Shown here: piece after piece, positions 1 through 64,000 of the stretch
Numbering within the stretch: position 1 is the first letter of the stretch
Layout of the letters: each line of letters opens with the position of its first letter
DNA from: Deltaproteobacteria bacterium
GTDB taxonomy: Bacteria; Myxococcota_A; UBA796; UBA2385
Direction: 5' to 3'
Length of the DNA: 64,000 nucleotides
NCBI GenBank assembly: GCA_018401435.1
Contig: JAGYJW010000005.1
Location: 62,001 to 126,000, forward strand
Notes under the pieces: model-generated
Databases searched by the model: none
What the model saw: the letters and a program-made list of their open reading frames with translations, nothing else
Told to the model about the DNA's origin: nothing
Program-made: the position numbers and the translations under genes

Positions 1-1
1 C

Positions 2-787
2 CTCACCTATGTGATCTTCAGCTTGGAGTGCCTGCAGGAGCGCCTGGAGAGAGTCGGCACCGAACCCGCCACATCCCTCGCCGCCGACATCCAGACCGAG
101 CTCGCGAGCGCACTGATGGGGACGCGTATGATCGCCGAACTGGTGCAGCTCTTGCGCGTCCCAAGTGACAGCCCTGGTACCGACGCGGCCCCTCCACAAC
201 AGCCGATCTTCAGCAACCTGCACGAGGCGGCTCAGCGCGCGATCCAGATCACCAAGGCGGGCCTCCCCATCAGCCTCGATGTCGCAAATCACATCTCCCC
301 CAGCCTGGCCCCCATCGGGATGGCCCTTGGCCCGATCACCCAGATCCTCATCAACCTCCTCGCCAATAGCGCCGACGCCATCGCCGGAACCCGACGGCGG
401 CAGGGCCGCGTGGATCTTCGTGCATACCAGCGTGGCGGCCGAATCCACCTGCGAGTCCAAGACGACGGACCCGGCGTGCAGTCCGGCATGGATGTGCGCA
501 TCTTCGATGAGCTGGTGACCACCAAGGCCGACCAGGGTGGAAGCGGGCTGGGCTTGCGCATCGTGTCCAACCTGCTGGCGGCCGCTGGCGGGAGCATCCA
601 GTTGATCCCCACGGAGCAAGGCGCCTGTTTCGAGGTCCAGCTCCCTGTCGCCGCCCAGAGAGATGCCGTCCTGCACAGCGACCTCCCCGCCGACTGCCCC
701 GCAGCCACCAGCCACGTCGAGATCTCACGCTCCTGGGCGACCTCGCTCGGATCCGCCGCGCAGTCGACGCGCTTTCCGACGGGTTGA
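2..787 (+). CDS. Sensor histidine kinase, C-terminal part (5' end outside window)
   Basis: The reading frame is open to the left edge, so the start codon and any sensor domain lie outside the window. What remains is the dimerisation region followed by a GHKL ATPase domain. The N box reads NLLANSADAI, followed by a DDGPGV box and a GGSGLGLRIVSNLL box, all typical of NtrB/PAS-type kinases that autophosphorylate a histidine. The H box is not clearly visible in the part present. About 35 residues after the ATPase domain are low-complexity and unlike the family. It is convergent with the response regulator just downstream (64-bp gap), a likely but unproven partner. Call is secure; the signal sensed cannot be inferred. 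Confidence 0.85.
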   Translation, partial: LTYVIFSLECLQERLERVGTEPATSLAADIQTELASALMGTRMIAELVQLLRVPSDSPGTDAAPPQQPIFSNLHEAAQRAIQITKAGLPISLDVANHISPSLAPIGMALGPITQILINLLANSADAIAGTRRRQGRVDLRAYQRGGRIHLRVQDDGPGVQSGMDVRIFDELVTTKADQGGSGLGLRIVSNLLAAAGGSIQLIPTEQGACFEVQLPVAAQRDAVLHSDLPADCPAATSHVEISRSWATSLGSAAQSTRFPTG

Positions 788-850
788 CGGCACGAGCGGC
801 TCGGAGGCCCAACCCACCATCCCGGGTGATCCGACCGGCCAAAAGGACGG

Positions 851-1486
851 TCAGCCCAGCGTCGTGAGCCCGTGGCGGATCGCATACTTGGTGAGCTCTG
901 CCACAGAGTTCAGCTTCAGTTTGCGCATGACCTGGATCCGGAATGCGTGCACCGTCTTGTCGCTGATTCCCAGCTCCGCTGCGATCTCTTTGGCATTCTG
1001 CCCATTGGCGATGTACTGAAGAACCTCGCGCTCCCGGGGCGAGAGCAGGGGCCCCGCTGCACCGCTACTTCCAAGCACCTCATCGATCATCACGCCCGAC
1101 ACCTCGGGGCTGATGAAGGAGCCACCGCCTGCGACGGCCGAGACGGCCTCCCGGATGCGTTCCGGGCTGGCGGTCTTGAGCAGGTAGCCCGCAGCCCCGG
1201 CCCGGAAAGCCTCCACCACGTGGTCCCGACCCGTGTGCATCGACAGCATCAAGATGCGGCCGGGCTGACCGCCATCCGTCCATCGGCGGGCGAATTCGAT
1301 CCCGTTGAGCCCAGGCATGGCGACATCGACAATCAAGACATCCGGCCCCGTCTCCAGCGCGACCTTCAGGGCCTCGTCACCAGCGGCGGCTTCTCCCACG
1401 ACCGCAAAGAGGGGGGACGCTTCGAGGGACGCGCGGACGCCGTCCCGAATGATGCGGTGGTCATCGACGATCACAACACGGATCAT
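851..1486 (-). CDS. NarL/FixJ-type response regulator
   Basis: A 211-residue, full-length two-domain regulator. Residues 1-120 form a receiver domain with the acidic pair VDDH near the N-terminus and the phosphoacceptor Asp in the VDVAMPG stretch (about residue 53). Residues 145-210 form a LuxR-type helix-turn-helix starting LSPREREVLQYIANG and containing the recognition helix segment AAELGISDKTVHAF. Phosphorylation should promote dimerisation and promoter binding. The kinase at the left edge is the obvious candidate partner because the two genes converge. The start ATG at 1486 gives the canonical N-terminus MIRVVIVDDH. Confidence 0.93.
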   Translation of the reverse strand: MIRVVIVDDHRIIRDGVRASLEASPLFAVVGEAAAGDEALKVALETGPDVLIVDVAMPGLNGIEFARRWTDGGQPGRILMLSMHTGRDHVVEAFRAGAAGYLLKTASPERIREAVSAVAGGGSFISPEVSGVMIDEVLGSSGAAGPLLSPREREVLQYIANGQNAKEIAAELGISDKTVHAFRIQVMRKLKLNSVAELTKYAIRHGLTTLG

Positions 1487-1848
1487 GGACCGGCAACCAA
1501 GGGAGGAACGCGTGAGGCGCAGACCCTACACCAGCAGCGCCGTGACAAGGCGTCACCACTTGCAACGACCTTCAACGGCCGCAGACCCGGCTCAGCCCTG
1601 CCGGGCACGAGCAGCCGCCGCCGGCAGCCGTCCCTCAAAACCCAGCTCCGCCACGGTGCCGCGGATGGCGACGACCTGACCAGGATGGGGGACGGGAGCG
1701 GACATCGAAGGACCGACCCTGCCGCATATGCGGCAACCATCCCAACTTCACAGGCGCCTGCCGGAGTCCAGTCCCCAACGCCGAGACGGCCCGAGGTGAA
1801 TGCTCCACCTCAGGCCGATGCTCGTTCGGGCGGGGCGCCCGGTCAGGC
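1487..1848. other. Intergenic region with a 16-bp perfect palindrome
   Basis: No convincing gene is seen in these 362 bases between the response regulator start and the end of the MopE-like lipoprotein gene. A short open frame on the minus strand (1483-1740, 85 codons) has no recognisable domain and an Arg/Ser/Pro composition typical of an anti-sense shadow. The region holds a perfect palindrome, TGCCGCATATGCGGCA at 1720-1735, that could be an operator for the divergent regulator gene or a cruciform. Confidence 0.5.
1720..1735. repeat. 16-bp perfect palindrome, possible operator
   Basis: TGCCGCATATGCGGCA is identical to its own reverse complement. It lies about 235 bp upstream of the NarL-type regulator gene and about 115 bp past the end of the MopE-like gene. 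It has no loop and no T tract, so it is a poor terminator; a dimeric transcription factor site is more likely. Function is unknown. Confidence 0.4.
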
Positions 1849-3084
1849 TCAGGGGCAGACCGTCAGGCGGTCCACATCCATGCCCAACTTGTAGGTGCGC
1901 AGGCCCACCGAACCCCAGGCGTAGCTGTGGTCTTCCAAGGTCAGGACCGGCTCACCGTCGATGCTCACGTCGAAGTGGCTGCCCTTGGCCACCACCCGCA
2001 GGCTCACCCACTGCTCCGGCTCCAGCGCGACCTTGGCCGAAGCGAGGGCCCGCCAGCCCGGCGACATCTTGCCAAAGACCACCTTGTCGGCGCCGGGGTA
2101 GAGCCCCACATAGTAGGCCTGCTGGCTGTCGTTGCGGGCGTCGCCCGGCTCCTGGATGCGCAGCAGGATGCCCGCGTCGCCACTGTTTCCGGCCACCTGG
2201 ATGCGGGCCTCCACCAGGGTGTCGGTCCACTCGCGATCCTCCAGCCAGATGGCCTCGCCGGGATGGGTCGGACGGTTGGACATCACGGCCCCCTGCATGC
2301 CGTCGGTCAAGGCCCACTCGCCGGCGATCACCTCCCACAGGGCATCCACCTCGTCAAAGCGGGTGTCGAAGAGGGCATCGCCGCAGGCCGGATCCAGGGG
2401 CATGGCATCCCAGGCGTCTCCCACGCCGTCATCATCGCTGTCCATATCGTAGGGGTCGGTGATCACGCCCTGGGTGGCGCCCACCTCCTCATCCCCATTG
2501 GTCAGGCCGTCGCCATCGATGTCGGGGTCGGCGCAGTTGACCCGCCCGTCGCGGTCCAGGTCCAGCTCGGTGGCGGGCAGGCCGCCATCGCAGTCGTTGT
2601 CGATGCCATCGCAGATCTCGTCTGCACCGGGGTAGGACTGCGCGTCGCGGTCGTCGCAGTCGCTGTCGTCTTCCACCCGGTCAAAGGGCAGCTCACAGGT
2701 GACGATGCCGCTGCCGGGCTCGCCAAAGCCATCGGCGTCGTCGTCATCGAAGCTCAGCACGCCGTCCACCGGATCGTCGTCGACCCCGCCGCTGCAGTCG
2801 TTGTCCTTGCCGTCGCAGACCTCTTCCCCTTCCGGCGAGATGCTGGCGTCCAGGTCGTTGCAGTCCGCCATCTGGCCCGGCAAGGCCGGCGAGAAGTAGC
2901 CGTCTCCGTCGCGGTCCATGGGCACCTTCACCCCCCCCTCGAAGTCGGGCTTGTCTTGCCCCTCCTCGACAAGGGGGGCGCCGGTATCGGCCGACTCGCC
3001 AGCGGCGCCCTTGGAGGCGACCTCGGGGCTGCAGGCGGCGGCGAGGACGAGGGCGGACAGCAGGCTGAAGCGGATGGGGGTCAT
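1849..3084 (-). CDS. MopE-type metal-binding lipoprotein with ConA-like C-terminal domain
   Basis: 411 residues. The N-terminus has a lipoprotein signal peptide ending in AAAC at about residue 18, so it is probably exported and lipid-anchored. Residues 55-200 carry two putative metal-binding motifs of the MopE type, with CDGKDNDCSG and CDGIDNDCDG cores. Asp-rich thrombospondin type 3 repeats follow (DIDGDGLTNGDE, DSDDDGVGD). Residues 235-411 look like a concanavalin-like/3-keto-disaccharide-hydrolase jelly roll, which commonly binds glycans; no catalytic residues can be assigned. The ATG at 3084 is preceded by GGAG. A consensus sigma-54 promoter sits about 50-63 bp upstream, so expression should depend on an enhancer-binding activator. 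Confidence 0.82.
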   Translation of the reverse strand: MTPIRFSLLSALVLAAACSPEVASKGAAGESADTGAPLVEEGQDKPDFEGGVKVPMDRDGDGYFSPALPGQMADCNDLDASISPEGEEVCDGKDNDCSGGVDDDPVDGVLSFDDDDADGFGEPGSGIVTCELPFDRVEDDSDCDDRDAQSYPGADEICDGIDNDCDGGLPATELDLDRDGRVNCADPDIDGDGLTNGDEEVGATQGVITDPYDMDSDDDGVGDAWDAMPLDPACGDALFDTRFDEVDALWEVIAGEWALTDGMQGAVMSNRPTHPGEAIWLEDREWTDTLVEARIQVAGNSGDAGILLRIQEPGDARNDSQQAYYVGLYPGADKVVFGKMSPGWRALASAKVALEPEQWVSLRVVAKGSHFDVSIDGEPVLTLEDHSYAWGSVGLRTYKLGMDVDRLTVCP

Positions 3085-3132
3085 GGGAGGCTCCGGGGTG
3101 GTTTCGGACCGAATGGTCGAACCGTTCCAAAA

Positions 3133-3147
3133 GCAAGAGCCGTGCCA
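3133..3147 (-). promoter_or_regulatory. Sigma-54 (-24/-12) promoter of the MopE-type lipoprotein gene
   Basis: Reading the minus strand from 3147: TGGCACGGCTCTTGCTTTT. The first 15 bases match the RpoN consensus TGGCACG-N4-TTGCW at every fixed position. The -24 GG and -12 GC have the required 10-base spacing. The predicted start of transcription, near 3121, leaves a leader of about 37 bases before the ATG at 3084, with a GGAG ribosome site. The activator is not identified; the window contains two (RtcR and the NtrC-type regulator), but others in the genome are equally possible. Confidence 0.82.
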
Positions 3148-3310
3148 GCCGAAAATACTGCATTCTCAACGAAATGGCGCGCCAATCGTCTCGAAACCGA
3201 ACGCTGATGTGCCATCGCGGGATCGCCCGACCTTCGCCCGGCCCGTCAATCGGCGCGGGCGACGGCCACCCCACCACCCCTTCTGGGGCAGCCGGAAGAA
3301 TGCTGCGCCA

Positions 3311-4243
3311 TCAGCGCAGGCTGTAGCTGCCCCACAAGAAGAAGGCCGCGTCCTCGCCCTGCCCGCGGATCAGCAGGGCCAGCTCGCTGCCCTTGCGCTG
3401 GGCCCAGGCCTCTCCGATGTCCACCCGCTCGCGGTAGGCCCAACCGCAGTCGCAGACATCGCCCAGGTCTTCGATATAGGTGCAATCCTCCTCGACTTTC
3501 ACCGATCCGCTCCAGAGCACATCGGCCGGATCCAGGGCCACCCGCTCGCCCTCTGGCAGGTCGGTGACCGACAGGCGCAGGGTCTGTGCGCCATAGGCCA
3601 CATCGCTGGGATGGCCATCCAGCCGCTCATTGCTGTTGTCGCATTCATAGCCGTAGGAGGTCTCGGCTCGGTAGCCGCCCCCGTCGGAGAGGAACTCCAA
3701 CCCGGTGATCACGAAGCTCACCCGCTGGCCCACGGTGCCGATGCAGCCATCGAAGGGGAAGCTGGGGCCGGGCATCACGCACTCCCCGCGGGCCAGCGCC
3801 GTCTCGCAGACATCCACATAGACCAGGGCGCCGATATTGGCGCTCTCGATGGCGAAGGAGCGCGGGTAGCCGTGGCTCTCGGCGGCAAGCAGCTCACCGG
3901 TCAAGGAGGACCGGTAGAGGGGCGAAGGCACGGTGCTCCCGGGCCAGCCCACCAGCTCACCCTCGTCGAGGAAGGGGTCGCCCCCGGTGCTGCCGCCCAC
4001 ATAGACATAGGCCAGGCCAGCCGATCCGTCGGCGGCTTGCAGGTCGCCGTCACAGCTGGCCGGCAGCACGGCGTCCTCCTCCTCGATCCAGGCGCCCTCC
4101 TCCTCGCCCGTTCGCTGAAACCAGCCGTGGGCATTCCACAGCTCCTCGGGCTCCGGATCGGGGCCGGCGCTGTCGTCGGGGTCCTTGCCCCCGTTGCAGG
4201 CGAAGAGCAGAACCGCAACAAGGGCAGGGAGAAGGCGGAACAT
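3311..4243 (-). CDS. Hypothetical lipoprotein
   Basis: 310 residues with a short lipoprotein signal peptide (hydrophobic stretch ending LLFAC, lipid-modified Cys at about residue 16), followed by an Asp/Glu/Pro-rich linker. The mature part has about a dozen cysteines, suggesting a disulfide-bonded extracellular or outer-membrane protein, but I recognise no family. The gene lies on the same strand as the MopE-type lipoprotein, 226 bp upstream of it, and downstream of the LysR-type regulator gene. The start at 4243 is chosen because it gives the signal peptide; a second in-frame-looking ATG lies just upstream without a better ribosome site. Confidence 0.7.
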   Translation of the reverse strand: MFRLLPALVAVLLFACNGGKDPDDSAGPDPEPEELWNAHGWFQRTGEEEGAWIEEEDAVLPASCDGDLQAADGSAGLAYVYVGGSTGGDPFLDEGELVGWPGSTVPSPLYRSSLTGELLAAESHGYPRSFAIESANIGALVYVDVCETALARGECVMPGPSFPFDGCIGTVGQRVSFVITGLEFLSDGGGYRAETSYGYECDNSNERLDGHPSDVAYGAQTLRLSVTDLPEGERVALDPADVLWSGSVKVEEDCTYIEDLGDVCDCGWAYRERVDIGEAWAQRKGSELALLIRGQGEDAAFFLWGSYSLR

Positions 4244-4317
4244 TCATGCTCACGTTGCAGGAGGAGACCCAACATAGTCGGCTTTGGGCCCATGCCGCCA
4301 CTGAGCCGACAGCGGAC

Positions 4318-5214
4318 TCAGAGCCCCAGCAGCTGCCGGACCACCGCGTGGCTGGGCTGCCGTTGCAGGGTGGTGGCGAAGACCCGCTCCTCCACCCCCT
4401 CCAGCAAAGCCACCGGGACGACGCCATAGCTGCCCACCAGCTCGTCTTCGACGCGGGTGGGCATGGCGAATGCGCCCACCCCGGCGCGCCCCAGGGTCTT
4501 GAGCAGGGCGCTGTCATCCAGCTCGGCCACCACCAGGGGACGCAGGGAGCGCTCCGCAAACCAGCGGTCCAAGCTGCGCCGCAGGGTCGTCCCGTCCGAA
4601 GGCAAGAGAATGGGCGCGCCGCCGAGGCTCTCTGGGAAGCCCTTCTTGAGCGCCTGGGCCGCTGAAGGTCGCGCATACAGGGCCACCGGGCTGCGCGAGA
4701 TGGGGTGGGTGAAGGCCCGCAGGCCCCGGGCCAGGCCGACAGGCGCATCGGTCAGCACCACATCCAGGTCATGGACCGCGAGGTCGGCCACCAGGCGCTC
4801 GGCAGAAGCGGCCCGGCAGATCAGGTGAACCGACGGGCCCCCCGCCAGCGCTGGCTCCAGGAAGCGCCAGGCCACCAGCTTGGGCAACACATCGGCCACC
4901 CCCACCCGCAGCTGCACCGGACCGGCGCCGGCATCGCCCTGGCGCACCCGCTCGGTCAGCTCCTGGCCGGTGTTGAAGATGCGATCGGCATAGGACAGGC
5001 TGGTGCGGCCCAGCTCCGTCAACACCAGGCCCCGGCCCCGGCGATGCAAGAGCGGCTGCCCGAACTGCTCCTCCAGCAGCTTGAGCTGCGCCGACACGGT
5101 GGAGGGGGAGAGGCGGAGCTTCTTGGCGGCCCGGGTCAGGGAGCCCTCGTGGGCGACCAGCCAGAAGTACTGGAGGTGATGGTAGTTGAGCGAGTCCACT
5201 TCGCTTTTCCACAA
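4318..5214 (-). CDS. LysR-family regulator, NhaR-like
   Basis: 298 residues, the standard length for a LysR regulator. Residues 8-70 form the winged helix-turn-helix: the start SLNYHHLQYFWLVAHEGSLT and the recognition segment LSPSTVSAQLKLLEEQFG match the NhaR subgroup, which responds to sodium/alkaline stress in enterobacteria. The remaining 220 residues are the effector-binding region. It is divergent from the isocitrate dehydrogenase gene with an AT-rich 80-bp interval, so it may regulate itself and the icd-cysD pair; that target is inference. A GTG 15 bases downstream is an alternative start. Confidence 0.88.
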   Translation of the reverse strand: MWKSEVDSLNYHHLQYFWLVAHEGSLTRAAKKLRLSPSTVSAQLKLLEEQFGQPLLHRRGRGLVLTELGRTSLSYADRIFNTGQELTERVRQGDAGAGPVQLRVGVADVLPKLVAWRFLEPALAGGPSVHLICRAASAERLVADLAVHDLDVVLTDAPVGLARGLRAFTHPISRSPVALYARPSAAQALKKGFPESLGGAPILLPSDGTTLRRSLDRWFAERSLRPLVVAELDDSALLKTLGRAGVGAFAMPTRVEDELVGSYGVVPVALLEGVEERVFATTLQRQPSHAVVRQLLGL

Positions 5215-5294
5215 GTGCGCGGTTTCTATTTTCTAATATTCAAAACAATAGCAGCTGGGTAGAGCAGTGGCGAGACCCCACCCAGGAGTCCCTC
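5215..5294. promoter_or_regulatory. Divergent regulatory region between LysR gene and icd
   Basis: This short interval is strikingly AT-rich for this DNA. It contains an interrupted inverted repeat, CTATT (5226-5230) and AATAG (5247-5251), around the A/T core, as expected for a LysR site. A TAATAT at 5234-5239 could be the -10 element for rightward transcription. GGAG at about 5283-5286 is a good ribosome site for the dehydrogenase ATG at 5295. Confidence 0.5.
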
Positions 5295-6743
5295 ATGGAG
5301 ATCGCAGTCGCCCGCGGAGATGGCATCGGCCCCGAGATCATGGAGGCCGTCCTGTCGGTCTTCGACGCAGCCGGCGTGCCCCTGAGCTACCACGATGTGG
5401 AGATGGGCAAGGAGGTCTACGAGCGGGGCCTCACCGCCGGCATGACCGAGGAGACGCGCGAGGTGGTCGAAGGCTGCGGGGTGCTCTTCAAGGGGCCCCT
5501 GGAGACCCCCACAGGCAAGGGCGCAAAGAGCGTCAACGTCACCGCCCGCAAGCTTTGGAGCACCTACGCAAACAAGCGGGTCTTCAAGACCCTGCCTGGC
5601 GTCGATACGCTCTGGTCCAAGGCCGGGCTGAAGACCGACATCACGATGCTGCGGGAGAATATCGAAGACACCTACGGCGCCATCGAGCACCTGCAGACCC
5701 ACGACGTCGCCCAGTGCCGGCGCTTCATCACCCGCCCCGGCAGCCTGCAGCTGCATCGCACGGCCTTCGAGATCGCGCGCCGCAAGGGCGCCCGCCGCGT
5801 GACCTGCGGCCACAAGGCCAACATCATGAAGCTGACCGATGGGCTCTTCCTGGAGACCTTCTACGAGGTGGCCCGGGACTACCCCGAGCTGCGCTCCGAC
5901 GACCTCATCGTGGACAACCTCGCCATGGCCCTGGCCAGCCGCCCCCAGGAATTCGACGTGGTGGTGCTGCCCAACCTGCAAGGCGACATCCTCAGCGACC
6001 TCTGCGCGGCCCTGGTCGGCGGCCTGGGCTACGCGCCCTCGGCCAACCTGGGCGAACACATCTGCGTCTTCGAGGCGGTTCACGGCACGGCCCCCGACAT
6101 CGCCGGCAAGGGCCTCGCCAACCCCACCGCCCTGCTGCTGAGCGGCTGCATGATGCTGCGCCATGTGGGCCTCGCCCGCAGCGCCGCCCGCATCGAGGCC
6201 GCGGTGGGTCCGGCCCTGCGCGCCCTCTCCCGGCCCCTCGATCTCGGGGTGCCGGCCCCAAGGCCCAGCACCGCGGACTTCACCCGGGCCTTCATCGACA
6301 ACCTGCCCCCTGAAGCCGACTTCGCCCACCTGGTCGACGACCCCGACAACCGGCTGCACATCCCCCCGGTGCTCCAGCCCCAGCGCATGATGTCCACCCC
6401 CAAGCTCCACGCCGAGACCTGCGGCGGCGCGGACCTCTTCGTCGAGTCCACCGAGTCAGCTGAGGCCGTGAGTCGGCGCATCAAGCCCCTTCTGGACGAC
6501 CAGCTGCGCCTCACCATGATCAGCAACCGCGGCACCCAGGTCTGGCCGCTGGCCAGCCGCTTCACCGAGTGCGTGAACCACTACCGGGTGCGCATCGAAG
6601 CCCGGCCGGGGGTGGGGGATCTGTCCGGATCCCAGCTGCTGACCCTGGCCGCCAGCATCGACCCGGTCATCCGCGTGTGCTCCATGGAGATGCTGATGTC
6701 GGTGGGCGAGAACCGGGGATTCTCCCTGGCCCAGGGCCAGTGA
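5295..6743 (+). CDS. icd: Isocitrate dehydrogenase, long form, NAD-type residues
   Basis: 482 residues of the isocitrate/isopropylmalate dehydrogenase family, converting isocitrate to 2-oxoglutarate and CO2 in the TCA cycle. The substrate loop at 72-88 carries the Ser/Asn pair (KSVNVTARK) typical of isocitrate rather than isopropylmalate. LRENIEDTYG at 119-128 supplies catalytic Arg and Tyr, and KANIMKLTDG lies at 174-183. A C-terminal extension of about 135 residues matches the Thermus/Rickettsia long form. The coenzyme loop reads HGTAPDIAG at 263-271: Asp268-Ile269 is the pair seen in NAD-dependent relatives, whereas NADP enzymes have Lys-Tyr. The stop codon overlaps the start of the CysD-like gene (GTGA). 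Confidence 0.92.
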   Translation: MEIAVARGDGIGPEIMEAVLSVFDAAGVPLSYHDVEMGKEVYERGLTAGMTEETREVVEGCGVLFKGPLETPTGKGAKSVNVTARKLWSTYANKRVFKTLPGVDTLWSKAGLKTDITMLRENIEDTYGAIEHLQTHDVAQCRRFITRPGSLQLHRTAFEIARRKGARRVTCGHKANIMKLTDGLFLETFYEVARDYPELRSDDLIVDNLAMALASRPQEFDVVVLPNLQGDILSDLCAALVGGLGYAPSANLGEHICVFEAVHGTAPDIAGKGLANPTALLLSGCMMLRHVGLARSAARIEAAVGPALRALSRPLDLGVPAPRPSTADFTRAFIDNLPPEADFAHLVDDPDNRLHIPPVLQPQRMMSTPKLHAETCGGADLFVESTESAEAVSRRIKPLLDDQLRLTMISNRGTQVWPLASRFTECVNHYRVRIEARPGVGDLSGSQLLTLAASIDPVIRVCSMEMLMSVGENRGFSLAQGQ

Positions 6744-7657
6744 GCCCCCAGGCTCGGCCGCCTTCTCGGTTGTCCAGCCTGGACGCTCTGGAGGCCGAGT
6801 CCATCGCCATCCTTCGCGATGGGGTCTCGGAGCGCCAGCGCCCCGTCCTGCTCTTCTCTGGGGGCAAGGACTCGCTGGTGCTCCTGCACCTCGCGCGCAA
6901 GGCCTTCTGGCCGGCGCCCCCGCCCCTGCCCCTGCTGCATGTCGACACGGGGCACAACTTCGACGAGCTGATCGCCTTTCGGGACGAGACGGTGTCCACC
7001 CTGGGGCTGGACCTGCGGGTGGTATCGGTACAGGAATGGATCGACGACGGGCGGCTGATGGCGCCGCCCGATGGCTCTCGCAACCAGCTCCAGATCCCCG
7101 TTCTCTTGCACGCAATCCAATCCGGCGCTTTTGATGCGGCCTTTGGCGGAGCACGCCGAGACGAGGAGCGAGCCCGGGCCAAGGAGCGCGTGGTGAGCCT
7201 GCGCGACCGCTTTGGACAGTGGGACCCCCGCGCCCAGCGCCCCGAGCCCTGGACGGCATGGAACACCTGCCTGCACAAAGGGGAGAACCTGCGCGTCTTC
7301 CCGCTGTCCAACTGGACCGAGCTGGACGTCTGGACCTATATCGCACGAGAGGGCCTGGCCCTTCCCTCCCTCTACCTCGCGCACCAGCGGCAGGTGGTGC
7401 AGCGAGACGGGCTGCTGCTGGCCCTCCACGCCCTGAACCCCCTGCAGCCGGGTGAGCGTGCAGAGACGGCCCGCGTGCGCTTCCGCACCCTGGGCGATCT
7501 GCCCTCGACAGGCGCGATGCGCTCGGAGGCCGCCACCGTGAGCGCCGTCATCGCCGAGAACCTCATCTCGGCCGTGAGCGAGCGCGGGGTGGGCCGAGGC
7601 GACGACCGGGCGTCGGCCTTCGCCATGGAGGACCGCAAGCGGGAGGGCTACTTCTGA
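6740..7657 (+). CDS. cysD: CysD-like sulfate adenylyltransferase subunit 2 / PAPS-reductase-fold protein
   Basis: The GTG at 6740 overlaps the icd stop by four bases and gives 305 residues, close to the usual 300 of CysD; the frame is open further upstream but that part is a shadow of icd. The N-terminus SSLDALEAESI and the LHLARKAF segment are diagnostic of CysD. The PP-loop SGGKDS at 40-45 binds ATP, and FPLSNWTELDVWTYI is the conserved C-terminal block. CysD makes adenosine phosphosulfate from sulfate and ATP together with the GTPase CysN, but no cysN is adjacent. It may use a remote CysN or have a different adenylylation role. Coupling to icd is unusual. Confidence 0.87.
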   Translation: MSPQARPPSRLSSLDALEAESIAILRDGVSERQRPVLLFSGGKDSLVLLHLARKAFWPAPPPLPLLHVDTGHNFDELIAFRDETVSTLGLDLRVVSVQEWIDDGRLMAPPDGSRNQLQIPVLLHAIQSGAFDAAFGGARRDEERARAKERVVSLRDRFGQWDPRAQRPEPWTAWNTCLHKGENLRVFPLSNWTELDVWTYIAREGLALPSLYLAHQRQVVQRDGLLLALHALNPLQPGERAETARVRFRTLGDLPSTGAMRSEAATVSAVIAENLISAVSERGVGRGDDRASAFAMEDRKREGYF

Positions 7658-7663
7658 GAGGCC

Positions 7664-7960
7664 TCAGGCGTCGCGACGGGTGTTGGCCTCGATCTGCACC
7701 TGGCAGAGCGCGGTCTGGGCGTGCAGACGCAGCAGGAAGGCCTTGGGTCGGGCCACCGCCCAACCCAGGGCCGCCCCCACGACCCCCAGCGCGATGGCTG
7801 GCATCGTCGCCTCTCTCACGTCGGTGAGCGCCATCAGGCCGCAGCCACCGGCGCAGCCCAGCAGGCCCCCCGACAGGGCGTAGAGCAGCTCCAGGCTGCG
7901 GGCCTGGCTGTAGAGGGTGTCGGCCATCTTGGCGATGACACGGGCGTCGTATCGGGCCAT
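7664..7960 (-). CDS. Small membrane protein of unknown function
   Basis: 98 residues starting MARYDARVIAKMADTLYSQA; an earlier start would add nine poorly conserved-looking residues. An amphipathic N-terminal helix precedes two hydrophobic segments (about 32-50 and 57-78), with a short basic loop near the end. No family recognised. It is convergent with the CysD-like gene (six-base gap between stops), so it shares the terminator region with it. The balanced amino-acid composition argues for a real gene. Confidence 0.6.
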   Translation of the reverse strand: MARYDARVIAKMADTLYSQARSLELLYALSGGLLGCAGGCGLMALTDVREATMPAIALGVVGAALGWAVARPKAFLLRLHAQTALCQVQIEANTRRDA

Positions 7961-7985
7961 GGGCAGGCTCGGTTTGGAGGAGGGC

Positions 7986-8057
7986 AAAAAAGCAAAGCGC
8001 GCGGGACCCCACCCGAAGGTGCAGTCAGGAAGGGACGCTGTCCCCCTCCGGGTGGGG
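7986..8057 (-). terminator. Rho-independent terminator of the WYL regulator gene
   Basis: On the minus strand downstream of the stop at 8093, a 9-bp stem (CCCCACCCG at 8007-8015 with CGGGTGGGG at 8049-8057) encloses a small inner hairpin (GGGAC/GTCCC, 8032-8044). It is followed about 15 bases later by a T tract (six A on the plus strand, 7986-7991). The large loop and the distance to the T tract make it imperfect, but the order stem then T run fits a terminator in this orientation. Confidence 0.6.
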
Positions 8058-8092
8058 CCCGGCGCAAGCGGACTCGCCCGAAGGCGCGGAGA

Positions 8093-9061
8093 TCAGTCTT
8101 CGTAGAGACGCAGGGCGCCCCGAAGTTCGGACAGCACCTTGTCGCGCAGCCAGGGGGGCTCCAGCACGACACAGTGCTCGCCCCACTCCAGGCAGAAGCG
8201 CACCAGCTCTCCGCCGCCGGTGCGCATGCGCAGGGTCACCGCGCCGTCGGCCTCCACCGCAAGCTGCTGGCTGGGGTGCCACTGGCGGGCCTCCACATAG
8301 GGCCGCACCTGGGCCGAGAAGCGCAGCACCACCGTGTCGACCTGCCGGCCCGAGATGATGCCAAACCAGGGTGAGAGTGCAGCGTCGGGATCCCAGTCGT
8401 CGGGGTAGACGATGGGCGGACCCAGGGTGGCCGCTTCGATGCGCTCAATCGGCAGCCGCAAGGTCTCGGGCTTGCCGTCCAGACGCGCCAGCAGGTAGAG
8501 GGCGCGCCGGTAGAGCACCAGGCTGAGGGGGGTCAGACCGTCAAAGCTGCGCGTGCCGCCGGTTGCACGATAGACAAGGTTCAACGCACGCTCACGTAGG
8601 AGCGCATCCAGGACGGTGTCCAGGATGTCCGCACAGTCGGCATAGGAGCGGGCCGGCTCGGACAGGATGCGCAGCTTGCGGTCGATGTGGGCGGCGTAGC
8701 GGCTGGGAACGCCGTCGAGGGGCGCGAAGTCCCGCAGCGACTGCTCCAGGCTGGTGCCGCGCAGAAAGCCGGCGAGATCCCGCCCCAGCTGCAAGGAGAT
8801 GCGGTCCAGCAGGCCCAGGGTGCGCACACCAAAGCCCGAGCCGACGGACCACACCCGCGCGTCGCGCTCTCCCCGGCCCTCGATGGGCGCCAGGGTGGCC
8901 AGCAGCTTGAGGTCCTCGCGCACCACCCGCACGGATGCATCGACGGCGCGGGCAAGCTCGCGGGTGGTGGCCTCGCCCCGAGTCAACAGCACCAGCAAGA
9001 TGCGCACGGCCCGGGCCGTGGGCGTCGACTGGCGCGGCGCGGGGGGTGTTGGCAGGGTCAT
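8093..9061 (-). CDS. WYL-domain transcriptional regulator
   Basis: 322 residues when started at the ATG at 9061, which directly precedes the helix-turn-helix. Residues 15-65 form a DeoR/HTH_11-like winged helix (TRGEATTRELARAVDASVRVVREDL). Residues about 155-235 contain the WYL domain, including LYLLARLDG in place of the classic WYL triad, followed by a WCX C-terminal region. WYL proteins bind ligands, often nucleic acids or nucleotides, and act as regulators, frequently in DNA-damage or defence settings. No defence genes are adjacent here, so the target is unknown. Confidence 0.85.
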   Translation of the reverse strand: MTLPTPPAPRQSTPTARAVRILLVLLTRGEATTRELARAVDASVRVVREDLKLLATLAPIEGRGERDARVWSVGSGFGVRTLGLLDRISLQLGRDLAGFLRGTSLEQSLRDFAPLDGVPSRYAAHIDRKLRILSEPARSYADCADILDTVLDALLRERALNLVYRATGGTRSFDGLTPLSLVLYRRALYLLARLDGKPETLRLPIERIEAATLGPPIVYPDDWDPDAALSPWFGIISGRQVDTVVLRFSAQVRPYVEARQWHPSQQLAVEADGAVTLRMRTGGGELVRFCLEWGEHCVVLEPPWLRDKVLSELRGALRLYED

Positions 9062-9187
9062 CTTGGCTTCCGGGCTGGCCGCATCGCTGCGGAACACCCA
9101 CACCCTACCCCCGATCCGCCACCGATAATGCGTCACTGGACGGACGTTCAGGCCTTTCGACGCGAAGCCCGCGTGAAGTCGAGGAAC

Positions 9188-11384
9188 TCAGCGGGGGGCC
9201 GCTTTGGGAATGGATGCTGCAGAGACGGCCTGCACCCTGGACTCTGCCAGGCTGGGGTACTCCAGCAGCGGCTGATCGTCGGTGATGGGACGATCCGCCA
9301 CCAGGCCCGCGGTGGGCTCCCCCTCAAAGAGGCCGAAGATGCCCTCGCCCCCATCGGCCGACAGCTCGGCGTCCAGGATGCGCATCTCTTCGGCCAGCCG
9401 ATCGCCCTGGGCCATGCGCGCCGCGATGCGCGCGGGGCTCACGTCGATGGGCCGGTCCGAGACCACCGTGACGAAGCCCTCGTACCAGGCCACCCGGTAG
9501 GGGAAGAGGTTGGCCAGGGTGCGCTGCACCAGCAGGGCCTGGGCCGCCTCGCCCTCGTTGGCATAGACGGCCAGGATGCCGCCCGGCGCCAGGCGGGAGC
9601 GCACCAGGCGCAGATACTCCTCGCTCAGCAGCATGGACGAGCCCGCCTGCCGCAGGTGCAAGGGGGCCGACAGGATGATGTCGTATCGGGTCTCATCCAG
9701 GGCCAGGCCCACCCGGGCGTCCTGCCAGATCCACCGCAGCTGCGGGTGGTGCAAGGCGTTCAAGGTGCGGTCCGGCCAGGCCTCCAACACCCGCCGCAGG
9801 GTGTGGTTGATCTCGTAGCCATCCACCTGCAGGTCCTGCACCCCCGCCAGGGTCACGCTGCTGACCCCCACCCCGGCGCCGATCACCAGGGCCCGCTTGG
9901 GGGCCCCCTCATGGGCGAGCACCGCCGCCATCGCCATGACCCAGGAGTAGGGCCGGCCGATGTGGTTGCGCCCATCCGACAGCCGGGTGTGCCACAGCCC
10001 ATCCAGGGTCACCGACCCGTCCTCGTGCACCTCGACCACCCCGTCCCGCCCCCACCAGGCGGTGGTCTCACCAGCGACCGTTAGCGGCGTGAGCACGCCT
10101 TTGACCATTATAATCGCGGACCATGCCGCGACCACCAGAGCCCCGATGCGCCCCCGTTGTCCCGGAAAAAGCTCCAGCACCGCGCAGGCCGCCGTGCCGA
10201 TGGCCAAGGCGCCCGCCCCCGCCTGCAGGGGGGCCTCGAAGCCCACCAGGGTGAAGAGCAGCACGCCCAGGCAGGAGCCCAGGGTGTTCACGGCGGCATA
10301 GCGGCCGACATCCCGGCCCCAGTCCGAGGTGGCCCGGGTCACCAGCAGCCCGTAGATCAGGCCAAAGCCCACGCAGGGCAAGGTATAGAGGGCCACCGAG
10401 CCGCCCAGGCCCAGCAGCCCGGCGGCGCGGTCCCACTGCAGCACCGAGGGCAAGCAGGCCACCGCCGCGGCCGTGAGCAGGGCCACCGGCGCCACATCGG
10501 GCCGAATGCGCCCCGACAGGGCCACCCCCAGCGACCAGGCCACCAGGAAGCCGCAGAGCCCCGCCGCGAAGGTCACCGGCAGGGGCCAATGGGCCAGGGA
10601 CAGGGACCGGAAGAGCAGCATCTCGTAGCCCAGGGCCAGCAGGCCGAAGACCCCGCCCAGCAGCTCTTCCCGGCTGAGGCCACGGGCCCGGGGCTGTCCC
10701 GCGGGCCTGCGGGCTGCACCGGGGCGCGTCGGCCAGAAGGCCCACCAGCAGCGCGGCGCCGCCATTGCAGGCCACCGCCACCAGCAAGGACCTGCGCTGG
10801 CCGATCACCGGCAGCAGCCACAGGCTGGCCGACAAGGCGCCCATCGCCGCCCCCAGCGTGTTCACGAAGAAGAGTGCGGGCACCAGCGACAGCTTCGTGG
10901 ACCCCAGCTGCCGCTGCGCGCCCTCCGAGGCCAGGGGCACGGTCGCCCCCATCAACAGGGTGGGTGGCAGCAAGACCAGGGCCGCGGCGAGGCCATAGAC
11001 CAGGCGCAGGGGCAGGCCCGCGCTGGCCGCGAGGCGCCAGGCGGCCTGCACCGACTCGCTGATATCCAGACCAAGAATCAGCGTCACAACAGTGTTCACA
11101 GCCACCAGGCCCAGCTCGACCAGGGCCAGCACCGCCAGCGGATTGCGCAGGCCCCCCACCCGACGGCTGGCCAGCCAGGCGCCCGCGCCCAGCCCGAACA
11201 AGAAGACCAGCACCACGATCATGGCGCTCAGCGTCTCGCTGCCCCCCAAGAAGAGCTTGAGGGCGCGCTGCCAGACCACCTGGTTGATGATGCCCGCCAG
11301 GCCCGACAGCACCAGGCCGGCCAACAAGGCGACGAGTGCGCCGGTGGCAGCCGGTGCGGCCGGGTCCGGGGGAGGGGCAGACAT
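9188..11384 (-). CDS. Fused membrane transporter-like / spermidine-synthase-like protein, frameshifted
   Basis: Two overlapping reading frames together make one protein of about 730 residues. The 5' frame (from ATG 11384) encodes hydrophobic helices beginning ALLAGLVLSGLAGIINQVVW and including LLPPTLLMGATVPL, the signature of the fused MFS/spermidine synthase family. The frame changes between about 10680 and 10735 in GC-rich runs and continues as further helices and then a Rossmann methyltransferase fold (ALVIGAGVGVSSVTLAG; binding Asp/Glu in DGYEINHTL). These proteins resemble spermidine synthases embedded in a membrane protein; substrates are mostly unknown. The gene begins 35 bp after rtcB on the same strand, so it may be read from the rtcB sigma-54 promoter. 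Confidence 0.78.
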
Positions 11385-11419
11385 CGGGCGGCTCTATCCA
11401 CCCCAGGGGGCCCCGGCCC

Positions 11420-12649
11420 TCAGCCCTTGACGCAGACCACCTGCTTGAGGGTGTGGGCGATCTCCACCAGATCGGCCTGGGCGGCCATCACGGCGTCGAT
11501 GTCCTTGTAGGCGGCAGGCGTCTCGTCCACCACGTCGGCGTCCTTTCGACACTCGACCCCAGCGGTGGCCCGGGCGTGGTCCTCCACCGTGAAGCGACGG
11601 CGGGCCTCGGTGCGCGACATGGCCCGCCCGGCGCCGTGGCTGCAGGAACAGAAGCTCTCGGGGTTGCCCTTTCCGCGCACGATGAAGCTGCGGGCGCCCA
11701 TGGACCCGGGGATGATGCCCAGCTCGCCGGCCTGGGCGCTCACCGCCCCCTTGCGGGTGACCCAGACATCCTCGCCATAGTGGCGCTCCTTGTTGACGTA
11801 GTTGTGGTGGCAATTCACGGCGAGATCGGTCAGGGTGAACTCCGGCAGATCCGAATGTGCCGACAGGGCGCCCACCACCGCCTGCATCATCAGCTCGCGG
11901 TTGAGCCTGGCAAAGCGTTGGGCCCAACCCACCGCAGAGACATAGTCCCCAAAGTGGGTGCTGCCTTCGGGGAGATAGGCCAGGTCCCGGTCGGGCAGCT
12001 GGATATGCCAGCGCTCCATCTCCTTGCGGGCCAGGGCGATGAAGTGGCTCCCGATGCGGTTTCCCACCCCGCGCGAACCGGAGTGCAGCATCAGCCAGAC
12101 GCCTTGGGCCTCGTCGATGCAGACCTCGATGAAGTGGTTTCCTCCCCCCAAGGTGCCCAGGTGGTTCACGGTATTGGCCTTTCGCAAGGCGGGGTGGCGC
12201 TCACACAGGGCGCCGTGTTCTGCCTCCAGCCCCTTCCAGGCCGCAGAGACGGCGTCGGGCGGGCTTCCCCAGGCGCCGCGGTCGCCCCGCCCGCCGTTGG
12301 CGGTGCGGCCGTGGGGCACGGCGGCCTCGATGGCGCTGCGCAGGCCGCGCAGATCGTCGGGCAGATCGCTGGCGGTCAGGGTGGTGCGGGCGGCCATCAT
12401 GCCGCAGCCCAGGTCCACCCCCACCGCCGCGGGGATGATGGCGCGGTGGGTGGGGATCACCGATCCCACCGTGGCCCCCTTGCCCAGGTGCACATCGGGC
12501 ATGACGGCCAGCCAGCGGTGGATGAAGGGCAGGCCCGCGATATTGTCGAGCTGGGCGCGGGCGGCGTCTTCGATGGGCAGGCCGCGGGTCCAGGCCTTGA
12601 TCAGGCCAGGGCCGTGGCGGGGCTGGAAGACTTCGTGGGTCGGGGGCAT
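11420..12649 (-). CDS. rtcB: RNA-splicing ligase RtcB
   Basis: 409 residues from the ATG at 12649, preceded by GGAG. RtcB joins RNA ends bearing 2',3'-cyclic phosphate (or 3'-phosphate) and 5'-OH using GTP and Mn2+, repairing cleaved tRNA or rRNA. Metal-binding residues are visible as Asp79 and Cys82 in GVDLGCGMM, the histidine of GGGNHFIEV and the CHHNYV histidines. The SHGAGRAMSR block holds the histidine that is guanylylated. The divergent gene encodes the RtcR activator and a consensus sigma-54 promoter lies at 12686-12700. No rtcA cyclase is next to it. Confidence 0.96.
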   Translation of the reverse strand: MPPTHEVFQPRHGPGLIKAWTRGLPIEDAARAQLDNIAGLPFIHRWLAVMPDVHLGKGATVGSVIPTHRAIIPAAVGVDLGCGMMAARTTLTASDLPDDLRGLRSAIEAAVPHGRTANGGRGDRGAWGSPPDAVSAAWKGLEAEHGALCERHPALRKANTVNHLGTLGGGNHFIEVCIDEAQGVWLMLHSGSRGVGNRIGSHFIALARKEMERWHIQLPDRDLAYLPEGSTHFGDYVSAVGWAQRFARLNRELMMQAVVGALSAHSDLPEFTLTDLAVNCHHNYVNKERHYGEDVWVTRKGAVSAQAGELGIIPGSMGARSFIVRGKGNPESFCSCSHGAGRAMSRTEARRRFTVEDHARATAGVECRKDADVVDETPAAYKDIDAVMAAQADLVEIAHTLKQVVCVKG

Positions 12650-12685
12650 CGGGGCTCCGGGGGTCAGGGGTCGGGCCCAGGGAAA

Positions 12686-12700
12686 GCAACGGGCGTGCCA
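12686..12700 (-). promoter_or_regulatory. Sigma-54 promoter of rtcB
   Basis: Minus strand from 12700: TGGCACGCCCGTTGCTTT, a perfect match to TGGCACG-N4-TTGC with correct spacing. The predicted transcription start near 12675 gives a leader of about 25 bases containing the GGAG ribosome site of rtcB. RtcR, encoded divergently, is the known sigma-54 activator of rtc genes in enterobacteria, so the whole circuit is visible in one interval. Confidence 0.93.
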
Positions 12701-12800
12701 GGGCCGCCGTCTATCCTGCTCCAGCAACGAAGAGGGCGATCCAGCCGGGCCTTTCGGACCCTGTGCTGCCCACCGTCCCTGGCGCCCGGCCCCAAGACCA

Positions 12801-12836
12801 CGATACATTTCGCGCGCGATCTATCCTGGAGTATCG
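12801..12836. promoter_or_regulatory. Possible RtcR upstream activating site (inverted repeat)
   Basis: CGATAC (12801-12806) and GTATCG (12831-12836) form an inverted repeat about 100-150 bp from the rtcB -24 element, the usual distance for an enhancer. An octamer CTATCCTG occurs at 12711 and again at 12821. Either could be bound by RtcR, or they may be chance. Confidence 0.3.
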
Positions 12837-12837
12837 C

Positions 12838-14319
<1,482 letters not shown>

Positions 14320-14339
14320 GGGAGCACCCTGCGGTGCGT

Positions 14340-14377
14340 CCGGGTCGGCGACCCTTTGGGTCGACGCCGCGACCCGG
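14340..14377 (+). terminator. Nested hairpin after rtcR, probable terminator
   Basis: Twenty bases past the rtcR stop, an 8-bp outer stem (CCGGGTCG 14340-14347 with CGACCCGG 14370-14377) encloses an inner stem GACCC-ttt-GGGTC (14350-14362). There is no T tract, so it would act as a GC-rich pause or factor-assisted terminator. The rest of the 218-bp interval to the next gene shows nothing recognisable. Confidence 0.5.
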
Positions 14378-14537
14378 GCCCCGCCCATCCCCTGGAGGCC
14401 CCCCTGTCCCACGCGCAAGATCCCCGATTGACCCGGATCGCCGGCCTTGTGGGCCCAGGAGGCCTCTTCGGGAGCCGGTGCCGGCGCTCCGCTTTGGACC
14501 GCAGCGTCTGGCGCCCCGTCTTCCCCCGGCGGCTGCG

Positions 14538-15008
14538 GTGAGGGTGCCCCCCGCGCTCCTGGGCCTGGCCCTCGCCCTCTGGGAGCTGCCCCAGAACCTG
14601 TTGGGTTTGGCCCTGCTCGCCTGGCTTCGCTTGGGGGGCAGCAAGAGCGTCCTGGTCTCCGAGCGCCGCCGTCTCTTCATCCAGACCGAGCATGTCGGCG
14701 TCTCTCTGGGCTACTTCGTCTTCTGGTGCAGCGACCTGCCCGCCGGCCTCCTCGACAGCTCCGGAGCCCGCACCCGCGCCCACGAGTTCGGCCACAGCAT
14801 CCAGTCCCGTCTCTTTGGCCCCCTCTACCTGCTGCTCGTGGGCCTGCCTTCCGTGAGCCGGGTGCTCTACAGTTGGCTGCACCACCGGCGGACGGGTCGG
14901 GTCTGGCCCCACTATTACCGGGGCTGGCCCGAGAACCACGCCGACTGGCTGGGTGGGGTGGAGCATCGACGGAACCGGCCCTTGCCCCGGCCCGACCCGA
15001 GGCGCTGA
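14538..15008 (+). CDS. Small HEFGH-motif putative metallopeptidase
   Basis: 156 residues when started at the GTG at 14538; the open frame further upstream has Pro/Arg-rich shadow composition. A hydrophobic N-terminal segment (about 3-27) is followed by a zinc-peptidase motif HEFGHSIQSRLFGPLYLLLVGLP. This block resembles a C-terminal domain often found at the end of RHS/YD-repeat proteins, here as a stand-alone gene. A third metal ligand could lie in the PENHADWLGG segment. Membrane association is likely. Substrate unknown; the family assignment is by motif only. Confidence 0.65.
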   Translation: MRVPPALLGLALALWELPQNLLGLALLAWLRLGGSKSVLVSERRRLFIQTEHVGVSLGYFVFWCSDLPAGLLDSSGARTRAHEFGHSIQSRLFGPLYLLLVGLPSVSRVLYSWLHHRRTGRVWPHYYRGWPENHADWLGGVEHRRNRPLPRPDPRR

Positions 15009-15053
15009 GGCCGAGGCCGGCCGGGTGTACGACGACTGCGAGGGGCCCCGGGC

Positions 15054-16781
15054 TCACTCCGCCCGGGCGGCATCCAGGGCGCGGCGGATGGCCTCTTCCA
15101 GGCTGCCGGGGTTGGGCGCGGTCTGGATATAGGCGAGGTTGCCGTTGTGGTCGATGACGTAGTTGCGCGGGTTGGCCGCGAAGGCCTCCTCGCCGTTGGG
15201 GATGAAGTAGTCCCGGCGCATCGAGCTGTCCTCGTCGGCCAGCACGGGCAGGTCGATGTCGACCTCCTCCACCCAGGCCCGCGCGGGGCCCCGCGGGCCG
15301 CCATAGGACCACAGGCCCACAAATCCCGGCTCGCCCGCGAAGGTCTCGGCGATCCAATCATCGGTGTCGGGCACCTCGGACTCACAGGTGGGACAGCCAT
15401 CGTTGAAGAGCGCGAGGAAGACCACGGACCCGCGCATCGCGGAGAGATCCCAGGTGACCTCGTCGAGGTCGGTCTCGATGAAGTTGGGGGCGACGGCCCC
15501 GGGCTGCATGCCTGTCGCCTCCGAGACGCGCACCGTGAGCGTGGGCTCATCCGGGTCGTCCGTGCCCAGGGTCACGTCGCCGTCTGCATCGTCGGCCAGG
15601 GTCCACCGCGCGAAGCTGCCGGGGGGGACCTCGGTCGCATCCAGCGCGCCGGCGTCGGGCGCCTCCAGCTGCAGCGGCGCGGGACCGTCGTTGAAGACGG
15701 TGACCGTGTCGCCCTTCTGCGCGGTTCGCAGGCTGGCCCGCACCTCGGGCGCCTCCACCGCCTGCCAGGTCACCCCGAAGGGCTGGTTCCAGTCGGCCAC
15801 CCAGGCGCGCTGGTCGGTGTCGGCGGCCACGGCCATGACCGAGGAGCCGGCGGGCTCGGAGCCCCGCAGCCAGGGGGCCGCGGGGTCGGAGGCATCCAGC
15901 AGCAGCAGCTCGGTCCAGGCCGCGGCCAGCACGTGGTCGCCCGATACATCCACCGCCCGAACCGATGCGTGGCCGGCCCACATTCCCAGCAGCGCCGGCT
16001 GCCCATCGTTCCGGTCGACCAGGGCAACGCCGCCGGCCCCGCAGGCCACCGTGATCCAGGCCTCGCCCGCCGCGAGGTCCCGGCAGGTGCCGGGCAGGTC
16101 GAGGCTGCCTTCGGCCTCGAGGCCCTCCGCCGTGATCGCCCACGCGGTCAGCCGGTGATCGTCCAGCGCCCAGAGGCGGTCGCCCTCCAGCAGCCCGTCC
16201 ACCACCGGCGCGTCGATGCGCCCGCGTTCGACCAGCCCATCGGGGGCGGGGCCGACCACCTCGAAGAGCACGCCGCCGTGCTCGTGGAAGGCGCCAAAGA
16301 GCAGATCGCCCGCGCAATCCACCCCTGCGCCCCAGGGCAGCACGGGGAAGCGGTCGGTCACGCCTACACCGTCTTCCTTGACCTCGACACGCACCAGCTC
16401 ACCCTGCCGCGTCATCCCCCACGCCGCCTCGCCGGTCCAGCACACCCGCTGCAGGTGCCAGATCCCGGTCTGGCCGAGCAGGACCGGGTTGTCGCGATCC
16501 GACAGGTCAAAAGCCCACAGCCCGCCGATGCCCGTCTGCTCCTGGCCGGCGTAGATCAGCAGGTCGCCGGCCACCACCGCGTCGGTGAGCTCGGGGGCGC
16601 CCACCTCCAGGTCGAGGGCCGGACCCCGCGCGATGGGGTCGACCCAGGCGACGGGGCCATCGCCGTCGGTCCCGTCTGCGCCCTCCGCGCCGCCCTCCTC
16701 CCCGGAGTCGCCCGCGGCGGGTGCTCCGGGGGGCGGGGAGGAGCAGGCGGCGAGGAGGGTCAGGGGGAGGAGCAGGCGCAT
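15054..16781 (-). CDS. Lipoprotein with LVIVD-type propeller and C-terminal redoxin domain
   Basis: 575 residues. A lipoprotein signal peptide (LLPLTLLAAC) is followed by an acidic linker. Residues about 55-390 form repeats like LVIVD/YncE propellers (FDLSDRDNPVLLGQTGIWHL, LLLDASDPAAPWLRGSEP). The last 150 residues are an AhpC/TSA-redoxin fold whose active site reads FNDGCPTCESEVPD, so a CPTC redox pair is present. The protein is probably on the outer face of the cell and couples a binding propeller to thiol-disulfide exchange. The start ATG at 16781 is preferred to an upstream one because only it begins with the signal peptide. Confidence 0.8.
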   Translation of the reverse strand: MRLLLPLTLLAACSSPPPGAPAAGDSGEEGGAEGADGTDGDGPVAWVDPIARGPALDLEVGAPELTDAVVAGDLLIYAGQEQTGIGGLWAFDLSDRDNPVLLGQTGIWHLQRVCWTGEAAWGMTRQGELVRVEVKEDGVGVTDRFPVLPWGAGVDCAGDLLFGAFHEHGGVLFEVVGPAPDGLVERGRIDAPVVDGLLEGDRLWALDDHRLTAWAITAEGLEAEGSLDLPGTCRDLAAGEAWITVACGAGGVALVDRNDGQPALLGMWAGHASVRAVDVSGDHVLAAAWTELLLLDASDPAAPWLRGSEPAGSSVMAVAADTDQRAWVADWNQPFGVTWQAVEAPEVRASLRTAQKGDTVTVFNDGPAPLQLEAPDAGALDATEVPPGSFARWTLADDADGDVTLGTDDPDEPTLTVRVSEATGMQPGAVAPNFIETDLDEVTWDLSAMRGSVVFLALFNDGCPTCESEVPDTDDWIAETFAGEPGFVGLWSYGGPRGPARAWVEEVDIDLPVLADEDSSMRRDYFIPNGEEAFAANPRNYVIDHNGNLAYIQTAPNPGSLEEAIRRALDAARAE

Positions 16782-16952
16782 GGGCGGGGGATGCCGGCGC
16801 CGGCAGAAGGTTCCGCGCCGCCGATGGGGCCGCACATTGGAGGACCGTCCCCTTCGGTTGGGAGGTCCTCCCCCCGGGTCATGGGGCCGGGGAGGGGTCC
16901 TGGCCACGCTGCCGCGCCGTGCTGCGCGAGGTCTGGTGACTTGGCTGGGCGG

Positions 16953-19654
16953 TCAGGGCGCCGTCCACGCCGTCGCGCCATAGCAGACGTTGCTCCAATG
17001 GTAGAAGACCGTGGTCTCCCAAAGCAAGCCCGAAGTGGCGACCCCTTGCACGCCGCCCGCAGACAGGGCGGTGCTGGTGCTGAATGCGTCGGCGCCGGTG
17101 CTGTCCACCGCCACGGCTTGCAGGGTGAGGGCGCCGTTGCGCCACTCGCCATTGGCCCCCGGGCTGTTGGCGCGGACACAGCTGGTGGCGGTGTTGATCA
17201 GGTCTCCGCTGGCGATGGCGAGGCGATGGAAACCCAGCTCCAAAGCCGCGAGCTGCGTGCTGCCCGACACCCCACCCAAGGAGTAGATGGGCAGGTCGGC
17301 CAGGGCGGTGTCGTCGTAGAGGTCGACATCCACCCAGCTGCTGGGATCCGTCGCATCGTAGCTGCCGTTGATCACCAGGCGGCCGCCCGGCGACAGGTCT
17401 GCATTGGCCACGATCAGCTTGAAACGCTGGTTGGGGTCACTGATGTCGGTGTCGATGTTGTGCAGGTTGCTGTTCAGCAACCCGAAGTAGTCGATGCTGG
17501 TGACGTTGTAGCTGTTGTCGTAGCGGTGCACATGGCCGTCGGTCGTCCCCGAGCCGATGGCCGCGAGGGTGGAGCTGGTATCTACGTCCATATGGCCGCC
17601 CAACAGTCCATTGTCGTCGCTGTTGCCGTTGCTGTCGTCGCTGGCCAACAGCGGGTCGGTGTCGTCGTGGAGCACCTCCTCGCCGTCGGTGCGACCCCCG
17701 CCATCGGTGTCCTCCAGGGTGGGATCGCTTCCCCAGAGGTCGACCTCGTCACCGTCGGTCAGACCATCGAAGTCGGTGTCTTCGTAGAGGGGATCGCTCC
17801 CCCAGGTGTTGACCTCGTCGCCATCGGAGAGCCCGTCGTCGTCGCTGTCGTCGTCTAGCGGGTCGGTGCCGATGCCGACCTCGGCCCCATCGGTGAGCCC
17901 GTCGTCGTCGCTGTCGTCGTCCAGGGGGTCGGTGCCGATGCCGACCTCGGCCCCGTCGGTGAGCCCGTCATCGTCGCTGTCGTCGTCCAGGGGGTCGGTG
18001 CCGATGCCGACCTCGGCCCCATCGGTGAGCCCGTCATCGTCGCTGTCGTCGTCGAGGGGGTCGGTGCCGATGCCGACCTCGGCCCCATCGGAGAGCCCGT
18101 CGTCATCGCTGTCGTCGTCGAGCGGATCGGTGCCCGCGGTGACCTCGGCCCCATCGGTGAGCCCGTCGTCGTCGCTGTCGTCGTCGAGCGGATCGGTGCC
18201 CGCGATGACCTCGGCCCCATCGGTGAGCCCGTCGTCGTCGCTGTCGTCGTCCAGGGGGTCGGTGCCCGCGGCGACCTCGTCGCCATCGGAGAGCCCGTCG
18301 TCGTCGCTGTCGTCGTCTAGCGGATCGGTGCCGATGCCGACCTCGTCGCCATCGGAGAGCCCGTCGTCGTCGCTGTCGTCGTCCAGCGGATCGGTGCCCG
18401 CGGCGACCTCGTCGCCATCGGAGAGCCCGTCGTCGTCGCTGTCGTCGTCCAGCGGATCGGTGCCGATGCCGACCTCGTCGCCATCGGTGAGCTCCGTCGT
18501 CGTCGCTGTCGTCGTCGAGCGGATCGGTGCCCGCGATGACCTCGGCCCCATCGGTGAGCCCGTCGTCGTCGCTGTCGTCGTCCAGGGGTCGGTGCCCGCG
18601 GCGACCTCGTCGCCATCAGAGCCCGTCGTCGTCGCTGTCGTCGTCCAGCGGATCGGTGCCGATGCCGACCTCGTCGCCATCGGAGAGCCCGTCGTCGTCG
18701 CTGTCGTCGTCCAGCGGATCGGTGCCCGCGGCGACCTCGTCGCCATCGGAGAGCCCGTCGTCGTCGCTGTCGTCGTCCAGCGGATCGGTGCCCGCGGCGA
18801 CCTCGTCGCCATCGGAGAGCCCGTCGTCGTCGCTGTCGTCGTCTAGCGGATCGGTGCCGATGCCGACCTCGGCCCCATCGGAGAGCCCGTCATCGTCGCT
18901 GTCGTCGTCGAGGGGGTCGGTGCCGAGGCCGACCTCGGCCCCATCGGTCAGCCCGTCGTTGTCGCTGTCGTCGTCTAGCGGATCGGTGCCGATGCCGACC
19001 TCGGCCCCGTCGGTGAGCCCGTCGTCGTCGGTGTCGTCGTCGAGGGGGTCGGTGCCGATACCGACCTCGGCCCCATCGGAGAGCCCGTCGTCGTCGCTGT
19101 CGTCGTCCGGCGGATCGGTGCCCGCGGCGACCTCGTCGCCATCGGAGAGCCCGTCGTCGTCGCTGTCGTCGTCCAGCGGATCGGTGCCCGCGGCGACCTC
19201 GTCGCCATCGGAGAGCCCGTCGTCGTCGCTGTCGTCGTCCAGCGGATCGGTGCCGATGCCGACCTCGTCGCCATCGGTGAGCCCGTCATCGTCGCTATCT
19301 GGATCGTCGGGGTCCGTGCCCGCTGCCACTTCTTCACGGTCCGTCAGGCCATCGCCGTCGCTGTCCGGGTCTCCGCCGTCGCCGCCATCCTCGCCGTCGC
19401 CGCCATCCTCGCCGTCGCCGCCCATCCCGCCGTCGCCGCCTTCCCCGCCGTCGCCGCCATCCCGCCGTCGCGCCATCCTCGCCGTCGCCGCCATCCTCGC
19501 CGTCGCCGCCATCCCCGTCATCGCCACCGTCCTGGGTCAGGCCGCCCGTGTCGACGCCGCCCGCCTGTGGCTGGCCGTCCAGGCTGCCGTCTTTGAGGGA
19601 TAGCTCGGGGAAGCAGCCTCCCAGGAGGAGGGCGAGCAGCGGCAGCGGCTTCAT
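16953..19654 (-). CDS. Lipoprotein with long thrombospondin type 3 repeat array, frameshifted
   Basis: Three overlapping frames join into about 900 residues. The ATG at 19654 gives a lipoprotein signal peptide (LLALLLGGC). Then come a low-complexity DGEDGG region (18-bp repeats), about 23 near-identical 22-residue calcium-binding repeats of the form [19 protein letters not shown], and a unique C-terminal domain of about 220 residues beginning near [17 protein letters not shown]. Two single-base losses near 19450-19475 and three indels between 18490 and 18618 break the frame; restoring them brings the total to a multiple of three. Likely a long Ca2+-stiffened stalk presenting the C-terminal domain at the cell surface. 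The C-terminal domain is not identified. Confidence 0.78.
17812..19290 (-). repeat. 66-bp tandem repeat array (about 23 units)
   Basis: In-frame 66-bp units encode the 22-residue thrombospondin type 3 repeat. Unit variants alternate mainly at one codon pair (AAG or GIG before TDP) and at DGDE versus DGAE, and the pattern of variants looks like repeated block duplications. Such an array should expand and contract by slippage, so copy number may vary between strains and between assemblies. Confidence 0.9.
19376..19520 (-). repeat. 18-bp repeat coding for DGEDGG
   Basis: About eight 18-bp units at the 5' end of the repeat-protein gene. Units five and six each lack one C, which together shift the reading frame between the signal peptide and the large array. 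Confidence 0.75.
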
Positions 19655-20062
19655 GGCAGGCCTCGGGATCTGGCGGGCGACCTCGTCATTGTTGCTTCCC
19701 TCGGCCCAACCCCGCCAGACCCCGCCTTGTCCCGGTTCCAGGCGATCGGAAGAAGTTCCGCGGCGAGGGGTGGGGACCGGCCGACTTTGCCCGCGGGGTC
19801 CCGATGGTCAGCGGGCTCCTGGCCATCGTCCTGTCGCGGTGCCGGCATGTCGCGACTTGTCTTCTCTCCGGGTGCCCGCACGCGGCCCTGGCTGCAAAGC
19901 GGCGCGCAGTCGAGATTCCCCCGCGCTGCTGCGGCCTGGGCCCCACCGGGCGCTCACCCTTCGTCGCCGAGGACGGCCCGTCGGGACCCATCTGGGCCTA
20001 TGCTCCCTTCGAGCCCGGCCCGCCCCCATGCGGGCCCACCCTGGGTTGGAGGATCGCGCAGC
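19655..20062. other. Divergent intergenic region, no gene seen
   Basis: 408 bases between the repeat-protein start and the glycosidase start. Open frames here are continuations of coding frames without a ribosome site. No consensus sigma-70 or sigma-54 promoter was found on either strand. GGAGGA at 20047-20052 is the ribosome site of the rightward gene. Confidence 0.5.
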
Positions 20063-21733
20063 ATGGTGAGCCCCCTTGTGGCCTTTGGCCTCGTCTGCAT
20101 TGCGCCTGTTGCCCAGGCCGCCGACAGCTGGACGGCGATCCGGCCCGGCGTGGACCTGCTGCACCGCACCACCAGCGGTCCCCAGGACATCCAGGCCGCG
20201 CGCATCGATCTCAGCCGGGCCAATATCGGTCTTCACGCCTCGTCCTCGGAGCGTGGGGTCGAGCGCGGCGTCAGCACCTCCACCTTTGCCCGCAACGCGG
20301 ATGTGCTGGTGGCCATCAACGCGGACTGGTCCGATGGGGTCACGCCCGTGGGCCTGGCCATCTCCGATGGCGTCCAGTGGCACAGCCACATTGTTGACGA
20401 CACGCTGGGCAGCCGGTGGGGCTTCTTCGGTTGCACCGCCACCAAGTCTTGCAGCATCGGCACCGAGCAGCCCCTGGACAGCGCCTGGTGGTTCGCCAAT
20501 CCCACCCGGCCGCCCTACCGCTACTTCCAGGCCACCGGCGCGAACGGGATCCAGCTGCTGGACGACGGCGTCGCCCGCTCTGGCTGCTACGACAGCGCCC
20601 GCAACCCCCGCAGCGCGATCTGCCTGGACGCCGCGGGTAGCACCCTCTGGATGGTGGTGGTCGATGGCCGGCGCAGTGGCGCTGCCGGCATGACCTGCAA
20701 CGAGGTGCGGGACCTGATGTTGGACCTGGGCTGTTGGGACGCCGCAATGTTGGATGGGGGCGGCAGCAGCACCCTGGTCGTGGACGGGTCGGTGCGCAAC
20801 ACGCCTTCGGATGGCGCGCTCCGGACCGTCTCCAACCACATCGGCGTCATCTACACCGAGAGCGTCGATCCCGACTGCGTCGTGGCCAATGGCCGCTGGT
20901 GCGACGGAACGGTGATCGCCACCTGCCAGGGGGGGCGCCACCTGGGGTCGGGCGATTGCGCCGCCTATGGTGCGACCTGCGAGGAGGACGGCGACTGGGC
21001 CTACTGTGTGGACTTGCGTTGCCCCGACGGCAGCGGCACCGGGGCCACCTGCCTGGACGAAGGTCGCATCGCAAGCTGCTCCGACGGCGTCTATGGCGAG
21101 GGCGACTGCGGCGTCTTCGGGCTGGCCTGTGGCGAGGACGCCGGCGGCGCAGCCTGCATGGACCCCCGCTGCGAGGCCGGTCCCCACTCGGCCTTCTGCA
21201 CCGCCAGCGGGGCGCTGGCCACCTGCACCGAGGGCACCTACGCCGAGGCGCCCTGCGAGGGAGAGGGCCAGGCCTGCTGGTCAGCGGAGGGCGACGCCGC
21301 CTGCGTCGATGCCCGCTGCACCGAAGGGCCCGATCACCTGGCCTGCCAGGTGGGGGAGATTCACGAGCGTTGCACCGACGGCGTCTATGTTGCTTCGGAT
21401 TGTGCCGCGGTGGACCGTGTCTGCGACGAGGACGAGGGCTGTGTCGCCGAAGCGGAGGAGGAGGACGGGGGCACCGGCGAGGGCGACAGCACCGGGGGCG
21501 GCGGCTCGGGCTGGGGCGCCCAGGGCTCGGCCTCCCCGCCGGAGGTACCGGTTGCGCCGCCGCCCCTCGGGGATCGAGCGCACCGGGCCTGCTGGTCGGG
21601 GTCGCGCTCTCCTGGCGACCGCCCGGCGGCGCCGCCGGGCGAGCCCAGCGGGCCCGACCTGAGGGCCAGCGCTCCATTCACCTGGCCGCCCGCAGCCCCG
21701 AGCGGTCAGCGGCCGCGGCGCTCGGCGCGGTAG
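20063..21733 (+). CDS. Secreted phosphodiester glycosidase (NAGPA family), tail probably frameshifted
   Basis: ATG 20063 behind GGAGGA gives a Sec signal peptide ending VAQA. Residues 25-265 form the phosphodiester glycosidase (DUF2233/NAGPA) domain, with the signature AMLDGGGSSTLVVDG and the SNHIGV end block. Members remove N-acetylglucosamine from phosphodiester linkages on glycans. About five Cys-rich repeats of 40-50 residues follow (CxDG.YxxxxC pattern), then an acidic Gly linker. In the frame shown the end is Pro/Arg-rich. Correcting two single-base losses (about 21500-21545 and 21595-21620) yields a MYXO-CTERM-like tail (GTGCAAAP, hydrophobic GLLVGVALLA, RRRRR) ending at 21662. That avoids overlapping the convergent gene. 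Confidence 0.82.
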   Translation: MVSPLVAFGLVCIAPVAQAADSWTAIRPGVDLLHRTTSGPQDIQAARIDLSRANIGLHASSSERGVERGVSTSTFARNADVLVAINADWSDGVTPVGLAISDGVQWHSHIVDDTLGSRWGFFGCTATKSCSIGTEQPLDSAWWFANPTRPPYRYFQATGANGIQLLDDGVARSGCYDSARNPRSAICLDAAGSTLWMVVVDGRRSGAAGMTCNEVRDLMLDLGCWDAAMLDGGGSSTLVVDGSVRNTPSDGALRTVSNHIGVIYTESVDPDCVVANGRWCDGTVIATCQGGRHLGSGDCAAYGATCEEDGDWAYCVDLRCPDGSGTGATCLDEGRIASCSDGVYGEGDCGVFGLACGEDAGGAACMDPRCEAGPHSAFCTASGALATCTEGTYAEAPCEGEGQACWSAEGDAACVDARCTEGPDHLACQVGEIHERCTDGVYVASDCAAVDRVCDEDEGCVAEAEEEDGGTGEGDSTGGGGSGWGAQGSASPPEVPVAPPPLGDRAHRACWSGSRSPGDRPAAPPGEPSGPDLRASAPFTWPPAAPSGQRPRRSAR

Positions 21734-22014
21734 CCCGCGATGCGGGCCTCCTGCTCGCAGAGGAAGCGGGCGCTCGCCTGGGGCGACAGGCTGCGGGCCT
21801 GCGCCCGGCACTGGCTGCGCACCTCGTGGACGTAGGCCTCGAAATGGGCGTCGTCCAGGGTCTCGAAGGCCTCGGCCACGTCCTCGCCGAAGGGCCAGCG
21901 GATCGTGCTGGGGCAGGGGTCGGTGCGCAGGCGCGTCTGCTGCGGCGTCTGGCTCCAATGCCGGACGATGACGTTTTCGGAGGGGGGGATCCGGGACTTC
22001 TCTCGACAGGCCAT
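21706..22014 (-). CDS. Small hypothetical protein behind a sigma-54-like promoter
   Basis: 102 residues, soluble, with three cysteines and a central acidic helix (EDVAEAFETLDDAHFEAYVHEV). No family recognised. Support for a real gene is the GGAGG ribosome site six bases before the ATG, balanced composition and a -24/-12 promoter about 40 bp upstream. It is convergent with the glycosidase gene. Confidence 0.6.
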   Translation of the reverse strand: MACREKSRIPPSENVIVRHWSQTPQQTRLRTDPCPSTIRWPFGEDVAEAFETLDDAHFEAYVHEVRSQCRAQARSLSPQASARFLCEQEARIAGYRAERRGR

Positions 22015-22406
22015 GGGAGCCTCCGGGTGAGGGGTGACCGGGAAGGATGCAGGGGCCGTGCCACCTCGGCAATTCTGGGATTCCGGGTGGATGCACCTGC
22101 GGCAGCAGGGCGCCGGGCTTTCGGTATGTCTCCGTCTGGTACGGATTTGTTCCGAATCGAATCGCGCATGGAGAGCCTCCCTGCCAGGCGTCCTTGGATG
22201 ACCTCACCGACAAGGCCCTCGCTGACGGCTTCTTCACCACCTTCGAGAGCGCCCGGTCGCAGCGCTGTTCCGCGCCTGGCCCGGATGAAACAGCGTCGCC
22301 CGGGCAGGCCAACGGCGCCGCGGGTCGGGCAGCCCTCGGCTGGCAGAGGAGGCGCTGCGGCAGGGCGCGAAGCGAAGTAGGCTCGGGCTTGGACCGGAGG
22401 ATTGAC
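22015..22406. other. Divergent intergenic region with sigma-54-like promoter
   Basis: 392 bases between the small minus-strand gene and the amidase gene. Apart from the -24/-12 element at 22049-22063 and the GGAGG (22396-22400) of the amidase, I see no gene. The amidase frame is open throughout but lacks a plausible earlier start with signal peptide. Confidence 0.5.
22049..22063 (-). promoter_or_regulatory. Sigma-54-like promoter of the 102-residue protein gene
   Basis: Minus strand from 22063: TGGCACGGCCCCTGCATCC. The -24 element is perfect and the -12 element is CTGC instead of TTGC, with correct 10-base spacing between GG and GC. The predicted start near 22037 leaves a 23-base leader with the GGAGG ribosome site before ATG 22014. 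Confidence 0.65.
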
Positions 22407-25130
22407 GTGCCTGCATTCGCTGCCTTTCTCGCGACCAGCCTGGGGTCGGCCCAGGCTGCGCCTTCGCCGGCTTCGATCGACCTCGATCTCCTCCTCGAGG
22501 AGAGGGCGGGGCGAAGCGACGCCCCCCACGTCGCGCTGTGGCCGGGTGCCCCCGACCCCTCCCAGCTCCGGCCCAAGACCCCACCTATCCCCGACAAGGA
22601 GCCCTGGGCCGCCCTCTCCGCAGGGCCGCCCCCCTCGGCCGGGCCCGCCGCCGACCACCCCGGGGCGACGCCGGGGGGCCTCAGCGGCAAGGCCGTCTAC
22701 GTCAGCCAGTGCCACGGCTGGCAGTGGTATGACAGCCTGGGTCGCTTCAGCACCCAGCGGGGCATCCTATTCGACACCATCGAGGACTTCCACAACCCCG
22801 AGGGCGCCAACCACTACCTGCTGCGGTACCTGGAGAATGCCGGCGCCGCGACCTTCACCGCTCGGGAGCGGGACTGGAACCCCGAGATGGCCATCGCGGA
22901 CAACGACGGCGAGGGCTACGGCGAGGCCGGCTCGGGCTTCGTGGACGGTGGTGCGGGCTTCGCGGAGGGCGCGCCCTATGCGCTCTCCGACCTGCCCTTC
23001 TCGGCGGGGACCACGCGGCGCTTCCCGGCGGATGGCGGCGGGGTCGCGACCTGGACCCCCGAGGTCCCCAAGGACGGCTTCTACGCGGTCTACGTCTCCT
23101 GGGATTCGGCCCCGGACAACGCCTTGTCGGCGCATTATCGGCTGACCCATTCCGGCGGCGTGATCGACCGCAGCTTCGACCAGACCGTGCATGGCTCGAC
23201 CTGGCAATATGTCGAGCACCTGTGGCTGCCGGCGGGCGTCGGCGGGCTGACGGTCGAGCTTGTCGGTGACTCGGGCGAGGCGGGGCGCTGGCTGTCGGCC
23301 GACGCGGTCCGGATCGGCGGCGGCATCGACGACGCCGAGCGCCATGGCGAGACGACGGCGCGGCCCCGCTGGGAGGCCTCCGCCCTGCACTACACCCAGT
23401 TCCTGGGCGCCCCCTCCTCGGTCTTCAACGACGACGGCGAGGGCGGCTACGATCCGTCTGCGCGCAGCCGGTGGGCCAAGTGGGAGCATCCCAGCAGCGA
23501 AGACGCGGTCTACATCTCGTGGCATAGCAACGCGGGCGGCGGCACGGGCACCTCCACCTATGTCTACGAGGGCAGCTACACCCGCACCGAGGGCTCCTTG
23601 GAGCTGGGCACCCTCATCCAGGATGAGCTGGTGGAGGCGATCCGCAGCCAGTGGGACGGGGGCTGGGTGGACCGTGGGGTGCGCACCGCGGCCTTCGCGG
23701 AGGTCAGCCCAGCCTACAACGACGAGATGCCCGGCGTGCTGGTGGAGCTGGCCTTCCACGACCACGAGGGCGACACGGCCCTGCTCAAGCACCCGATGTT
23801 CCGGCGCGACTCTGCACGGGCCATGTACCGCGGGATCGTGCGCTACTTTGCGGAGCGAGACGGCGAGACCCCACTCTTCCTCCCCGAAGCCCCCGAAGCC
23901 GTCGCTCTCCTGCATGATGGGGCCGGCGATCTGGTCCTGTCCTGGGAGGCCGGGCCGGTCGGCGACCCCTTTGGCGACGCGCCCACCAGCTACGTGGTCT
24001 ATCGCTCGACCGACGGGCGCTCCTGGGACAGCGGCACCGACGTCGGCGCCGCCCGAGAGGCGCGGCTCGACGCCGCCCTCGGCGAGGTCGTCTACGCCCG
24101 TGTGGCCGCCAGGAACGCAGGTGGCGTGTCCTTTCCCAGCGAGGTCGTGGGCGCGCGTCGCTCGCCGAACGGGAAGGCGGAGGTGCTGGTGGTGCTCGGC
24201 TTCGACCGCCTGGGCACCAACCTGCTGTGGGAGGACGCCAGCCCCGTCGGCGACGTGCGGCGCCTGGATCAGCACCGCATCAACGGCTTCGACCATGTCA
24301 TCGCCCACGGCGAGGCGGTGGCCGCTGCGGGCTGGTTCTTCGAGAGCGCCGCCGACGAGCGGCTCTCGGGGCTCGACCTGTCGGCGCGCGCCCGCGTGCT
24401 CTTCTGGAACGCCGGCGAGGAGAGCACCGAAGACGACACCTTTACCCGCGAACACCAGGCCCTCGTGCGGGCCTTCTACGAGGCGGGCGGGGCGCTGTGG
24501 GTGAGCGGCTCCGAGGTGCTCTGGGACCTCGACGAGCGCGGTGACGCCGACGATCTGGCCTTCGCCGACGAGGTCCTGGGGGTCATGTTGGAGGCCGACG
24601 ACGCCGGCACCTCGCTGGCCACCGGCGTCGGTCTGCTCGATGGTGCCCTCTTCGACTTCGGCGTCGAAGACGGCGCGCCCTACCCGGCAGAGTGGCCCGA
24701 CGTCCTGGCCACCGGCGACGACGCGGTCATCACCTACGCCACCGGGGGTGTCGCGGCGACCCTGGGGGAGCGGCGCACCCACTGGGGGCTGCCTTTTGAG
24801 TGCGTCGGCGACCCGGAGGCTCGGGCCTTCGCCGTCGCTGCGCTCCTTCCGGCCCTCGTCGAGGGCTACACGCCACCCGAGGTGCCCGACGAGCCCGGTG
24901 ACACCGCGGACCCCGATGGGGACGGCGGAGATGGCGGGGGCGACGGCGGAGCCGACAGCGACGCGCCAGTAGAGCCCCCCGGGACCCGCTACCCGCCGGC
25001 CCAGGGCTGTGGCTGCTCGACCACCCCGTCGGCTGGGGCGCCTGCGGGCGTTGGGCTCTCCCTGCTCGCGCTCTTGGGCCTCGGGGTGGCGCGACGCCGG
25101 CGCCAGGGCGCTGCGGATCCGGGGCGCTGA
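22407..25130 (+). CDS. Secreted N-acetylmuramoyl-L-alanine amidase with golvesin-like and Fn3 domains
   Basis: GTG 22407 lies six bases after GGAGG and begins a signal peptide ending SAQA; total 907 residues. An Amidase_3 zinc domain is split: the first part has the HGW ligand in SQCHGWQWYD, and the second has the SWHSNAGGG histidine and the catalytic-type Glu in VLVELAFHDHEGD. Between them is an inserted golvesin C-terminal-like domain (GFYAVYVSWDSAP, WLSADAVRIGG). An Fn3-like module and an unassigned domain follow. The C-terminus has an intact MYXO-CTERM tail: GCGCS, hydrophobic LSLLALLGLGV, then ARRRRQ. It probably cleaves peptidoglycan stem peptides (self or prey) at the cell surface. Confidence 0.88.
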   Translation: MPAFAAFLATSLGSAQAAPSPASIDLDLLLEERAGRSDAPHVALWPGAPDPSQLRPKTPPIPDKEPWAALSAGPPPSAGPAADHPGATPGGLSGKAVYVSQCHGWQWYDSLGRFSTQRGILFDTIEDFHNPEGANHYLLRYLENAGAATFTARERDWNPEMAIADNDGEGYGEAGSGFVDGGAGFAEGAPYALSDLPFSAGTTRRFPADGGGVATWTPEVPKDGFYAVYVSWDSAPDNALSAHYRLTHSGGVIDRSFDQTVHGSTWQYVEHLWLPAGVGGLTVELVGDSGEAGRWLSADAVRIGGGIDDAERHGETTARPRWEASALHYTQFLGAPSSVFNDDGEGGYDPSARSRWAKWEHPSSEDAVYISWHSNAGGGTGTSTYVYEGSYTRTEGSLELGTLIQDELVEAIRSQWDGGWVDRGVRTAAFAEVSPAYNDEMPGVLVELAFHDHEGDTALLKHPMFRRDSARAMYRGIVRYFAERDGETPLFLPEAPEAVALLHDGAGDLVLSWEAGPVGDPFGDAPTSYVVYRSTDGRSWDSGTDVGAAREARLDAALGEVVYARVAARNAGGVSFPSEVVGARRSPNGKAEVLVVLGFDRLGTNLLWEDASPVGDVRRLDQHRINGFDHVIAHGEAVAAAGWFFESAADERLSGLDLSARARVLFWNAGEESTEDDTFTREHQALVRAFYEAGGALWVSGSEVLWDLDERGDADDLAFADEVLGVMLEADDAGTSLATGVGLLDGALFDFGVEDGAPYPAEWPDVLATGDDAVITYATGGVAATLGERRTHWGLPFECVGDPEARAFAVAALLPALVEGYTPPEVPDEPGDTADPDGDGGDGGGDGGADSDAPVEPPGTRYPPAQGCGCSTTPSAGAPAGVGLSLLALLGLGVARRRRQGAADPGR

Positions 25131-25345
25131 CGGGAGCGGGAGGTCCCAACCGAAGATACGGCGTTGACAGGGCTCGGGCCATGCCGCGGGCCGATGAGTG
25201 GGGCGCATTCGCCAATCCAAGCCTCACCGCTTGATGAAGGCTCTCTGCGACAGCCACCGGCCCGCAGTGCTCCCAACCTGATCTGAGACAGGGTGGCTCC
25301 ACAGCGCCGGATGTAGCTTTGTTCCCCCCAGTCCGCGGAGGGGAC

Positions 25346-26327
25346 GTGCCTTCGATTCGCCCGCTTTGGCTATTCCTCGTCTCCTGCTCCAGCGCCCCTG
25401 GGGACTCCGCGGTCGGAGGCCTCGGCGGGGCGGGCCTGGACTCGGGCTTCGAGCCGGTCGCCTTGGAGGAGAGGCCCACCCTGCTGGCCTGGATCGCGGC
25501 GGACCGCCGGCAATTCGAGCCCGCCGGACCGGGGCGGTTCACCGCGCGAAACGGTCGGGGTCTCGACGCCTCCCTGGCGGCGGAGGGGCTGCTCGCGACT
25601 GCGGCTGGCGACACCATCGGGCTGGCGAGCCGGGCCTACGGCGGCCTATCGGCGGCGCTGAGCCGCAGGAGGGAGGCCTGCGCGTGGGGGCAGAGACCAT
25701 CGCGCCGCCTGTGTGCGGCAGGTGGACCTGGACCACGGGCTGCTCACGGAGTGGTGGGTGAGTCGCGCGGACGGTCTCCAGCAGGGTTGGACGCTGCACG
25801 AGGCGCCTGGGATCGGGCCGACCCGCATCACCGTGCAGATCACCGAGGGCGCGGTGCTGTCGGTGGATGCGGACGGACAGGGCGCCTGGCTGGTGGGCAG
25901 CGCCGGCGGGCTGTGGCGCTATGACGCGCTTCTGGCCTGGGATGCCACGGGGGCCGCGACGCCTGCGTGGCTGGAGGCGGAGGGCGGCGCCCTGGTGGTG
26001 CACATCGACAGCGAGGGCGCGGTCTGGCCCGTGACGGTCGATCCGACGCTGGGCGCCAGCGGACACGGCGAGGACAAGCTCTCCGCATCGGATGGTGCGG
26101 CGGGCGACTACTTCGGCTTCAGCGTGGCGGCCGCGGGCGACGTGGACGGGGACGGCTTCGACGACCTCGTCATTGGGGCCTATGGCGACGGCGACCGCGG
26201 CCCTTCAGCGGCTCTGATGTCTACTCTGGCTCGGCGGCGGGCATCGACACGGGCACCGAAGACAGGCTCGTCGCCTCGATGGCGCGGCGGGCGACTACTT
26301 CGGCGTCAGTGTCACGGGCGCGGGTGA
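25346..26327 (+). CDS. 5' part of the FG-GAP/MopE surface protein, frameshifted
   Basis: GTG 25346, just after GGAGGGG, starts a lipoprotein signal (LFLVSCSS). The sequence then runs through three frames: a linker, a domain around DLDHGLLTEWWVSRADGLQQGW resembling the N-terminal part of secreted integrin-like repeat proteins, then the first FG-GAP repeats (GDVDGDGFDDLVIGAYGDGD). Single-base losses are inferred at about 25675, 25712, 26205 and 26275; the last sits in GCCTCGATGG where other repeat copies read GCCTCCGATGG. Restored, it joins the next entry as one gene. Confidence 0.7.
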
Positions 26328-26328
26328 C

Positions 26329-29118
26329 TTGGATGGTGACGGTTTCGACGACCTCGTCATCGGGGCACACGCGGACGACGACCGAGGGGCCGAAAGCGGC
26401 GCGGCCTATATCTACTACGGCTCCTCGGCCGGTATCGACGCCAGCACCGAAGACAAGCTCACCGCCTCCGATGGCGCGGCGGACGACTGGTTCGGACGCA
26501 CCATCGCCGGCGCAGGCGACGTGAATGGCGACGGCTACGACGACCTCGTCGTCGGAGCACCCGGCGACGGGGACCAGGGGGCCGGTAGCGGTTCGGCCTA
26601 TATCTACTACGGCTCCTCGGCCGGTATCGACGCCAGCACCCAAGACAAGCTCAGCGCCTCCGACGGGGCGGCCTATGACAGCTTCGCCTGGATCGTCGCT
26701 GGTGCGGGTGACGTGAATGGCGACGGCTACAACGACCTCGTCATCGGGGCCTATGGCGATGACGACCGCGGCAGCCAGAGCGGCTCAGCCTATGTCTACC
26801 ATGGCTCGGCGGCCGGCATCGACGCCAGCACCCAAGACAAGCTCACCGCGTCCGATGGTGCGGCGAGCGACTACTTCGGCTTCAGCGTCGCGGGCGCGGG
26901 TGACGTGAATGGCGACGGTTACGACGACCTCGTCATCGGAGCCTACGGCGACGACGACCTCGGCAGCCAGAGCGGCTCCGCCTATGTCTACTATGGCTCG
27001 GCGGCCGGCATCGATGCGAGCACCGAGGACAAGCTCACCGCCTCCGATGGCGCAGCATCCGACCTGTTCGGCAGGGGCGTCGCGGGCGCGGGCGACCTGG
27101 ACGGCGACGGGGCCGGGGATCTCGTGATCGGCGCCTTCCTCGAGAACGCCAACGGCCATTCCGCCGGCTCCGCCTATATCTACTATGGAACGCCGACCGG
27201 CATCGACGCGAGCACCGAAGACAAGCTCAGCGCTTCCGACGGCGCAGAAAGCGACAACTTCGCTACCAGCGTCGCAGGAGCGGGGGACGTGGACGGCGAC
27301 GGTTTCGATGACCTCGTCGTCGGAGCCTGGTGGGACGACGACAACGGGACCAACAGCGGATCGGCCTATGTCTATGGAGGTGGTTGCCGTGTGGACGACG
27401 ACAACGACGGCTACTGCTCCTATGCGGACTGCGACGACAGCGATGCGACGATCAACCCGGCCGCCACCGAGGGGGTGGGCGACGAGACGGACCAGGACTG
27501 CGACGGCACGGAGACCTGCTACGCCGACGCCGACGACGACGGCTATACCGATGGGGTCACCACCGTCGCGTCCTCGGACACGGACTGCAGCGACGCGGGT
27601 GAAGGCACCGCGACGGACCCCACCGGCGACTGCGACGACAGCGATGCTGCGGTCAATCCGGGGGCTGCTGAGGTTGTGGGCGACGAGACGGACCAGGACT
27701 GCGACGGCACGGAGATCTGCTACGCCGACGCCGACGACGACGGCTATACCGATGGGGTCACCACCGTCGCGTCCTCGGACACGGACTGCAGCGACGCGGG
27801 TGAAGGCACCGCGACGGACCCCACCGGCGACTGCGACGACAGCGATGCGACGATCAACCCCGGCGCCACCGAAGTCTGCGACGCTGTGGACAACGACTGC
27901 GATGGCACCACCGACAATGATGATGCAGCCGACGCAGCGACCTGGTACGCCGATGGGGACGCAGATGGCCATGGCGACCCCGCAGTGGCCTCGACGGCCT
28001 GCGAGCAACCTTCCGGCACCGTCACGGACGCCACGGACTGCGACGACAGCGATGCGACGATCAACCCGGCCGCCACCGAGGGGGTGGGCGACGAGACGGA
28101 CCAGGACTGCGACGGCACGGAGACCTGCTACGCCGACGCCGACGACGACGGCTATACCGATGGGGTCACCACCGTCGCGTCCTCGGACACGGACTGCAGC
28201 GACGCGGGTGAAGGCACCGCGACGGGCCCCACCGGCGACTGCGACGACAGCGATGCGACGATCAACCCCGGCGCCACCGAAGTCTGCGACGCTGTGGACA
28301 ACGACTGCGACGGCACCATCGACAACGACGACGCCGTAGACGCCGCCACCTGGTATTCCGACGCCGATGGCGACGGATACGGCGACGCAGCATCGAGCCG
28401 CACCGCTTGCGCGCAGCCCGACGACAGCTCGGCCGACGCCACCGACTGCGACGACGCCGACCCCGACGCCTGGCCCGGCGCCCCGGAGGTCGAGGACGAC
28501 GGCATCGACCAGGACTGTGACGGCGAAGACGCGGTCTCCCCCGAAGGGGGCGACCCTGGCGACGCGGGAGGCAAGGAGGGCTGCGGCGGCTGCGCATCGA
28601 CCCCCGCTCCCGGTCGGGGAGCCGGGCCCTCCTCGGCCTCGTGGCCCTCGTCGGCCTCAGCCGGCGGGCCGCAGCGTCCTCAACCGCAGCGTCCTCAACC
28701 GCCGCGTCTTCAACCGCCGCGTCTTCAACCGCCGCGTCTTCAACCGCCGCGTCGGGAGCCCGTCCTGAGCGGCTGGCTGGGAGCCCTCGCCGAACCCGGT
28801 CTGGCCGCCGCCCTCGCCGCCATGCACGCCCAGCCGGGGCGGTCCTGGAGCGTGGGAGAGCTGGCCCGGGTGGCGGGCATGTCCCGCAGCGCCTTTGCTG
28901 CGCGCTTCGCCGAGCGCGTGGGCAGCCCGCCCGCTGCGCAGCTCACGACCGGGCGCTTGCTTCTGGCCCGCAAGGCCCTGGCCACCACCGACGAGGGCCT
29001 CGCCGAGATCGCCGAGCGGGTCGGCTACGGCTCCCAGGCCGCCTTCGGCCGGGCCTCTCAGCGAGCGTTGGGGCAGAGCCCCGACCGCTGGCGGCGCGCC
29101 CAGGGACAAGCCCCCTGA
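26329..29118 (+). CDS. FG-GAP repeat / MopE-type protein running into an AraC-type HTH
   Basis: A 929-codon frame. Residues 1-345 are integrin-like FG-GAP repeats, each with a calcium loop such as DVNGDGYDDLVIGA. Residues 350-745 are MopE-type motifs (DCDDSDATINP, CDAVDNDCDGT), including three copies of a 201-bp segment. A GCGGCAS motif then marks a MYXO-CTERM start whose hydrophobic part (GSRALLGLVALVGLSRR) is in another frame, so a base is probably missing near 28600-28625. The frame then crosses a 15-bp repeat and ends in an AraC helix-turn-helix of about 115 residues. That fusion makes no biological sense for a surface protein and is probably created by frameshift plus deletion. Confidence 0.72.
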   Translation: MDGDGFDDLVIGAHADDDRGAESGAAYIYYGSSAGIDASTEDKLTASDGAADDWFGRTIAGAGDVNGDGYDDLVVGAPGDGDQGAGSGSAYIYYGSSAGIDASTQDKLSASDGAAYDSFAWIVAGAGDVNGDGYNDLVIGAYGDDDRGSQSGSAYVYHGSAAGIDASTQDKLTASDGAASDYFGFSVAGAGDVNGDGYDDLVIGAYGDDDLGSQSGSAYVYYGSAAGIDASTEDKLTASDGAASDLFGRGVAGAGDLDGDGAGDLVIGAFLENANGHSAGSAYIYYGTPTGIDASTEDKLSASDGAESDNFATSVAGAGDVDGDGFDDLVVGAWWDDDNGTNSGSAYVYGGGCRVDDDNDGYCSYADCDDSDATINPAATEGVGDETDQDCDGTETCYADADDDGYTDGVTTVASSDTDCSDAGEGTATDPTGDCDDSDAAVNPGAAEVVGDETDQDCDGTEICYADADDDGYTDGVTTVASSDTDCSDAGEGTATDPTGDCDDSDATINPGATEVCDAVDNDCDGTTDNDDAADAATWYADGDADGHGDPAVASTACEQPSGTVTDATDCDDSDATINPAATEGVGDETDQDCDGTETCYADADDDGYTDGVTTVASSDTDCSDAGEGTATGPTGDCDDSDATINPGATEVCDAVDNDCDGTIDNDDAVDAATWYSDADGDGYGDAASSRTACAQPDDSSADATDCDDADPDAWPGAPEVEDDGIDQDCDGEDAVSPEGGDPGDAGGKEGCGGCASTPAPGRGAGPSSASWPSSASAGGPQRPQPQRPQPPRLQPPRLQPPRLQPPRREPVLSGWLGALAEPGLAAALAAMHAQPGRSWSVGELARVAGMSRSAFAARFAERVGSPPAAQLTTGRLLLARKALATTDEGLAEIAERVGYGSQAAFGRASQRALGQSPDRWRRAQGQAP
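27430..28239 (+). repeat. 201-bp near-identical repeats in the MopE region
   Basis: Copies start at about 27430, 27631 and 28039, each 201 bp (67 codons), starting CTGCGACGACAGCGATG and including the codons for YADADDDGYTDGV. The third copy is separated from the second by a different, 207-bp segment. Near-identity implies recent duplication or gene conversion. Confidence 0.85.
28676..28750 (+). repeat. Five 15-bp tandem repeats at a gene junction
   Basis: Unit GTCYTCAACCGCMGC, five copies, open in all three forward frames (QPPRL, SSTAA or RVFNR). They lie exactly between the MopE protein tail and the AraC helix-turn-helix fragment and may be the product or the site of the rearrangement that joined them. 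Confidence 0.85.
28763..29118 (+). pseudogene. AraC-family regulator fragment (DNA-binding half only)
   Basis: About 115 residues match the C-terminal half of cupin-type AraC regulators: SGWLGALAEPGLAAALAAMH, then two helix-turn-helices (VGELARVAGMSRSAFAARF and LAEIAERVGYGSQAAFGRA). The roughly 180-residue N-terminal cupin domain is absent and no start codon with ribosome site is seen, so it is a 5'-truncated remnant left in frame with the upstream surface protein. A Met at 28822 is the only internal candidate start. Confidence 0.65.
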
Positions 29119-29269
29119 GGGGGACCGCGCCGTCTGGGCGCGCAGGCCTCGTCAAGGCGCAGGCGGGGGGACAGGGGCGGGTTAGCGCCTGCTCCCATCC
29201 GGTCACCACCTTCATCCTGCCGAAGCCTGCCGGGCCGGCGCCGCGCACCGCGCTGAGGAGCACCCCACC

Positions 29270-30169
29270 ATGATGACCCTGAACTACCGGCGCAGGCCCA
29301 TCGGCATCGTCGCCTGGCAATACAAGAACATCCTGTACTACGGCGCCGGCGCGACCGTGGCCTGGGCCCTCATCGACCCCCTGGGCTTCAAGTTCCTGGA
29401 GCTGCCCGTCATGCCCGTGACGGTGGTGGGAGCGGCCATCGGCATCTTCGCCAGCTTCCGGGCCAACCAGGCCTACGACCGCTGGTGGGAGGGGCGCAAG
29501 CTCTGGGGGCGCATGATCAACTCTTCGCGCCACTGGTGCGACCAGGCCCTCCACTACACCCGCCTGGAGGACCGCGAGGCCGCCGAGCGGCTCGTGCTGC
29601 GCCACGTCTCCTATGTGAACGCCCTGCGCTGCCTGCTGCGCGGACAGGACCCCTACGCCGACGCCGACTTCCTGCGCTTCGCCGAAGACGAGCCGGGCCT
29701 GCGAAGCAGCACCAACCTCACCCACGCCCTCCTCGACCAACAGATGGGGGAGCTGGTGGCCCTCGCCGACGCCCAGCAGCTCGATGGCCTGCGGCTGCAG
29801 TCCATGGATGGCACCCTCATGGACTTCCTCAACATCCAGGGCGGCTGCGAGCGCATCAAGGGCACCCCCTTGCCCCGCGGGGTGGGCTTCATCGTGGAGC
29901 TGCTCATCCAGGTCTTCGCCTTGATGCTGCCCTTCGCGATGGTGCACGAGCTGGGCTGGGTGGCCATCCCCCTCAACATGCTGGTCTGCATGAGCTTCGC
30001 CCTCATCTCCGAGGCCGGGCGCGTGCTCGAGGACCCCTTCAGCCTCTTCTACAATGGCTTGCCCTTGAACGCGCTGTGCATCAAGATCGAGCAGAATCTC
30101 TTGGAGCGCCTGGGTGGCCGCCCGCTCCCGCCCACGCCGGGTGAGGATCCCCCAGGCATCCTGATGTGA
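29270..30169 (+). CDS. Bestrophin-family anion channel
   Basis: 299 residues of the bestrophin/UPF0187 family, pentameric membrane channels. The hallmark FRANQAYDRWWEGRKLWG block at about 64-81 is present, along with four hydrophobic segments (about 25-50, 205-225, 228-250). The ED-rich C-terminal motif DPFSLFYNGLPLNALC is also conserved. GAGGAG precedes the start; two ATG codons are adjacent (29270, 29273). Its stop is overlapped by a potential GTG of the downstream peptidase gene, suggesting one transcript. Confidence 0.92.
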   Translation: MMTLNYRRRPIGIVAWQYKNILYYGAGATVAWALIDPLGFKFLELPVMPVTVVGAAIGIFASFRANQAYDRWWEGRKLWGRMINSSRHWCDQALHYTRLEDREAAERLVLRHVSYVNALRCLLRGQDPYADADFLRFAEDEPGLRSSTNLTHALLDQQMGELVALADAQQLDGLRLQSMDGTLMDFLNIQGGCERIKGTPLPRGVGFIVELLIQVFALMLPFAMVHELGWVAIPLNMLVCMSFALISEAGRVLEDPFSLFYNGLPLNALCIKIEQNLLERLGGRPLPPTPGEDPPGILM

Positions 30170-30213
30170 GCGACCGCCGCAGCGGTCACCCCCCCGCACC
30201 AGAGTCGACCCCG

Positions 30214-31200
30214 ATGACCGCCACGGTTTGCCCCCGCTCTGCTACCATTCTTTATCTTGGCCTGTTGGCTTCGGTTGGCTGCGATCGCGAAGCCCCTCGG
30301 TCCCTGCCCGGCCCGGAGCCCGAAGGCTGTGCTGCGGCTGCGGACTACGATGTGGAGGCGATGACCGCCGATCTCGCCTATCTCGCGAGCCCCGAGCTGG
30401 ACGGGCGGGCGCCGGGCAGCCAGGGAGATGGGGCGGCCCGGGCCTTCGTCGCCGAGCGCTTCGCTTGCCTGGGGCTGGAGCCCCTCGGCGACGGGGGAGG
30501 CTACCCGCAGGCCTTCAGCGACTTCGACGGCTACGAGACCGCGAATGTGCTGGCGATGATCGGCGGCCAGGGCACCGGGGTTTCCGAAGAATCGATCGTC
30601 GTGTCCGCCCACCTCGACCACTTCGGCGGCGGCTGGTTGGGCGCCAACGACAACGCAAGCGGGGTCACCGCCCTGCTGGCCATCGCGGCGGCCCTGGCAA
30701 GATCCGGACAGGCGCCGGATCGCACCGTGGTCTTGGCGGTCTTTGGCGCCGAAGAGAGCGGCTTCGAGGGCGCAGAGCACTTCGTGCGCAACCCGCCGCG
30801 GGCCCTGGACATCGACCGGGTGGTCTACAACCTCAATATGGACATGGTGGGGAGCTACGCCGAGTCGGGCGCGCTCTACGCCCTGGGCACCTTCGGCAAC
30901 ACCCCGGGCCGCCGGGCGGTCGCCGACCGCGCCCGAGCCCACCCCTCCATCGAGGTCGCCCTGGGCGACGGCAGCGATCAGTCCGACAACGCGGTCTTCT
31001 GCGCGGATGGCGTGCCCTACATCTTCCTGTGGACCGAGGACGGGGAGTGCTACCACGAGCGCTGCGACACCTCCAGCCGCATCGACTACGCCTCCCTGGC
31101 CGAGATCGCCGCCCTCGCGGGGGAGGTCACCCTCGATCTCGCCAACAGCGGCGACGATCTGGCTGGCGGCGTGCTTCCCGGCACCTACAACTGCTTCTGA
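30214..31200 (+). CDS. M28-family zinc aminopeptidase, lipoprotein
   Basis: 328 residues from ATG 30214, chosen because it gives a compact lipoprotein signal (LGLLASVGC, Cys about residue 23). A GTG at 30166 overlapping the bestrophin stop is an alternative but would bury the signal behind 16 extra residues. Metal ligands are visible: His and Asp in SAHLDHFGG, Asp in GANDNASGV, the catalytic Glu pair in FGAEESGF and Asp in NLNMDMVGS. The final histidine is probably in the YHERCDTSS stretch. Members release N-terminal amino acids outside the cytoplasm. Confidence 0.9.
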   Translation: MTATVCPRSATILYLGLLASVGCDREAPRSLPGPEPEGCAAAADYDVEAMTADLAYLASPELDGRAPGSQGDGAARAFVAERFACLGLEPLGDGGGYPQAFSDFDGYETANVLAMIGGQGTGVSEESIVVSAHLDHFGGGWLGANDNASGVTALLAIAAALARSGQAPDRTVVLAVFGAEESGFEGAEHFVRNPPRALDIDRVVYNLNMDMVGSYAESGALYALGTFGNTPGRRAVADRARAHPSIEVALGDGSDQSDNAVFCADGVPYIFLWTEDGECYHERCDTSSRIDYASLAEIAALAGEVTLDLANSGDDLAGGVLPGTYNCF

Positions 31201-31399
31201 AGGCCGATGGGTCGGTCCGGCTGGCTTCACCTGCACCACCCCTGAGGCGGACATCCGCGAGGGCGGCGCCTGGCGCTTCGATAGGCGCGGCCCCGAGGGC
31301 ACCGTCTCCGACAAGCGGATGTCGTTCCTCGAGCAACGCTCGCCCGAGTTCCTTGTCTTCGATCACGGCTCTGACCGCGACGACGATCAACGCGGGTCC

Positions 31400-32017
31400 C
31401 CTGCTGGGCCAGTGCGACAGCATCTTCGTTGAGTGCAACGATCTCCCGGAGTTGACTGGAGAACGCCGCCTCGTCCTCGATCACCGGGTTCATCCAGTAG
31501 CGGATCCGGTGCGGCTGGAGCCCCCTTTTTTGAGCCACCTTCCGATCTCGGCGACGGACACGGACTCAACGATGCCCCGCTCCTGGGCTATTCGAGCGAG
31601 CAAGCCCCGCGTCCACTGGCTGTGTGGCAGCCCAAACTCCGAAGGCTCACGGCATGCCATCGCTCGAATCTGCTCCTCCTGTGCCGCTGTGAACTTCGGG
31701 GGAGTCCCGCTCCTCGGCCGATCCGAGAGCGCCTCCTCGATGGCGATGGAGAGTACCGCGTCCTCTGCCACCGCCTCCATGGCGTTCAGGCGGACACTCA
31801 GCTCTTCGGACCATCGATTCCGCCAGCGACGGACCCGCTGACGGTTCATTCCCAACTCTTTGGCGATCGCCAGGCTGGTCTTGCCCTCCGACGCGAGCAG
31901 CAACAGCGTGGAGCGCTCGACCAGCACCGCAGGGGACCGACGGGAACGAGACAGGCGGAGCAGAATGGACTTCTGCAGTGAACTTAGGGCTACACAGGAC
32001 GCGAAGGGGCTGGGCAC
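31400..32017 (-). pseudogene. IS630-type transposase relic
   Basis: Residues read from about 32017 match the N-terminal helix-turn-helix half of IS630-like transposases: LLLLASEGKTSLAIAKELGM, NRQRVRRWRNRW and GTPPKFTAAQEEQIRAMACR. The frame breaks near 31495-31538 and resumes with MNPVIEDEAAFSSQLREIVA. The downstream catalytic DDE domain cannot be followed. No terminal inverted repeats or TA duplication were identified. This is a dead element lying between the M28 peptidase and a decayed trypsin gene. Confidence 0.72.
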
Positions 32018-32039
32018 TGAAACTCCTGCACCCGCGTAC

Positions 32040-32502
32040 TTCACTGCATCCGCGTGGTGTGGTTTTCCCCGCTGGCGTTCCAACTCCGATCTGCTGAACG
32101 ATGCGCGCGTGCAGCCAGGGGTCGACGATGCGCGCGCGGACGGCGGCCGTGCCTCCCCCCACGCACCCACCCGAGCCGTCTTCCTGGAAGGCGAAGGCGC
32201 TGATGCCGACGATGGTGCGCGGCGGGGTGGAGGTGTCCAGCGCGGGGCCGCCCGAGTCGCCGACGCACAGGTCGGCGGGCGCCTCGGCCCACGCCCGAAC
32301 CAGGAAGCCGTCCTCTTCACGGACGGTCATCTCCAGCGCGCGAGCGCGGCCGTCGTTGGTGCCGGCCTCGTCGATGTCGCCCCGGGGCGGCCTCGACCAA
32401 GTGGAGCAGGCCCAGGTCGTATTGGAACTCAGCCTCGCGCCAGCCGGGGTGGGCGTGGGTCTCCCCCCCACCGATGACGAGCAGCGGGAGCATGGCAGCC
32501 AA
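32040..32502 (-). pseudogene. Decayed trypsin-like serine protease
   Basis: From ATG 32502 the sequence has a very short hydrophobic start, a VIGGGETHAHPGW activation-type N-terminus and the DLGLLHL block with the catalytic Asp. After a frame change comes CVGDSGGPALDT with the catalytic Ser, then RIVDPWLHARI near the end. The segment that should carry the catalytic His (TAAHC) is missing: about 60 residues are lost between GGGETHAHPGW and the Asp block. Frame change plus loss of a catalytic residue marks it as non-functional. The IS630 relic abuts its 3' end. Confidence 0.75.
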
Positions 32503-32579
32503 CGGACGGGGGCGCCCATCGTAGCCGGTGGGCCGCGGCCATCGACTTCAGTCCGTCCGGCGAGATCCGTTCCTGGGGC

Positions 32580-33665
32580 ATGCGCGTCCCTTCCCCAGCC
32601 CGCCCTCGCCTCAACGACCGCCGGGGCACCGTCGCCGTCCTGGTCGGGCTGTTCCTGACGGTCATGCTCGGCGTCGCCGCCCTGGCCATCGACATTCCCT
32701 ACGCTGTCCTGGTGGGCGATCAGCTGCAGAACGGCCTGGAGGCTGCCGCGCACGGTGCTGTCATGGAGCTGGACGGCACCGAAGAGGGCCTGGAACGCGC
32801 GACGGCCGTCGCCCTGGCCTTCGGAGCCATCAACACAGCCGGTGGCCAGGGGCTGGCGCTGAGCGAGGACCACCTGCGCTTCGGCTATGCAGACGAGGGC
32901 GGGTTCTTCGAGTCGCCCTACCCCGAGGACATCGACACCATCCGCATCGAGCGGGAGCTGGAGGTCCAGTCGCTGGTGGCGGGCGCCGCCTTTGGCAAGG
33001 GCGTCGGCACCCTCCGCCGAAGGGGCACGGCGATCACGCGGGACGGCGGCGCGGCCGAGGTCGAGTGCTTCCTGCCCCTCGCCCTCCCGAGCTGCCTCAT
33101 CGAATATTACGGCAAGGAAGGCGTGCAGCAGGTGGACCTGGTGCTCAACCCGCCGGGCTCCGACAACGTGGGCTGGGCCCGGCCGGGGGCCAACCCCAAC
33201 GACAGCTGGGTGAGCGGCCAGGTCAGGGATTGCAAGCAGGACGGCACCCTGGCGATCGGCGACGACATAGGTCTGAACAACGGCGTGATGAACAACGTGC
33301 TGTCCGCCATGGCCGAGGCCATCGAGGCCTCGGACACGGCGTGGGACGAGGCGGCCTGGGGCCCTCTCCCAGCGCAGGGCCCCCGCAGCAGCGTGGGCGA
33401 CCACGCCTATGGCGCCACGCTGGAGGGCCCCGTCGTCGTCTTCCAGGACGACGCCTACTGCGCCGGCGGGGGGTCGTTCACGGAGACCCAGGAGGTCATT
33501 GGATTCGCCTGGATCGCCATCTACGACGTGGCCACCTCGGGCTCCGTGGCAGAGCCCGCCCTCCGGGCGCGCCTGGAGCCCAAGGCGAAGCACCGCATCG
33601 GCACTCGGGTGGGCGGGCCGAGCTGGGGCGTCAATGGCCCGGGGGGCGTCCACATCCTGCGTTGA
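32580..33665 (+). CDS. TadE/TadG-like pilus assembly protein
   Basis: 361 residues. The N-terminus RRGTVAVLVGLFLTVMLGVAALAIDIPYAVLVGDQLQNGLEAAAHGAV is the TadG/Flp-associated pattern: a basic stop, one transmembrane helix, and a Asp-containing start of a periplasmic domain with regularly spaced alanines. The rest is a mixed extracellular region without an obvious von Willebrand domain. No other tad genes are in the window, so its partners are elsewhere or it acts alone. The ATG at 32580 lies in an interval without a strong ribosome site. Confidence 0.78.
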   Translation: MRVPSPARPRLNDRRGTVAVLVGLFLTVMLGVAALAIDIPYAVLVGDQLQNGLEAAAHGAVMELDGTEEGLERATAVALAFGAINTAGGQGLALSEDHLRFGYADEGGFFESPYPEDIDTIRIERELEVQSLVAGAAFGKGVGTLRRRGTAITRDGGAAEVECFLPLALPSCLIEYYGKEGVQQVDLVLNPPGSDNVGWARPGANPNDSWVSGQVRDCKQDGTLAIGDDIGLNNGVMNNVLSAMAEAIEASDTAWDEAAWGPLPAQGPRSSVGDHAYGATLEGPVVVFQDDAYCAGGGSFTETQEVIGFAWIAIYDVATSGSVAEPALRARLEPKAKHRIGTRVGGPSWGVNGPGGVHILR

Positions 33666-34061
33666 ATCGCGCGCAGATCTCCAGGCGGCGGAGCGGGAGC
33701 GACCGGCTATGCCGATGCAGGCACAGAAGCCTGCGCCATGCCTTCTCTCGCCCCGCCCCCCCGCGCACCCGAGCTGCGGGCCGCGCTGGCGGAGCTGGCG
33801 GAGACGGACGAGGCGGACCCGGAACATGTCAATGAGAATGAGACACGAGGTGGGAGAGTTTCGTGGAGGTCGCGAAGCTCCGGGCTGACGAGCCTGCTGC
33901 GGTCCATGGGCGAGCATGGACAACCCTTCGGGTGCTCACATTCGCCCACAGTCCAGTTGGAAAGCTGCTTCGCACCCTTCCACAGTCTCTTGGACAACTT
34001 CTTCGGAGGTGCCCACAGCCTGACCTTGTGAAGCGACGGATAGGATTTTGGATTATCGAGA
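33666..34061. other. Gene-poor, lower-GC stretch
   Basis: 396 bases without a supported gene. From about 33830 to 34060 the GC content is visibly lower than the surroundings. Short open frames exist on both strands (33738-34031 plus, 33707-33997 minus) but none has a ribosome site or recognisable domain. It sits beside the IS3 relic and may be foreign debris. Confidence 0.45.
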
Positions 34062-34400
34062 TCATGCGGGCTGCTCTGCCGCAGGGGTCGTCCGCTTGGG
34101 TGGGTTGATCCAGGCGGCCTCGATGCGCTTCGGGGCGAGGCCGTGGTGCACCTCGAAGGGCGTCAGCAGGGCGATGCCGCTGTGATGGTGCTCCAGGTTG
34201 TACCGGTCGAACAGGGCGACGGCCTTTGTGCGGGCATCCTCGATCGAGCCGAGGAAGCGGCCCTCGTCGAGCAGCGTCGCCTAGACCTGCGCGGGCGCCC
34301 GACCGGCGAAGCGGTCCTCGTGGAGGACCCCGAGGAGCTGCTGGCGCTCCTGGGTCGAGAGCGCGCGCGGCGTAGAAGTCGGCGATGCCGCCTGCAGCCT
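34062..34400 (-). pseudogene. IS3-family transposase relic (OrfB, internally deleted)
   Basis: Reading leftwards: ALSTQERQQLLGVLHEDRF and GRAPAQV match the N-terminal helix-turn-helix side of IS3 OrfB. An in-frame TAG (where Tyr is expected) follows, then LLDEGRFLGSIEDARTKAVA joins directly to the C-terminal block LFDRYNLEHHHSGIALLTPF and EVHHG, ending at TGA 34062. The whole catalytic core between the two GRFL-like segments is gone, as if removed by recombination between similar short sequences. It marks the left border of the thiol-redox island. Confidence 0.75.
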
Positions 34401-34760
34401 CGGCCAGCGCCCGCTGGAAGGCCGCGTCAGCGAAGGCCTCGGCCGCCAGGTCGGCGATCTCGTTGGCGCCTCGCCGCTCGCTGGCGTCCTCGGAGTCGGG
34501 CTCGAGACCGGCCGTCGCACGGCGAGTCCTCCATGGAGCGGCCCACGCTCTCGTTCTCGCGCTCGACCTTCTCGACCAGGTCGTTGAAGGCCCAGCGGGC
34601 GCGGTCCTGCAAGGCGTCGCGGGCGGCGTTGAGGGGGTAGCCGGCCTGGCCGGGGCGGACGGTCGTGGTCAGGTCTACGACGACGTCGGCCTTGAGGTTG
34701 CCGCGCCGCGCGCTCTCCTTGAACTGGAAGAGGCCGCCGTGCCGTACACGTCCGCAATAT
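34400..34760 (-). pseudogene. Unidentified decayed coding sequence
   Basis: A coding-like stretch (HGGLFQFKESARRGNLKADV, then NAARDALQDRARWAFNDLVE) runs from about 34760, shifts frame near 34530 and continues as RRGANEIADLAAEAFADAAF before merging with the IS3 relic. No start codon and no recognised family. Kept because the composition is unlike shadow frames. Between 34760 and 34929 nothing is seen. Confidence 0.4.
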
Positions 34761-34929
34761 CGGGTCGATCTGGAGGCTCCCGAGGTTCAACGCCCGAGGG
34801 CGAAGACCCGGTCGGCGGACATGACCCCGGAGCTTCGGCGGTGGACGAAGCGGGACAAGGCGAGGCGGTCAAAGACAGCGGCAGCGGGAGCCGCGGTCCG
34901 TGGAGGACGCTGAACCTCTCCTCGCCGGA

Positions 34930-36060
34930 TCACGGCTGCTCGGCAGGAAGCCTGGGAGTGACGTCGCGGTTCCAATCCCGGTGGAAGGCGACGGTCAGCG
35001 CGTCGATGGCCACCATCGTCGTGTGGAGCTCCAGGCGCCAGGTGGCATCCCATGCCCCGTGCTTCCGGGCGTGAGCAGTGTAGTCTCCCCAGTGCCCGTC
35101 GGCCTTCTGCGAGGCGAGCAGGAAGCCGAGGCCATCGGTGTACGCCGGCAGGTCCACCGCGCGGATGTACCGCAGGCACGACACCAGCTCCGCCACGAGG
35201 TCAGGGTCGTTCCGCTCGATGTACTGATCCACGAGGAGGAGCAGGGCCGGCCGCAAGTACCGCAGCTCGTCCTCGTCGAACGGCTCCACATCCAGGTCGT
35301 CGCCGTAGTCGTATGGAGCGAAGACTTCGTGGGTCAGGTGGTAGACGTCCATCCGATCCATCTCTGCCGGCGGCGCGCGCCGGGCGATGAGGCCATCCTC
35401 CCGGGCGACAGCAAGTGGAAAGGGCTCGGCGAGGCCGAACCAGGCGTAGTAGCGATGAAACACGAGGCGCTGGAACGGTCCCCGCGTGGGCATGTGGTCG
35501 TTCAAGCGATCGTGAGCGCGTGCGATCTCGTGGCGGTAGAGGGTCGTGTCGAGCCCCTGCCGTTCGAGGAGGTAGGCGGCACGCAGGTACGAGGTAGCGT
35601 CCTGCTTGAAGACCGTGTCGTCCACCGTGAGCATGTCGTGGTACTCGGCCGTGCGCGTGACCTCGGCCAGGGAGTCGATATGGGCGAGGATACTCGCCTT
35701 CTCCGCCTCGTCCAGCTCGACGGCGCGGAGCCGTCCCCAGGCGTCGATCAGCTCGGCCAGCTTCTTCTTGCCCTTGATCCCGTGCCGACGCATCTCGGCC
35801 GGATCGGCGCGAAGCGGCTCCAACCAGGCTCGCGCGTTCTTGACGGCCAGGTGGTAGTCGCCCTCGTGGTGGACGAGCCACTCCGCGGTCGCCGAGTGCG
35901 TCGTGGGCGACCAGGCCTCGACACGGGGGCTGCGGGACCAGAGGATCGACGCGCAGACTGCGGTCAGGGTCAGGACGACCAGGCCGGCCCGTGGCCACCG
36001 CCGGGCGAGTCGCCGCCGTGCTGGGCCTTCGTCTCGTTCGCCGACCAGTCGCTGCGTCAC
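34930..36060 (-). CDS. Membrane-anchored helical protein, last gene of the thiol-redox operon
   Basis: 376 residues from a GTG at 36060 that overlaps the stop of the preceding gene (GTGA). A single transmembrane segment (about 20-40, AGLVVLTLTAVCASILW) places the remainder outside the cytoplasm. The body is alpha-helical and ends with LGFLLASQKADGHWGDY and a Trp/His-rich region reminiscent of alpha/alpha toroid (terpenoid-cyclase-like) folds; I do not recognise a family with confidence. It has only two cysteines, so it is not an obvious substrate of the disulfide enzymes. Its function is inferred only from the operon. Confidence 0.75.
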   Translation of the reverse strand: MTQRLVGERDEGPARRRLARRWPRAGLVVLTLTAVCASILWSRSPRVEAWSPTTHSATAEWLVHHEGDYHLAVKNARAWLEPLRADPAEMRRHGIKGKKKLAELIDAWGRLRAVELDEAEKASILAHIDSLAEVTRTAEYHDMLTVDDTVFKQDATSYLRAAYLLERQGLDTTLYRHEIARAHDRLNDHMPTRGPFQRLVFHRYYAWFGLAEPFPLAVAREDGLIARRAPPAEMDRMDVYHLTHEVFAPYDYGDDLDVEPFDEDELRYLRPALLLLVDQYIERNDPDLVAELVSCLRYIRAVDLPAYTDGLGFLLASQKADGHWGDYTAHARKHGAWDATWRLELHTTMVAIDALTVAFHRDWNRDVTPRLPAEQP

Positions 36061-37034
36061 AGCGGAACGAGGCGCGCCGGCTGACCGGCGATGAACGCCG
36101 CCGGACCCTCGGGGGTCGTCACGAAGACGGCGTTTCCCTTCGCCACGCCGAGGTCGAAGTCCACCCATCCCGCGATGTCCCTTCGGAGCAGATGCACACG
36201 AGCGGGCCCGCTCACGAGGATGTCGGTTCCCGACACCGAGAAGTCCGATGCCGTGTAGTCCTGCGCGAAGTGAGCGATCAGGCTGCCGCGGAGGAAGTCA
36301 GGTCCACGGAGCAGCAGCAGGCGGCCGTCGGCGACTTGGCCGTAGTTCTGGTGCCATCCATCCGCGACGATGAGGTCCTGCGTTCCGTCCTCGTCGAGGT
36401 CGGCCACGCCGAGTCCGCGGACGCCCCGAAGCGTCGGGAGCACCGTGCCCGAGGGCTGAAGCCGCAGATCTCCATTGGACAGCGGCTTGTCGCCGTAGAC
36501 CCGCCCGACCGCCACCTGTGAGCCGATCGGAAGCTGCGCTTCGGCCATGCGGCCACTGGACACCACCTCCAGTCGTCCCTCCGAGAGCCACCCCGCCTCC
36601 ACGGTGCGATCATCCGCGTACACCGCTATCCAGACCCTCCCGTCGATCACGGCAAGAGTGGGCACCTGGGCGCGGGGGGTTGCCCGCTCGTACAACAGCG
36701 TGGCTCCGAGCTCCGAGATCGCCCAGACCCTCGCCGGCGCGTCCCTGTCGTCGCGGCTGCTGCCTGTCGCGATCAGGGCCGTATCGCGTCCCCCGATGCG
36801 GCCCCTCGCGGCACGTTGCGGTGAGCCACCGAGGTCCCAGGTCAAGGTCGACCATCGCGCGGTGGACCCGACGACGCGGACGAGCTCGTCGATGCCGTCT
36901 CCGTCCACATCAGCGGCCGCGACGAGGTCCGCATCTTCGAGCAGGACGGCTTCGCCAGGAGACTGCGCTCCTGGCGTCGGCGTCGGCGTCGGCTCGCTGC
37001 ACGCCGCGGCCAGCCACCAGGCAGCCCCGATCAC
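36057..37034 (-). CDS. FG-GAP/VCBS-type repeat lipoprotein of the thiol-redox operon
   Basis: 325 residues from a GTG at 37034 overlapping the upstream stop (GTGA). A short lipoprotein signal, WWLAAAC, is followed by Thr-Pro repeats. Beta-propeller-type repeats with calcium loops follow: VAAADVDGDGIDELVRVV and LGVADLDEDGTQDLIVADGW. Such propellers bind ligands or partner proteins at the outer surface. Besides the lipid-modified Cys there is no other cysteine, so it would not itself need oxidation. Strict overlap with both neighbours argues that it is made with them. Confidence 0.8.
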   Translation of the reverse strand: MIGAAWWLAAACSEPTPTPTPGAQSPGEAVLLEDADLVAAADVDGDGIDELVRVVGSTARWSTLTWDLGGSPQRAARGRIGGRDTALIATGSSRDDRDAPARVWAISELGATLLYERATPRAQVPTLAVIDGRVWIAVYADDRTVEAGWLSEGRLEVVSSGRMAEAQLPIGSQVAVGRVYGDKPLSNGDLRLQPSGTVLPTLRGVRGLGVADLDEDGTQDLIVADGWHQNYGQVADGRLLLLRGPDFLRGSLIAHFAQDYTASDFSVSGTDILVSGPARVHLLRRDIAGWVDFDLGVAKGNAVFVTTPEGPAAFIAGQPARLVPL

Positions 37035-39265
37035 CGCAGGATCTCCTCGGCCGCGACCTCCAGGGCGCGCTGCTTCGACTCGTCGTAGCCCTCCGTCCTC
37101 CGCCGGATCACGCCGTCCCTCCCGATCCACCACGTCGACGGCACCGGGCCGGCGTCGAAGCGCGCCATCAAGACACGGGACGGATCGAGCCCGATCGGGA
37201 AGGACACGGCGACGGACTCCAGGAACGAGCGAGCCCGAGGAAGCTGCTCGTCGACGTTGATCCCAACCACCAGCAGCTCCGGGTGCGCGTCGGCGAGCGC
37301 CTGGAGCGCGGGCATCTCCTTGCGGCACGGCCCGCACCAGCTCGCCCAGAACGTCAGGATCGCGGGCCTGCCCCGGAGGTCCGCGCGGGTGAGCCGTCCG
37401 CCGTCGAGGGTCTCGACCTCGAAGTCCAGCAGCACATCGCCCACCTTGCCGCCGGGGTGATGGTCGACCACCTCCGGCGCCGGACCTCGGCAGCATCGGT
37501 ACCCGGTGGCGTCGTCGGCGTCGAAGGGGCTGACGTCCTTCTTGAAGTACCCGCAGCGCGCGGATTCACCCGAGAAGTAGCTCCCGCCCTTCAGCCCGGC
37601 CGTGCCAGCGGTGAGCCCCACCCACTCCTTGGTCAAGCCCTCCAGGTCGTAGACCCCGGACGCAGAGACACAGCGCGGATGGTCGCCCGTCCGAAGCTCC
37701 CCCGGCTCGTCAGGATTGCGCTCCGTGACGCACCATCCGGGCTGCCGCCATCGGCCGTAGGGGTGGGGGTTGCCCGAGAGGTCGTCGCTGAAGTCGCCGT
37801 CTCCGTCCTCGTCCCGGGCCACCTCACCGGTGCAGGCCGTCAGCCACTCCCCCTCGGTGCACAGCCGCATCCCCCGGCTCTGGCACGCCTCGGAGGCCTG
37901 GTACCAGGTGACACCCCGCGCCGGCTCCACACCGGGTCTGGGGACGCCCGCTGCAGGGGCCTCGAAGGCATCGATCGTGAACTCGCCGTGGGGACCGTCG
38001 AGGGTCACGCTGGCGGGAGCGGAGACCTCACCTGTCACCTCCCCGCGCAGCTCCACGTCGAGGAGGATGCGCTCCGTTCCGGTCGCCGCCTTCAGCGCGT
38101 CGACGACCGCTACCAGCGCCTCCGCGGGCTGGGCACCGGACAGCTTGCGCCCGTTGACGAAGGAGTTCGGCGTACCCGTCACGCCGAGGGAAGCCGCCAC
38201 CTCGGTGTCCTTCGAGACCTTGGCCCGGGTCTCCGGATCCGAGAGGCACGCGCGGAAGGCGGTGAGGTCCAGGCCGACCTCGGCCGCGTAGCCGTCGATC
38301 TCGGTGTCCGAGAGCCGCGCCGAGTGCTCGAAGAGCGCGTCGTGCATCTCCCAGAATCGGCCCTGCCGATGCGCGCAGACCGCGGCCCAGGCGGCCGCGC
38401 ACGCCCTGGGGTGCATGTCCTTCTTGATGCCGGTGGCGTTGCACTCCGAGTGCATGGGGAAGTGGTACCAGGCGACCCGGACGTCACCCGGTCGTTCGGC
38501 CAGGAGGGCCTCGACGCTCCCGGCGAGCTTCCGGCAGTAGGGGCACTGGAAGTCCTCGAACAGTACGAGGGTGACGGGTGCCGTGGCCGGTCCCCGGGTG
38601 GGGACGTCGGGTCCGATCGGGATGTCGCCGCCGACGTGGTTCAACACCACCCGCTTCGTCTCGCCCGTCCGGCTGGCTTCGACACCGACAGGGGCGACCT
38701 CGGGATGGACGCCGACGGCCTCCAGGGCCTCGGCCACGGCCTGGTCCGCGTTCGGCTGGGGCGCTGGCCAGGCCAGGGCGATGGCGAGCGTCCCCGCGGC
38801 GACCACCGGGAGGAGCAGGGCATCGGCCGGTGCCGGACGAGGCCGGCGCAGAGCGGCAGGTGCCAGGGCGACTCCGAGGACGAGCACCAAGATGTTGAGG
38901 CCGTCCATCACGAGGCAGTACCGGCACACCTGGCCGACGCTCACCAGCATGTGGTAGAGCAGCCAGCCACCCAGCACGAGCCCCAGGCCGCCGGCCAACG
39001 CGGCGAGCAGAGCGACGCGCTCGCGGGGCAGCACGAGCGCCGCGACCGCGAGGAACAGGTACATCGGGACGGCGGGGGCGCTGACCGGCACCCCTACGAG
39101 TGTCGACCAGTCGCTCGCCAGGACCGCGCCGCATCCTCCCTCCGGACCGCAGAGCAGGCCGGGCTGCAGCGTCTCGGCCACGGCGTCGTGGTGCAGACCG
39201 ACCAAGTAGAGCGCCCACCCTGCGGCCAGGAGACAGACGACGACAAAGGCGGTGCGCAGCTTCAC
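37031..39265 (-). CDS. Four-module VKOR-DsbA-SUMF1-TlpA fusion protein
   Basis: 744 residues from a GTG at 39265 (GTGA overlap). Residues 1-165 are a VKOR domain with its loop cysteines 39/45 and quinone-side CRYC at 114-117. Residues 205-400 are a DsbA-like thioredoxin with CPYC at 241-244 and a cis-Pro in TGTPNS. Residues 405-592 are a SUMF1/formylglycine-enzyme-like domain (VTWYQASEACQSRGMRLCTE, GYRCC) lacking the FGE active-site cysteine pair. Residues 600-744 are TlpA-like with WCGPC at 643-647. VKOR would reoxidise DsbA using quinone; TlpA may reduce or accept electrons. All soluble modules face the periplasm. I know of no standard protein with this order. Confidence 0.88.
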   Translation of the reverse strand: MKLRTAFVVVCLLAAGWALYLVGLHHDAVAETLQPGLLCGPEGGCGAVLASDWSTLVGVPVSAPAVPMYLFLAVAALVLPRERVALLAALAGGLGLVLGGWLLYHMLVSVGQVCRYCLVMDGLNILVLVLGVALAPAALRRPRPAPADALLLPVVAAGTLAIALAWPAPQPNADQAVAEALEAVGVHPEVAPVGVEASRTGETKRVVLNHVGGDIPIGPDVPTRGPATAPVTLVLFEDFQCPYCRKLAGSVEALLAERPGDVRVAWYHFPMHSECNATGIKKDMHPRACAAAWAAVCAHRQGRFWEMHDALFEHSARLSDTEIDGYAAEVGLDLTAFRACLSDPETRAKVSKDTEVAASLGVTGTPNSFVNGRKLSGAQPAEALVAVVDALKAATGTERILLDVELRGEVTGEVSAPASVTLDGPHGEFTIDAFEAPAAGVPRPGVEPARGVTWYQASEACQSRGMRLCTEGEWLTACTGEVARDEDGDGDFSDDLSGNPHPYGRWRQPGWCVTERNPDEPGELRTGDHPRCVSASGVYDLEGLTKEWVGLTAGTAGLKGGSYFSGESARCGYFKKDVSPFDADDATGYRCCRGPAPEVVDHHPGGKVGDVLLDFEVETLDGGRLTRADLRGRPAILTFWASWCGPCRKEMPALQALADAHPELLVVGINVDEQLPRARSFLESVAVSFPIGLDPSRVLMARFDAGPVPSTWWIGRDGVIRRRTEGYDESKQRALEVAAEEILR

Positions 39266-39903
39266 CGCAGCGCCCGCGTCGCCTGGCGCGGCATCAGGGC
39301 CCTCACGTCATCGCCGAAGCCCTGGTCCTGGCCGGTGATCGTGCCGCCGCCGTCCACGAAGTAGTAGCGCGGGACGGAGCTGCCGCCGCCAATCCAGGTG
39401 GCTACGGCCGCCTCGTCGGCGACGAGGACTGGGCCCGTGATCCCGGTCTGCCTGACCTTGCGCAGCTCCGCCTGCCGCCCCGCGTCCCGGTCGTCGACCA
39501 CCACGTCGACCACCTCGAGGGTAGGGTGTTCCCGCTCCAGCTCCACCAAGGTGAGCAGGCTCTGCGTGCAGATCCCGCACCATGACGCCATGAACGCCAG
39601 GAGGTGCGCCTCGGGGCAGGTCCCCTCGCCGAGCTGGCTGGAGAGCGACCGGCGCGCCCCCGACTCCAGGTTGGCCAGCTCCAGGGCCGGGGCATCGGTT
39701 CCGGTACGAGGCGTCTCGGCGCCTGGCGCCAGCTGGGCGGCCGACCCGGTCTCACCTTCGCGGCCAGGGCCTTCACCATCACGCTCTTCGGCCTCGTCCT
39801 CGGGGTCGCCGCCGTCGCGCTGGTCGGGGTCGGTTCCGGCGACCTGCTCGCCTTGGTCGCAGGCACCGAGGGCTGCGAGGAGTATCCAAGTCAGCCGCAG
39901 CAT
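39262..39903 (-). CDS. TlpA-like thioredoxin lipoprotein
   Basis: 213 residues. ATG 39903 gives a lipoprotein signal (ILLAALGAC, Cys15), then a 60-residue acidic, Gly/Glu-rich linker, then a TlpA/ResA-type thioredoxin with active site WCGIC at about 108-112 and the PRYYFVDGGG segment where the cis-Pro is expected. The Ile in WCGIC is unusual; TlpA proteins normally have WCxPC, and loss of the Pro usually changes the redox potential. It overlaps the preceding gene by 13 bp and the following one by four. Confidence 0.85.
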   Translation of the reverse strand: MLRLTWILLAALGACDQGEQVAGTDPDQRDGGDPEDEAEERDGEGPGREGETGSAAQLAPGAETPRTGTDAPALELANLESGARRSLSSQLGEGTCPEAHLLAFMASWCGICTQSLLTLVELEREHPTLEVVDVVVDDRDAGRQAELRKVRQTGITGPVLVADEAAVATWIGGGSSVPRYYFVDGGGTITGQDQGFGDDVRALMPRQATRALR

Positions 39904-41714
39904 CGGAATCCCGTGCGCGGGCTCGCGTAGCCCGGTCCGAAGGTGTCGTTTCGCCGGTAGCACCGGGCGTGGTCGTCCGAGGTGTCCCAGGCACCGCCCA
40001 GCAGCACCGCCGACTCCGGCGTGGTCCCCGCCCACTCCTCCAGGTTGCCGGTCAGGTCGTACACCCCGGTAGCCGTCACACAGCCCGGCATCTCACCCGT
40101 GTACACGGGCCGGAAGGCGTCCCCCTCCTTGCCGTCCCAGCACCTGCCCCGCTCGTGGTGGTCGCCGTACGGGTAGGCCGTGCCCTCGACCATGTCGTCG
40201 GCGAACTGCCCGTTGTTGTTGTCGTCGACGGCGCGGGCTCCCTGGCAGGCGCTCACCCACTCCTCCTCGGAGCAGAGCCGTCTCCCTGCCTTCTCGCAGG
40301 CATCCTTCGCCTGGTACCAGCTCACCCGCAACGACGGGATCTCGTGCTTGCCGACGACGGCGGATCCGTCACGGATGGCGGCCTCGAAGGTGTCGATCCG
40401 GAACGAGAGGCCGTCGTGGGCGATCTCGCGGACGAGCGGAACGTCGTCCGCGACGGGCGCGATCTTCGCCGGGCCCTCCCGCAGGGCCTGGGCGGCGAGC
40501 GCGGCTTGCTTGGGATCGGCGCCCAGCGCCCTCTCGATCGCCCGAGCCATCACCTCCGCCGACGATCCCGAGCGGTACAGCTTGCCGTCGATGTAGATGC
40601 GCGGCGTGCCGTGGATGTCGAGGCCCTTCCCGACCTGCGCGTCGTGGCGGACGGCCTCCAGGGAGCCCGGGGAGGCCATGCACGCGTCGAAGCGCCCCAG
40701 GTCGGCGCCCGCCGTCTCCGCGTAGGTCCGGAGGTACTCCGCCCCGAGCTGGTGCTGGTTCTTGTACGCGAGGTCGTGGAAGGCCCAGAACAGGCCCTGC
40801 TCCTTGGCACACACGGCGCCCCGCGAGGCATTGCAGGCCTCCCGGTGCTTGCGGTTCTTGACGCCCGGGTTGCATGCCGGGTCCATCGGGAAGTGCTTGA
40901 AGACGAACAAGACGCGGTCGCCGTAGGTGGCCTCCAGGCGGGCCAGCTCCGACGCCATGCGCTTGCAGTACCCGCACTCCAGGTCGCCGAACTCGACGAC
41001 GGCCACCGTGGCCTCCGGGTTTCCGATCCAGGCATCGTCCGGATCCAGGGAGAAGCTCGCTTCGTTGTCGTCCTCGGTCTTCACGGTGAACTGCAGGAGG
41101 GGGGCCTCGCCGGCGGGGTCCTTGCGGACACCTTCGTTGGCGTCGGCGATCTCGACCCGTTCGTGGCCGAGCAGCGTAGAGCGATAGAGCCGCTCGCCCC
41201 CCGCCGCGACCAGGAGCAGTCCGACGTGCACGATCCCGGCCAGCAGCACCGCGTTCCGGTCCGGCACCCGCGGCCGACCTCCGAGCAGGCCGAGCACGAG
41301 GATTCCGGCATTCACGGCGTAGAGCCGCATGCACCACGCGCAGACGAAGCCCAGCTCCGTCTTGGACACGTAGAACAGGAAGGCCGAGTACAGCACCGCG
41401 AAGCCGCCGGCCAGCACCACCAGGGCCCTCGCGCCGGGCCGGTCGCGGAGTGCCTGCAGCGCGAGCACGAGCACGGTCAGGTAGAAGGCGATGGCGAGGG
41501 TCGCGATGGGGACGCCGAGAAGCTCGCTGTGGGCGCTGGTGTTGACGATGTCGCAGTTGACCTCGGCGGACTCGACGCAGCCGATGAGCTCGCCCTGCCC
41601 CGTGCCGTAGAGCTGGTTGTCGTGGTGCCAGGTCATCAGCCCACCCACGAACACGCCGAACAGGGTGAGCGGGACGAGCAGCCAGAGGCCGACCGGGCGG
41701 AGTCGCTCCTTCAT
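39891..41714 (-). CDS. VKOR-DsbA-SUMF1 fusion protein
   Basis: 607 residues from ATG 41714, which overlaps the stop of the first operon gene (ATGA). VKOR domain: loop cysteines 46/54, and CAWC at 125-128 in the quinone-side helix. DsbA-like domain: CGYC at 247-250 and a FVFKHFPMDPACNPG segment shared with its paralogue. SUMF1-like domain at the C-terminus: LRVSWYQAKDACEKAGRRLC, GVYDLTGNLEEW and the end GFRCC. It is a paralogue of the 744-residue protein without the TlpA module, so the two probably arose by duplication. It lacks the FGE catalytic cysteines as well. Confidence 0.88.
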   Translation of the reverse strand: MKERLRPVGLWLLVPLTLFGVFVGGLMTWHHDNQLYGTGQGELIGCVESAEVNCDIVNTSAHSELLGVPIATLAIAFYLTVLVLALQALRDRPGARALVVLAGGFAVLYSAFLFYVSKTELGFVCAWCMRLYAVNAGILVLGLLGGRPRVPDRNAVLLAGIVHVGLLLVAAGGERLYRSTLLGHERVEIADANEGVRKDPAGEAPLLQFTVKTEDDNEASFSLDPDDAWIGNPEATVAVVEFGDLECGYCKRMASELARLEATYGDRVLFVFKHFPMDPACNPGVKNRKHREACNASRGAVCAKEQGLFWAFHDLAYKNQHQLGAEYLRTYAETAGADLGRFDACMASPGSLEAVRHDAQVGKGLDIHGTPRIYIDGKLYRSGSSAEVMARAIERALGADPKQAALAAQALREGPAKIAPVADDVPLVREIAHDGLSFRIDTFEAAIRDGSAVVGKHEIPSLRVSWYQAKDACEKAGRRLCSEEEWVSACQGARAVDDNNNGQFADDMVEGTAYPYGDHHERGRCWDGKEGDAFRPVYTGEMPGCVTATGVYDLTGNLEEWAGTTPESAVLLGGAWDTSDDHARCYRRNDTFGPGYASPRTGFRCCG

Positions 41715-42208
41715 CGCAGCGCTCCGTACGCCGCGTCCAGCTCCGTGAAGCCCCGCTCCCGGCTGTAGCCGGTGTGCTGCCACGCGAGGCTGCCCTCCCC
41801 GTCGAAGAGGAACATCGTGGGCATCGAGATCACTCCGTACCGCCCGAGGTGGCGGGCCTCCGGATCGAAGGCGACCGGCAGGTCGAAGGCGACGCTCTTC
41901 ATGAAGCGCTCGGCGTCGGCCCGCTGCTTGTCCACGCTCACGGCGTAGATCGCCACGTCGGGGTGCGCCGAGCCCCACTCGGAGAGCGCTGGCAGCTCCA
42001 GGCGGCAGGGTCCGCACCAGCTCGCCCAGAACGCCAGCAGGACGGGGCGGCCGGCATGCTCGGACAGCCGGAAGGTACCCCCGTCCCGCAGGGGAATCTC
42101 GACGTCGGTGGCGTGCTCGTCAAGGCCGGCAGACTTCGCGGCCTCGAAGACCTCGACGGGGATCATCTCGGGGGCGGCCAGAGCGGTGGCGGTGAACAGG
42201 ATCCACAT
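41711..42208 (-). CDS. TlpA-like periplasmic thioredoxin, first gene of the thiol-redox operon
   Basis: 165 residues with a very short export signal (MWILFTATALAAP) lacking positive charges, then a TlpA fold: LLAFWASWCGPCRLELPALS with WCGPC at 64-68, and GVISMPTMFLF containing the cis-Pro. The sigma-54 element at 42222-42236 predicts transcription starting at about 42210, which leaves almost no leader before ATG 42208. Either the mRNA is leaderless or the real start is a downstream Met (residue 15), which would remove the signal. Divergent from the histidine kinase gene. Confidence 0.85.
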   Translation of the reverse strand: MWILFTATALAAPEMIPVEVFEAAKSAGLDEHATDVEIPLRDGGTFRLSEHAGRPVLLAFWASWCGPCRLELPALSEWGSAHPDVAIYAVSVDKQRADAERFMKSVAFDLPVAFDPEARHLGRYGVISMPTMFLFDGEGSLAWQHTGYSRERGFTELDAAYGALR

Positions 42209-42221
42209 GTCCAGTCCCCAA

Positions 42222-42236
42222 GCAAGATGCGTGCCG
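42222..42236 (-). promoter_or_regulatory. Sigma-54 promoter of the thiol-redox operon
   Basis: Minus strand from 42236: CGGCACGCATCTTGCTTGG. It matches GGCACG-N4-TTGC at every fixed position except the first T of TGGCAC. It lies in the interval divergent from genes for a histidine kinase and an NtrC-type sigma-54 activator, which makes that pair the natural regulator of the six-gene operon. Confidence 0.85.
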
Positions 42237-42246
42237 CCTGGGAAGC

Positions 42247-42283
42247 GGCATGCCTGCGAGAGCGTGAGTAGGTCCATGTACAT
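42247..42283. promoter_or_regulatory. Two short palindromes upstream of the sigma-54 promoter
   Basis: GGCATGCC (42247-42254) and ATGTACAT (42276-42283) are perfect 8-bp palindromes within 60 bp of the -24 element. They are closer to the promoter than typical enhancer sites but could bind the divergently encoded activator. Short palindromes like these also occur by chance. Confidence 0.3.
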
Positions 42284-42313
42284 TCCTGCCACAGTGCTGT
42301 ACCTTGTGTGCTC

Positions 42314-43756
42314 ATGCGCCTCTCCCTCCGAATGACCGCCAGCCTCGCGATGACCGGCCTCTTTACCTTCGGGTCCTTCGGCGCGTGGCTGGTCGTCCGC
42401 GAACAGCGCGATCTTCGCGTTGCGGCCGAGCGCGAGATGGCGTTCCTGGGAACCAGCCTTCGGGTCGGCGTGGAGAACGCCATGCGGGACCGCCAGGTCG
42501 CCGATGTCGACGAGGCTGCGCTGCGACTGGAGGGTGTGGACACCTGGCTGGACGTCTGGGTGCACGACGCCGACGGGGCCGTCGTGTCGGCGCCCGGGGG
42601 CCTGCCCGTTGGCGCGCTGGAGGGCGCGCTGCACGACCTCGCCGCGAGCGCGGCCGAGGCGTCGGCTCCGCGGCTGTTGTGGTGGCCGGAGGAGGCTCCG
42701 ACGGCGCTCCTGGTGGTCACTCCGCTCATGACGGACGATGGGGACCTGATCGGGACGCTGGGCTTGCGGCGCCCCGTCGACGACCTCGACCGCGACCTGC
42801 GCTGGACGGCCGGCGCGGCGCTGATGGTGGTCGGCGTGTTCGTGCTGATGTCCTCGGTGCTGGGCCTCGCGATCGGCGAGGTGCGACTGGGCAGGCCGCT
42901 GCGGGAGCTGACGGCGGCCATGCGTGGGCTGCGGCTGGAGGGGGCGACCGGGACGCTGGACGAGGGGGGAGACGACGAGCCGAGGGAGATCGCCACCGAG
43001 TTCAACCGGATGGTCCTCGACCTTCGCTCCGAGCGTGCAAGGGCCGACGCGGAGGCGGCCGCGAGGCGTGAGGCCTTGAACCAGCTCTTCGCGGCCGATC
43101 GCCTCGCTTCGGTAGGCCAGCTCGCGGCGGCTCTCGCGCACGAGGTCGGATCCCCGTTGCAGGTGCTCCACGGCCGGGCACGGGCCCTCGAGGTCGACGC
43201 GGAGGACTCAGACCGCACCCGGCGGCACGCGGCGGTGCTCGTGCGCGAGACCGAGCGCATCGCCCGGATCGTCGAACGGCTCCTGTCGCTCACGCGCCGC
43301 TGCGACGACGAGCCGCGGGGTGTGGACCTGCTGGAGGTGGTCGCCCGCGTGGTGGAGCTGGTGGAGGTCGATGCGCGCCGCGACGCCATCGAGCTGCGGG
43401 TCACCGGCGCCGCCCCCCCGGTCGTCGCCAGGGCAGACCGCCTGGAGCAGGTCGTCCTCAACCTCTTGCTGAACGCCATGGCGGCGTCCAGGCCGGGCGG
43501 GCGCATCGGTGTGCGGGTCGAGGGCGGACCGGGAGAAGCGCGCCTCGTCGTCGAGGACGACGGCCGTGGGATGACCCCCGAGGTGGCCGACCGCTGCTTC
43601 GAGCCCCTGTTCACGGCGACACCGGGCGGCACCGGGCTCGGGCTCGCCGTCGTCCGGAGCATCGTCGAGGAGCACGGCGGTCGGGTGAGCTGCACCTCGG
43701 AAGCCGGCAAGGGGGCACGCTTCGTCGTGTCCCTTCCGGCCGGCGAGGCGACCTGA
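42314..43756 (+). CDS. Membrane sensor histidine kinase of the thiol-redox island
   Basis: 480 residues from ATG 42314 (a GTG at 42308 is an alternative). Two transmembrane helices (about 8-28 and 166-188) enclose a 135-residue periplasmic sensor without cysteines, so it does not sense redox by its own thiols. A HAMP-like linker is followed by the H box with His276 (LAHEVGSPL), the N box NLLLNAMAAS, DDGRGM and GGTGLGLAVV. It is an NtrB-type kinase for a sigma-54 activator; the downstream regulator gene starts inside its stop codon (TGATG), so the two are translated together. Confidence 0.92.
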   Translation: MRLSLRMTASLAMTGLFTFGSFGAWLVVREQRDLRVAAEREMAFLGTSLRVGVENAMRDRQVADVDEAALRLEGVDTWLDVWVHDADGAVVSAPGGLPVGALEGALHDLAASAAEASAPRLLWWPEEAPTALLVVTPLMTDDGDLIGTLGLRRPVDDLDRDLRWTAGAALMVVGVFVLMSSVLGLAIGEVRLGRPLRELTAAMRGLRLEGATGTLDEGGDDEPREIATEFNRMVLDLRSERARADAEAAARREALNQLFAADRLASVGQLAAALAHEVGSPLQVLHGRARALEVDAEDSDRTRRHAAVLVRETERIARIVERLLSLTRRCDDEPRGVDLLEVVARVVELVEVDARRDAIELRVTGAAPPVVARADRLEQVVLNLLLNAMAASRPGGRIGVRVEGGPGEARLVVEDDGRGMTPEVADRCFEPLFTATPGGTGLGLAVVRSIVEEHGGRVSCTSEAGKGARFVVSLPAGEAT

Positions 43757-45099
43757 TGGCGCGGATCTTCGTCGTGGACGACCATCCCGCCGTGGTCGAA
43801 TGGCTCACGGACGAGCTGGCCAACGAGGGCTACGAGGTCGAAGGCTGCGCCACACCGGCGGAGGCCCCGTCACGTATCCTCGCGGGCGCCTTCGACCTCG
43901 TCGTCGCCGATGTCGAGATGCCAGGACTGCGGGGGCTCGACCTGATGTCCATCGTCCACCGCGAGCGCCCCGACCAGCTCGTGATGCTGATCACCGCCTT
44001 CGGTTCCATCGACCTGGCCGTCCAGGCGCTGCGCGCCGGGGCCTGCGACTTCGTGACCAAGCCCTTCGCCATCGAGACCCTGGTGCTCGCCGTGGAGCAG
44101 GCGCTGCACGATCGCCGGATGCGGAAGGAGGTCGTGCGGGTGCTCCGCCCGTCCCGGTCCGTGGCCACCGAGGGGCTGGTCGCCCGGAGCGAGGCGATGC
44201 GGCGGGTTCTGGACCGCGCGGTCCGGGCTGCCCGGACTCGGGCTCCGGTGCTCCTGACCGGCGAGACGGGCGTGGGAAAGGGCACGATCGCGCGCTTCCT
44301 CCACGCCCGCAGCGATCGCCGGAACGCCCCCTTCGTCCAGCTCAACTGCGCCGCACTTCCGCAGGCGCTGGTCGAGGCCGAGCTGTTCGGCGTGCGACGC
44401 GGAGCCTTCACCGACGCGAGATCCGACCGCGAAGGGCTGTTCGACCGCGCGAGAGGTGGGACGATCCTGCTCGACGAGATCGGAGAGCTGCCCCTGGAGG
44501 CCCAACCCAAGCTGCTCCTGACCCTGGAGAGCGGACGGGTCCGTCCGGTGGGAGACGCGCGGGATCACACGGTGGACGTGCGGGTCGTCGCCGCGACCAA
44601 CCGACCGCTGGAGGAGGCCGTACGCGAGCGGCTGTTCCGCGCGGACCTGCTCTACCGCCTCGACGTGATTCGCATCGACATCCCGCCCCTACGCGAACGC
44701 CCCGACGACGTCGAGGGCCTCGTGGCCGCGCTCTTGGACCAGCTCTCGGCGCGCCACGGCCGCAGCGTCACGACCGTGACCGAGGAGGCGATGCGCTGGC
44801 TCGTGGCCCAGCCCTGGCCTGGCAACGTCCGGGAGCTGTCGAACGTGCTGGAGCGGGCGGTTGCCCTGGGCGAGCACGACGCGCTCACCCTGGCGGACGT
44901 CGCCGAGCCCCGCCCGACGGCGGCGGACGGTCCCCCGGAGAGCCTCGACGAGGCGGTGGCGACCGGGCTCCCGCTGGAGGACCTCCAGCGGACCTACATG
45001 CGCAAGGTCCTCGATGCCTGCGGGGGGAACATGTCGGAGGCGGCGCGCAGGCTCGGGGTGGATCGGCGGACGCTGTACCGTTGGATGGCGGAGCCGTAG
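43756..45099 (+). CDS. NtrC-family sigma-54 response regulator with variant GAFTDA loop
   Basis: 447 residues. Receiver domain 1-120 with phosphoacceptor Asp52 (VVADVEMPG). AAA+ domain 140-375: Walker A GETGVGKG at 169-176, the sigma-54 contact loop GAFTDA at 216-221 instead of the canonical GAFTGA, Walker B ILLDEIGELP, and the arginine-finger region LFRADLLYRLDV. A C-terminal Fis-type helix-turn-helix lies at about 420-445 (GGNMSEAARRLGVDRRTLYRW). A Gly to Asp change in the loop is found in some natural activators, but it can weaken sigma-54 contact. Likely target: the promoter at 42222-42236. Confidence 0.93.
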   Translation: MARIFVVDDHPAVVEWLTDELANEGYEVEGCATPAEAPSRILAGAFDLVVADVEMPGLRGLDLMSIVHRERPDQLVMLITAFGSIDLAVQALRAGACDFVTKPFAIETLVLAVEQALHDRRMRKEVVRVLRPSRSVATEGLVARSEAMRRVLDRAVRAARTRAPVLLTGETGVGKGTIARFLHARSDRRNAPFVQLNCAALPQALVEAELFGVRRGAFTDARSDREGLFDRARGGTILLDEIGELPLEAQPKLLLTLESGRVRPVGDARDHTVDVRVVAATNRPLEEAVRERLFRADLLYRLDVIRIDIPPLRERPDDVEGLVAALLDQLSARHGRSVTTVTEEAMRWLVAQPWPGNVRELSNVLERAVALGEHDALTLADVAEPRPTAADGPPESLDEAVATGLPLEDLQRTYMRKVLDACGGNMSEAARRLGVDRRTLYRWMAEP

Positions 45100-45100
45100 G

Positions 45101-45363
45101 TCAAGGACCCGACCCGGCGCCCCGGCCGTACTGCCGGGCGCTCCGCTCGATTCGGCGGGCATCCCCCTCCTCGCCCTCAGCCCGAGCGGCCCGGGCCCCG
45201 GAGTCCGCCGCGTCGGCGGCCTCGGCGAACCGACCCTGTCCGGCCAGGGTCGCCGCAAGGGCTTCGAGGAAGCGGTAGTCGTCGGACCAGCCTCGGTCCG
45301 CCGCGAGGCGCAGCAGGCGCTCCCCCTCCGTGCCAATGTAAGTGAGACAGTCACCCCCTTCGA
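45101..45363 (-). pseudogene. C-terminal relic of a TPR protein
   Basis: A minus-strand frame ending with TGA at 45103-45101 reads ERLLRLAADRGWSDDYRFLE, then ALAATLAGQGRFAEAADAAD and ARRIERSARQYGRG, the typical end of myxobacterial/planctomycete TPR proteins. An in-frame stop lies just upstream and there is no start codon, so only the tail survives. It is convergent with the response regulator gene (two bases between stops) and marks the right side of the island. Confidence 0.6.
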
Positions 45364-45459
45364 GTTTACTGAGCAGGGCGGCCCGGGACGCTGCGGCGGG
45401 GAGGGCAGGTGAGCGGCTGCGACCACCCGTGCGGCTGCGACCGGGTGGGAGGGGTGGCC

Positions 45460-45717
45460 ATGACGAGCCCCCACGACCTGCTCAGCCTCTCCGATGCGGT
45501 CCAGCGGATGGGCATGCGGAAGGAGGACGCGCAGACGTGGTTGCGCTCCCGGCATCTGATTCGCCGTGTCGCCGGTCGGCAGCGCGTCATCTGGGGCGAT
45601 GTCCTGGACGCCATCCGACGCGACTCTCCCAGCCCCGCCGATGACCCGATGCAGGGCGCGCCGCAGCGACGCGGCGTAGAGGCCCGTCGCCACTGGAAGA
45701 TGACCGACGCCTTCTGA
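45460..45717 (+). CDS. Excisionase-like helix-turn-helix protein
   Basis: 85 residues from ATG 45460, preceded by GGGAGGGG. The first 55 residues (LLSLSDAVQRMGMRKEDAQT, WLRSRHLIRRVAGRQRVIWG) match the small winged-helix fold of excisionase/MerR-like DNA-binding proteins, where a tyrosine-to-arginine-rich wing contacts DNA. The tail is basic and disordered. Small proteins like this control excision or act as repressors on mobile elements; no integrase is present in the window. Followed by a strong hairpin. Confidence 0.7.
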   Translation: MTSPHDLLSLSDAVQRMGMRKEDAQTWLRSRHLIRRVAGRQRVIWGDVLDAIRRDSPSPADDPMQGAPQRRGVEARRHWKMTDAF

Positions 45718-45745
45718 GCCGGCCGACCCCACCCACCCACGCAGA

Positions 45746-45777
45746 CGACCCCCATCCGCCGAAGCCGATGGGGGTCG
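45746..45777. terminator. Hairpin between convergent genes
   Basis: An 11-bp perfect stem, CGACCCCCATC (45746-45756) with GATGGGGGTCG (45767-45777), and a 10-base loop. It lies 29 bp after the excisionase-like gene and 110 bp from the end of ahcY on the other strand, so it can terminate transcription from either side. No T tract on either strand. Confidence 0.6.
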
Positions 45778-45889
45778 CGAGGTTGCGGTGGAGGGGCGCC
45801 TCAGCCGGCTCGGGGACGCCACTCTGTGTACGCCTCACTGACTTCTGTGCACAGACTGGCCGAGAGCACCCACCACAACGGCATCGCCA

Positions 45890-47458
<1,569 letters not shown>

Positions 47459-47512
47459 GGGGGACCTCGCGAAGGGGATGGGGGCGGTCGGCCCGGCTGG
47501 CGGGCGTCGCTC

Positions 47513-47538
47513 CATCCGTATACCCGGATGAACGGATG
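47513..47538. promoter_or_regulatory. Candidate operator for the ArsR-type regulator (ahcY side)
   Basis: CATCCG (47513-47518) and CGGATG (47525-47530) form an inverted repeat with a TATACC centre, and a second CGGATG follows at 47533-47538. The site lies 55-80 bp upstream of ahcY and touches the start codon of the regulator, a good position for repression of both genes. Confidence 0.5.
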
Positions 47539-48564
47539 AAGGGCAAGGCAAGCGCGCGATCGACCCCCCAACCCGCCCGGAGTTCCCCGTTGTCAGCCGA
47601 CATCTACCAGGATCTCAGCACGCTCTCGGACGCGACCCGGGTGCGGCTGCTGCGCTTGTTGGAGCAGGAGGAGCTGGGCGTGGGCGAGCTGGCCCGGATC
47701 GTCCAGCTGCCCCAGAGCACCGTCAGCCGGCACCTCAAGACCCTGCACACCCAGGGATGGGTGCAGCGCCGCCAGGACGGCCCGGCCAGCCTGCTGCGCA
47801 TGTCCGCCGCGGCCCTGTCACCCATGGCGGGCCGGCTGTGGGCGGTCGTTCGCGAAGAGACGGAGCCCGACTATGCCGAGGACGCCCGGCGCCTGCAGAG
47901 CCTGCTCGCCCTGCGCGGTGGGGACTCCCGCGAGTTCTTTCGCCGACACGCCGGTCAGTGGGCCGCTCTGCGCCGCGACCTCTACGGCGAGGGCTTCACC
48001 CTGGCCGCCCTGCTCAGCCTGCTGCCCGAGGGGCTGACGGTGGCCGACCTGGGCTGCGGTTCGGGCGAGGCCCTGGCCGGTCTGGCGCCCGCCGTGCGCC
48101 GGGCCATCGGCATCGACCGCGAAGAGGCCATGCTGGCGGCCGCGGCCACGCGCACCGCGGGCCTGGCCAATGTCGAGCTGCTGCAGGGGGATCTGGACGC
48201 CCTGCCCCTGCCGGATGGCGCCCTGGACGCCGCGCTGTGCAGCCTGGTCCTGCACCATGTGGTCGATGTCCAGCCGGTGATGGCCGAGGTGGCCCGGGTG
48301 CTCAAGCCCGGCGGGCGCTTCGTGCTGCTGGATATGCTGCCCCACGACCAGCAGGAGCTTCGCCGCGCCATGGGCCACCAGCACCTGGGCTTCGCTCAAG
48401 ACACGCTGGAGCTGGCTGCCGGCCGCGCCCGGCTGCGGCTGCTCCGCTACAGCCCCCTGCCCGAGGCGCCGGGCGCCTTGGGGCCCGGGCTCTTCGTGGC
48501 GGTGCTGGGCCGGGACCCCGACCCCTCCCGAAAGGCAGCCCATGGCGGCCTGCGCCCGGGCTAA
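47536..48564 (+). CDS. ArsR-family regulator fused to a methyltransferase domain, SahR-like
   Basis: 342 residues. Residues 20-95 are an ArsR winged helix ([40 protein letters not shown]). Residues 160-285 are a class I SAM-binding fold with motif [16 protein letters not shown], Asp/Glu of motif II in GIDREEAML and [18 protein letters not shown]. Position divergent to ahcY suggests a regulator that reads SAH or SAM, as SahR does in other Proteobacteria; whether the methyltransferase fold is a sensor or still catalytic is open. A later TTG start (47590) would leave the operator entirely outside the gene. Confidence 0.85.
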
Positions 48565-48594
48565 GCTGGGCGGGACGCACCCCTGGGAGGACAG

Positions 48595-49137
48595 ATGATT
48601 CGACTGGCGCTGTGGGCCACCCTGATGCTGGTGGGCTGCAAGGACAAGGCCGAAGAAGACACCGGCGAAGGCGAGCTGATCGACGCCTCGGGTGATGGCG
48701 ACGATGGCGAGTGCGGGGGCACCCCCTCGGTGATCACCTCGGTGACCTGCACCCCCACCATCGGCGATGTCGGGGATCAGCTCGACCAGCCCATCCTGCG
48801 CTTCGACGTGGTGGCCACCGACGAAGACGGCGATCTGGACGCCTATCGCCTGAGCCTCTACCTGGACGAGACCATCGACGGCGTGGTGCTTCCCGAAGGC
48901 AGCCCCTATGGGCCCTCCACCGGCACCACCGACGGCGGCGAATGCACCACCACCGAGGTCAACCTGGGCCTGCGGGCGGGCATCCCTGGCACCTTCCCGG
49001 CCCTGGAGACCCGCTACGAGTGGGGCCTGGTCCTGACCGACGCCGGCGGCGTGGACAGCGCGATCTACACCGTGGCCTGCACCACCCCCGACGCCAGCGG
49101 CATGGGCGATCCCATGACCGAGCCCACCGGCGGTTGA
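48595..49137 (+). CDS. Small hypothetical lipoprotein
   Basis: 180 residues, ATG 48595 after GGGAGGACAG. Lipoprotein signal ending MLVGC (Cys15), an acidic linker, then a domain of about 115 residues with four cysteines and an Ig/Cadherin-like look (PILRFDVVATDEDGDLDAYR). No family recognised. It follows the ArsR-methyltransferase gene by 30 bp and precedes purM by 34 bp, all on the same strand. Confidence 0.75.
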   Translation: MIRLALWATLMLVGCKDKAEEDTGEGELIDASGDGDDGECGGTPSVITSVTCTPTIGDVGDQLDQPILRFDVVATDEDGDLDAYRLSLYLDETIDGVVLPEGSPYGPSTGTTDGGECTTTEVNLGLRAGIPGTFPALETRYEWGLVLTDAGGVDSAIYTVACTTPDASGMGDPMTEPTGG

Positions 49138-49171
49138 CGCCAGCGGGCGCCGGGCGGATTAGGGCGCCGGC

Positions 49172-50197
49172 ATGAGCACCCCTCCCGAACGTGACGCCTA
49201 CCGCCAGGCCGGAGTCGACATCGACGCCGGCGAGGCCGTGGTGCAAGGCATCCGCGAACACGTCGAATCCACCCGCACGCCGGGGGTCATCGGCGGCATT
49301 GGCGGCTTTGGCGGCCTCTTCACCCTGGGCGGGCGCTTCCGCGACCCGGTGCTGGTCAGCGGCACCGACGGCGTGGGCACCAAGCTGCTGGTGGCCCAGC
49401 GCATCGGCCGCCACGACAGCATCGGCGTCGACCTGGTCGCCATGTGCGTCAACGACGTGATTGTGTGCGGGGCAGAACCCTTGTTCTTCCTCGACTATTT
49501 CGCAACTGGCGTTCTTTCCCCCGACGTGACGGTGCAGGTGGTCGCCGGCATCGCCGAGGGCTGCCGCCAGGCCGGCTGCGCCTTGATCGGCGGCGAGACG
49601 GCCGAGATGCCCGGCATGTATGGCCCCGGCCACTACGATCTGGCGGGCTTCTGCCTGGGGGCGGTGGAACGCGACGCCTTGTTGGATGGCAGCCGCATCC
49701 AGGTCGGTGACGCCCTGGTGGGCCTGCCCAGCAGCGGCGTGCACAGCAACGGCTACAGCCTGGTGCGCAAGCTGGTGGACGGGCTGGACTGGGCCCAGGA
49801 TCACGGCCTGGGCCAGCCCCTGGCCGACGCCCTGCTGGCCCCCACGCGCATCTATGTGCGCGACTGCAACCGCCTGCGGGCGGACTTCGACCTGCGCGGG
49901 CTCTGCCACATCACTGGGGGCGGCTTCCCCGGAAATATCCCCCGGGTGCTGCCCGATGGGACCGGGGTGATCCTGGACGCCGGGTCCTGGCCGGTGCCGC
50001 CGCTCTTCGATCTGCTGCAGCGGCTGGGCGATCTCAGCCCCCGCGAGATGCAGCGCACCTTCAACAACGGCCTGGGCATGATCGCGATCCTGCCCGCGGA
50101 TCAGGCGGCGGCGGCAGCGGCAGCGGTGGGTGGCTTTGTGGTGGGCCGCGTGGTGCCGGCGGCAGAGGCCGGCCCCGACCGGGTGGCGGTGCGATGA
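49172..50197 (+). CDS. purM: Phosphoribosylformylglycinamidine cyclo-ligase
   Basis: 341 residues, standard length. PurM closes the imidazole ring: it converts FGAM and ATP to AIR in purine synthesis. Conserved blocks: [10 protein letters not shown] near the start, [14 protein letters not shown], the [27 protein letters not shown] region (ATP/Mg2+ site), [11 protein letters not shown] and the [13 protein letters not shown] glycine-rich loop. Its stop overlaps the purN start (ATGA). Confidence 0.97.
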
Positions 50198-50838
50198 AGG
50201 TGCCCGTGGGGGTGCTGCTGAGCGGCTCGGGCACCAACCTGCAAGCCCTGATGGACGCCTGCGCGGCACCGTCCTTTCCGGCCGAGATCCGGCTGGTGAT
50301 CAGCAACCGGGCCGACGCCTACGGGCTGGAGCGCGCGCGGCTCGCGGGAATCCCGACCCTGTGCGTGCCCCACCGGGGGCGCAGCCGCGCCGACTTCGAG
50401 GCCGAGCTGGTGGCCGCCTTTCAGGGGGCTGGCGTGCAGTGGATCTGCTGCGCGGGCTTCATGCGGGTGCTCACGCCGGCCTTCCTCGACGCCTTCCCCA
50501 ACCGCGTGCTCAACATCCACCCGGCCCTGCTGCCCGCCTTTCCCGGGCTGGATGGGCAGGGGCAGGCCCACGCCGCCGGGGTGCGCATCGCCGGGGCCAC
50601 CGTGCACCTGGTGGACGCCGGCACCGACACCGGGCCCATCCTCTGCCAGGGGGCGGTGCCCGCCTTGCCCGCAGACGACCGAGATGCGCTCCAGCAGCGC
50701 ATTCTCGCGATGGAGCACCGCCTCTACCCCATGGCCCTGCGCTGGGCGGCGGAGGGGCGCATCCAGTTGACGGGCCGGCAGGTGCAGATCGACCTGCTGC
50801 CGGGAGAGGCCCTGGCCCTGTGGGAAGCCGCCGGCTGA
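50194..50838 (+). CDS. purN: Phosphoribosylglycinamide formyltransferase
   Basis: 214 residues. PurN transfers the formyl group of 10-formyl-THF to GAR. Evident features: the N-terminal [19 protein letters not shown] nucleotide loop, the catalytic [12 protein letters not shown] (Asn and His), the folate/Asp block [22 protein letters not shown] overlap with purM indicates coupled translation. It ends three bases from the stop of the convergent rel gene. Confidence 0.96.
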
Positions 50839-50841
50839 GGC

Positions 50842-53010
50842 TCAGGCCCCCGCGGCTTGCTCGCGCACGCGGTCCACGCTGATGACGTGGTTGATCTTCT
50901 CGATGTTGCGGATCAGCCGGGCGAGCTGCTTGACGTCGGCGATGCTGACCTCGAGGGTGAAGAGGGCCTTGTGGTCGTCGATGCCGCGGGCCTCCATGCG
51001 GGTGACGTTGACGTCGGTGCTCTTGCAGGCGGCGCCGATCTCCGCGAGCATCCCCGGCTCGTCGCTGCAGATGATGCGCAGCTCGCCGGAATGCAGGCCC
51101 TTGGCGCCCCGGTGCCACTCGACCGGCACCCGGCGGTCCTCCTCCAGCGAGAGGATCTGGCGGCAGCTCTGGTGGTGCACGGTGATGCCCCGCCCGCGCG
51201 TGATGTAGCCAATGACAGGCTCGCCGGGCAACGGAGCGCAGCAGCGGGCGTAGTTGACCAGGACGTCGGTCTCGCCGTTGATCAGGACCGGGCTCTCGGT
51301 CCGGCGCCGCAGCTTGTTGAAGAGGTTGGTGAGGGCGCCGGGCTTCTCATCGGGGTCCTCGTCCTGCAGATCCTCCGCCGGGATGAGGTCGGCCAGCAGC
51401 TTTCGCACCGGCAGGTGACCCTGGGCCAGCGCCAGGAAGAGCAGCTCTTCGCGGCGGTGGCCGTGCTTCTTGGCAGCTTCGAGCAAGGCCCCGGACTTGA
51501 GCAGCTTGTTGAAGCTGTGACCGCGCTTTCGAAGCTCGTTTTCGAGGAGTTGGCGCCCCGTTTCGCGGCCCTTCTCGCGCTCTTCTTCGCGCACATGGCG
51601 GCGGATCTTGGACAGGGCCTTGCCCGTCTTGGCCCACTCCAGCCAGTCGCGGTTGGGCTTCTGGTCGGGCTTGCGCAGCACCTCGATGGTGTCGCCAGCC
51701 TGCACCGGGTAGCGCAGGGGCACCATGCGGCCGTTCACCAGGGCGCCGGTGCAGGTGCTGCCCACCTGGGTGTGGATGGCGTAGGCGAAGTCCAACACCG
51801 TGGCGCCGGTGGGCAGGAACTTCACGTCGCCCCGCGGCGTGAAGACGAAGATCTCGTCGCTGAACAGCTCGACCTTGACCGTCTCCAGGAACTCGGCCGG
51901 GTCGTCCACCTCTTGCGCGGCCTCCAGAAGCTCGCGCAGGCGGGCAATCTTGGAGAGGTCCTCGCGCGAGATGGCGAGGTGACCCTCTTTGTAGCGCCAG
52001 TGGGCCGCGATGCCGAGCTCGGCGATGCGGTGCATCTCGTGGGTCCGGATCTGGACCTCGATCTGCCGGCCATCCTGGGTGCGCACCACCGTGTGAAGCG
52101 ACTGGTAGCCGTTGCTCTTGGGGTTGGCGATATAGTCCTTCAGCCGCTCGGGGACGTGGCGGTAGGAGGCGTGCACCAGGCCCAGGGCGGTGTAGCACTG
52201 GCCGAGATCGTCCACGAAGACGCGAAAGGCGTCGAGGTCGTGAATCTGCTCGAAGGCCAGGTTCTGGCTGCGCATCTTCTGGTAGATGCTCCAGAGGTGC
52301 TTGGGCCGACCGCGCACCTCGCAGGGCAGGCCCCGCTCGTGCAAGTGCTCTTCAAGGCCCTTGGCGGTCTGGGCGATCCAGGCCTGGCGTTCGGGCCGGC
52401 CCTCGCCCACCTTGTTCTCGAGGCCGGCGTAGACATCGGGATGCAGGTAGCGGAAGCAGAGGTCTTCCAGCTCGCCCTTGTAGCGGCTCAGCCCCAGCCG
52501 GTTGGCGATGGGGGCGTAGATGTCCATCGTCTCGTTGGAGATAGCGGCCTGCCGGTCGGCCTTCATATGCTCCATCGTGCGCATATTGTGCAGACGGTCG
52601 GCCAGCTTGACCAGAATCACCCGCACATCCTTGGCCATGGCCAGGACCAGCTTGCGGAAGTTCTCGGCCTCCGCCTCTTGCTTGGTGCGGAAGTTGAGCT
52701 TGCCGATCTTGGTGACGCCATCGACCATCTCGGCCACATCGGGGCCGAACTGGGCGGCCAGCTCTTCTTTGGTGGCCAGGCAGTCTTCCATCGTGTCGTG
52801 CAGCAGCCCGACCGAGATGGTGTCCACGTCCATGCGCAGCTCGGCCAGGAGCCCGGCCACCGCGATGGGGTGGGTGAGGTAGGGCTCGCCGCTGCGGCGA
52901 AGCTGTCCGGCGTGGGCCCGCGCCGAGTAGACGTAGGCCCGCATGATGAGGTCGATGTCGGCGTCGGGCGAGTAGCCCTTGACCGTCTCGAGGATGTCGT
53001 TGAGTCGCAT
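50842..53010 (-). CDS. Bifunctional (p)ppGpp synthetase/hydrolase, Rel/SpoT type
   Basis: 722 residues from ATG 53010. Domains in order: HD hydrolase (His71-Asp72 and Glu75-Asp76 in HDTMED), synthetase with the conserved IANPKSNGYQSLHTVV and an RLKD motif (RXKD class, as in bifunctional Rel, not the EXDD of RelA-only enzymes), TGS (VFTPRGDVKFLPTGATVLDF), zinc-finger/helical region (NYARCCAPLPGEPVIGYITRG) and a C-terminal ACT domain. It makes and degrades the stringent-response alarmone. Both catalytic sites look intact. Confidence 0.95.
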   Translation of the reverse strand: MRLNDILETVKGYSPDADIDLIMRAYVYSARAHAGQLRRSGEPYLTHPIAVAGLLAELRMDVDTISVGLLHDTMEDCLATKEELAAQFGPDVAEMVDGVTKIGKLNFRTKQEAEAENFRKLVLAMAKDVRVILVKLADRLHNMRTMEHMKADRQAAISNETMDIYAPIANRLGLSRYKGELEDLCFRYLHPDVYAGLENKVGEGRPERQAWIAQTAKGLEEHLHERGLPCEVRGRPKHLWSIYQKMRSQNLAFEQIHDLDAFRVFVDDLGQCYTALGLVHASYRHVPERLKDYIANPKSNGYQSLHTVVRTQDGRQIEVQIRTHEMHRIAELGIAAHWRYKEGHLAISREDLSKIARLRELLEAAQEVDDPAEFLETVKVELFSDEIFVFTPRGDVKFLPTGATVLDFAYAIHTQVGSTCTGALVNGRMVPLRYPVQAGDTIEVLRKPDQKPNRDWLEWAKTGKALSKIRRHVREEEREKGRETGRQLLENELRKRGHSFNKLLKSGALLEAAKKHGHRREELLFLALAQGHLPVRKLLADLIPAEDLQDEDPDEKPGALTNLFNKLRRRTESPVLINGETDVLVNYARCCAPLPGEPVIGYITRGRGITVHHQSCRQILSLEEDRRVPVEWHRGAKGLHSGELRIICSDEPGMLAEIGAACKSTDVNVTRMEARGIDDHKALFTLEVSIADVKQLARLIRNIEKINHVISVDRVREQAAGA

Positions 53011-53126
53011 GACTCCCGGACCCTCCGACCGGGCGGCGCACAGAAGTGTAGGCCAGGCGCGGGCGGGCGTCACCCCAAATGGCGCGCCCCCGCACCTGAG
53101 TACCTGAACCTGCCCCTATACCTACC

Positions 53127-53804
53127 TCAAACCACAGGGGTTGCCGGATCTTCCGCGCCGGCCACAAAGCGGCGCACCAGGCTGTCCAGGCGCGAACGCC
53201 GGCGAAGCTCGGCGACGATCACCGCCTGGAACTGGTCGTGGGCGCTGGACAGATCGTCGTTGACCACCAGGTAGTCGAACTCGCCGCAGTGTTCGATCTG
53301 CAGGCGGGCTTCGGAGAGGCGTCGCGCGATGACCGCCTCGCTGTCGGTGGCCCGGCGGCGCAAGCGGCGCTCCAGGGCGTCAAAGCTGGGCGGCAAGACA
53401 AAGATGCTGATCGCGTCGGCCATGGCCGCCCGCACCTGTCGCGCGCCCTGCTGATCGATCTCGAGCAGGATGCTGCGACCGCCGGCCAGGGCGGCGTCCA
53501 CTGGCGCGCGCGGGGTGCCATAGCGGTTGCCATAGACCTCGGCCCACTCCAGCATCTGGCCGCCGTCCACCAGCTCGGCAAAGCGAGCCTGATCGACGAA
53601 ATGGTAGTCTTCACCGTCTTTTTCACCCACACGTTCCGGTCGCGTGGTGGCAGAGACCGAAAAGCCCAGCTCGGGGATGACCTGCAGGGCCTTCTTGACC
53701 AGGGTGGTCTTGCCCGTGCCCGAGGCGCCCGTGATGACGAAGAGGGCGCCCCGATCGGGCCGGGTCCAGGTGGACAGGTCGAGGGCCATGGGCGCTCCAG
53801 ACAT
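53127..53804 (-). CDS. gmk: Guanylate kinase
   Basis: 225 residues from ATG 53804 (ATG 53789 also possible). Phosphorylates GMP to GDP with ATP. The P-loop GASGTGKTT lies at 26-34; the GMP-binding TTRPERVGEKDGEDYHFV and the LLEIDQQGARQVRA block are conserved, with the lid RRRLRRRATDSEAVIARRL. Its start overlaps the stop of the TIGR02757 gene (TGATG). In many bacteria gmk follows yicC and sits near rel/spoT, as here. Confidence 0.95.
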   Translation of the reverse strand: MSGAPMALDLSTWTRPDRGALFVITGASGTGKTTLVKKALQVIPELGFSVSATTRPERVGEKDGEDYHFVDQARFAELVDGGQMLEWAEVYGNRYGTPRAPVDAALAGGRSILLEIDQQGARQVRAAMADAISIFVLPPSFDALERRLRRRATDSEAVIARRLSEARLQIEHCGEFDYLVVNDDLSSAHDQFQAVIVAELRRRSRLDSLVRRFVAGAEDPATPVV

Positions 53805-54763
53805 CAGGGGAGAGAGGAGGATCGGGCGGCGGCGACCGCGCAGCAGGGCAGCAGCGCGCAGGGCCCGCAGATGGCGGGTTGCCAGGCCGAACGGCAGCCA
53901 CCGCTGATGCCCAGGTGGGCCAGAGCGAAGTCGTACCTTGCCGGGTCCTGGGGATCCAGAAGGGAGAGCTGGCGGGTCAGCTCCACCGCCGTGCGCCAGG
54001 AGCCATCGCTGCGCCCGGTGAGCCCGAGCAGGCGGGCGATCCGGTGCACATGGGTGTCCAGGGGCACCACCAGCAGGTCGGTGGGCAGGGCCCACAGGCC
54101 GAGGTCCACCCCGGCCGCGCCGGGGCCCGGCCGGCGCACCATCCACCGCAAGAACATGCACCAGCGCTTGCATGCCGACCCACCGCCAGGCAGGGGCAGC
54201 AGGTAGCGCAGGCCCCGGGGCAGGTCGTCGAAACGGGTGGCGGAGACTTCGATCTGGGGCGCGGCCGCCAAGGCGCTGGCCCGCAGGGGCAGCACCACCG
54301 CCCGCAGCACCGACTGCGCCCCCTCGGGCCCATGCTGGCCATCCCAGCCCGCCGCGGCCCGGTCACCCAGGCTGCCACCCGACCTCAGCAGCCCTTGCAA
54401 GGCCAGGGCCAGCAGGGACAGGTCATCCCCGCTCAGCCAGCGGTAGCGCAAGGGCGCCAGGGCCTGCCGATCGCCGGCATCAAAGGCGTCCACCCACGCG
54501 CGGGGCCCGCCTCGCTCGGCCGCCCGGTCCATCAGGGCCCCGATCACCGGGGCGAAGGCCGTCACCCGCCCAAAGGCCAGGGCGCTGGCGAAGACCGCTG
54601 CGATCTCCTGGTCAGCGGGCGCCGTCCACTGGCGCACGAAGTGCAGCGGGTCGCGGGCCAGGCCGGCCTTGGAGAGGGGCGCATCGGCCAGGCGGTCCAG
54701 CTGCTGGCGCAGCAGGTCCCGGCGGGCGGGCGAGAGCGCGGGGGCTTGGACAGAAGCGGACAT
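53804..54763 (-). CDS. TIGR02757/DUF2400 family protein
   Basis: 319 residues from ATG 54763. The N-terminal DPLHFVRQWTAPADQEIAAV block, the central GGSACKRWCMFLRWMVRRPG and DTHVHRIARLLGL, and the C-terminal YDFALAHLGIS identify this family, which has a helix-hairpin-helix DNA-glycosylase-like fold but no established activity. The end (AICGPCALLPCC) contains four cysteines spaced like the Fe-S loop of endonuclease III. It lies between yicC and gmk and overlaps gmk. Confidence 0.9.
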   Translation of the reverse strand: MSASVQAPALSPARRDLLRQQLDRLADAPLSKAGLARDPLHFVRQWTAPADQEIAAVFASALAFGRVTAFAPVIGALMDRAAERGGPRAWVDAFDAGDRQALAPLRYRWLSGDDLSLLALALQGLLRSGGSLGDRAAAGWDGQHGPEGAQSVLRAVVLPLRASALAAAPQIEVSATRFDDLPRGLRYLLPLPGGGSACKRWCMFLRWMVRRPGPGAAGVDLGLWALPTDLLVVPLDTHVHRIARLLGLTGRSDGSWRTAVELTRQLSLLDPQDPARYDFALAHLGISGGCRSAWQPAICGPCALLPCCAVAAARSSSLP

Positions 54764-54792
54764 GGGCCGGCCGGGCGGGGGAGGAGGGGCGC

Positions 54793-55665
54793 CTATTCGA
54801 CGTTGGCCGACTGCTCCTTGATCCTCTCCAGCACGCTCTTCATCTCGACCACACGCGCCGAGATGGGCAGCTCGGCGGCCTTGCTGCCGATGGTGTTGAT
54901 CTCGCGGTTGAGCTCTTGCACCAGGAACTCCAGCTTGCGGCCGACGGGCTCGTCTGCGGTCAGGGCCTCGGAGAACTGGCGACAATGGCTGAGAATCCGC
55001 GCCAGCTCTTCGGCCACATCGGCCTTGTCCGCCAGGATCGCGGCCTCCTGGGCCAGGCGGATGGGGTCGATCTTGTCGCCCAACAGGCGGCCCAGGCGCT
55101 CTTCGAGGCGCTGGCGCAGGCGATCGCCGATGCCGATGCTGGACTGCTGAACCGCGGCCCAGTGGGCCTCGATCTCGTCGAGGTGGTGGCGCAGATCCCG
55201 GCGCAAGGCAGCGCCTTCGCGGGCCCGCATCTCCAGCAGATCCACCAGGGCGGCCTCAATCGCGGTCTCGACCAGGTTCCACTCCGACAGGGCGTCCCCT
55301 TCGGGCTCGGCCGGCGACAGCACGCCGGGCTGCTGCAGGATCAATGCGAGGGGGAGGGGCTCGTCGGGTCGCTGCAGGCGCTTGGCCACATCCTGCATGG
55401 CGCGCAGGTAGCGTTCGGCGAGGATGGCGTCGGCCACCACCGTCTGGCCGCTCTCGATGGCGCTGCGACGCACGAAGAGGTCCAAGCGCCCCCGCTGGAT
55501 GCGGTCCCGCACCACAGAGGTGATGCGCGGCTCCAGCACGAGGTATTCCCGCGGCACCCTCAAGTTGAGGTCGCGGAAGCGGTTGTTGACGCTCTTCATC
55601 TCGACCACGACCGTGACATCGCCGTTGGATGCCTCGCCGCGGCCATAGCCGGTCATCGAGTTCAT
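54793..55665 (-). CDS. yicC: YicC/YloC family endoribonuclease
   Basis: 290 residues, standard length. The invariant N-terminus MNSMTGYGRGEA, the KSVNNRFRDLNLR and the C-terminal GRKLEFLVQELNREINTIGSKA blocks are present. YicC proteins are RNases that help destabilise small RNAs; the exact role in this group is untested. In the operon order yicC - TIGR02757 - gmk, 29 bp separate it from the next gene. A second ATG (M4) is an alternative start. Confidence 0.95.
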   Translation of the reverse strand: MNSMTGYGRGEASNGDVTVVVEMKSVNNRFRDLNLRVPREYLVLEPRITSVVRDRIQRGRLDLFVRRSAIESGQTVVADAILAERYLRAMQDVAKRLQRPDEPLPLALILQQPGVLSPAEPEGDALSEWNLVETAIEAALVDLLEMRAREGAALRRDLRHHLDEIEAHWAAVQQSSIGIGDRLRQRLEERLGRLLGDKIDPIRLAQEAAILADKADVAEELARILSHCRQFSEALTADEPVGRKLEFLVQELNREINTIGSKAAELPISARVVEMKSVLERIKEQSANVE

Positions 55666-55674
55666 GGGGCCCCG

Positions 55675-57279
55675 CTAACCGACCGCCCCGTCCAGGGCCG
55701 CAGGCCGCGCAGCCGCAGCCTGCCGAAGACGCTCCCCAGCCGCGGCCGGCAGGCCCCAGGCCTCCACCAGGCTGAGCCCGGGCTCGACCAGCCAGCGCCG
55801 GGGCACCGGCAAGGCGGCCAGGTCGCGGGGGTAGAGGTCCAGCCGGGCGCCCCGCTCCAGGCGCACCAGTCCGTCGATCTCGGGCGCCTGCACCAGCTCC
55901 AGCACCCGCCGCGCAGGCAGGCCCGCGCCCGGCAGCGGGCGCAGCACCGTCAGGGTGTGGCCGGCAAAGAGCCCGGTGTCGTCCAGCCAGGCACGCACCG
56001 GTCCCTTGCCGCGAAGGCGTTGCACAAGCACCTTCTCATCGAGGAATAGCGCTGGCCGCTTGGGGCGGTGCATGCGCTCGGGCTGGTAGTCCAGCCAGCG
56101 CCGGCGGCCCGTGCCCAGGTCGCGGGCGTCCACATAGGGCACCCGGCCCGGACCCGGTTCGTCGTGCAGCAGGGCGGCCTTGCCCCCATGGGCCCCATGG
56201 GAGACCACGCCGGTGTCCACCTCGCACAAGGAGCCCAAGGGCACAGACGCGGCGTGAATTTGCTCCAGCAGAGCCACATCACCGGGACGCAGCGCCTGGC
56301 CCAAGGGGGCGCCCGGGATGCGCAACAAGGCCGCCGGATCGAGCCCATGGGGCGGCAGCGGTGCCGGTTCCTGGTGGATGCCCAGCACCAGCTCGACCAC
56401 ATCCACCGCGGCCCCCGGGAAGGGGCGCGGGGGGCTCAAGGCCGCGACGCGGTGGGCCTCCAGCCAGCGGCGCCGCAGGGGCGCGCCATAGGGCTGGCAG
56501 AAGAGGCTGCTGGGCAGGACCAGGCCGAGGGCACCCCCCGGGGCCACCTGCTCGACGCAGGCGGCCGCAAAGGGCACCGCGAGGTCAAAGCGGGCCCCCA
56601 ACCAGGGAAAGCGCTGGCGCAAGGCGGCCCGCAGCAGCTTGTCCTGGTGCTCTGGAGAGACAAAGGGCGGATTGCCCACCACCAGGGCGACTGCTGGCGC
56701 GGGAAGCAGGCCGCTGCGTTGCGATAGCCGGGCCCGCGGCGCCGCCACCGCTGCAACGGCCAACGCCACGGGATCGAGGTCGCTGCCTTCAATCTCGGCG
56801 ATACCGGCCTCGTCCATGGCCACCAGGAAGGCCCCCGTGCCACAGGCCGGATCCCGCCCCCGCGACAGGGGGATCCGGGCGGCCTGCACGGCCTTGGCCA
56901 CCACCGAACGCGCCAGGTCGGGGGCGCTGTCCCAGGCGCCGCGGCCCTTGCGCCCCCGCGCGTCGGCCAGGGGCAGGGGCGCGCCTTGGGGCACACGGGC
57001 CACCGCCCGGGGGTGATCGACGGGGAGCAGGCCCAAAGCGGCGCTCAACCCGAGGTCCCGGGGCGCGGGGCTCAAGCGGCAGCGGGCCAGGCGCCCCGCA
57101 ATCTCCACCACCGCCCAGGCGTCGCCCCCGGCATCCCGGGTGGCCTCTGCCGCCGCCCCACAGGCAACGACCGCGTCCCCGGTCAAGGAGGCGCGGTCGA
57201 GCCAGGCATGGAGCGCAGCACCGGCGGTGCCACGCGAGCGGGCGGAGCTCAGAGCCCCGTCACCACGCCCGAGGGCCAA
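55675..57279 (-). CDS. Solitary N6-adenine DNA methyltransferase, Eco57I/TaqI-like
   Basis: About 534 residues from a TTG at 57279 that overlaps the end of the upstream lipoprotein gene; the start is uncertain. Motif I is visible as DPACGTGAFL (about residue 142-151) and motif IV, the catalytic NPPF, in LVVGNPPFVSPEHQ. The C-terminal half contains GSLCEVDTGVVSH and a target-recognition-like region. No endonuclease gene is next to it and no nuclease domain is visible, so it is an orphan methyltransferase or the modification half of a dispersed system. The N-terminal 130 residues are unlike the family. Confidence 0.8.
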   Translation of the reverse strand: MALGRGDGALSSARSRGTAGAALHAWLDRASLTGDAVVACGAAAEATRDAGGDAWAVVEIAGRLARCRLSPAPRDLGLSAALGLLPVDHPRAVARVPQGAPLPLADARGRKGRGAWDSAPDLARSVVAKAVQAARIPLSRGRDPACGTGAFLVAMDEAGIAEIEGSDLDPVALAVAAVAAPRARLSQRSGLLPAPAVALVVGNPPFVSPEHQDKLLRAALRQRFPWLGARFDLAVPFAAACVEQVAPGGALGLVLPSSLFCQPYGAPLRRRWLEAHRVAALSPPRPFPGAAVDVVELVLGIHQEPAPLPPHGLDPAALLRIPGAPLGQALRPGDVALLEQIHAASVPLGSLCEVDTGVVSHGAHGGKAALLHDEPGPGRVPYVDARDLGTGRRRWLDYQPERMHRPKRPALFLDEKVLVQRLRGKGPVRAWLDDTGLFAGHTLTVLRPLPGAGLPARRVLELVQAPEIDGLVRLERGARLDLYPRDLAALPVPRRWLVEPGLSLVEAWGLPAAAGERLRQAAAARPAALDGAVG

Positions 57280-58175
57280 GCGATGCTGGCGAAGGGCTTG
57301 TAGCTGTCTTCATCCGACCAGGAGTAGGTCTTGGTGCCGGACCAGGTCAGGGCGCCACCGATGTAGATATTCATGGTCACCACGTTGCTGGACGGCGAGT
57401 CGCCGGTCGAGCCCGAGTAGTCATGGACATAGGCGGTGAAGGTGCCGGCCTCGGGGGCCTGGATGTTGATATTCTCCGGGCCGGTGCCGGGGATATCGTC
57501 CAGGTCGAGGGAGGGGTCGTCGGCCGCGCTGCCCCAGGTGCCCCAGTCCAGGGTGCCGAAGCCATAGTCCACGCAGTTGGCGTAGTAGCAGTCGTTGTTG
57601 GACACCAGGGAGCCGCCGGGACGGACCAGGTGCAAGTCCATGTCATCGTCGCTGTACTGCCAGTAGATCTCGATCCAGAGGTTCTCGACCGGGATGGCGG
57701 TGAGCGTGGTCTCGCAGGGCTCCGAGGTGCGGCCGTCCGAGGTGACCACGATCAGGCGGCCCACATAGGAGCCGGCGAGGTCGGTGACGAAGCCGGTGCG
57801 GTTGGCGCTGCTGCCGCCGGGCATGTTGACCGAAGACCCGGTGGGCTTGCTGACGAGGCTCCAGCGGTATTCGACGATGGGTTCGCCATCGGGATCGTAG
57901 GAGTCGCCACCCTGCCAGGTGGCGGATTCGGTGATCGGCCGCACGCTGGCGGGGCTCACGCTGCAGATGGCCACCGGTTCGCCGGTGTTGACGGTGGTAT
58001 CGCCGCCATCGTCGGGGGTGGCGGAGTCCTCGGGGTCCGAGGAGTCGGTGATCCAGCCGGGACCGCTGTCCACGCCCTCGTCGGGGGCGTCTTCGTCCCC
58101 CTTGTCGGCGGTCAGATCGTAGTCGGTATTGCAACCGACCACGGCGAGCAGGAGGACGAGCGCAGAGCGACGCAT
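57249..58175 (-). CDS. Hypothetical lipoprotein with Ig-like and pre-peptidase-like region
   Basis: 308 residues from ATG 58175. Lipoprotein signal (LVLLLAVVGC), an acidic linker of about 50 residues, a PKD/Ig-like domain (YDPDGEPIVEYRWSLVSKPT) and a C-terminal domain with IEIYWQYSDDDMDLHLVRPG and GTFTAYVHDYSGS, as in secreted proteins with a YfaP/pre-peptidase-like beta sandwich. Several cysteines. Function unknown. A weak -24/-12 match lies just upstream. Confidence 0.8.
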   Translation of the reverse strand: MRRSALVLLLAVVGCNTDYDLTADKGDEDAPDEGVDSGPGWITDSSDPEDSATPDDGGDTTVNTGEPVAICSVSPASVRPITESATWQGGDSYDPDGEPIVEYRWSLVSKPTGSSVNMPGGSSANRTGFVTDLAGSYVGRLIVVTSDGRTSEPCETTLTAIPVENLWIEIYWQYSDDDMDLHLVRPGGSLVSNNDCYYANCVDYGFGTLDWGTWGSAADDPSLDLDDIPGTGPENINIQAPEAGTFTAYVHDYSGSTGDSPSSNVVTMNIYIGGALTWSGTKTYSWSDEDSYKPFASIAWPSGVVTGL

Positions 58176-58206
58176 GAGGGCTCCAAGTGGCAATCGAGTG
58201 GCCGCA

Positions 58207-59319
58207 CTATGTACGGGTTTTGGCCGAGCCGCAAGCCGCAGCCGCAAGGCAGGCGCGCCACTCGAGGTCCAGACCCCTAACCTGCGCGGCAAGGGTGAAC
58301 TGGCGCTGGCGGAGCCTCTCGGGGCCACGTTCCCCGCGAATCCGCCTCTGATGCGGATCTTCGGCCTCTTGCAGGCTGGTTGCGAGGGCGGCGGGATCGC
58401 CGGGATCGCAGAGCCAGCCCACCTCGGCATCCACCAGCTCGGGGATGCCGGAGACGGGCGTGGTGAGCACCGGCCGGCCCGCTGCCAGCGCCTCCATGAT
58501 CACCAGCGGCACACCATCCTGATCCCCATCGGGCCCCACCCGGCAAGGCAGGACCAGCAGGTTGGCGCGGGTCAGCTCCGCCCGCAGCGCGCCCCGGCCC
58601 AGCAGGCCCAGGGGGCGCAGCCCGGGCCCAGCTGGGACCATCCGATCGGTGATCAGGGTCAGGTCACCGGCACCCTGGCGCATCGCCCAGGCCGCCAGCA
58701 GGTCGTCCAGGCCCTTCTTGGGCTGGTCGCGGCCCACGAAGAGGGCGCGCAGCGGCCCCGGAGGCGGCGGCGGCAGCCTGGCCCAGGCGGCGAGATCGGG
58801 CCCGCAGCGCAGCAGGCCAGCGTCGATGCCCTGCTCGGCCAGGCGCTGCTGGTGGAAGCGGGCCACCGTCAGCACGGAGTCGGCCTCCCCCAGCACCTGC
58901 CGCAGCGAAGGCCGGGGCACGAAGAGATCGACGGCGTGCACCATCACCCCATAGGGCAGGCCCAGGTCCTGCTTCAGCGCCCAGGCCAGCTCGGCGGCCT
59001 CCCCCGCAAAGTGCACGTGCACGCGATCAAAGCCGCGGGCCAGGTGTCTCAAGGGCCCCAGCCGCGCCGCATCCTTGGGCCGCTGCCAGGCCGCCACCTG
59101 CCGCTGGGCGGCGCTGAAGGGCACGAGGCCGCGCAGGCTGCGGCGGGGGATGTCATGAACCGGCACCTGGGGCAGCTCCTCGGCAAGCCGGCCGTCGGGC
59201 CGCTGCCCCAGGCGCGCGATCTGCACCTCATGGCCCAGGGCCGCCATCCCCGCGATCTCCTGGTGGATGAAGGTCTCGGTGAGGGTGGGGTAGTAGCGCA
59301 GCAGGTAGAGCACCTTCAT
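58207..59319 (-). CDS. Glycosyltransferase family 4
   Basis: 370 residues from ATG 59319, which overlaps the stop of the upstream gene (ATGA). GT4 fold: MKVLYLLRYYPTLTETFIHQ acceptor side, VHVHFAGEAAELAWAL, then LRALFVGRDQPKKGLDDLLA and the donor block GVPLVIMEALAAGRPVLTTP with the E-x7-E pair. It is last in the glycan operon. Confidence 0.92.
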   Translation of the reverse strand: MKVLYLLRYYPTLTETFIHQEIAGMAALGHEVQIARLGQRPDGRLAEELPQVPVHDIPRRSLRGLVPFSAAQRQVAAWQRPKDAARLGPLRHLARGFDRVHVHFAGEAAELAWALKQDLGLPYGVMVHAVDLFVPRPSLRQVLGEADSVLTVARFHQQRLAEQGIDAGLLRCGPDLAAWARLPPPPPGPLRALFVGRDQPKKGLDDLLAAWAMRQGAGDLTLITDRMVPAGPGLRPLGLLGRGALRAELTRANLLVLPCRVGPDGDQDGVPLVIMEALAAGRPVLTTPVSGIPELVDAEVGWLCDPGDPAALATSLQEAEDPHQRRIRGERGPERLRQRQFTLAAQVRGLDLEWRACLAAAACGSAKTRT

Positions 59320-60393
59320 GGACGGGGTCCTGCGCGCTGCAGCCAGGGCTCCAGCTCGGCCGCCCGCTGGTCCCAGCTGCGGCAGAAGGGGGACTGGGCC
59401 GGCGCTGCCATCGCAGCCCCCACCGCTTCCGCCAGGCTGCCCGCCCGGCCGGGCCGGTACCCGAACAGCCGGCGCCCGGCCAGGTCGGCGATCTCGTGGA
59501 TGGCCGGCAGGTCGGGGCCACGATGGGGCGCCGCTGGCCAGGGCGTCCCAGAGCTTCAGCGGCGAGGTCAGGGCCCGGCCAAAGAGGTTGTCTTGCAAGG
59601 GCACCAGCAGCACCTGGGCCCGCGCCAGCAGGGGGCGCCCACCGCGACCGGAGCCACCGGGGGCAGCAGCCGGACCGCTGCCGCCGGGGGGCGCGCCGCC
59701 CGCTCTTCCGCGCTGCCGCCCACCCAGACCAGGGGCAGGGGCAGGTCGCGCGCCTCATCGAAAATTAGGTCTACGCCTTTATAGTCACGCAGGCTGCCCA
59801 CGCAGAGCAGGCCAAGATCCCGCACCGAATCGGGCAGGGGACGCACCGCGGTGGCGTTGTGCAGCACGCCGGCCTGCGCGGGCACGGCGTGGCCGGCCGC
59901 CCGCCAGGCCGCGAGGGTGCCCCGCAATTGGCCACCAGCACCGCTGCCGCAGCCAGGGCGCGGGACTCGTCCCGGGCCGGCGCTGGATCGCGCCTCGGCC
60001 TCCACCGCCAGGGCCGAGTCCAGCCCGTGGCTCTCCAGCAGCACCCCCGTGGCGCCCCGCCCCCAGCTGGCCCAGGGCCTGCAGCAGGCGGCGCTGGTCC
60101 CGCACCAGCAGCAGGCCGGGCGGCCCGGCCCACCAGGCCGAGAGCTGCCGCCGAAACCACCGGCCGGCCAGGCCCGAGTGCGCCCAGGGGCTGATCCGCA
60201 GGTCGAGGTTGGGCAAGGCGTCCAGACCGAAGTCCGCGAGCACGCGGGCCGGGGTCGCTGGCGCGGGCCCCCGGTCGGCCAGCAGGGTGACCTGGTGCCC
60301 CCGGGCGGCCAGGGCGTGGCAGCTGTGCAGCACCTGCACCGCCTGGGCACGGCAACCCGGCAAGCGCGGCCGGTAGAGGTGGAGCAGGCGCAT
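59316..60393 (-). CDS. Glycosyltransferase, frameshifted in C runs
   Basis: From ATG 60393 (TGATG overlap with the upstream gene) to TGA 59316. N-terminal: MRLLHLYRPRLPGCRAQAVQ, then the frame shifts near 60050; ESHGLDSALAVEAEA and GLLCVGSLRDYKGVDLIFDE are in a second frame. LVPLQDNLFGRALTSPLKLW and DALASGAP are in a third, then LPAIHEIADLAGRRLFGYRP in the second again. Two of the shifts are a missing C in GCGCCCCATC and in GGCCCCGAC (59518-59545), giving PIVAPDLPAIHE when restored. Intact it would be a GT4-type enzyme of about 360 residues. Confidence 0.75.
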
Positions 60394-61407
60394 CAGCGCG
60401 CTCCTCCGGCGAGGGCCGCGACAAAGGCGGCCGGGCCGTGGTGGGCAGACACCCAGTCCCGGGCGCGGGCGCCGGCTTCGGGATCGCGCAGCAGCGCTTG
60501 TAGGGGGCCGAGATCCCCGGCCAACCCATCGTCGAAGACAAGCCCCGGACCGACGGCTTCGGGGATGCCCCCCACGCGGCTGCCCACGACCGGCGTGCCC
60601 CGGGCCGCAGCCTCCAGCAGCACCAGGCCCAGGCCCTCGGCGCCGCGACCGCGCCCATCGGGCTGCGACAGGAGCAGCGCCGCGCGGCCCGGCCCAAGGC
60701 GTCCAGGGCCTGGGCCCGGGGCAAGGCGCCCAGCCAGCGCACGCCAGGGCCCCGGGCCTGCAGCCGCTCCGCCTCGGGGCCCGCGCCCACCACGATCAGG
60801 GGCTCGCCCAGCCGGGCCGCCAGCCGCCGGGCCGCATCCACCCCCTTCAGCGGGGTGAGCCGGGCCACGCAGACCAGTCCAACTCGTTGAGAATGAGCGA
60901 TTGGCGCACATTTCGGAAGCGAAAGCGGCATCGGGGTCACGGCCACGCCCCCCGCGCCCAGGCCCAGCCTTTGCAGCTCGGCGGCCAGGAAATGCGAGAC
61001 CGGCCGCCAGCAGACCAGGGGGTCCAGCGCCGACAAGGCCGGCGGCGCCTGGTCCAGGGCGGAGATCTCGCTGCCATGGACCGCCACCTCCACCGACAGA
61101 CCCCGGGCCCGGGCCAGCGGCGCGATGCGGGTGGCCACGGGCCAGGTCGCGCAGAGCAGGCGGGTGCCGGGGAGAGGTGCCGACGGGCCGGGCCCAGCAG
61201 CCACAAGGCTTGAAAACGCGCCCAGCTGCGCCCCCACACCCGTTGCACCCGGTAGGGTCGGCTGGCGTCCCAGGCCCGGCTGTCCCCGCGCCGCCGCGCC
61301 AGCACGGTCACCGGCGCGCCGGTCTCCGCCAAGGCGGTCGCCGCGTCGTCCACCCAGGACGCCACCCCGCCCGTCACCGTCGGCGGCAGATCCTGGCTGA
61401 GGATCAA
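60393..61407 (-). CDS. Glycosyltransferase family 4, frameshifted
   Basis: The start is a TTG at 61407 overlapping the previous stop (TTGA), giving LILSQDLPPTVTGGVASWVD, a typical GT4 beginning with the glycine loop. One base is missing near 61190 (C run) and another near 60690, after which AEGLGLVLLEAAARGTPVVG (the donor-binding E-x7-E block) is in frame. Reconstructed length about 338 residues. Also present: VEVAVHGSEISALDQ and GLVCVARLTPLKGVDAARRL. It ends at 60393 on the start codon of the next gene. Confidence 0.75.
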
Positions 61408-62276
61408 CCAGCCCAGGGCGCCCCCCTCAGCCGGTCCAGGACCAGCGCGGGCGTGAGGGCCTCCATGCAGTGGTGGTCGCCCATGGGGCAGCGGGGGCTG
61501 CCATGGCGGCTGCAGGGGCGACAGGGCAGGTCCAGCTCGACGACCGCGCCGGCGTGGCACCAGAAGCCATCGGCCGAGGTGGTCGGCCCGAAGAGCCCGA
61601 GCACCGGGATGCCCGCCGCCGCGCAGAGGTGCAGCAGGCCGGTGTCGCCGCCGATGGCCAGCCGACCCCGTCCCAAGGCGGCCAGGGTGGCGTCAAAGCC
61701 CGCTTCGGCGATGGCCTCGGCACCTGGACCGATCCCCTCGGCGATCTGGCCCACCAGCACTTCATCTTCGGGGCCTCCCAGCACCAGGATCGGGCCCGGT
61801 AGCGCCCGCCCCAAGGCGATGAAGGAGGCCGCCGGCCAGCGCTTGGTGGCCCAGGCCGCCCCCGGCAGCAGCAAGGTGGCGTCGCGGGGGCCCTCCACGT
61901 GAATCCAGGGGGCGGGCGCCACAGGAACCCCCGCCGCCTGGGCGTAGCGCGCCACCACCTTGGCGGGCGGCGCCCCCACCTTGAACCAGACCCGCAGGCG
62001 CCGCCGCAGATCGGCGCGCTGCACATGGGAGACAGACGCGCCATGGCCCAAGCTGAGCCAGCGCCCGCGCAGATCCCCCTGCAGATCGACCACGCGGTCC
62101 ACTGGCGGCACCGCGTCCCGGCCCAGCACCAGCACCCGCTCCACGCCCGGCAGACGGGCGGCAACCGGGGCCCAGGCCGCCTTGGTCAAGAAGAGCACCG
62201 GCGCCAGCGCCCCGGTCACGGCCCCCGCCAGCACCACATCCCCCAAGGAGGAGCAGCGGATGACCAGGGTGCTCAC
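61404..62276 (-). CDS. Glycosyltransferase family 9 (heptosyltransferase-like)
   Basis: 290 residues from a GTG at 62276 in GTGA overlap with the previous gene. Rossmann start STLVIRCSSLGDVVLAGAVT; C-terminal donor site AIGGDTGLLHLCAAAGIPVLGLFGPT, the hallmark of ADP-heptose:LPS heptosyltransferases. A cluster of cysteines (RPCSRHGSPRCPMGDHHC) near the end is shared by this family. Confidence 0.92.
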   Translation of the reverse strand: MSTLVIRCSSLGDVVLAGAVTGALAPVLFLTKAAWAPVAARLPGVERVLVLGRDAVPPVDRVVDLQGDLRGRWLSLGHGASVSHVQRADLRRRLRVWFKVGAPPAKVVARYAQAAGVPVAPAPWIHVEGPRDATLLLPGAAWATKRWPAASFIALGRALPGPILVLGGPEDEVLVGQIAEGIGPGAEAIAEAGFDATLAALGRGRLAIGGDTGLLHLCAAAGIPVLGLFGPTTSADGFWCHAGAVVELDLPCRPCSRHGSPRCPMGDHHCMEALTPALVLDRLRGAPWAG

Positions 62277-63148
62277 GTCCAGCGCTCCAGCAAGGGGCCC
62301 AGCAGCGTCGCCACCGGCAGGTCCAGGCAAGGCAGGCCGCCCACCCGGCAGCGCTTCTTGTAGCAGGGCTGGCAGGGCAGGGCAGGGTCCAGGGTCCAGA
62401 CGGTGGCGCCGGGCGGCGCCGTGCGGGCGGCGCTGGTGGACCCACAGACCACCTGCACCGCGGCGGGATCCAGCCCAGCGCCGCGCCGGGCGGCCACGGC
62501 GAGGTGGCTCAGCCCGCTGTCATTGCCCACCACCGCCTGGGCCCGGCAGGCGACGGCGGCGAAGGCGCCCAAGGGCAGCGCCGGCAAGCAGGCGTGCTGC
62601 CCTGCGATCCGCGCCAACGCTTCATCTTCGCCGGGTCCAGCCGCAAAGACCACGGCCTGCCCCGCAGCGGTCAAGGCGTCGGCCAGGGGCCGATGGCCGG
62701 GCCACGAGACGGTGGCGCCGCTGGCCGAGAGGGGCAGCAGCAGCACGAAGCGGTGGGGCAGCGCGGGCAGGCTGGCGGCCTGCGGCGGCAAGGCCGGCAA
62801 GCCTGAGACGGCCACCCCCACCAGGCCCGCGATGGCCGCGTACTCGTCCAGACGGTGACCCGCCTGGGGGCGCAAGGCCCGGCTGAGCAGGGGGCCTCGG
62901 AGATCCCAGGCCAGACCCACCCGCTCGGGGATGTGCCGGGCTTGCCAGGCCGCCCGAAAGGCCGGCTTGAAGAGCACCGCTCTTGCCGGTTCGGGCACCG
63001 GGGCCCAGGGCAGGTGGCCGTAGAGGTCTGCGCACCACCGGGGGCCCACCACCCGGCACGGGCCGGCGCGGGCCAGGGCGCCCAGGGCCGGCAAGGCCAG
63101 GACGCCATCCCCAAGGTGGTCGGGTGCGCGGATGAGGGTGCCCTTCAC
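62273..63148 (-). CDS. Glycosyltransferase family 9 (heptosyltransferase II-like)
   Basis: 291 residues. TLIRAPDHLGDGVLALPAL at the start, then AQAVVGNDSGLSHLAVAARR and VQVVCGSTSAART carry the donor-binding and acid/base features of heptosyltransferase II. The C-terminus has CQPCYKKRC, the cysteine pattern of the family. It starts nine bases after the PilT-like gene, so the pseudo-ATPase and the glycan genes are one transcript. Confidence 0.92.
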   Translation of the reverse strand: MKGTLIRAPDHLGDGVLALPALGALARAGPCRVVGPRWCADLYGHLPWAPVPEPARAVLFKPAFRAAWQARHIPERVGLAWDLRGPLLSRALRPQAGHRLDEYAAIAGLVGVAVSGLPALPPQAASLPALPHRFVLLLPLSASGATVSWPGHRPLADALTAAGQAVVFAAGPGEDEALARIAGQHACLPALPLGAFAAVACRAQAVVGNDSGLSHLAVAARRGAGLDPAAVQVVCGSTSAARTAPPGATVWTLDPALPCQPCYKKRCRVGGLPCLDLPVATLLGPLLERWT

Positions 63149-63157
63149 CCCCCCCAG

Positions 63158-64000
63158 CTAGCGCGCCGCGTACTGGAAGCGCCCGTCGTCCATCCACATC
63201 ACGCCCCGCAAGGCGCCCGACAGGCGCTGGCTGACCTCCTTCTCGCGCTCGGGGGGTGCCAGCCGCACCAGCATCTCCACCACGTGTTCGGGCAAGCAGC
63301 CCGCCAGGCCGGCAACCACCGACCGCCCCGCGTCCACCAGGCGCAAGGCCCAGAGCAGGCTGTCGGCATCTGGCAGGTCGGTGGCCACCACCACGTCGGC
63401 GTCGCCATTCAGCGCGGCCGCCAGCCCCGCCGGAAAGTCCGGCACATCCACGCCAATCTCGCGTTGCGCCACCATCGCGCTGTTGTCGCGGTGCAGGTAT
63501 TCCAGCGGGCTCTCCAGGCTCACCAGGTGGCCCCGCTGGGATTGGTTGTAGCCATCGATGAGGGCGGCGATCAGCTTCATGCGGTCGCCCCGACCGGTGA
63601 CCACCATCAATCCGGGCCTCCCAAAGACCGCCTTCAAGGCACCGTTTGGAATCTCCAACTCGGCGAGTGTGGGCGGCTGCAGCACCATGCGGTGGATGAC
63701 GATGCCCAGGGTGCCCCGCTGCCGGTACATCGACGCCCGAAAGCGCCCCTCGGCTTGCAGACCAAAGCCAACCGACAGATCGGTGATGCCCGCCAGGGGC
63801 TCCTCGCGCCCGGCCAGCTCCAACAGGGCGCGGGCCAGGGCGTGGGTGTCGGCAGGGCGCAGATCGGGCAGGCCAGTCGGGACCAGCACGCCGTCCACCC
63901 GGAAGCGGGGTTGACCCGGAACTTTCAAGTGTACGTCGGTAGCCCCGGCCTCGCGCGCGCTGCCCAACAAGGCCTTCAACCCCGACAGGTCGTAGCTGAA
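63158..64000 (-). CDS. PilT-like ATPase with degenerate nucleotide site (5' end outside window)
   Basis: At least 280 residues; the frame is open to the right edge (SYDLSGLKALLG), so the start is outside. The N-terminal PAS-like domain of PilT/PilB is recognisable (GATDVHLKVPGQPRFRVDG, IVIHRM). The Walker A loop expected after GLMVVTG reads RGDRMKLIA instead of PTGSGKST, the Asp box has ESP instead of EDP, and the Walker B Glu region reads ADVVVATDLPDADS instead of the usual VGEMRD. The arginine/His box histidine (AG.....HAI) is also altered. It should not hydrolyse ATP and may act as a structural or regulatory partner of a real pilus ATPase. Confidence 0.85.
   Translation of the reverse strand, partial: FSYDLSGLKALLGSAREAGATDVHLKVPGQPRFRVDGVLVPTGLPDLRPADTHALARALLELAGREEPLAGITDLSVGFGLQAEGRFRASMYRQRGTLGIVIHRMVLQPPTLAELEIPNGALKAVFGRPGLMVVTGRGDRMKLIAALIDGYNQSQRGHLVSLESPLEYLHRDNSAMVAQREIGVDVPDFPAGLAAALNGDADVVVATDLPDADSLLWALRLVDAGRSVVAGLAGCLPEHVVEMLVRLAPPEREKEVSQRLSGALRGVMWMDDGRFQYAAR

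Follow-up and report, generated by a model that had tools for sequence, protein, structure and literature searches.

The window, meaning the whole stretch of 64,000 nucleotides analysed here, contains a run of six minus-strand genes at 34930-42208, transcribed in the order F, E, D, C, B, A, and two plus-strand genes, HK and RR, that diverge from it (Table 1). The preliminary description had the six genes overlapping by 4-13 bases, which agrees with the coordinates: the overlaps at F/E, E/D, D/C, C/B and B/A are 4, 13, 4, 4 and 4 bases. Its count of two VKOR and five thioredoxin-fold domains in the operon agrees with the Pfam matches as well, with D as the weakest member. F matches AhpC-TSA (3e-19); E matches VKOR (1.2e-18), Thioredoxin_4 (1.7e-20) and FGE-sulfatase (6.9e-15); C matches VKOR (5.9e-14), DSBA (1.3e-23), FGE-sulfatase (8.3e-8) and AhpC-TSA (1.4e-20). 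The AhpC-TSA match of D (4.7e-5) is weak and falls below the Pfam cut-off; its CxxC is intact.

Table 1. Genes and predicted regulatory elements of the locus (window coordinates)
Feature	Position	Strand	Description
F	41711-42208	-	secreted thioredoxin, TlpA/ResA-like, 165 aa, WCGPC; leads the operon
E	39891-41714	-	VKOR (5 TM, CAWC)-DsbA (CGYC)-SUMF1 fusion, 607 aa
D	39262-39903	-	TlpA-like lipoprotein, 213 aa, CGIC
C	37031-39265	-	VKOR (CRYC)-DsbA (CPYC)-SUMF1-TlpA (CGPC) fusion, 744 aa
B	36057-37034	-	FG-GAP lipoprotein, 325 aa
A	34930-36060 (GTG start)	-	membrane-anchored DUF6895 protein, 376 aa, all-alpha
HK	42314-43756	+	membrane histidine kinase
RR	43756-45099	+	NtrC-type sigma-54 activator
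Predicted sigma-54 -24/-12 promoter of the F-A operon	42221-42236	-	CGGCACGCATCTTGCT, by consensus score
Candidate activator-binding site	42278-42293	-	TGTGGCAGGAATGTAC, best 16-mer common to three HK-RR loci

In an alignment of 24 fusion proteins, 18 cysteines of E are each kept in every row that covers them. The VKOR part has the features that define its family (four to five transmembrane segments, a CxxC and two loop cysteines): the active CxxC C125/C128 is present in 23/23 covering rows and the loop pair C46/C54 in 22/22, and the five hydrophobic stretches of E match the five transmembrane helices of its AF2 model. That model (mean pLDDT 84.7, pTM 0.58) shows five long helices followed by two further domains, DsbA and SUMF1; the arrangement of the domains is uncertain at this pTM. 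DsbA-like oxidoreductases combine a thioredoxin fold with a CxxC and a TP (cis-Pro) motif, and in E both Pfam and Foldseek place the domain in this group (nearest structures DsbA, BdbD and ScsC), with C247/C250 and T370-P371 invariant in the 24 rows. Bacterial VKOR-thioredoxin fusions of the Synechococcus VKOR type are similar in joining a membrane VKOR to a thioredoxin-fold partner and in keeping the loop and CxxC cysteines, but here the partner is of DsbA type, a SUMF1 domain is added (and in C a TlpA domain), and the operon is linked to a regulator. F and D have the exported thioredoxin fold and WCxxC of TlpA/ResA proteins, the motif being kept in 14/14 F and 5/5 D proteins looked at.

The SUMF1 domain is related to formylglycine-generating enzyme (FGE) in sequence and lacks its active site. 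C585 of E aligns with the RC of the FGE motif RCAARS...GFRC, relative to which the place of the active cysteines (in human FGE presumably C336/C341) is assumed here. No cysteine stands at the expected place of that pair in any of the 24 aligned fusion proteins, the stretch of 11-12 residues before C585 being Cys-free in every row. The early observation that these domains lack the FGE active-site cysteines holds across the alignment, and an FGE function was rejected. The best PDB match is human SUMF2 (1y4j, 1.6e-9), with FGE at about 0.02; the domain differs from the SUMF2 (pFGE)/FGE (SUMF1) family in having eight conserved cysteines of its own and in being fused to VKOR and DsbA. A sulfatase gene follows a C-type fusion at one locus (L092). 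Its product has a single cysteine, in the signal region, and was rejected as a formylglycine client made from cysteine.

Domains and a near-consensus site were likewise found for the divergent kinase, the NtrC-type regulator and the sigma-54 promoter originally placed between operon and kinase. HK has HisKA and HATPase_c domains; RR has a receiver, Sigma54_activat (5e-62) and HTH_8. With an AAA+ activator domain, a GAFTGA-like loop and a predicted -24/-12 promoter nearby, the pair is of the NtrC sigma-54 type; the contact loop reads GAFTDA instead of GAFTGA, likewise in both RR orthologues (68% and 70%), and rpoN is found in the organism's own genome. The promoter reaches 93% of the maximum score of a home-made consensus, a level matched at 4 of the 127,970 window positions on both strands. 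Among the best candidates (up to 25 per genome) in 63 genomes, HK matches at 1e-60 or better occur in three, namely this genome and, at 55% identity, two others (G055 and G060), each time beside F-E. A near-consensus sigma-54 site precedes F at all three loci with the kinase (L084 and L088 included) and at none of the 11 without it. HK and RR are thus tied to the operon, with a predicted sigma-54 promoter ahead of F. The upstream word shared by the three HK-RR loci has 5 summed mismatches, whereas 60 shuffles never gave fewer than 8, and its degenerate 15-base core has a single place in the 7.1 Mb genome, that of the operon itself; the sharing may reflect common ancestry alone. A wider regulon was sought by exact matching of the word, which gave just the operon's own place. 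An NtrC-type neighbour at L047 was rejected as an RR orthologue (43% identity, best upstream sigma-54 score 0.77); another regulator in L084 matches RR at the same level (45%). In ZraS-ZraR, too, an NtrC-type pair diverges from a gene for an envelope protein that has its own sigma-54 promoter, whereas here a thiol-redox operon is targeted and the scores lie below the NCBIfam equivalog cut-offs (180.7 of 479 bits for HK, 291.3 of 760 for RR). The three cysteines of HK (330, 428, 460) are all in the cytoplasmic kinase part, so that HK need not sense thiols.

Comparison across genomes separates what is widespread from what is local. VKOR-DsbA-SUMF1 fusions occur in 59 of 377 sampled genomes of the phylum, and E-type, C-type and prs-linked fusions form separate clades; that of C has relatives in four genomes (support 100/99). 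F lies directly upstream of E at 12/12 E-type loci of the order with that side visible, C was found in E-bearing genomes in 5/5 cases and D in 6/7, with D homologues in the gene runs F-E-D (L084, L087) and D-C-B (L091). Scattered homologues or loss of CxxC in most of them, which the preliminary description had named as counter-evidence to a dedicated system, were thus not what was found: F and E stay paired, and every aligned row that covers a CxxC motif has it intact. The search for this architecture and its neighbourhoods supported the proposal with qualifications: F-E pairing and the tie to HK stand, the fusion itself is widespread, and the six-gene set is complete only here. Other genomes hold F-E (among them DTSAM18, whose record bears no MAG label), F-E-D, D-C-B or a fusion with A, and parts of the operon recur together with the matching switch; the full set of six was assembled locally from smaller modules. 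As the same genome has three more VKOR loci, the operon is an addition to other VKOR genes.

Co-occurrence of the two accessory proteins with the operon, proposed as a check, is seen in part: homologues of both stand beside the fusion or C/D genes, but linkage to operon partners is seen in few genomes. B (FG-GAP_3, 1.1e-6) has FG-GAP homologues after C in L091 (28%) and after D in L087 (31%); by genome, FG-GAP neighbours come after C in G053 and after D in G060. The B family is present in 17 of 63 genomes, mostly with one match each; the own genome has a 52% paralogue elsewhere (L218), and redox-operon genes surround neither this paralogue nor the family members at the six places looked at in other genomes (L215-L217, L219, L225 and L226). 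A, described at first as a membrane-anchored 376-residue protein, can be refined to a DUF6895 protein (PF21836, 2.8e-20, over the gathering score), differing from that family by its anchor and redox-operon setting. Its closest homologue found (48%) adjoins a DsbA-SUMF1-TlpA fusion in G234 (L207). The AF2 model of A (mean pLDDT 79.8) has no structure match at or below 1e-3; the alpha/alpha-toroid folds that it resembles (GH76, terpene cyclases) match weakly, with a best E of 0.04, and no function was drawn from them. A DUF6895 epimerase appears as a title in the reference list of one paper (PMC13352647).

The original proposal, a dedicated thiol-redox system under a sigma-54 switch of its own, is supported by the kinase matches, sigma-54 sites, CxxC motifs and C/D co-occurrence. 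The domains, intact motifs, gene overlaps, F-E pairing, tie to HK and tracking of sigma-54 sites all argue for a redox system, and the operon is probably an inducible envelope system for forming and proofreading disulfides. An envelope signal would lead HK to phosphorylate RR, which would open the promoter after binding the shared element, located 57-92 bases ahead of the -24/-12 site. The DsbA domains of E and C would then oxidise exported client proteins, passing electrons to the VKOR domain within the same polypeptide and on to the membrane quinone, with the SUMF1 domain, as a catalytically dead relative of FGE, holding or recognising the client. Another route of thiol exchange would be formed by the TlpA domains of F, D and the end of C. 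It would most likely reduce or reshuffle incorrect disulfides, drawing electrons from a DsbD/CcdA-type protein whose gene lies outside the operon (a DsbD_TM protein gene is present on contig C68 of the same genome); B and A would be accessory surface or membrane proteins. Counting against an inducible system, HK accompanies E in just 3/14 E-type genomes and no kinase of its type was found in the other 11. Beside the fusions there is no conserved client gene. Cys-rich MopE/FG-GAP genes lie suggestively beside or near fusions at L046, L086 and L092. They were rejected as conserved clients, Cys-rich genes not being enriched among immediate neighbours (4/41 vs 13/203, p 0.5; 23 loci, leaving out the window, L088, own-genome L006-L008, L044, L045, L052-L054, L208-L219 and L223-L226).

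An Scs-like copper or metal envelope-stress system, in which DsbA and TlpA would protect or repair metal-damaged thiols and a ZraS-like HK would sense metal or envelope damage, is unlikely. The DsbA domain does match ScsC structures, ZraS is the best NCBIfam model for HK (though far below its cut-off), and a transporter gene of the CNNM/CorC family comes after F-E-D in G055 and after D-B in G060. The window operon is without that gene, however, and the ZraS match is limited to the kinase core (residues 250-476). Scs systems carry a DsbD-like ScsB in their cluster, but no such domain, nor any metal-binding or efflux domain, is among the operon's Pfam hits. The ScsABCD systems of enterobacteria and Caulobacter (PMC8900818, PMC3672137) resemble the operon in that an ScsC-like DsbA fold is clustered with a partner of the thioredoxin family; they differ from it in that here VKOR is built in, ScsB is missing and control is by sigma-54. 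An aid to cytochrome c maturation, with DsbA oxidising and TlpA re-reducing CxxCH cysteines under respiratory control, is less probable again. Genes for a cytochrome c' and a cytochrome c directly upstream of F-E in L048, and for a five-CXXCH protein directly upstream of a C-type fusion in L040, could point to such a role, but these are just two loci among 23 with tabulated neighbours, and CXXCH is absent from the 51 called window genes and from those of L084, L087 and L088.

The fusions might instead act on products of the same operon, folding or modifying the FG-GAP lipoprotein or the DUF6895 protein, as a maturation line dedicated to A, B or both. The shared operon and the homologues beside fusion, C and D genes would fit. 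Window B has only one cysteine (its lipid site) and window A two (one in the membrane anchor), however, which makes an internal disulfide unlikely in either, and the B-family members looked at elsewhere do without redox-operon genes; this reading is very unlikely. Slightly less credence still can be given to ordinary general disulfide-formation genes, duplicated by chance beside an incidental regulator. The breadth of the fusion speaks for this, as does another own-genome fusion that adjoins prs, rplY, pth and uvrA-like genes, with similar neighbours in other genomes of the family; yet the HK matches at 1e-60 all stand beside F-E, the sigma-54 sites go with the kinase, and E, C and the prs-linked fusions fall in separate clades. 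A more elaborate version of the favoured reading is a long shot: a self-contained quinone-linked oxidase would recognise its clients through the dead FGE-type domain, and the same clients would receive a second modification (e.g. epimerisation) from a DUF6895 protein located outside the cytoplasm, giving a switchable line for maturing surface proteins.

Titles and abstract openings in the mostly non-subscription literature searched contain no description of this system, and the text of PMC4555120 lacks the words 'fusion', 'fused', 'deltaproteobacteria' and 'myxo'. Most accounts treat disulfide formation as constitutive housekeeping. If the favoured reading of an inducible disulfide system is true, a quinone-linked oxidase with its own DsbA and pseudo-FGE domain, under a private HK and sigma-54, would amount to disulfide formation on demand, in which the pseudo-FGE domain may choose the client, and what SUMF domains without enzymatic activity do, that of SUMF2 among them, would become testable in bacteria.

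The window has a GC content of 70.8% and is part of contig C150; the genome totals 7.13 Mb over 204 contigs, and its completeness is listed as 94.9% and its contamination as 6.25%. Gene coordinates and Pfam matches agree with the preliminary description of six minus-strand genes (F-E-D-C-B-A) and a divergent pair, a histidine kinase (HK) and an NtrC-type regulator (RR). The protein E runs from five long hydrophobic helices through DsbA to SUMF1, as judged from hydrophobic stretches and an AF2 model, and by Pfam C has the same order with TlpA added at the end. The domain arrangement in the E model stays uncertain because pTM is only 0.58, despite good local confidence (mean pLDDT 84.7). The TlpA protein F has an apparent signal peptide, and the TlpA-like D begins like a lipoprotein.

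The cysteines of the VKOR-DsbA-SUMF1 proteins, with or without a TlpA end (fusions), were compared in an alignment of 24 proteins (A3). All 18 cysteines of E are kept in every covering row, 14 of these positions in 24/24. The VKOR CxxC is kept in 23/23 covering rows (L207 is cut by a contig end) and the VKOR loop cysteines in 22/22 (coverage ends short in L207 and, with its start as called, in L042); WCxxC is retained in 14/14 F and 5/5 D proteins. Loss of CxxC in most homologues had been named as an argument against a dedicated system; the motif is present in every covering fusion row and every F and D protein compared. For the SUMF1 domain of E, human SUMF2 gives a match at 1.6e-9, and FGE reaches only about 0.02. 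As previously claimed, the FGE active-site cysteines are missing: none of the 24 fusions has a cysteine at the places of the FGE pair. Eight other cysteines are invariant in the domain and suggest a disulfide-braced binding domain.

Fusions match at 1e-60 or better in 21/63 genomes of the order. A tree of 24 fusions and one outgroup, with grouping by tree and score, gives an E clade (support 97/99, two class-level relatives included), a C clade (100/99) and a third clade (100/99; L006, L042, L043, L044); the L207 and L222 fusions are unplaced among the clades, and L045 and L052-L054 are outside the tree. E-type fusions occur in 14/63 genomes (G045 and G049 assigned by score alone) and C-type in 5/63, all 5 of which also have an E-type fusion (hypergeometric 2.8e-4, only a guide, the genomes being related). 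In a phylum sample of 377 genomes, 68 have a fusion match at 1e-60, of which 59 cover DsbA-SUMF1 to the model end and nine VKOR-DsbA only; DUF6895, the family of A, is found in 18/377 (15 above cut-off). Within the best 80 of 434 matches, the best-matching named records are labelled Myxococcota, Myxococcales, Deltaproteobacteria, Proteobacteria and Pseudomonadota, and weaker ones also include Acidobacteria and others. The third fusion of the window's own genome (L006) is flanked by a uvrA-like gene and by prs, rplY and pth. Such neighbours recur in other genomes of the family, prs in L044, L052 and L053 and the uvrA-like gene in L045 and L054, and the L006 fusion is perhaps a basal disulfide system.

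F lies directly upstream of E in all 12 of the 14 E-type genomes in which that side is visible (it is cut by a contig end in G045 and G049), and a TlpA gene also precedes the fusion in the class-level relatives L220 and L221. Among the places found, only the window joins all six operon genes and HK-RR; partial sets are tabulated. D has matches in 8/63 genomes of the order, one of which (G031) is that genome's F gene and was dropped. Six of the remaining seven belong to E-type genomes, the exception being G021; D and E lie on different contigs in G024 and G025. The p value for D/E co-occurrence, 4.4e-5, is the six-of-six version with G021 excluded and serves only as a guide because the genomes compared are related. 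The B family (FG-GAP lipoproteins) has matches in 17/63 genomes, mostly one each, and its genes lie away from redox operon genes in the seven places inspected (L218, L215-L217, L219, L225, L226). The window operon has no CNNM/CorC gene.

Operon genes and neighbours by place (positions within the window or locus)
Place	Positions	Genes
Window	34930-42208	F-E-D-C-B-A, minus strand
Window	42314-43756	HK, plus strand
Window	43756-45099	RR, plus strand; GAFTDA replaces GAFTGA in the sigma-54 contact loop, as in both orthologues
G055 (L084)		HK-RR and F-E-D
L084	7108-8409	CNNM/CorC family transporter, after F-E-D
L084	11654-13087	Second histidine kinase (HisKA, HATPase_c), between F and HK-RR
G060 (L087, L088)		HK-RR, F-E, then D and FG-GAP protein; E split over two contigs, unjoined
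L087	3329-4609	CNNM/CorC family transporter, after D-B
G053 (L091, L085)		D-C-B in L091 (B 28%); separate F-E in L085
G065 (L222)		Fusion, then D-like gene (36%)
G234 (L207)	4593-7126	DUF6895 gene (48% to A), next after DsbA-SUMF1-TlpA fusion, then second DsbA-type membrane protein; another class of the phylum
L040	7844-9079	Cytochrome c, five CXXCH, directly upstream of C-type fusion
L048	7609-8882	Cytochrome c' and cytochrome c, directly upstream of F-E
L218 (own genome)	8607-9644	B paralogue, 52%
L006 (own genome, contig C24)	8794-11265	Third VKOR-DsbA-SUMF1-TlpA fusion

The kinase HK has matches at 1e-60 or better in 3/63 genomes (up to 25 candidates scored per genome), each beside F-E, G055 and G060 being the other two with the kinase pair. 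RR orthologues show 68% and 70% identity, other NtrC-type regulators 43% (L047) and 45% (L084), and rpoN is present. A home-made sigma-54 score was scanned over 260 bases upstream of F in 14 loci, with F starts as called by script, and some of these starts may in fact lie further upstream within those bases. The three HK loci reach 0.93, 0.93 and 0.95 of maximum, a near-maximal site in each, which supports the proposed sigma-54 promoter between the operon and the divergent pair; the highest upstream score among the 11 loci without HK is 0.78 (L220), and in L051 a score of 0.86 falls within the coding start. The transcript leader of F would be very short, its start being close to the predicted transcription start, and a later start codon is possible. 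The HK-locus upstream regions also share TGTGGCA..AATGTAC-like words whose starts precede the sigma-54 site by 57, 92 and 81 bases, and a degenerate core of this word has a single occurrence in the window's own genome. Shared ancestry, to which the letter-shuffle null is blind, could explain these words.

VKOR fusions, DsbA, TlpA, pseudo-FGE domains and sigma-54 envelope regulators are each already known, and no description of their fusion and joint operon was found in the literature searched. Several observations count against a role in oxidation and proofreading: no conserved client gene stands beside the loci compared, Cys-rich proteins are not enriched among fusion neighbours, and HK is found in only 3/14 E-type genomes. 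Another role is possible because cytochrome genes adjoin two loci (L040, L048). For a TlpA reducing branch, the DsbD_TM protein of the window's own genome says nothing specific, as one is found in 58/63 genomes of the order. The domains, motifs, gene order, co-occurrence and promoter-regulator pairing are best read as an inducible operon that oxidises and proofreads exported proteins. The route from DsbA through VKOR to quinone is known for VKOR fusions, and electrons would follow it here; the SUMF1 domain may provide the contact to the client, TlpA may act as a reducing or reshuffling branch, and an inducing signal would act on the system.
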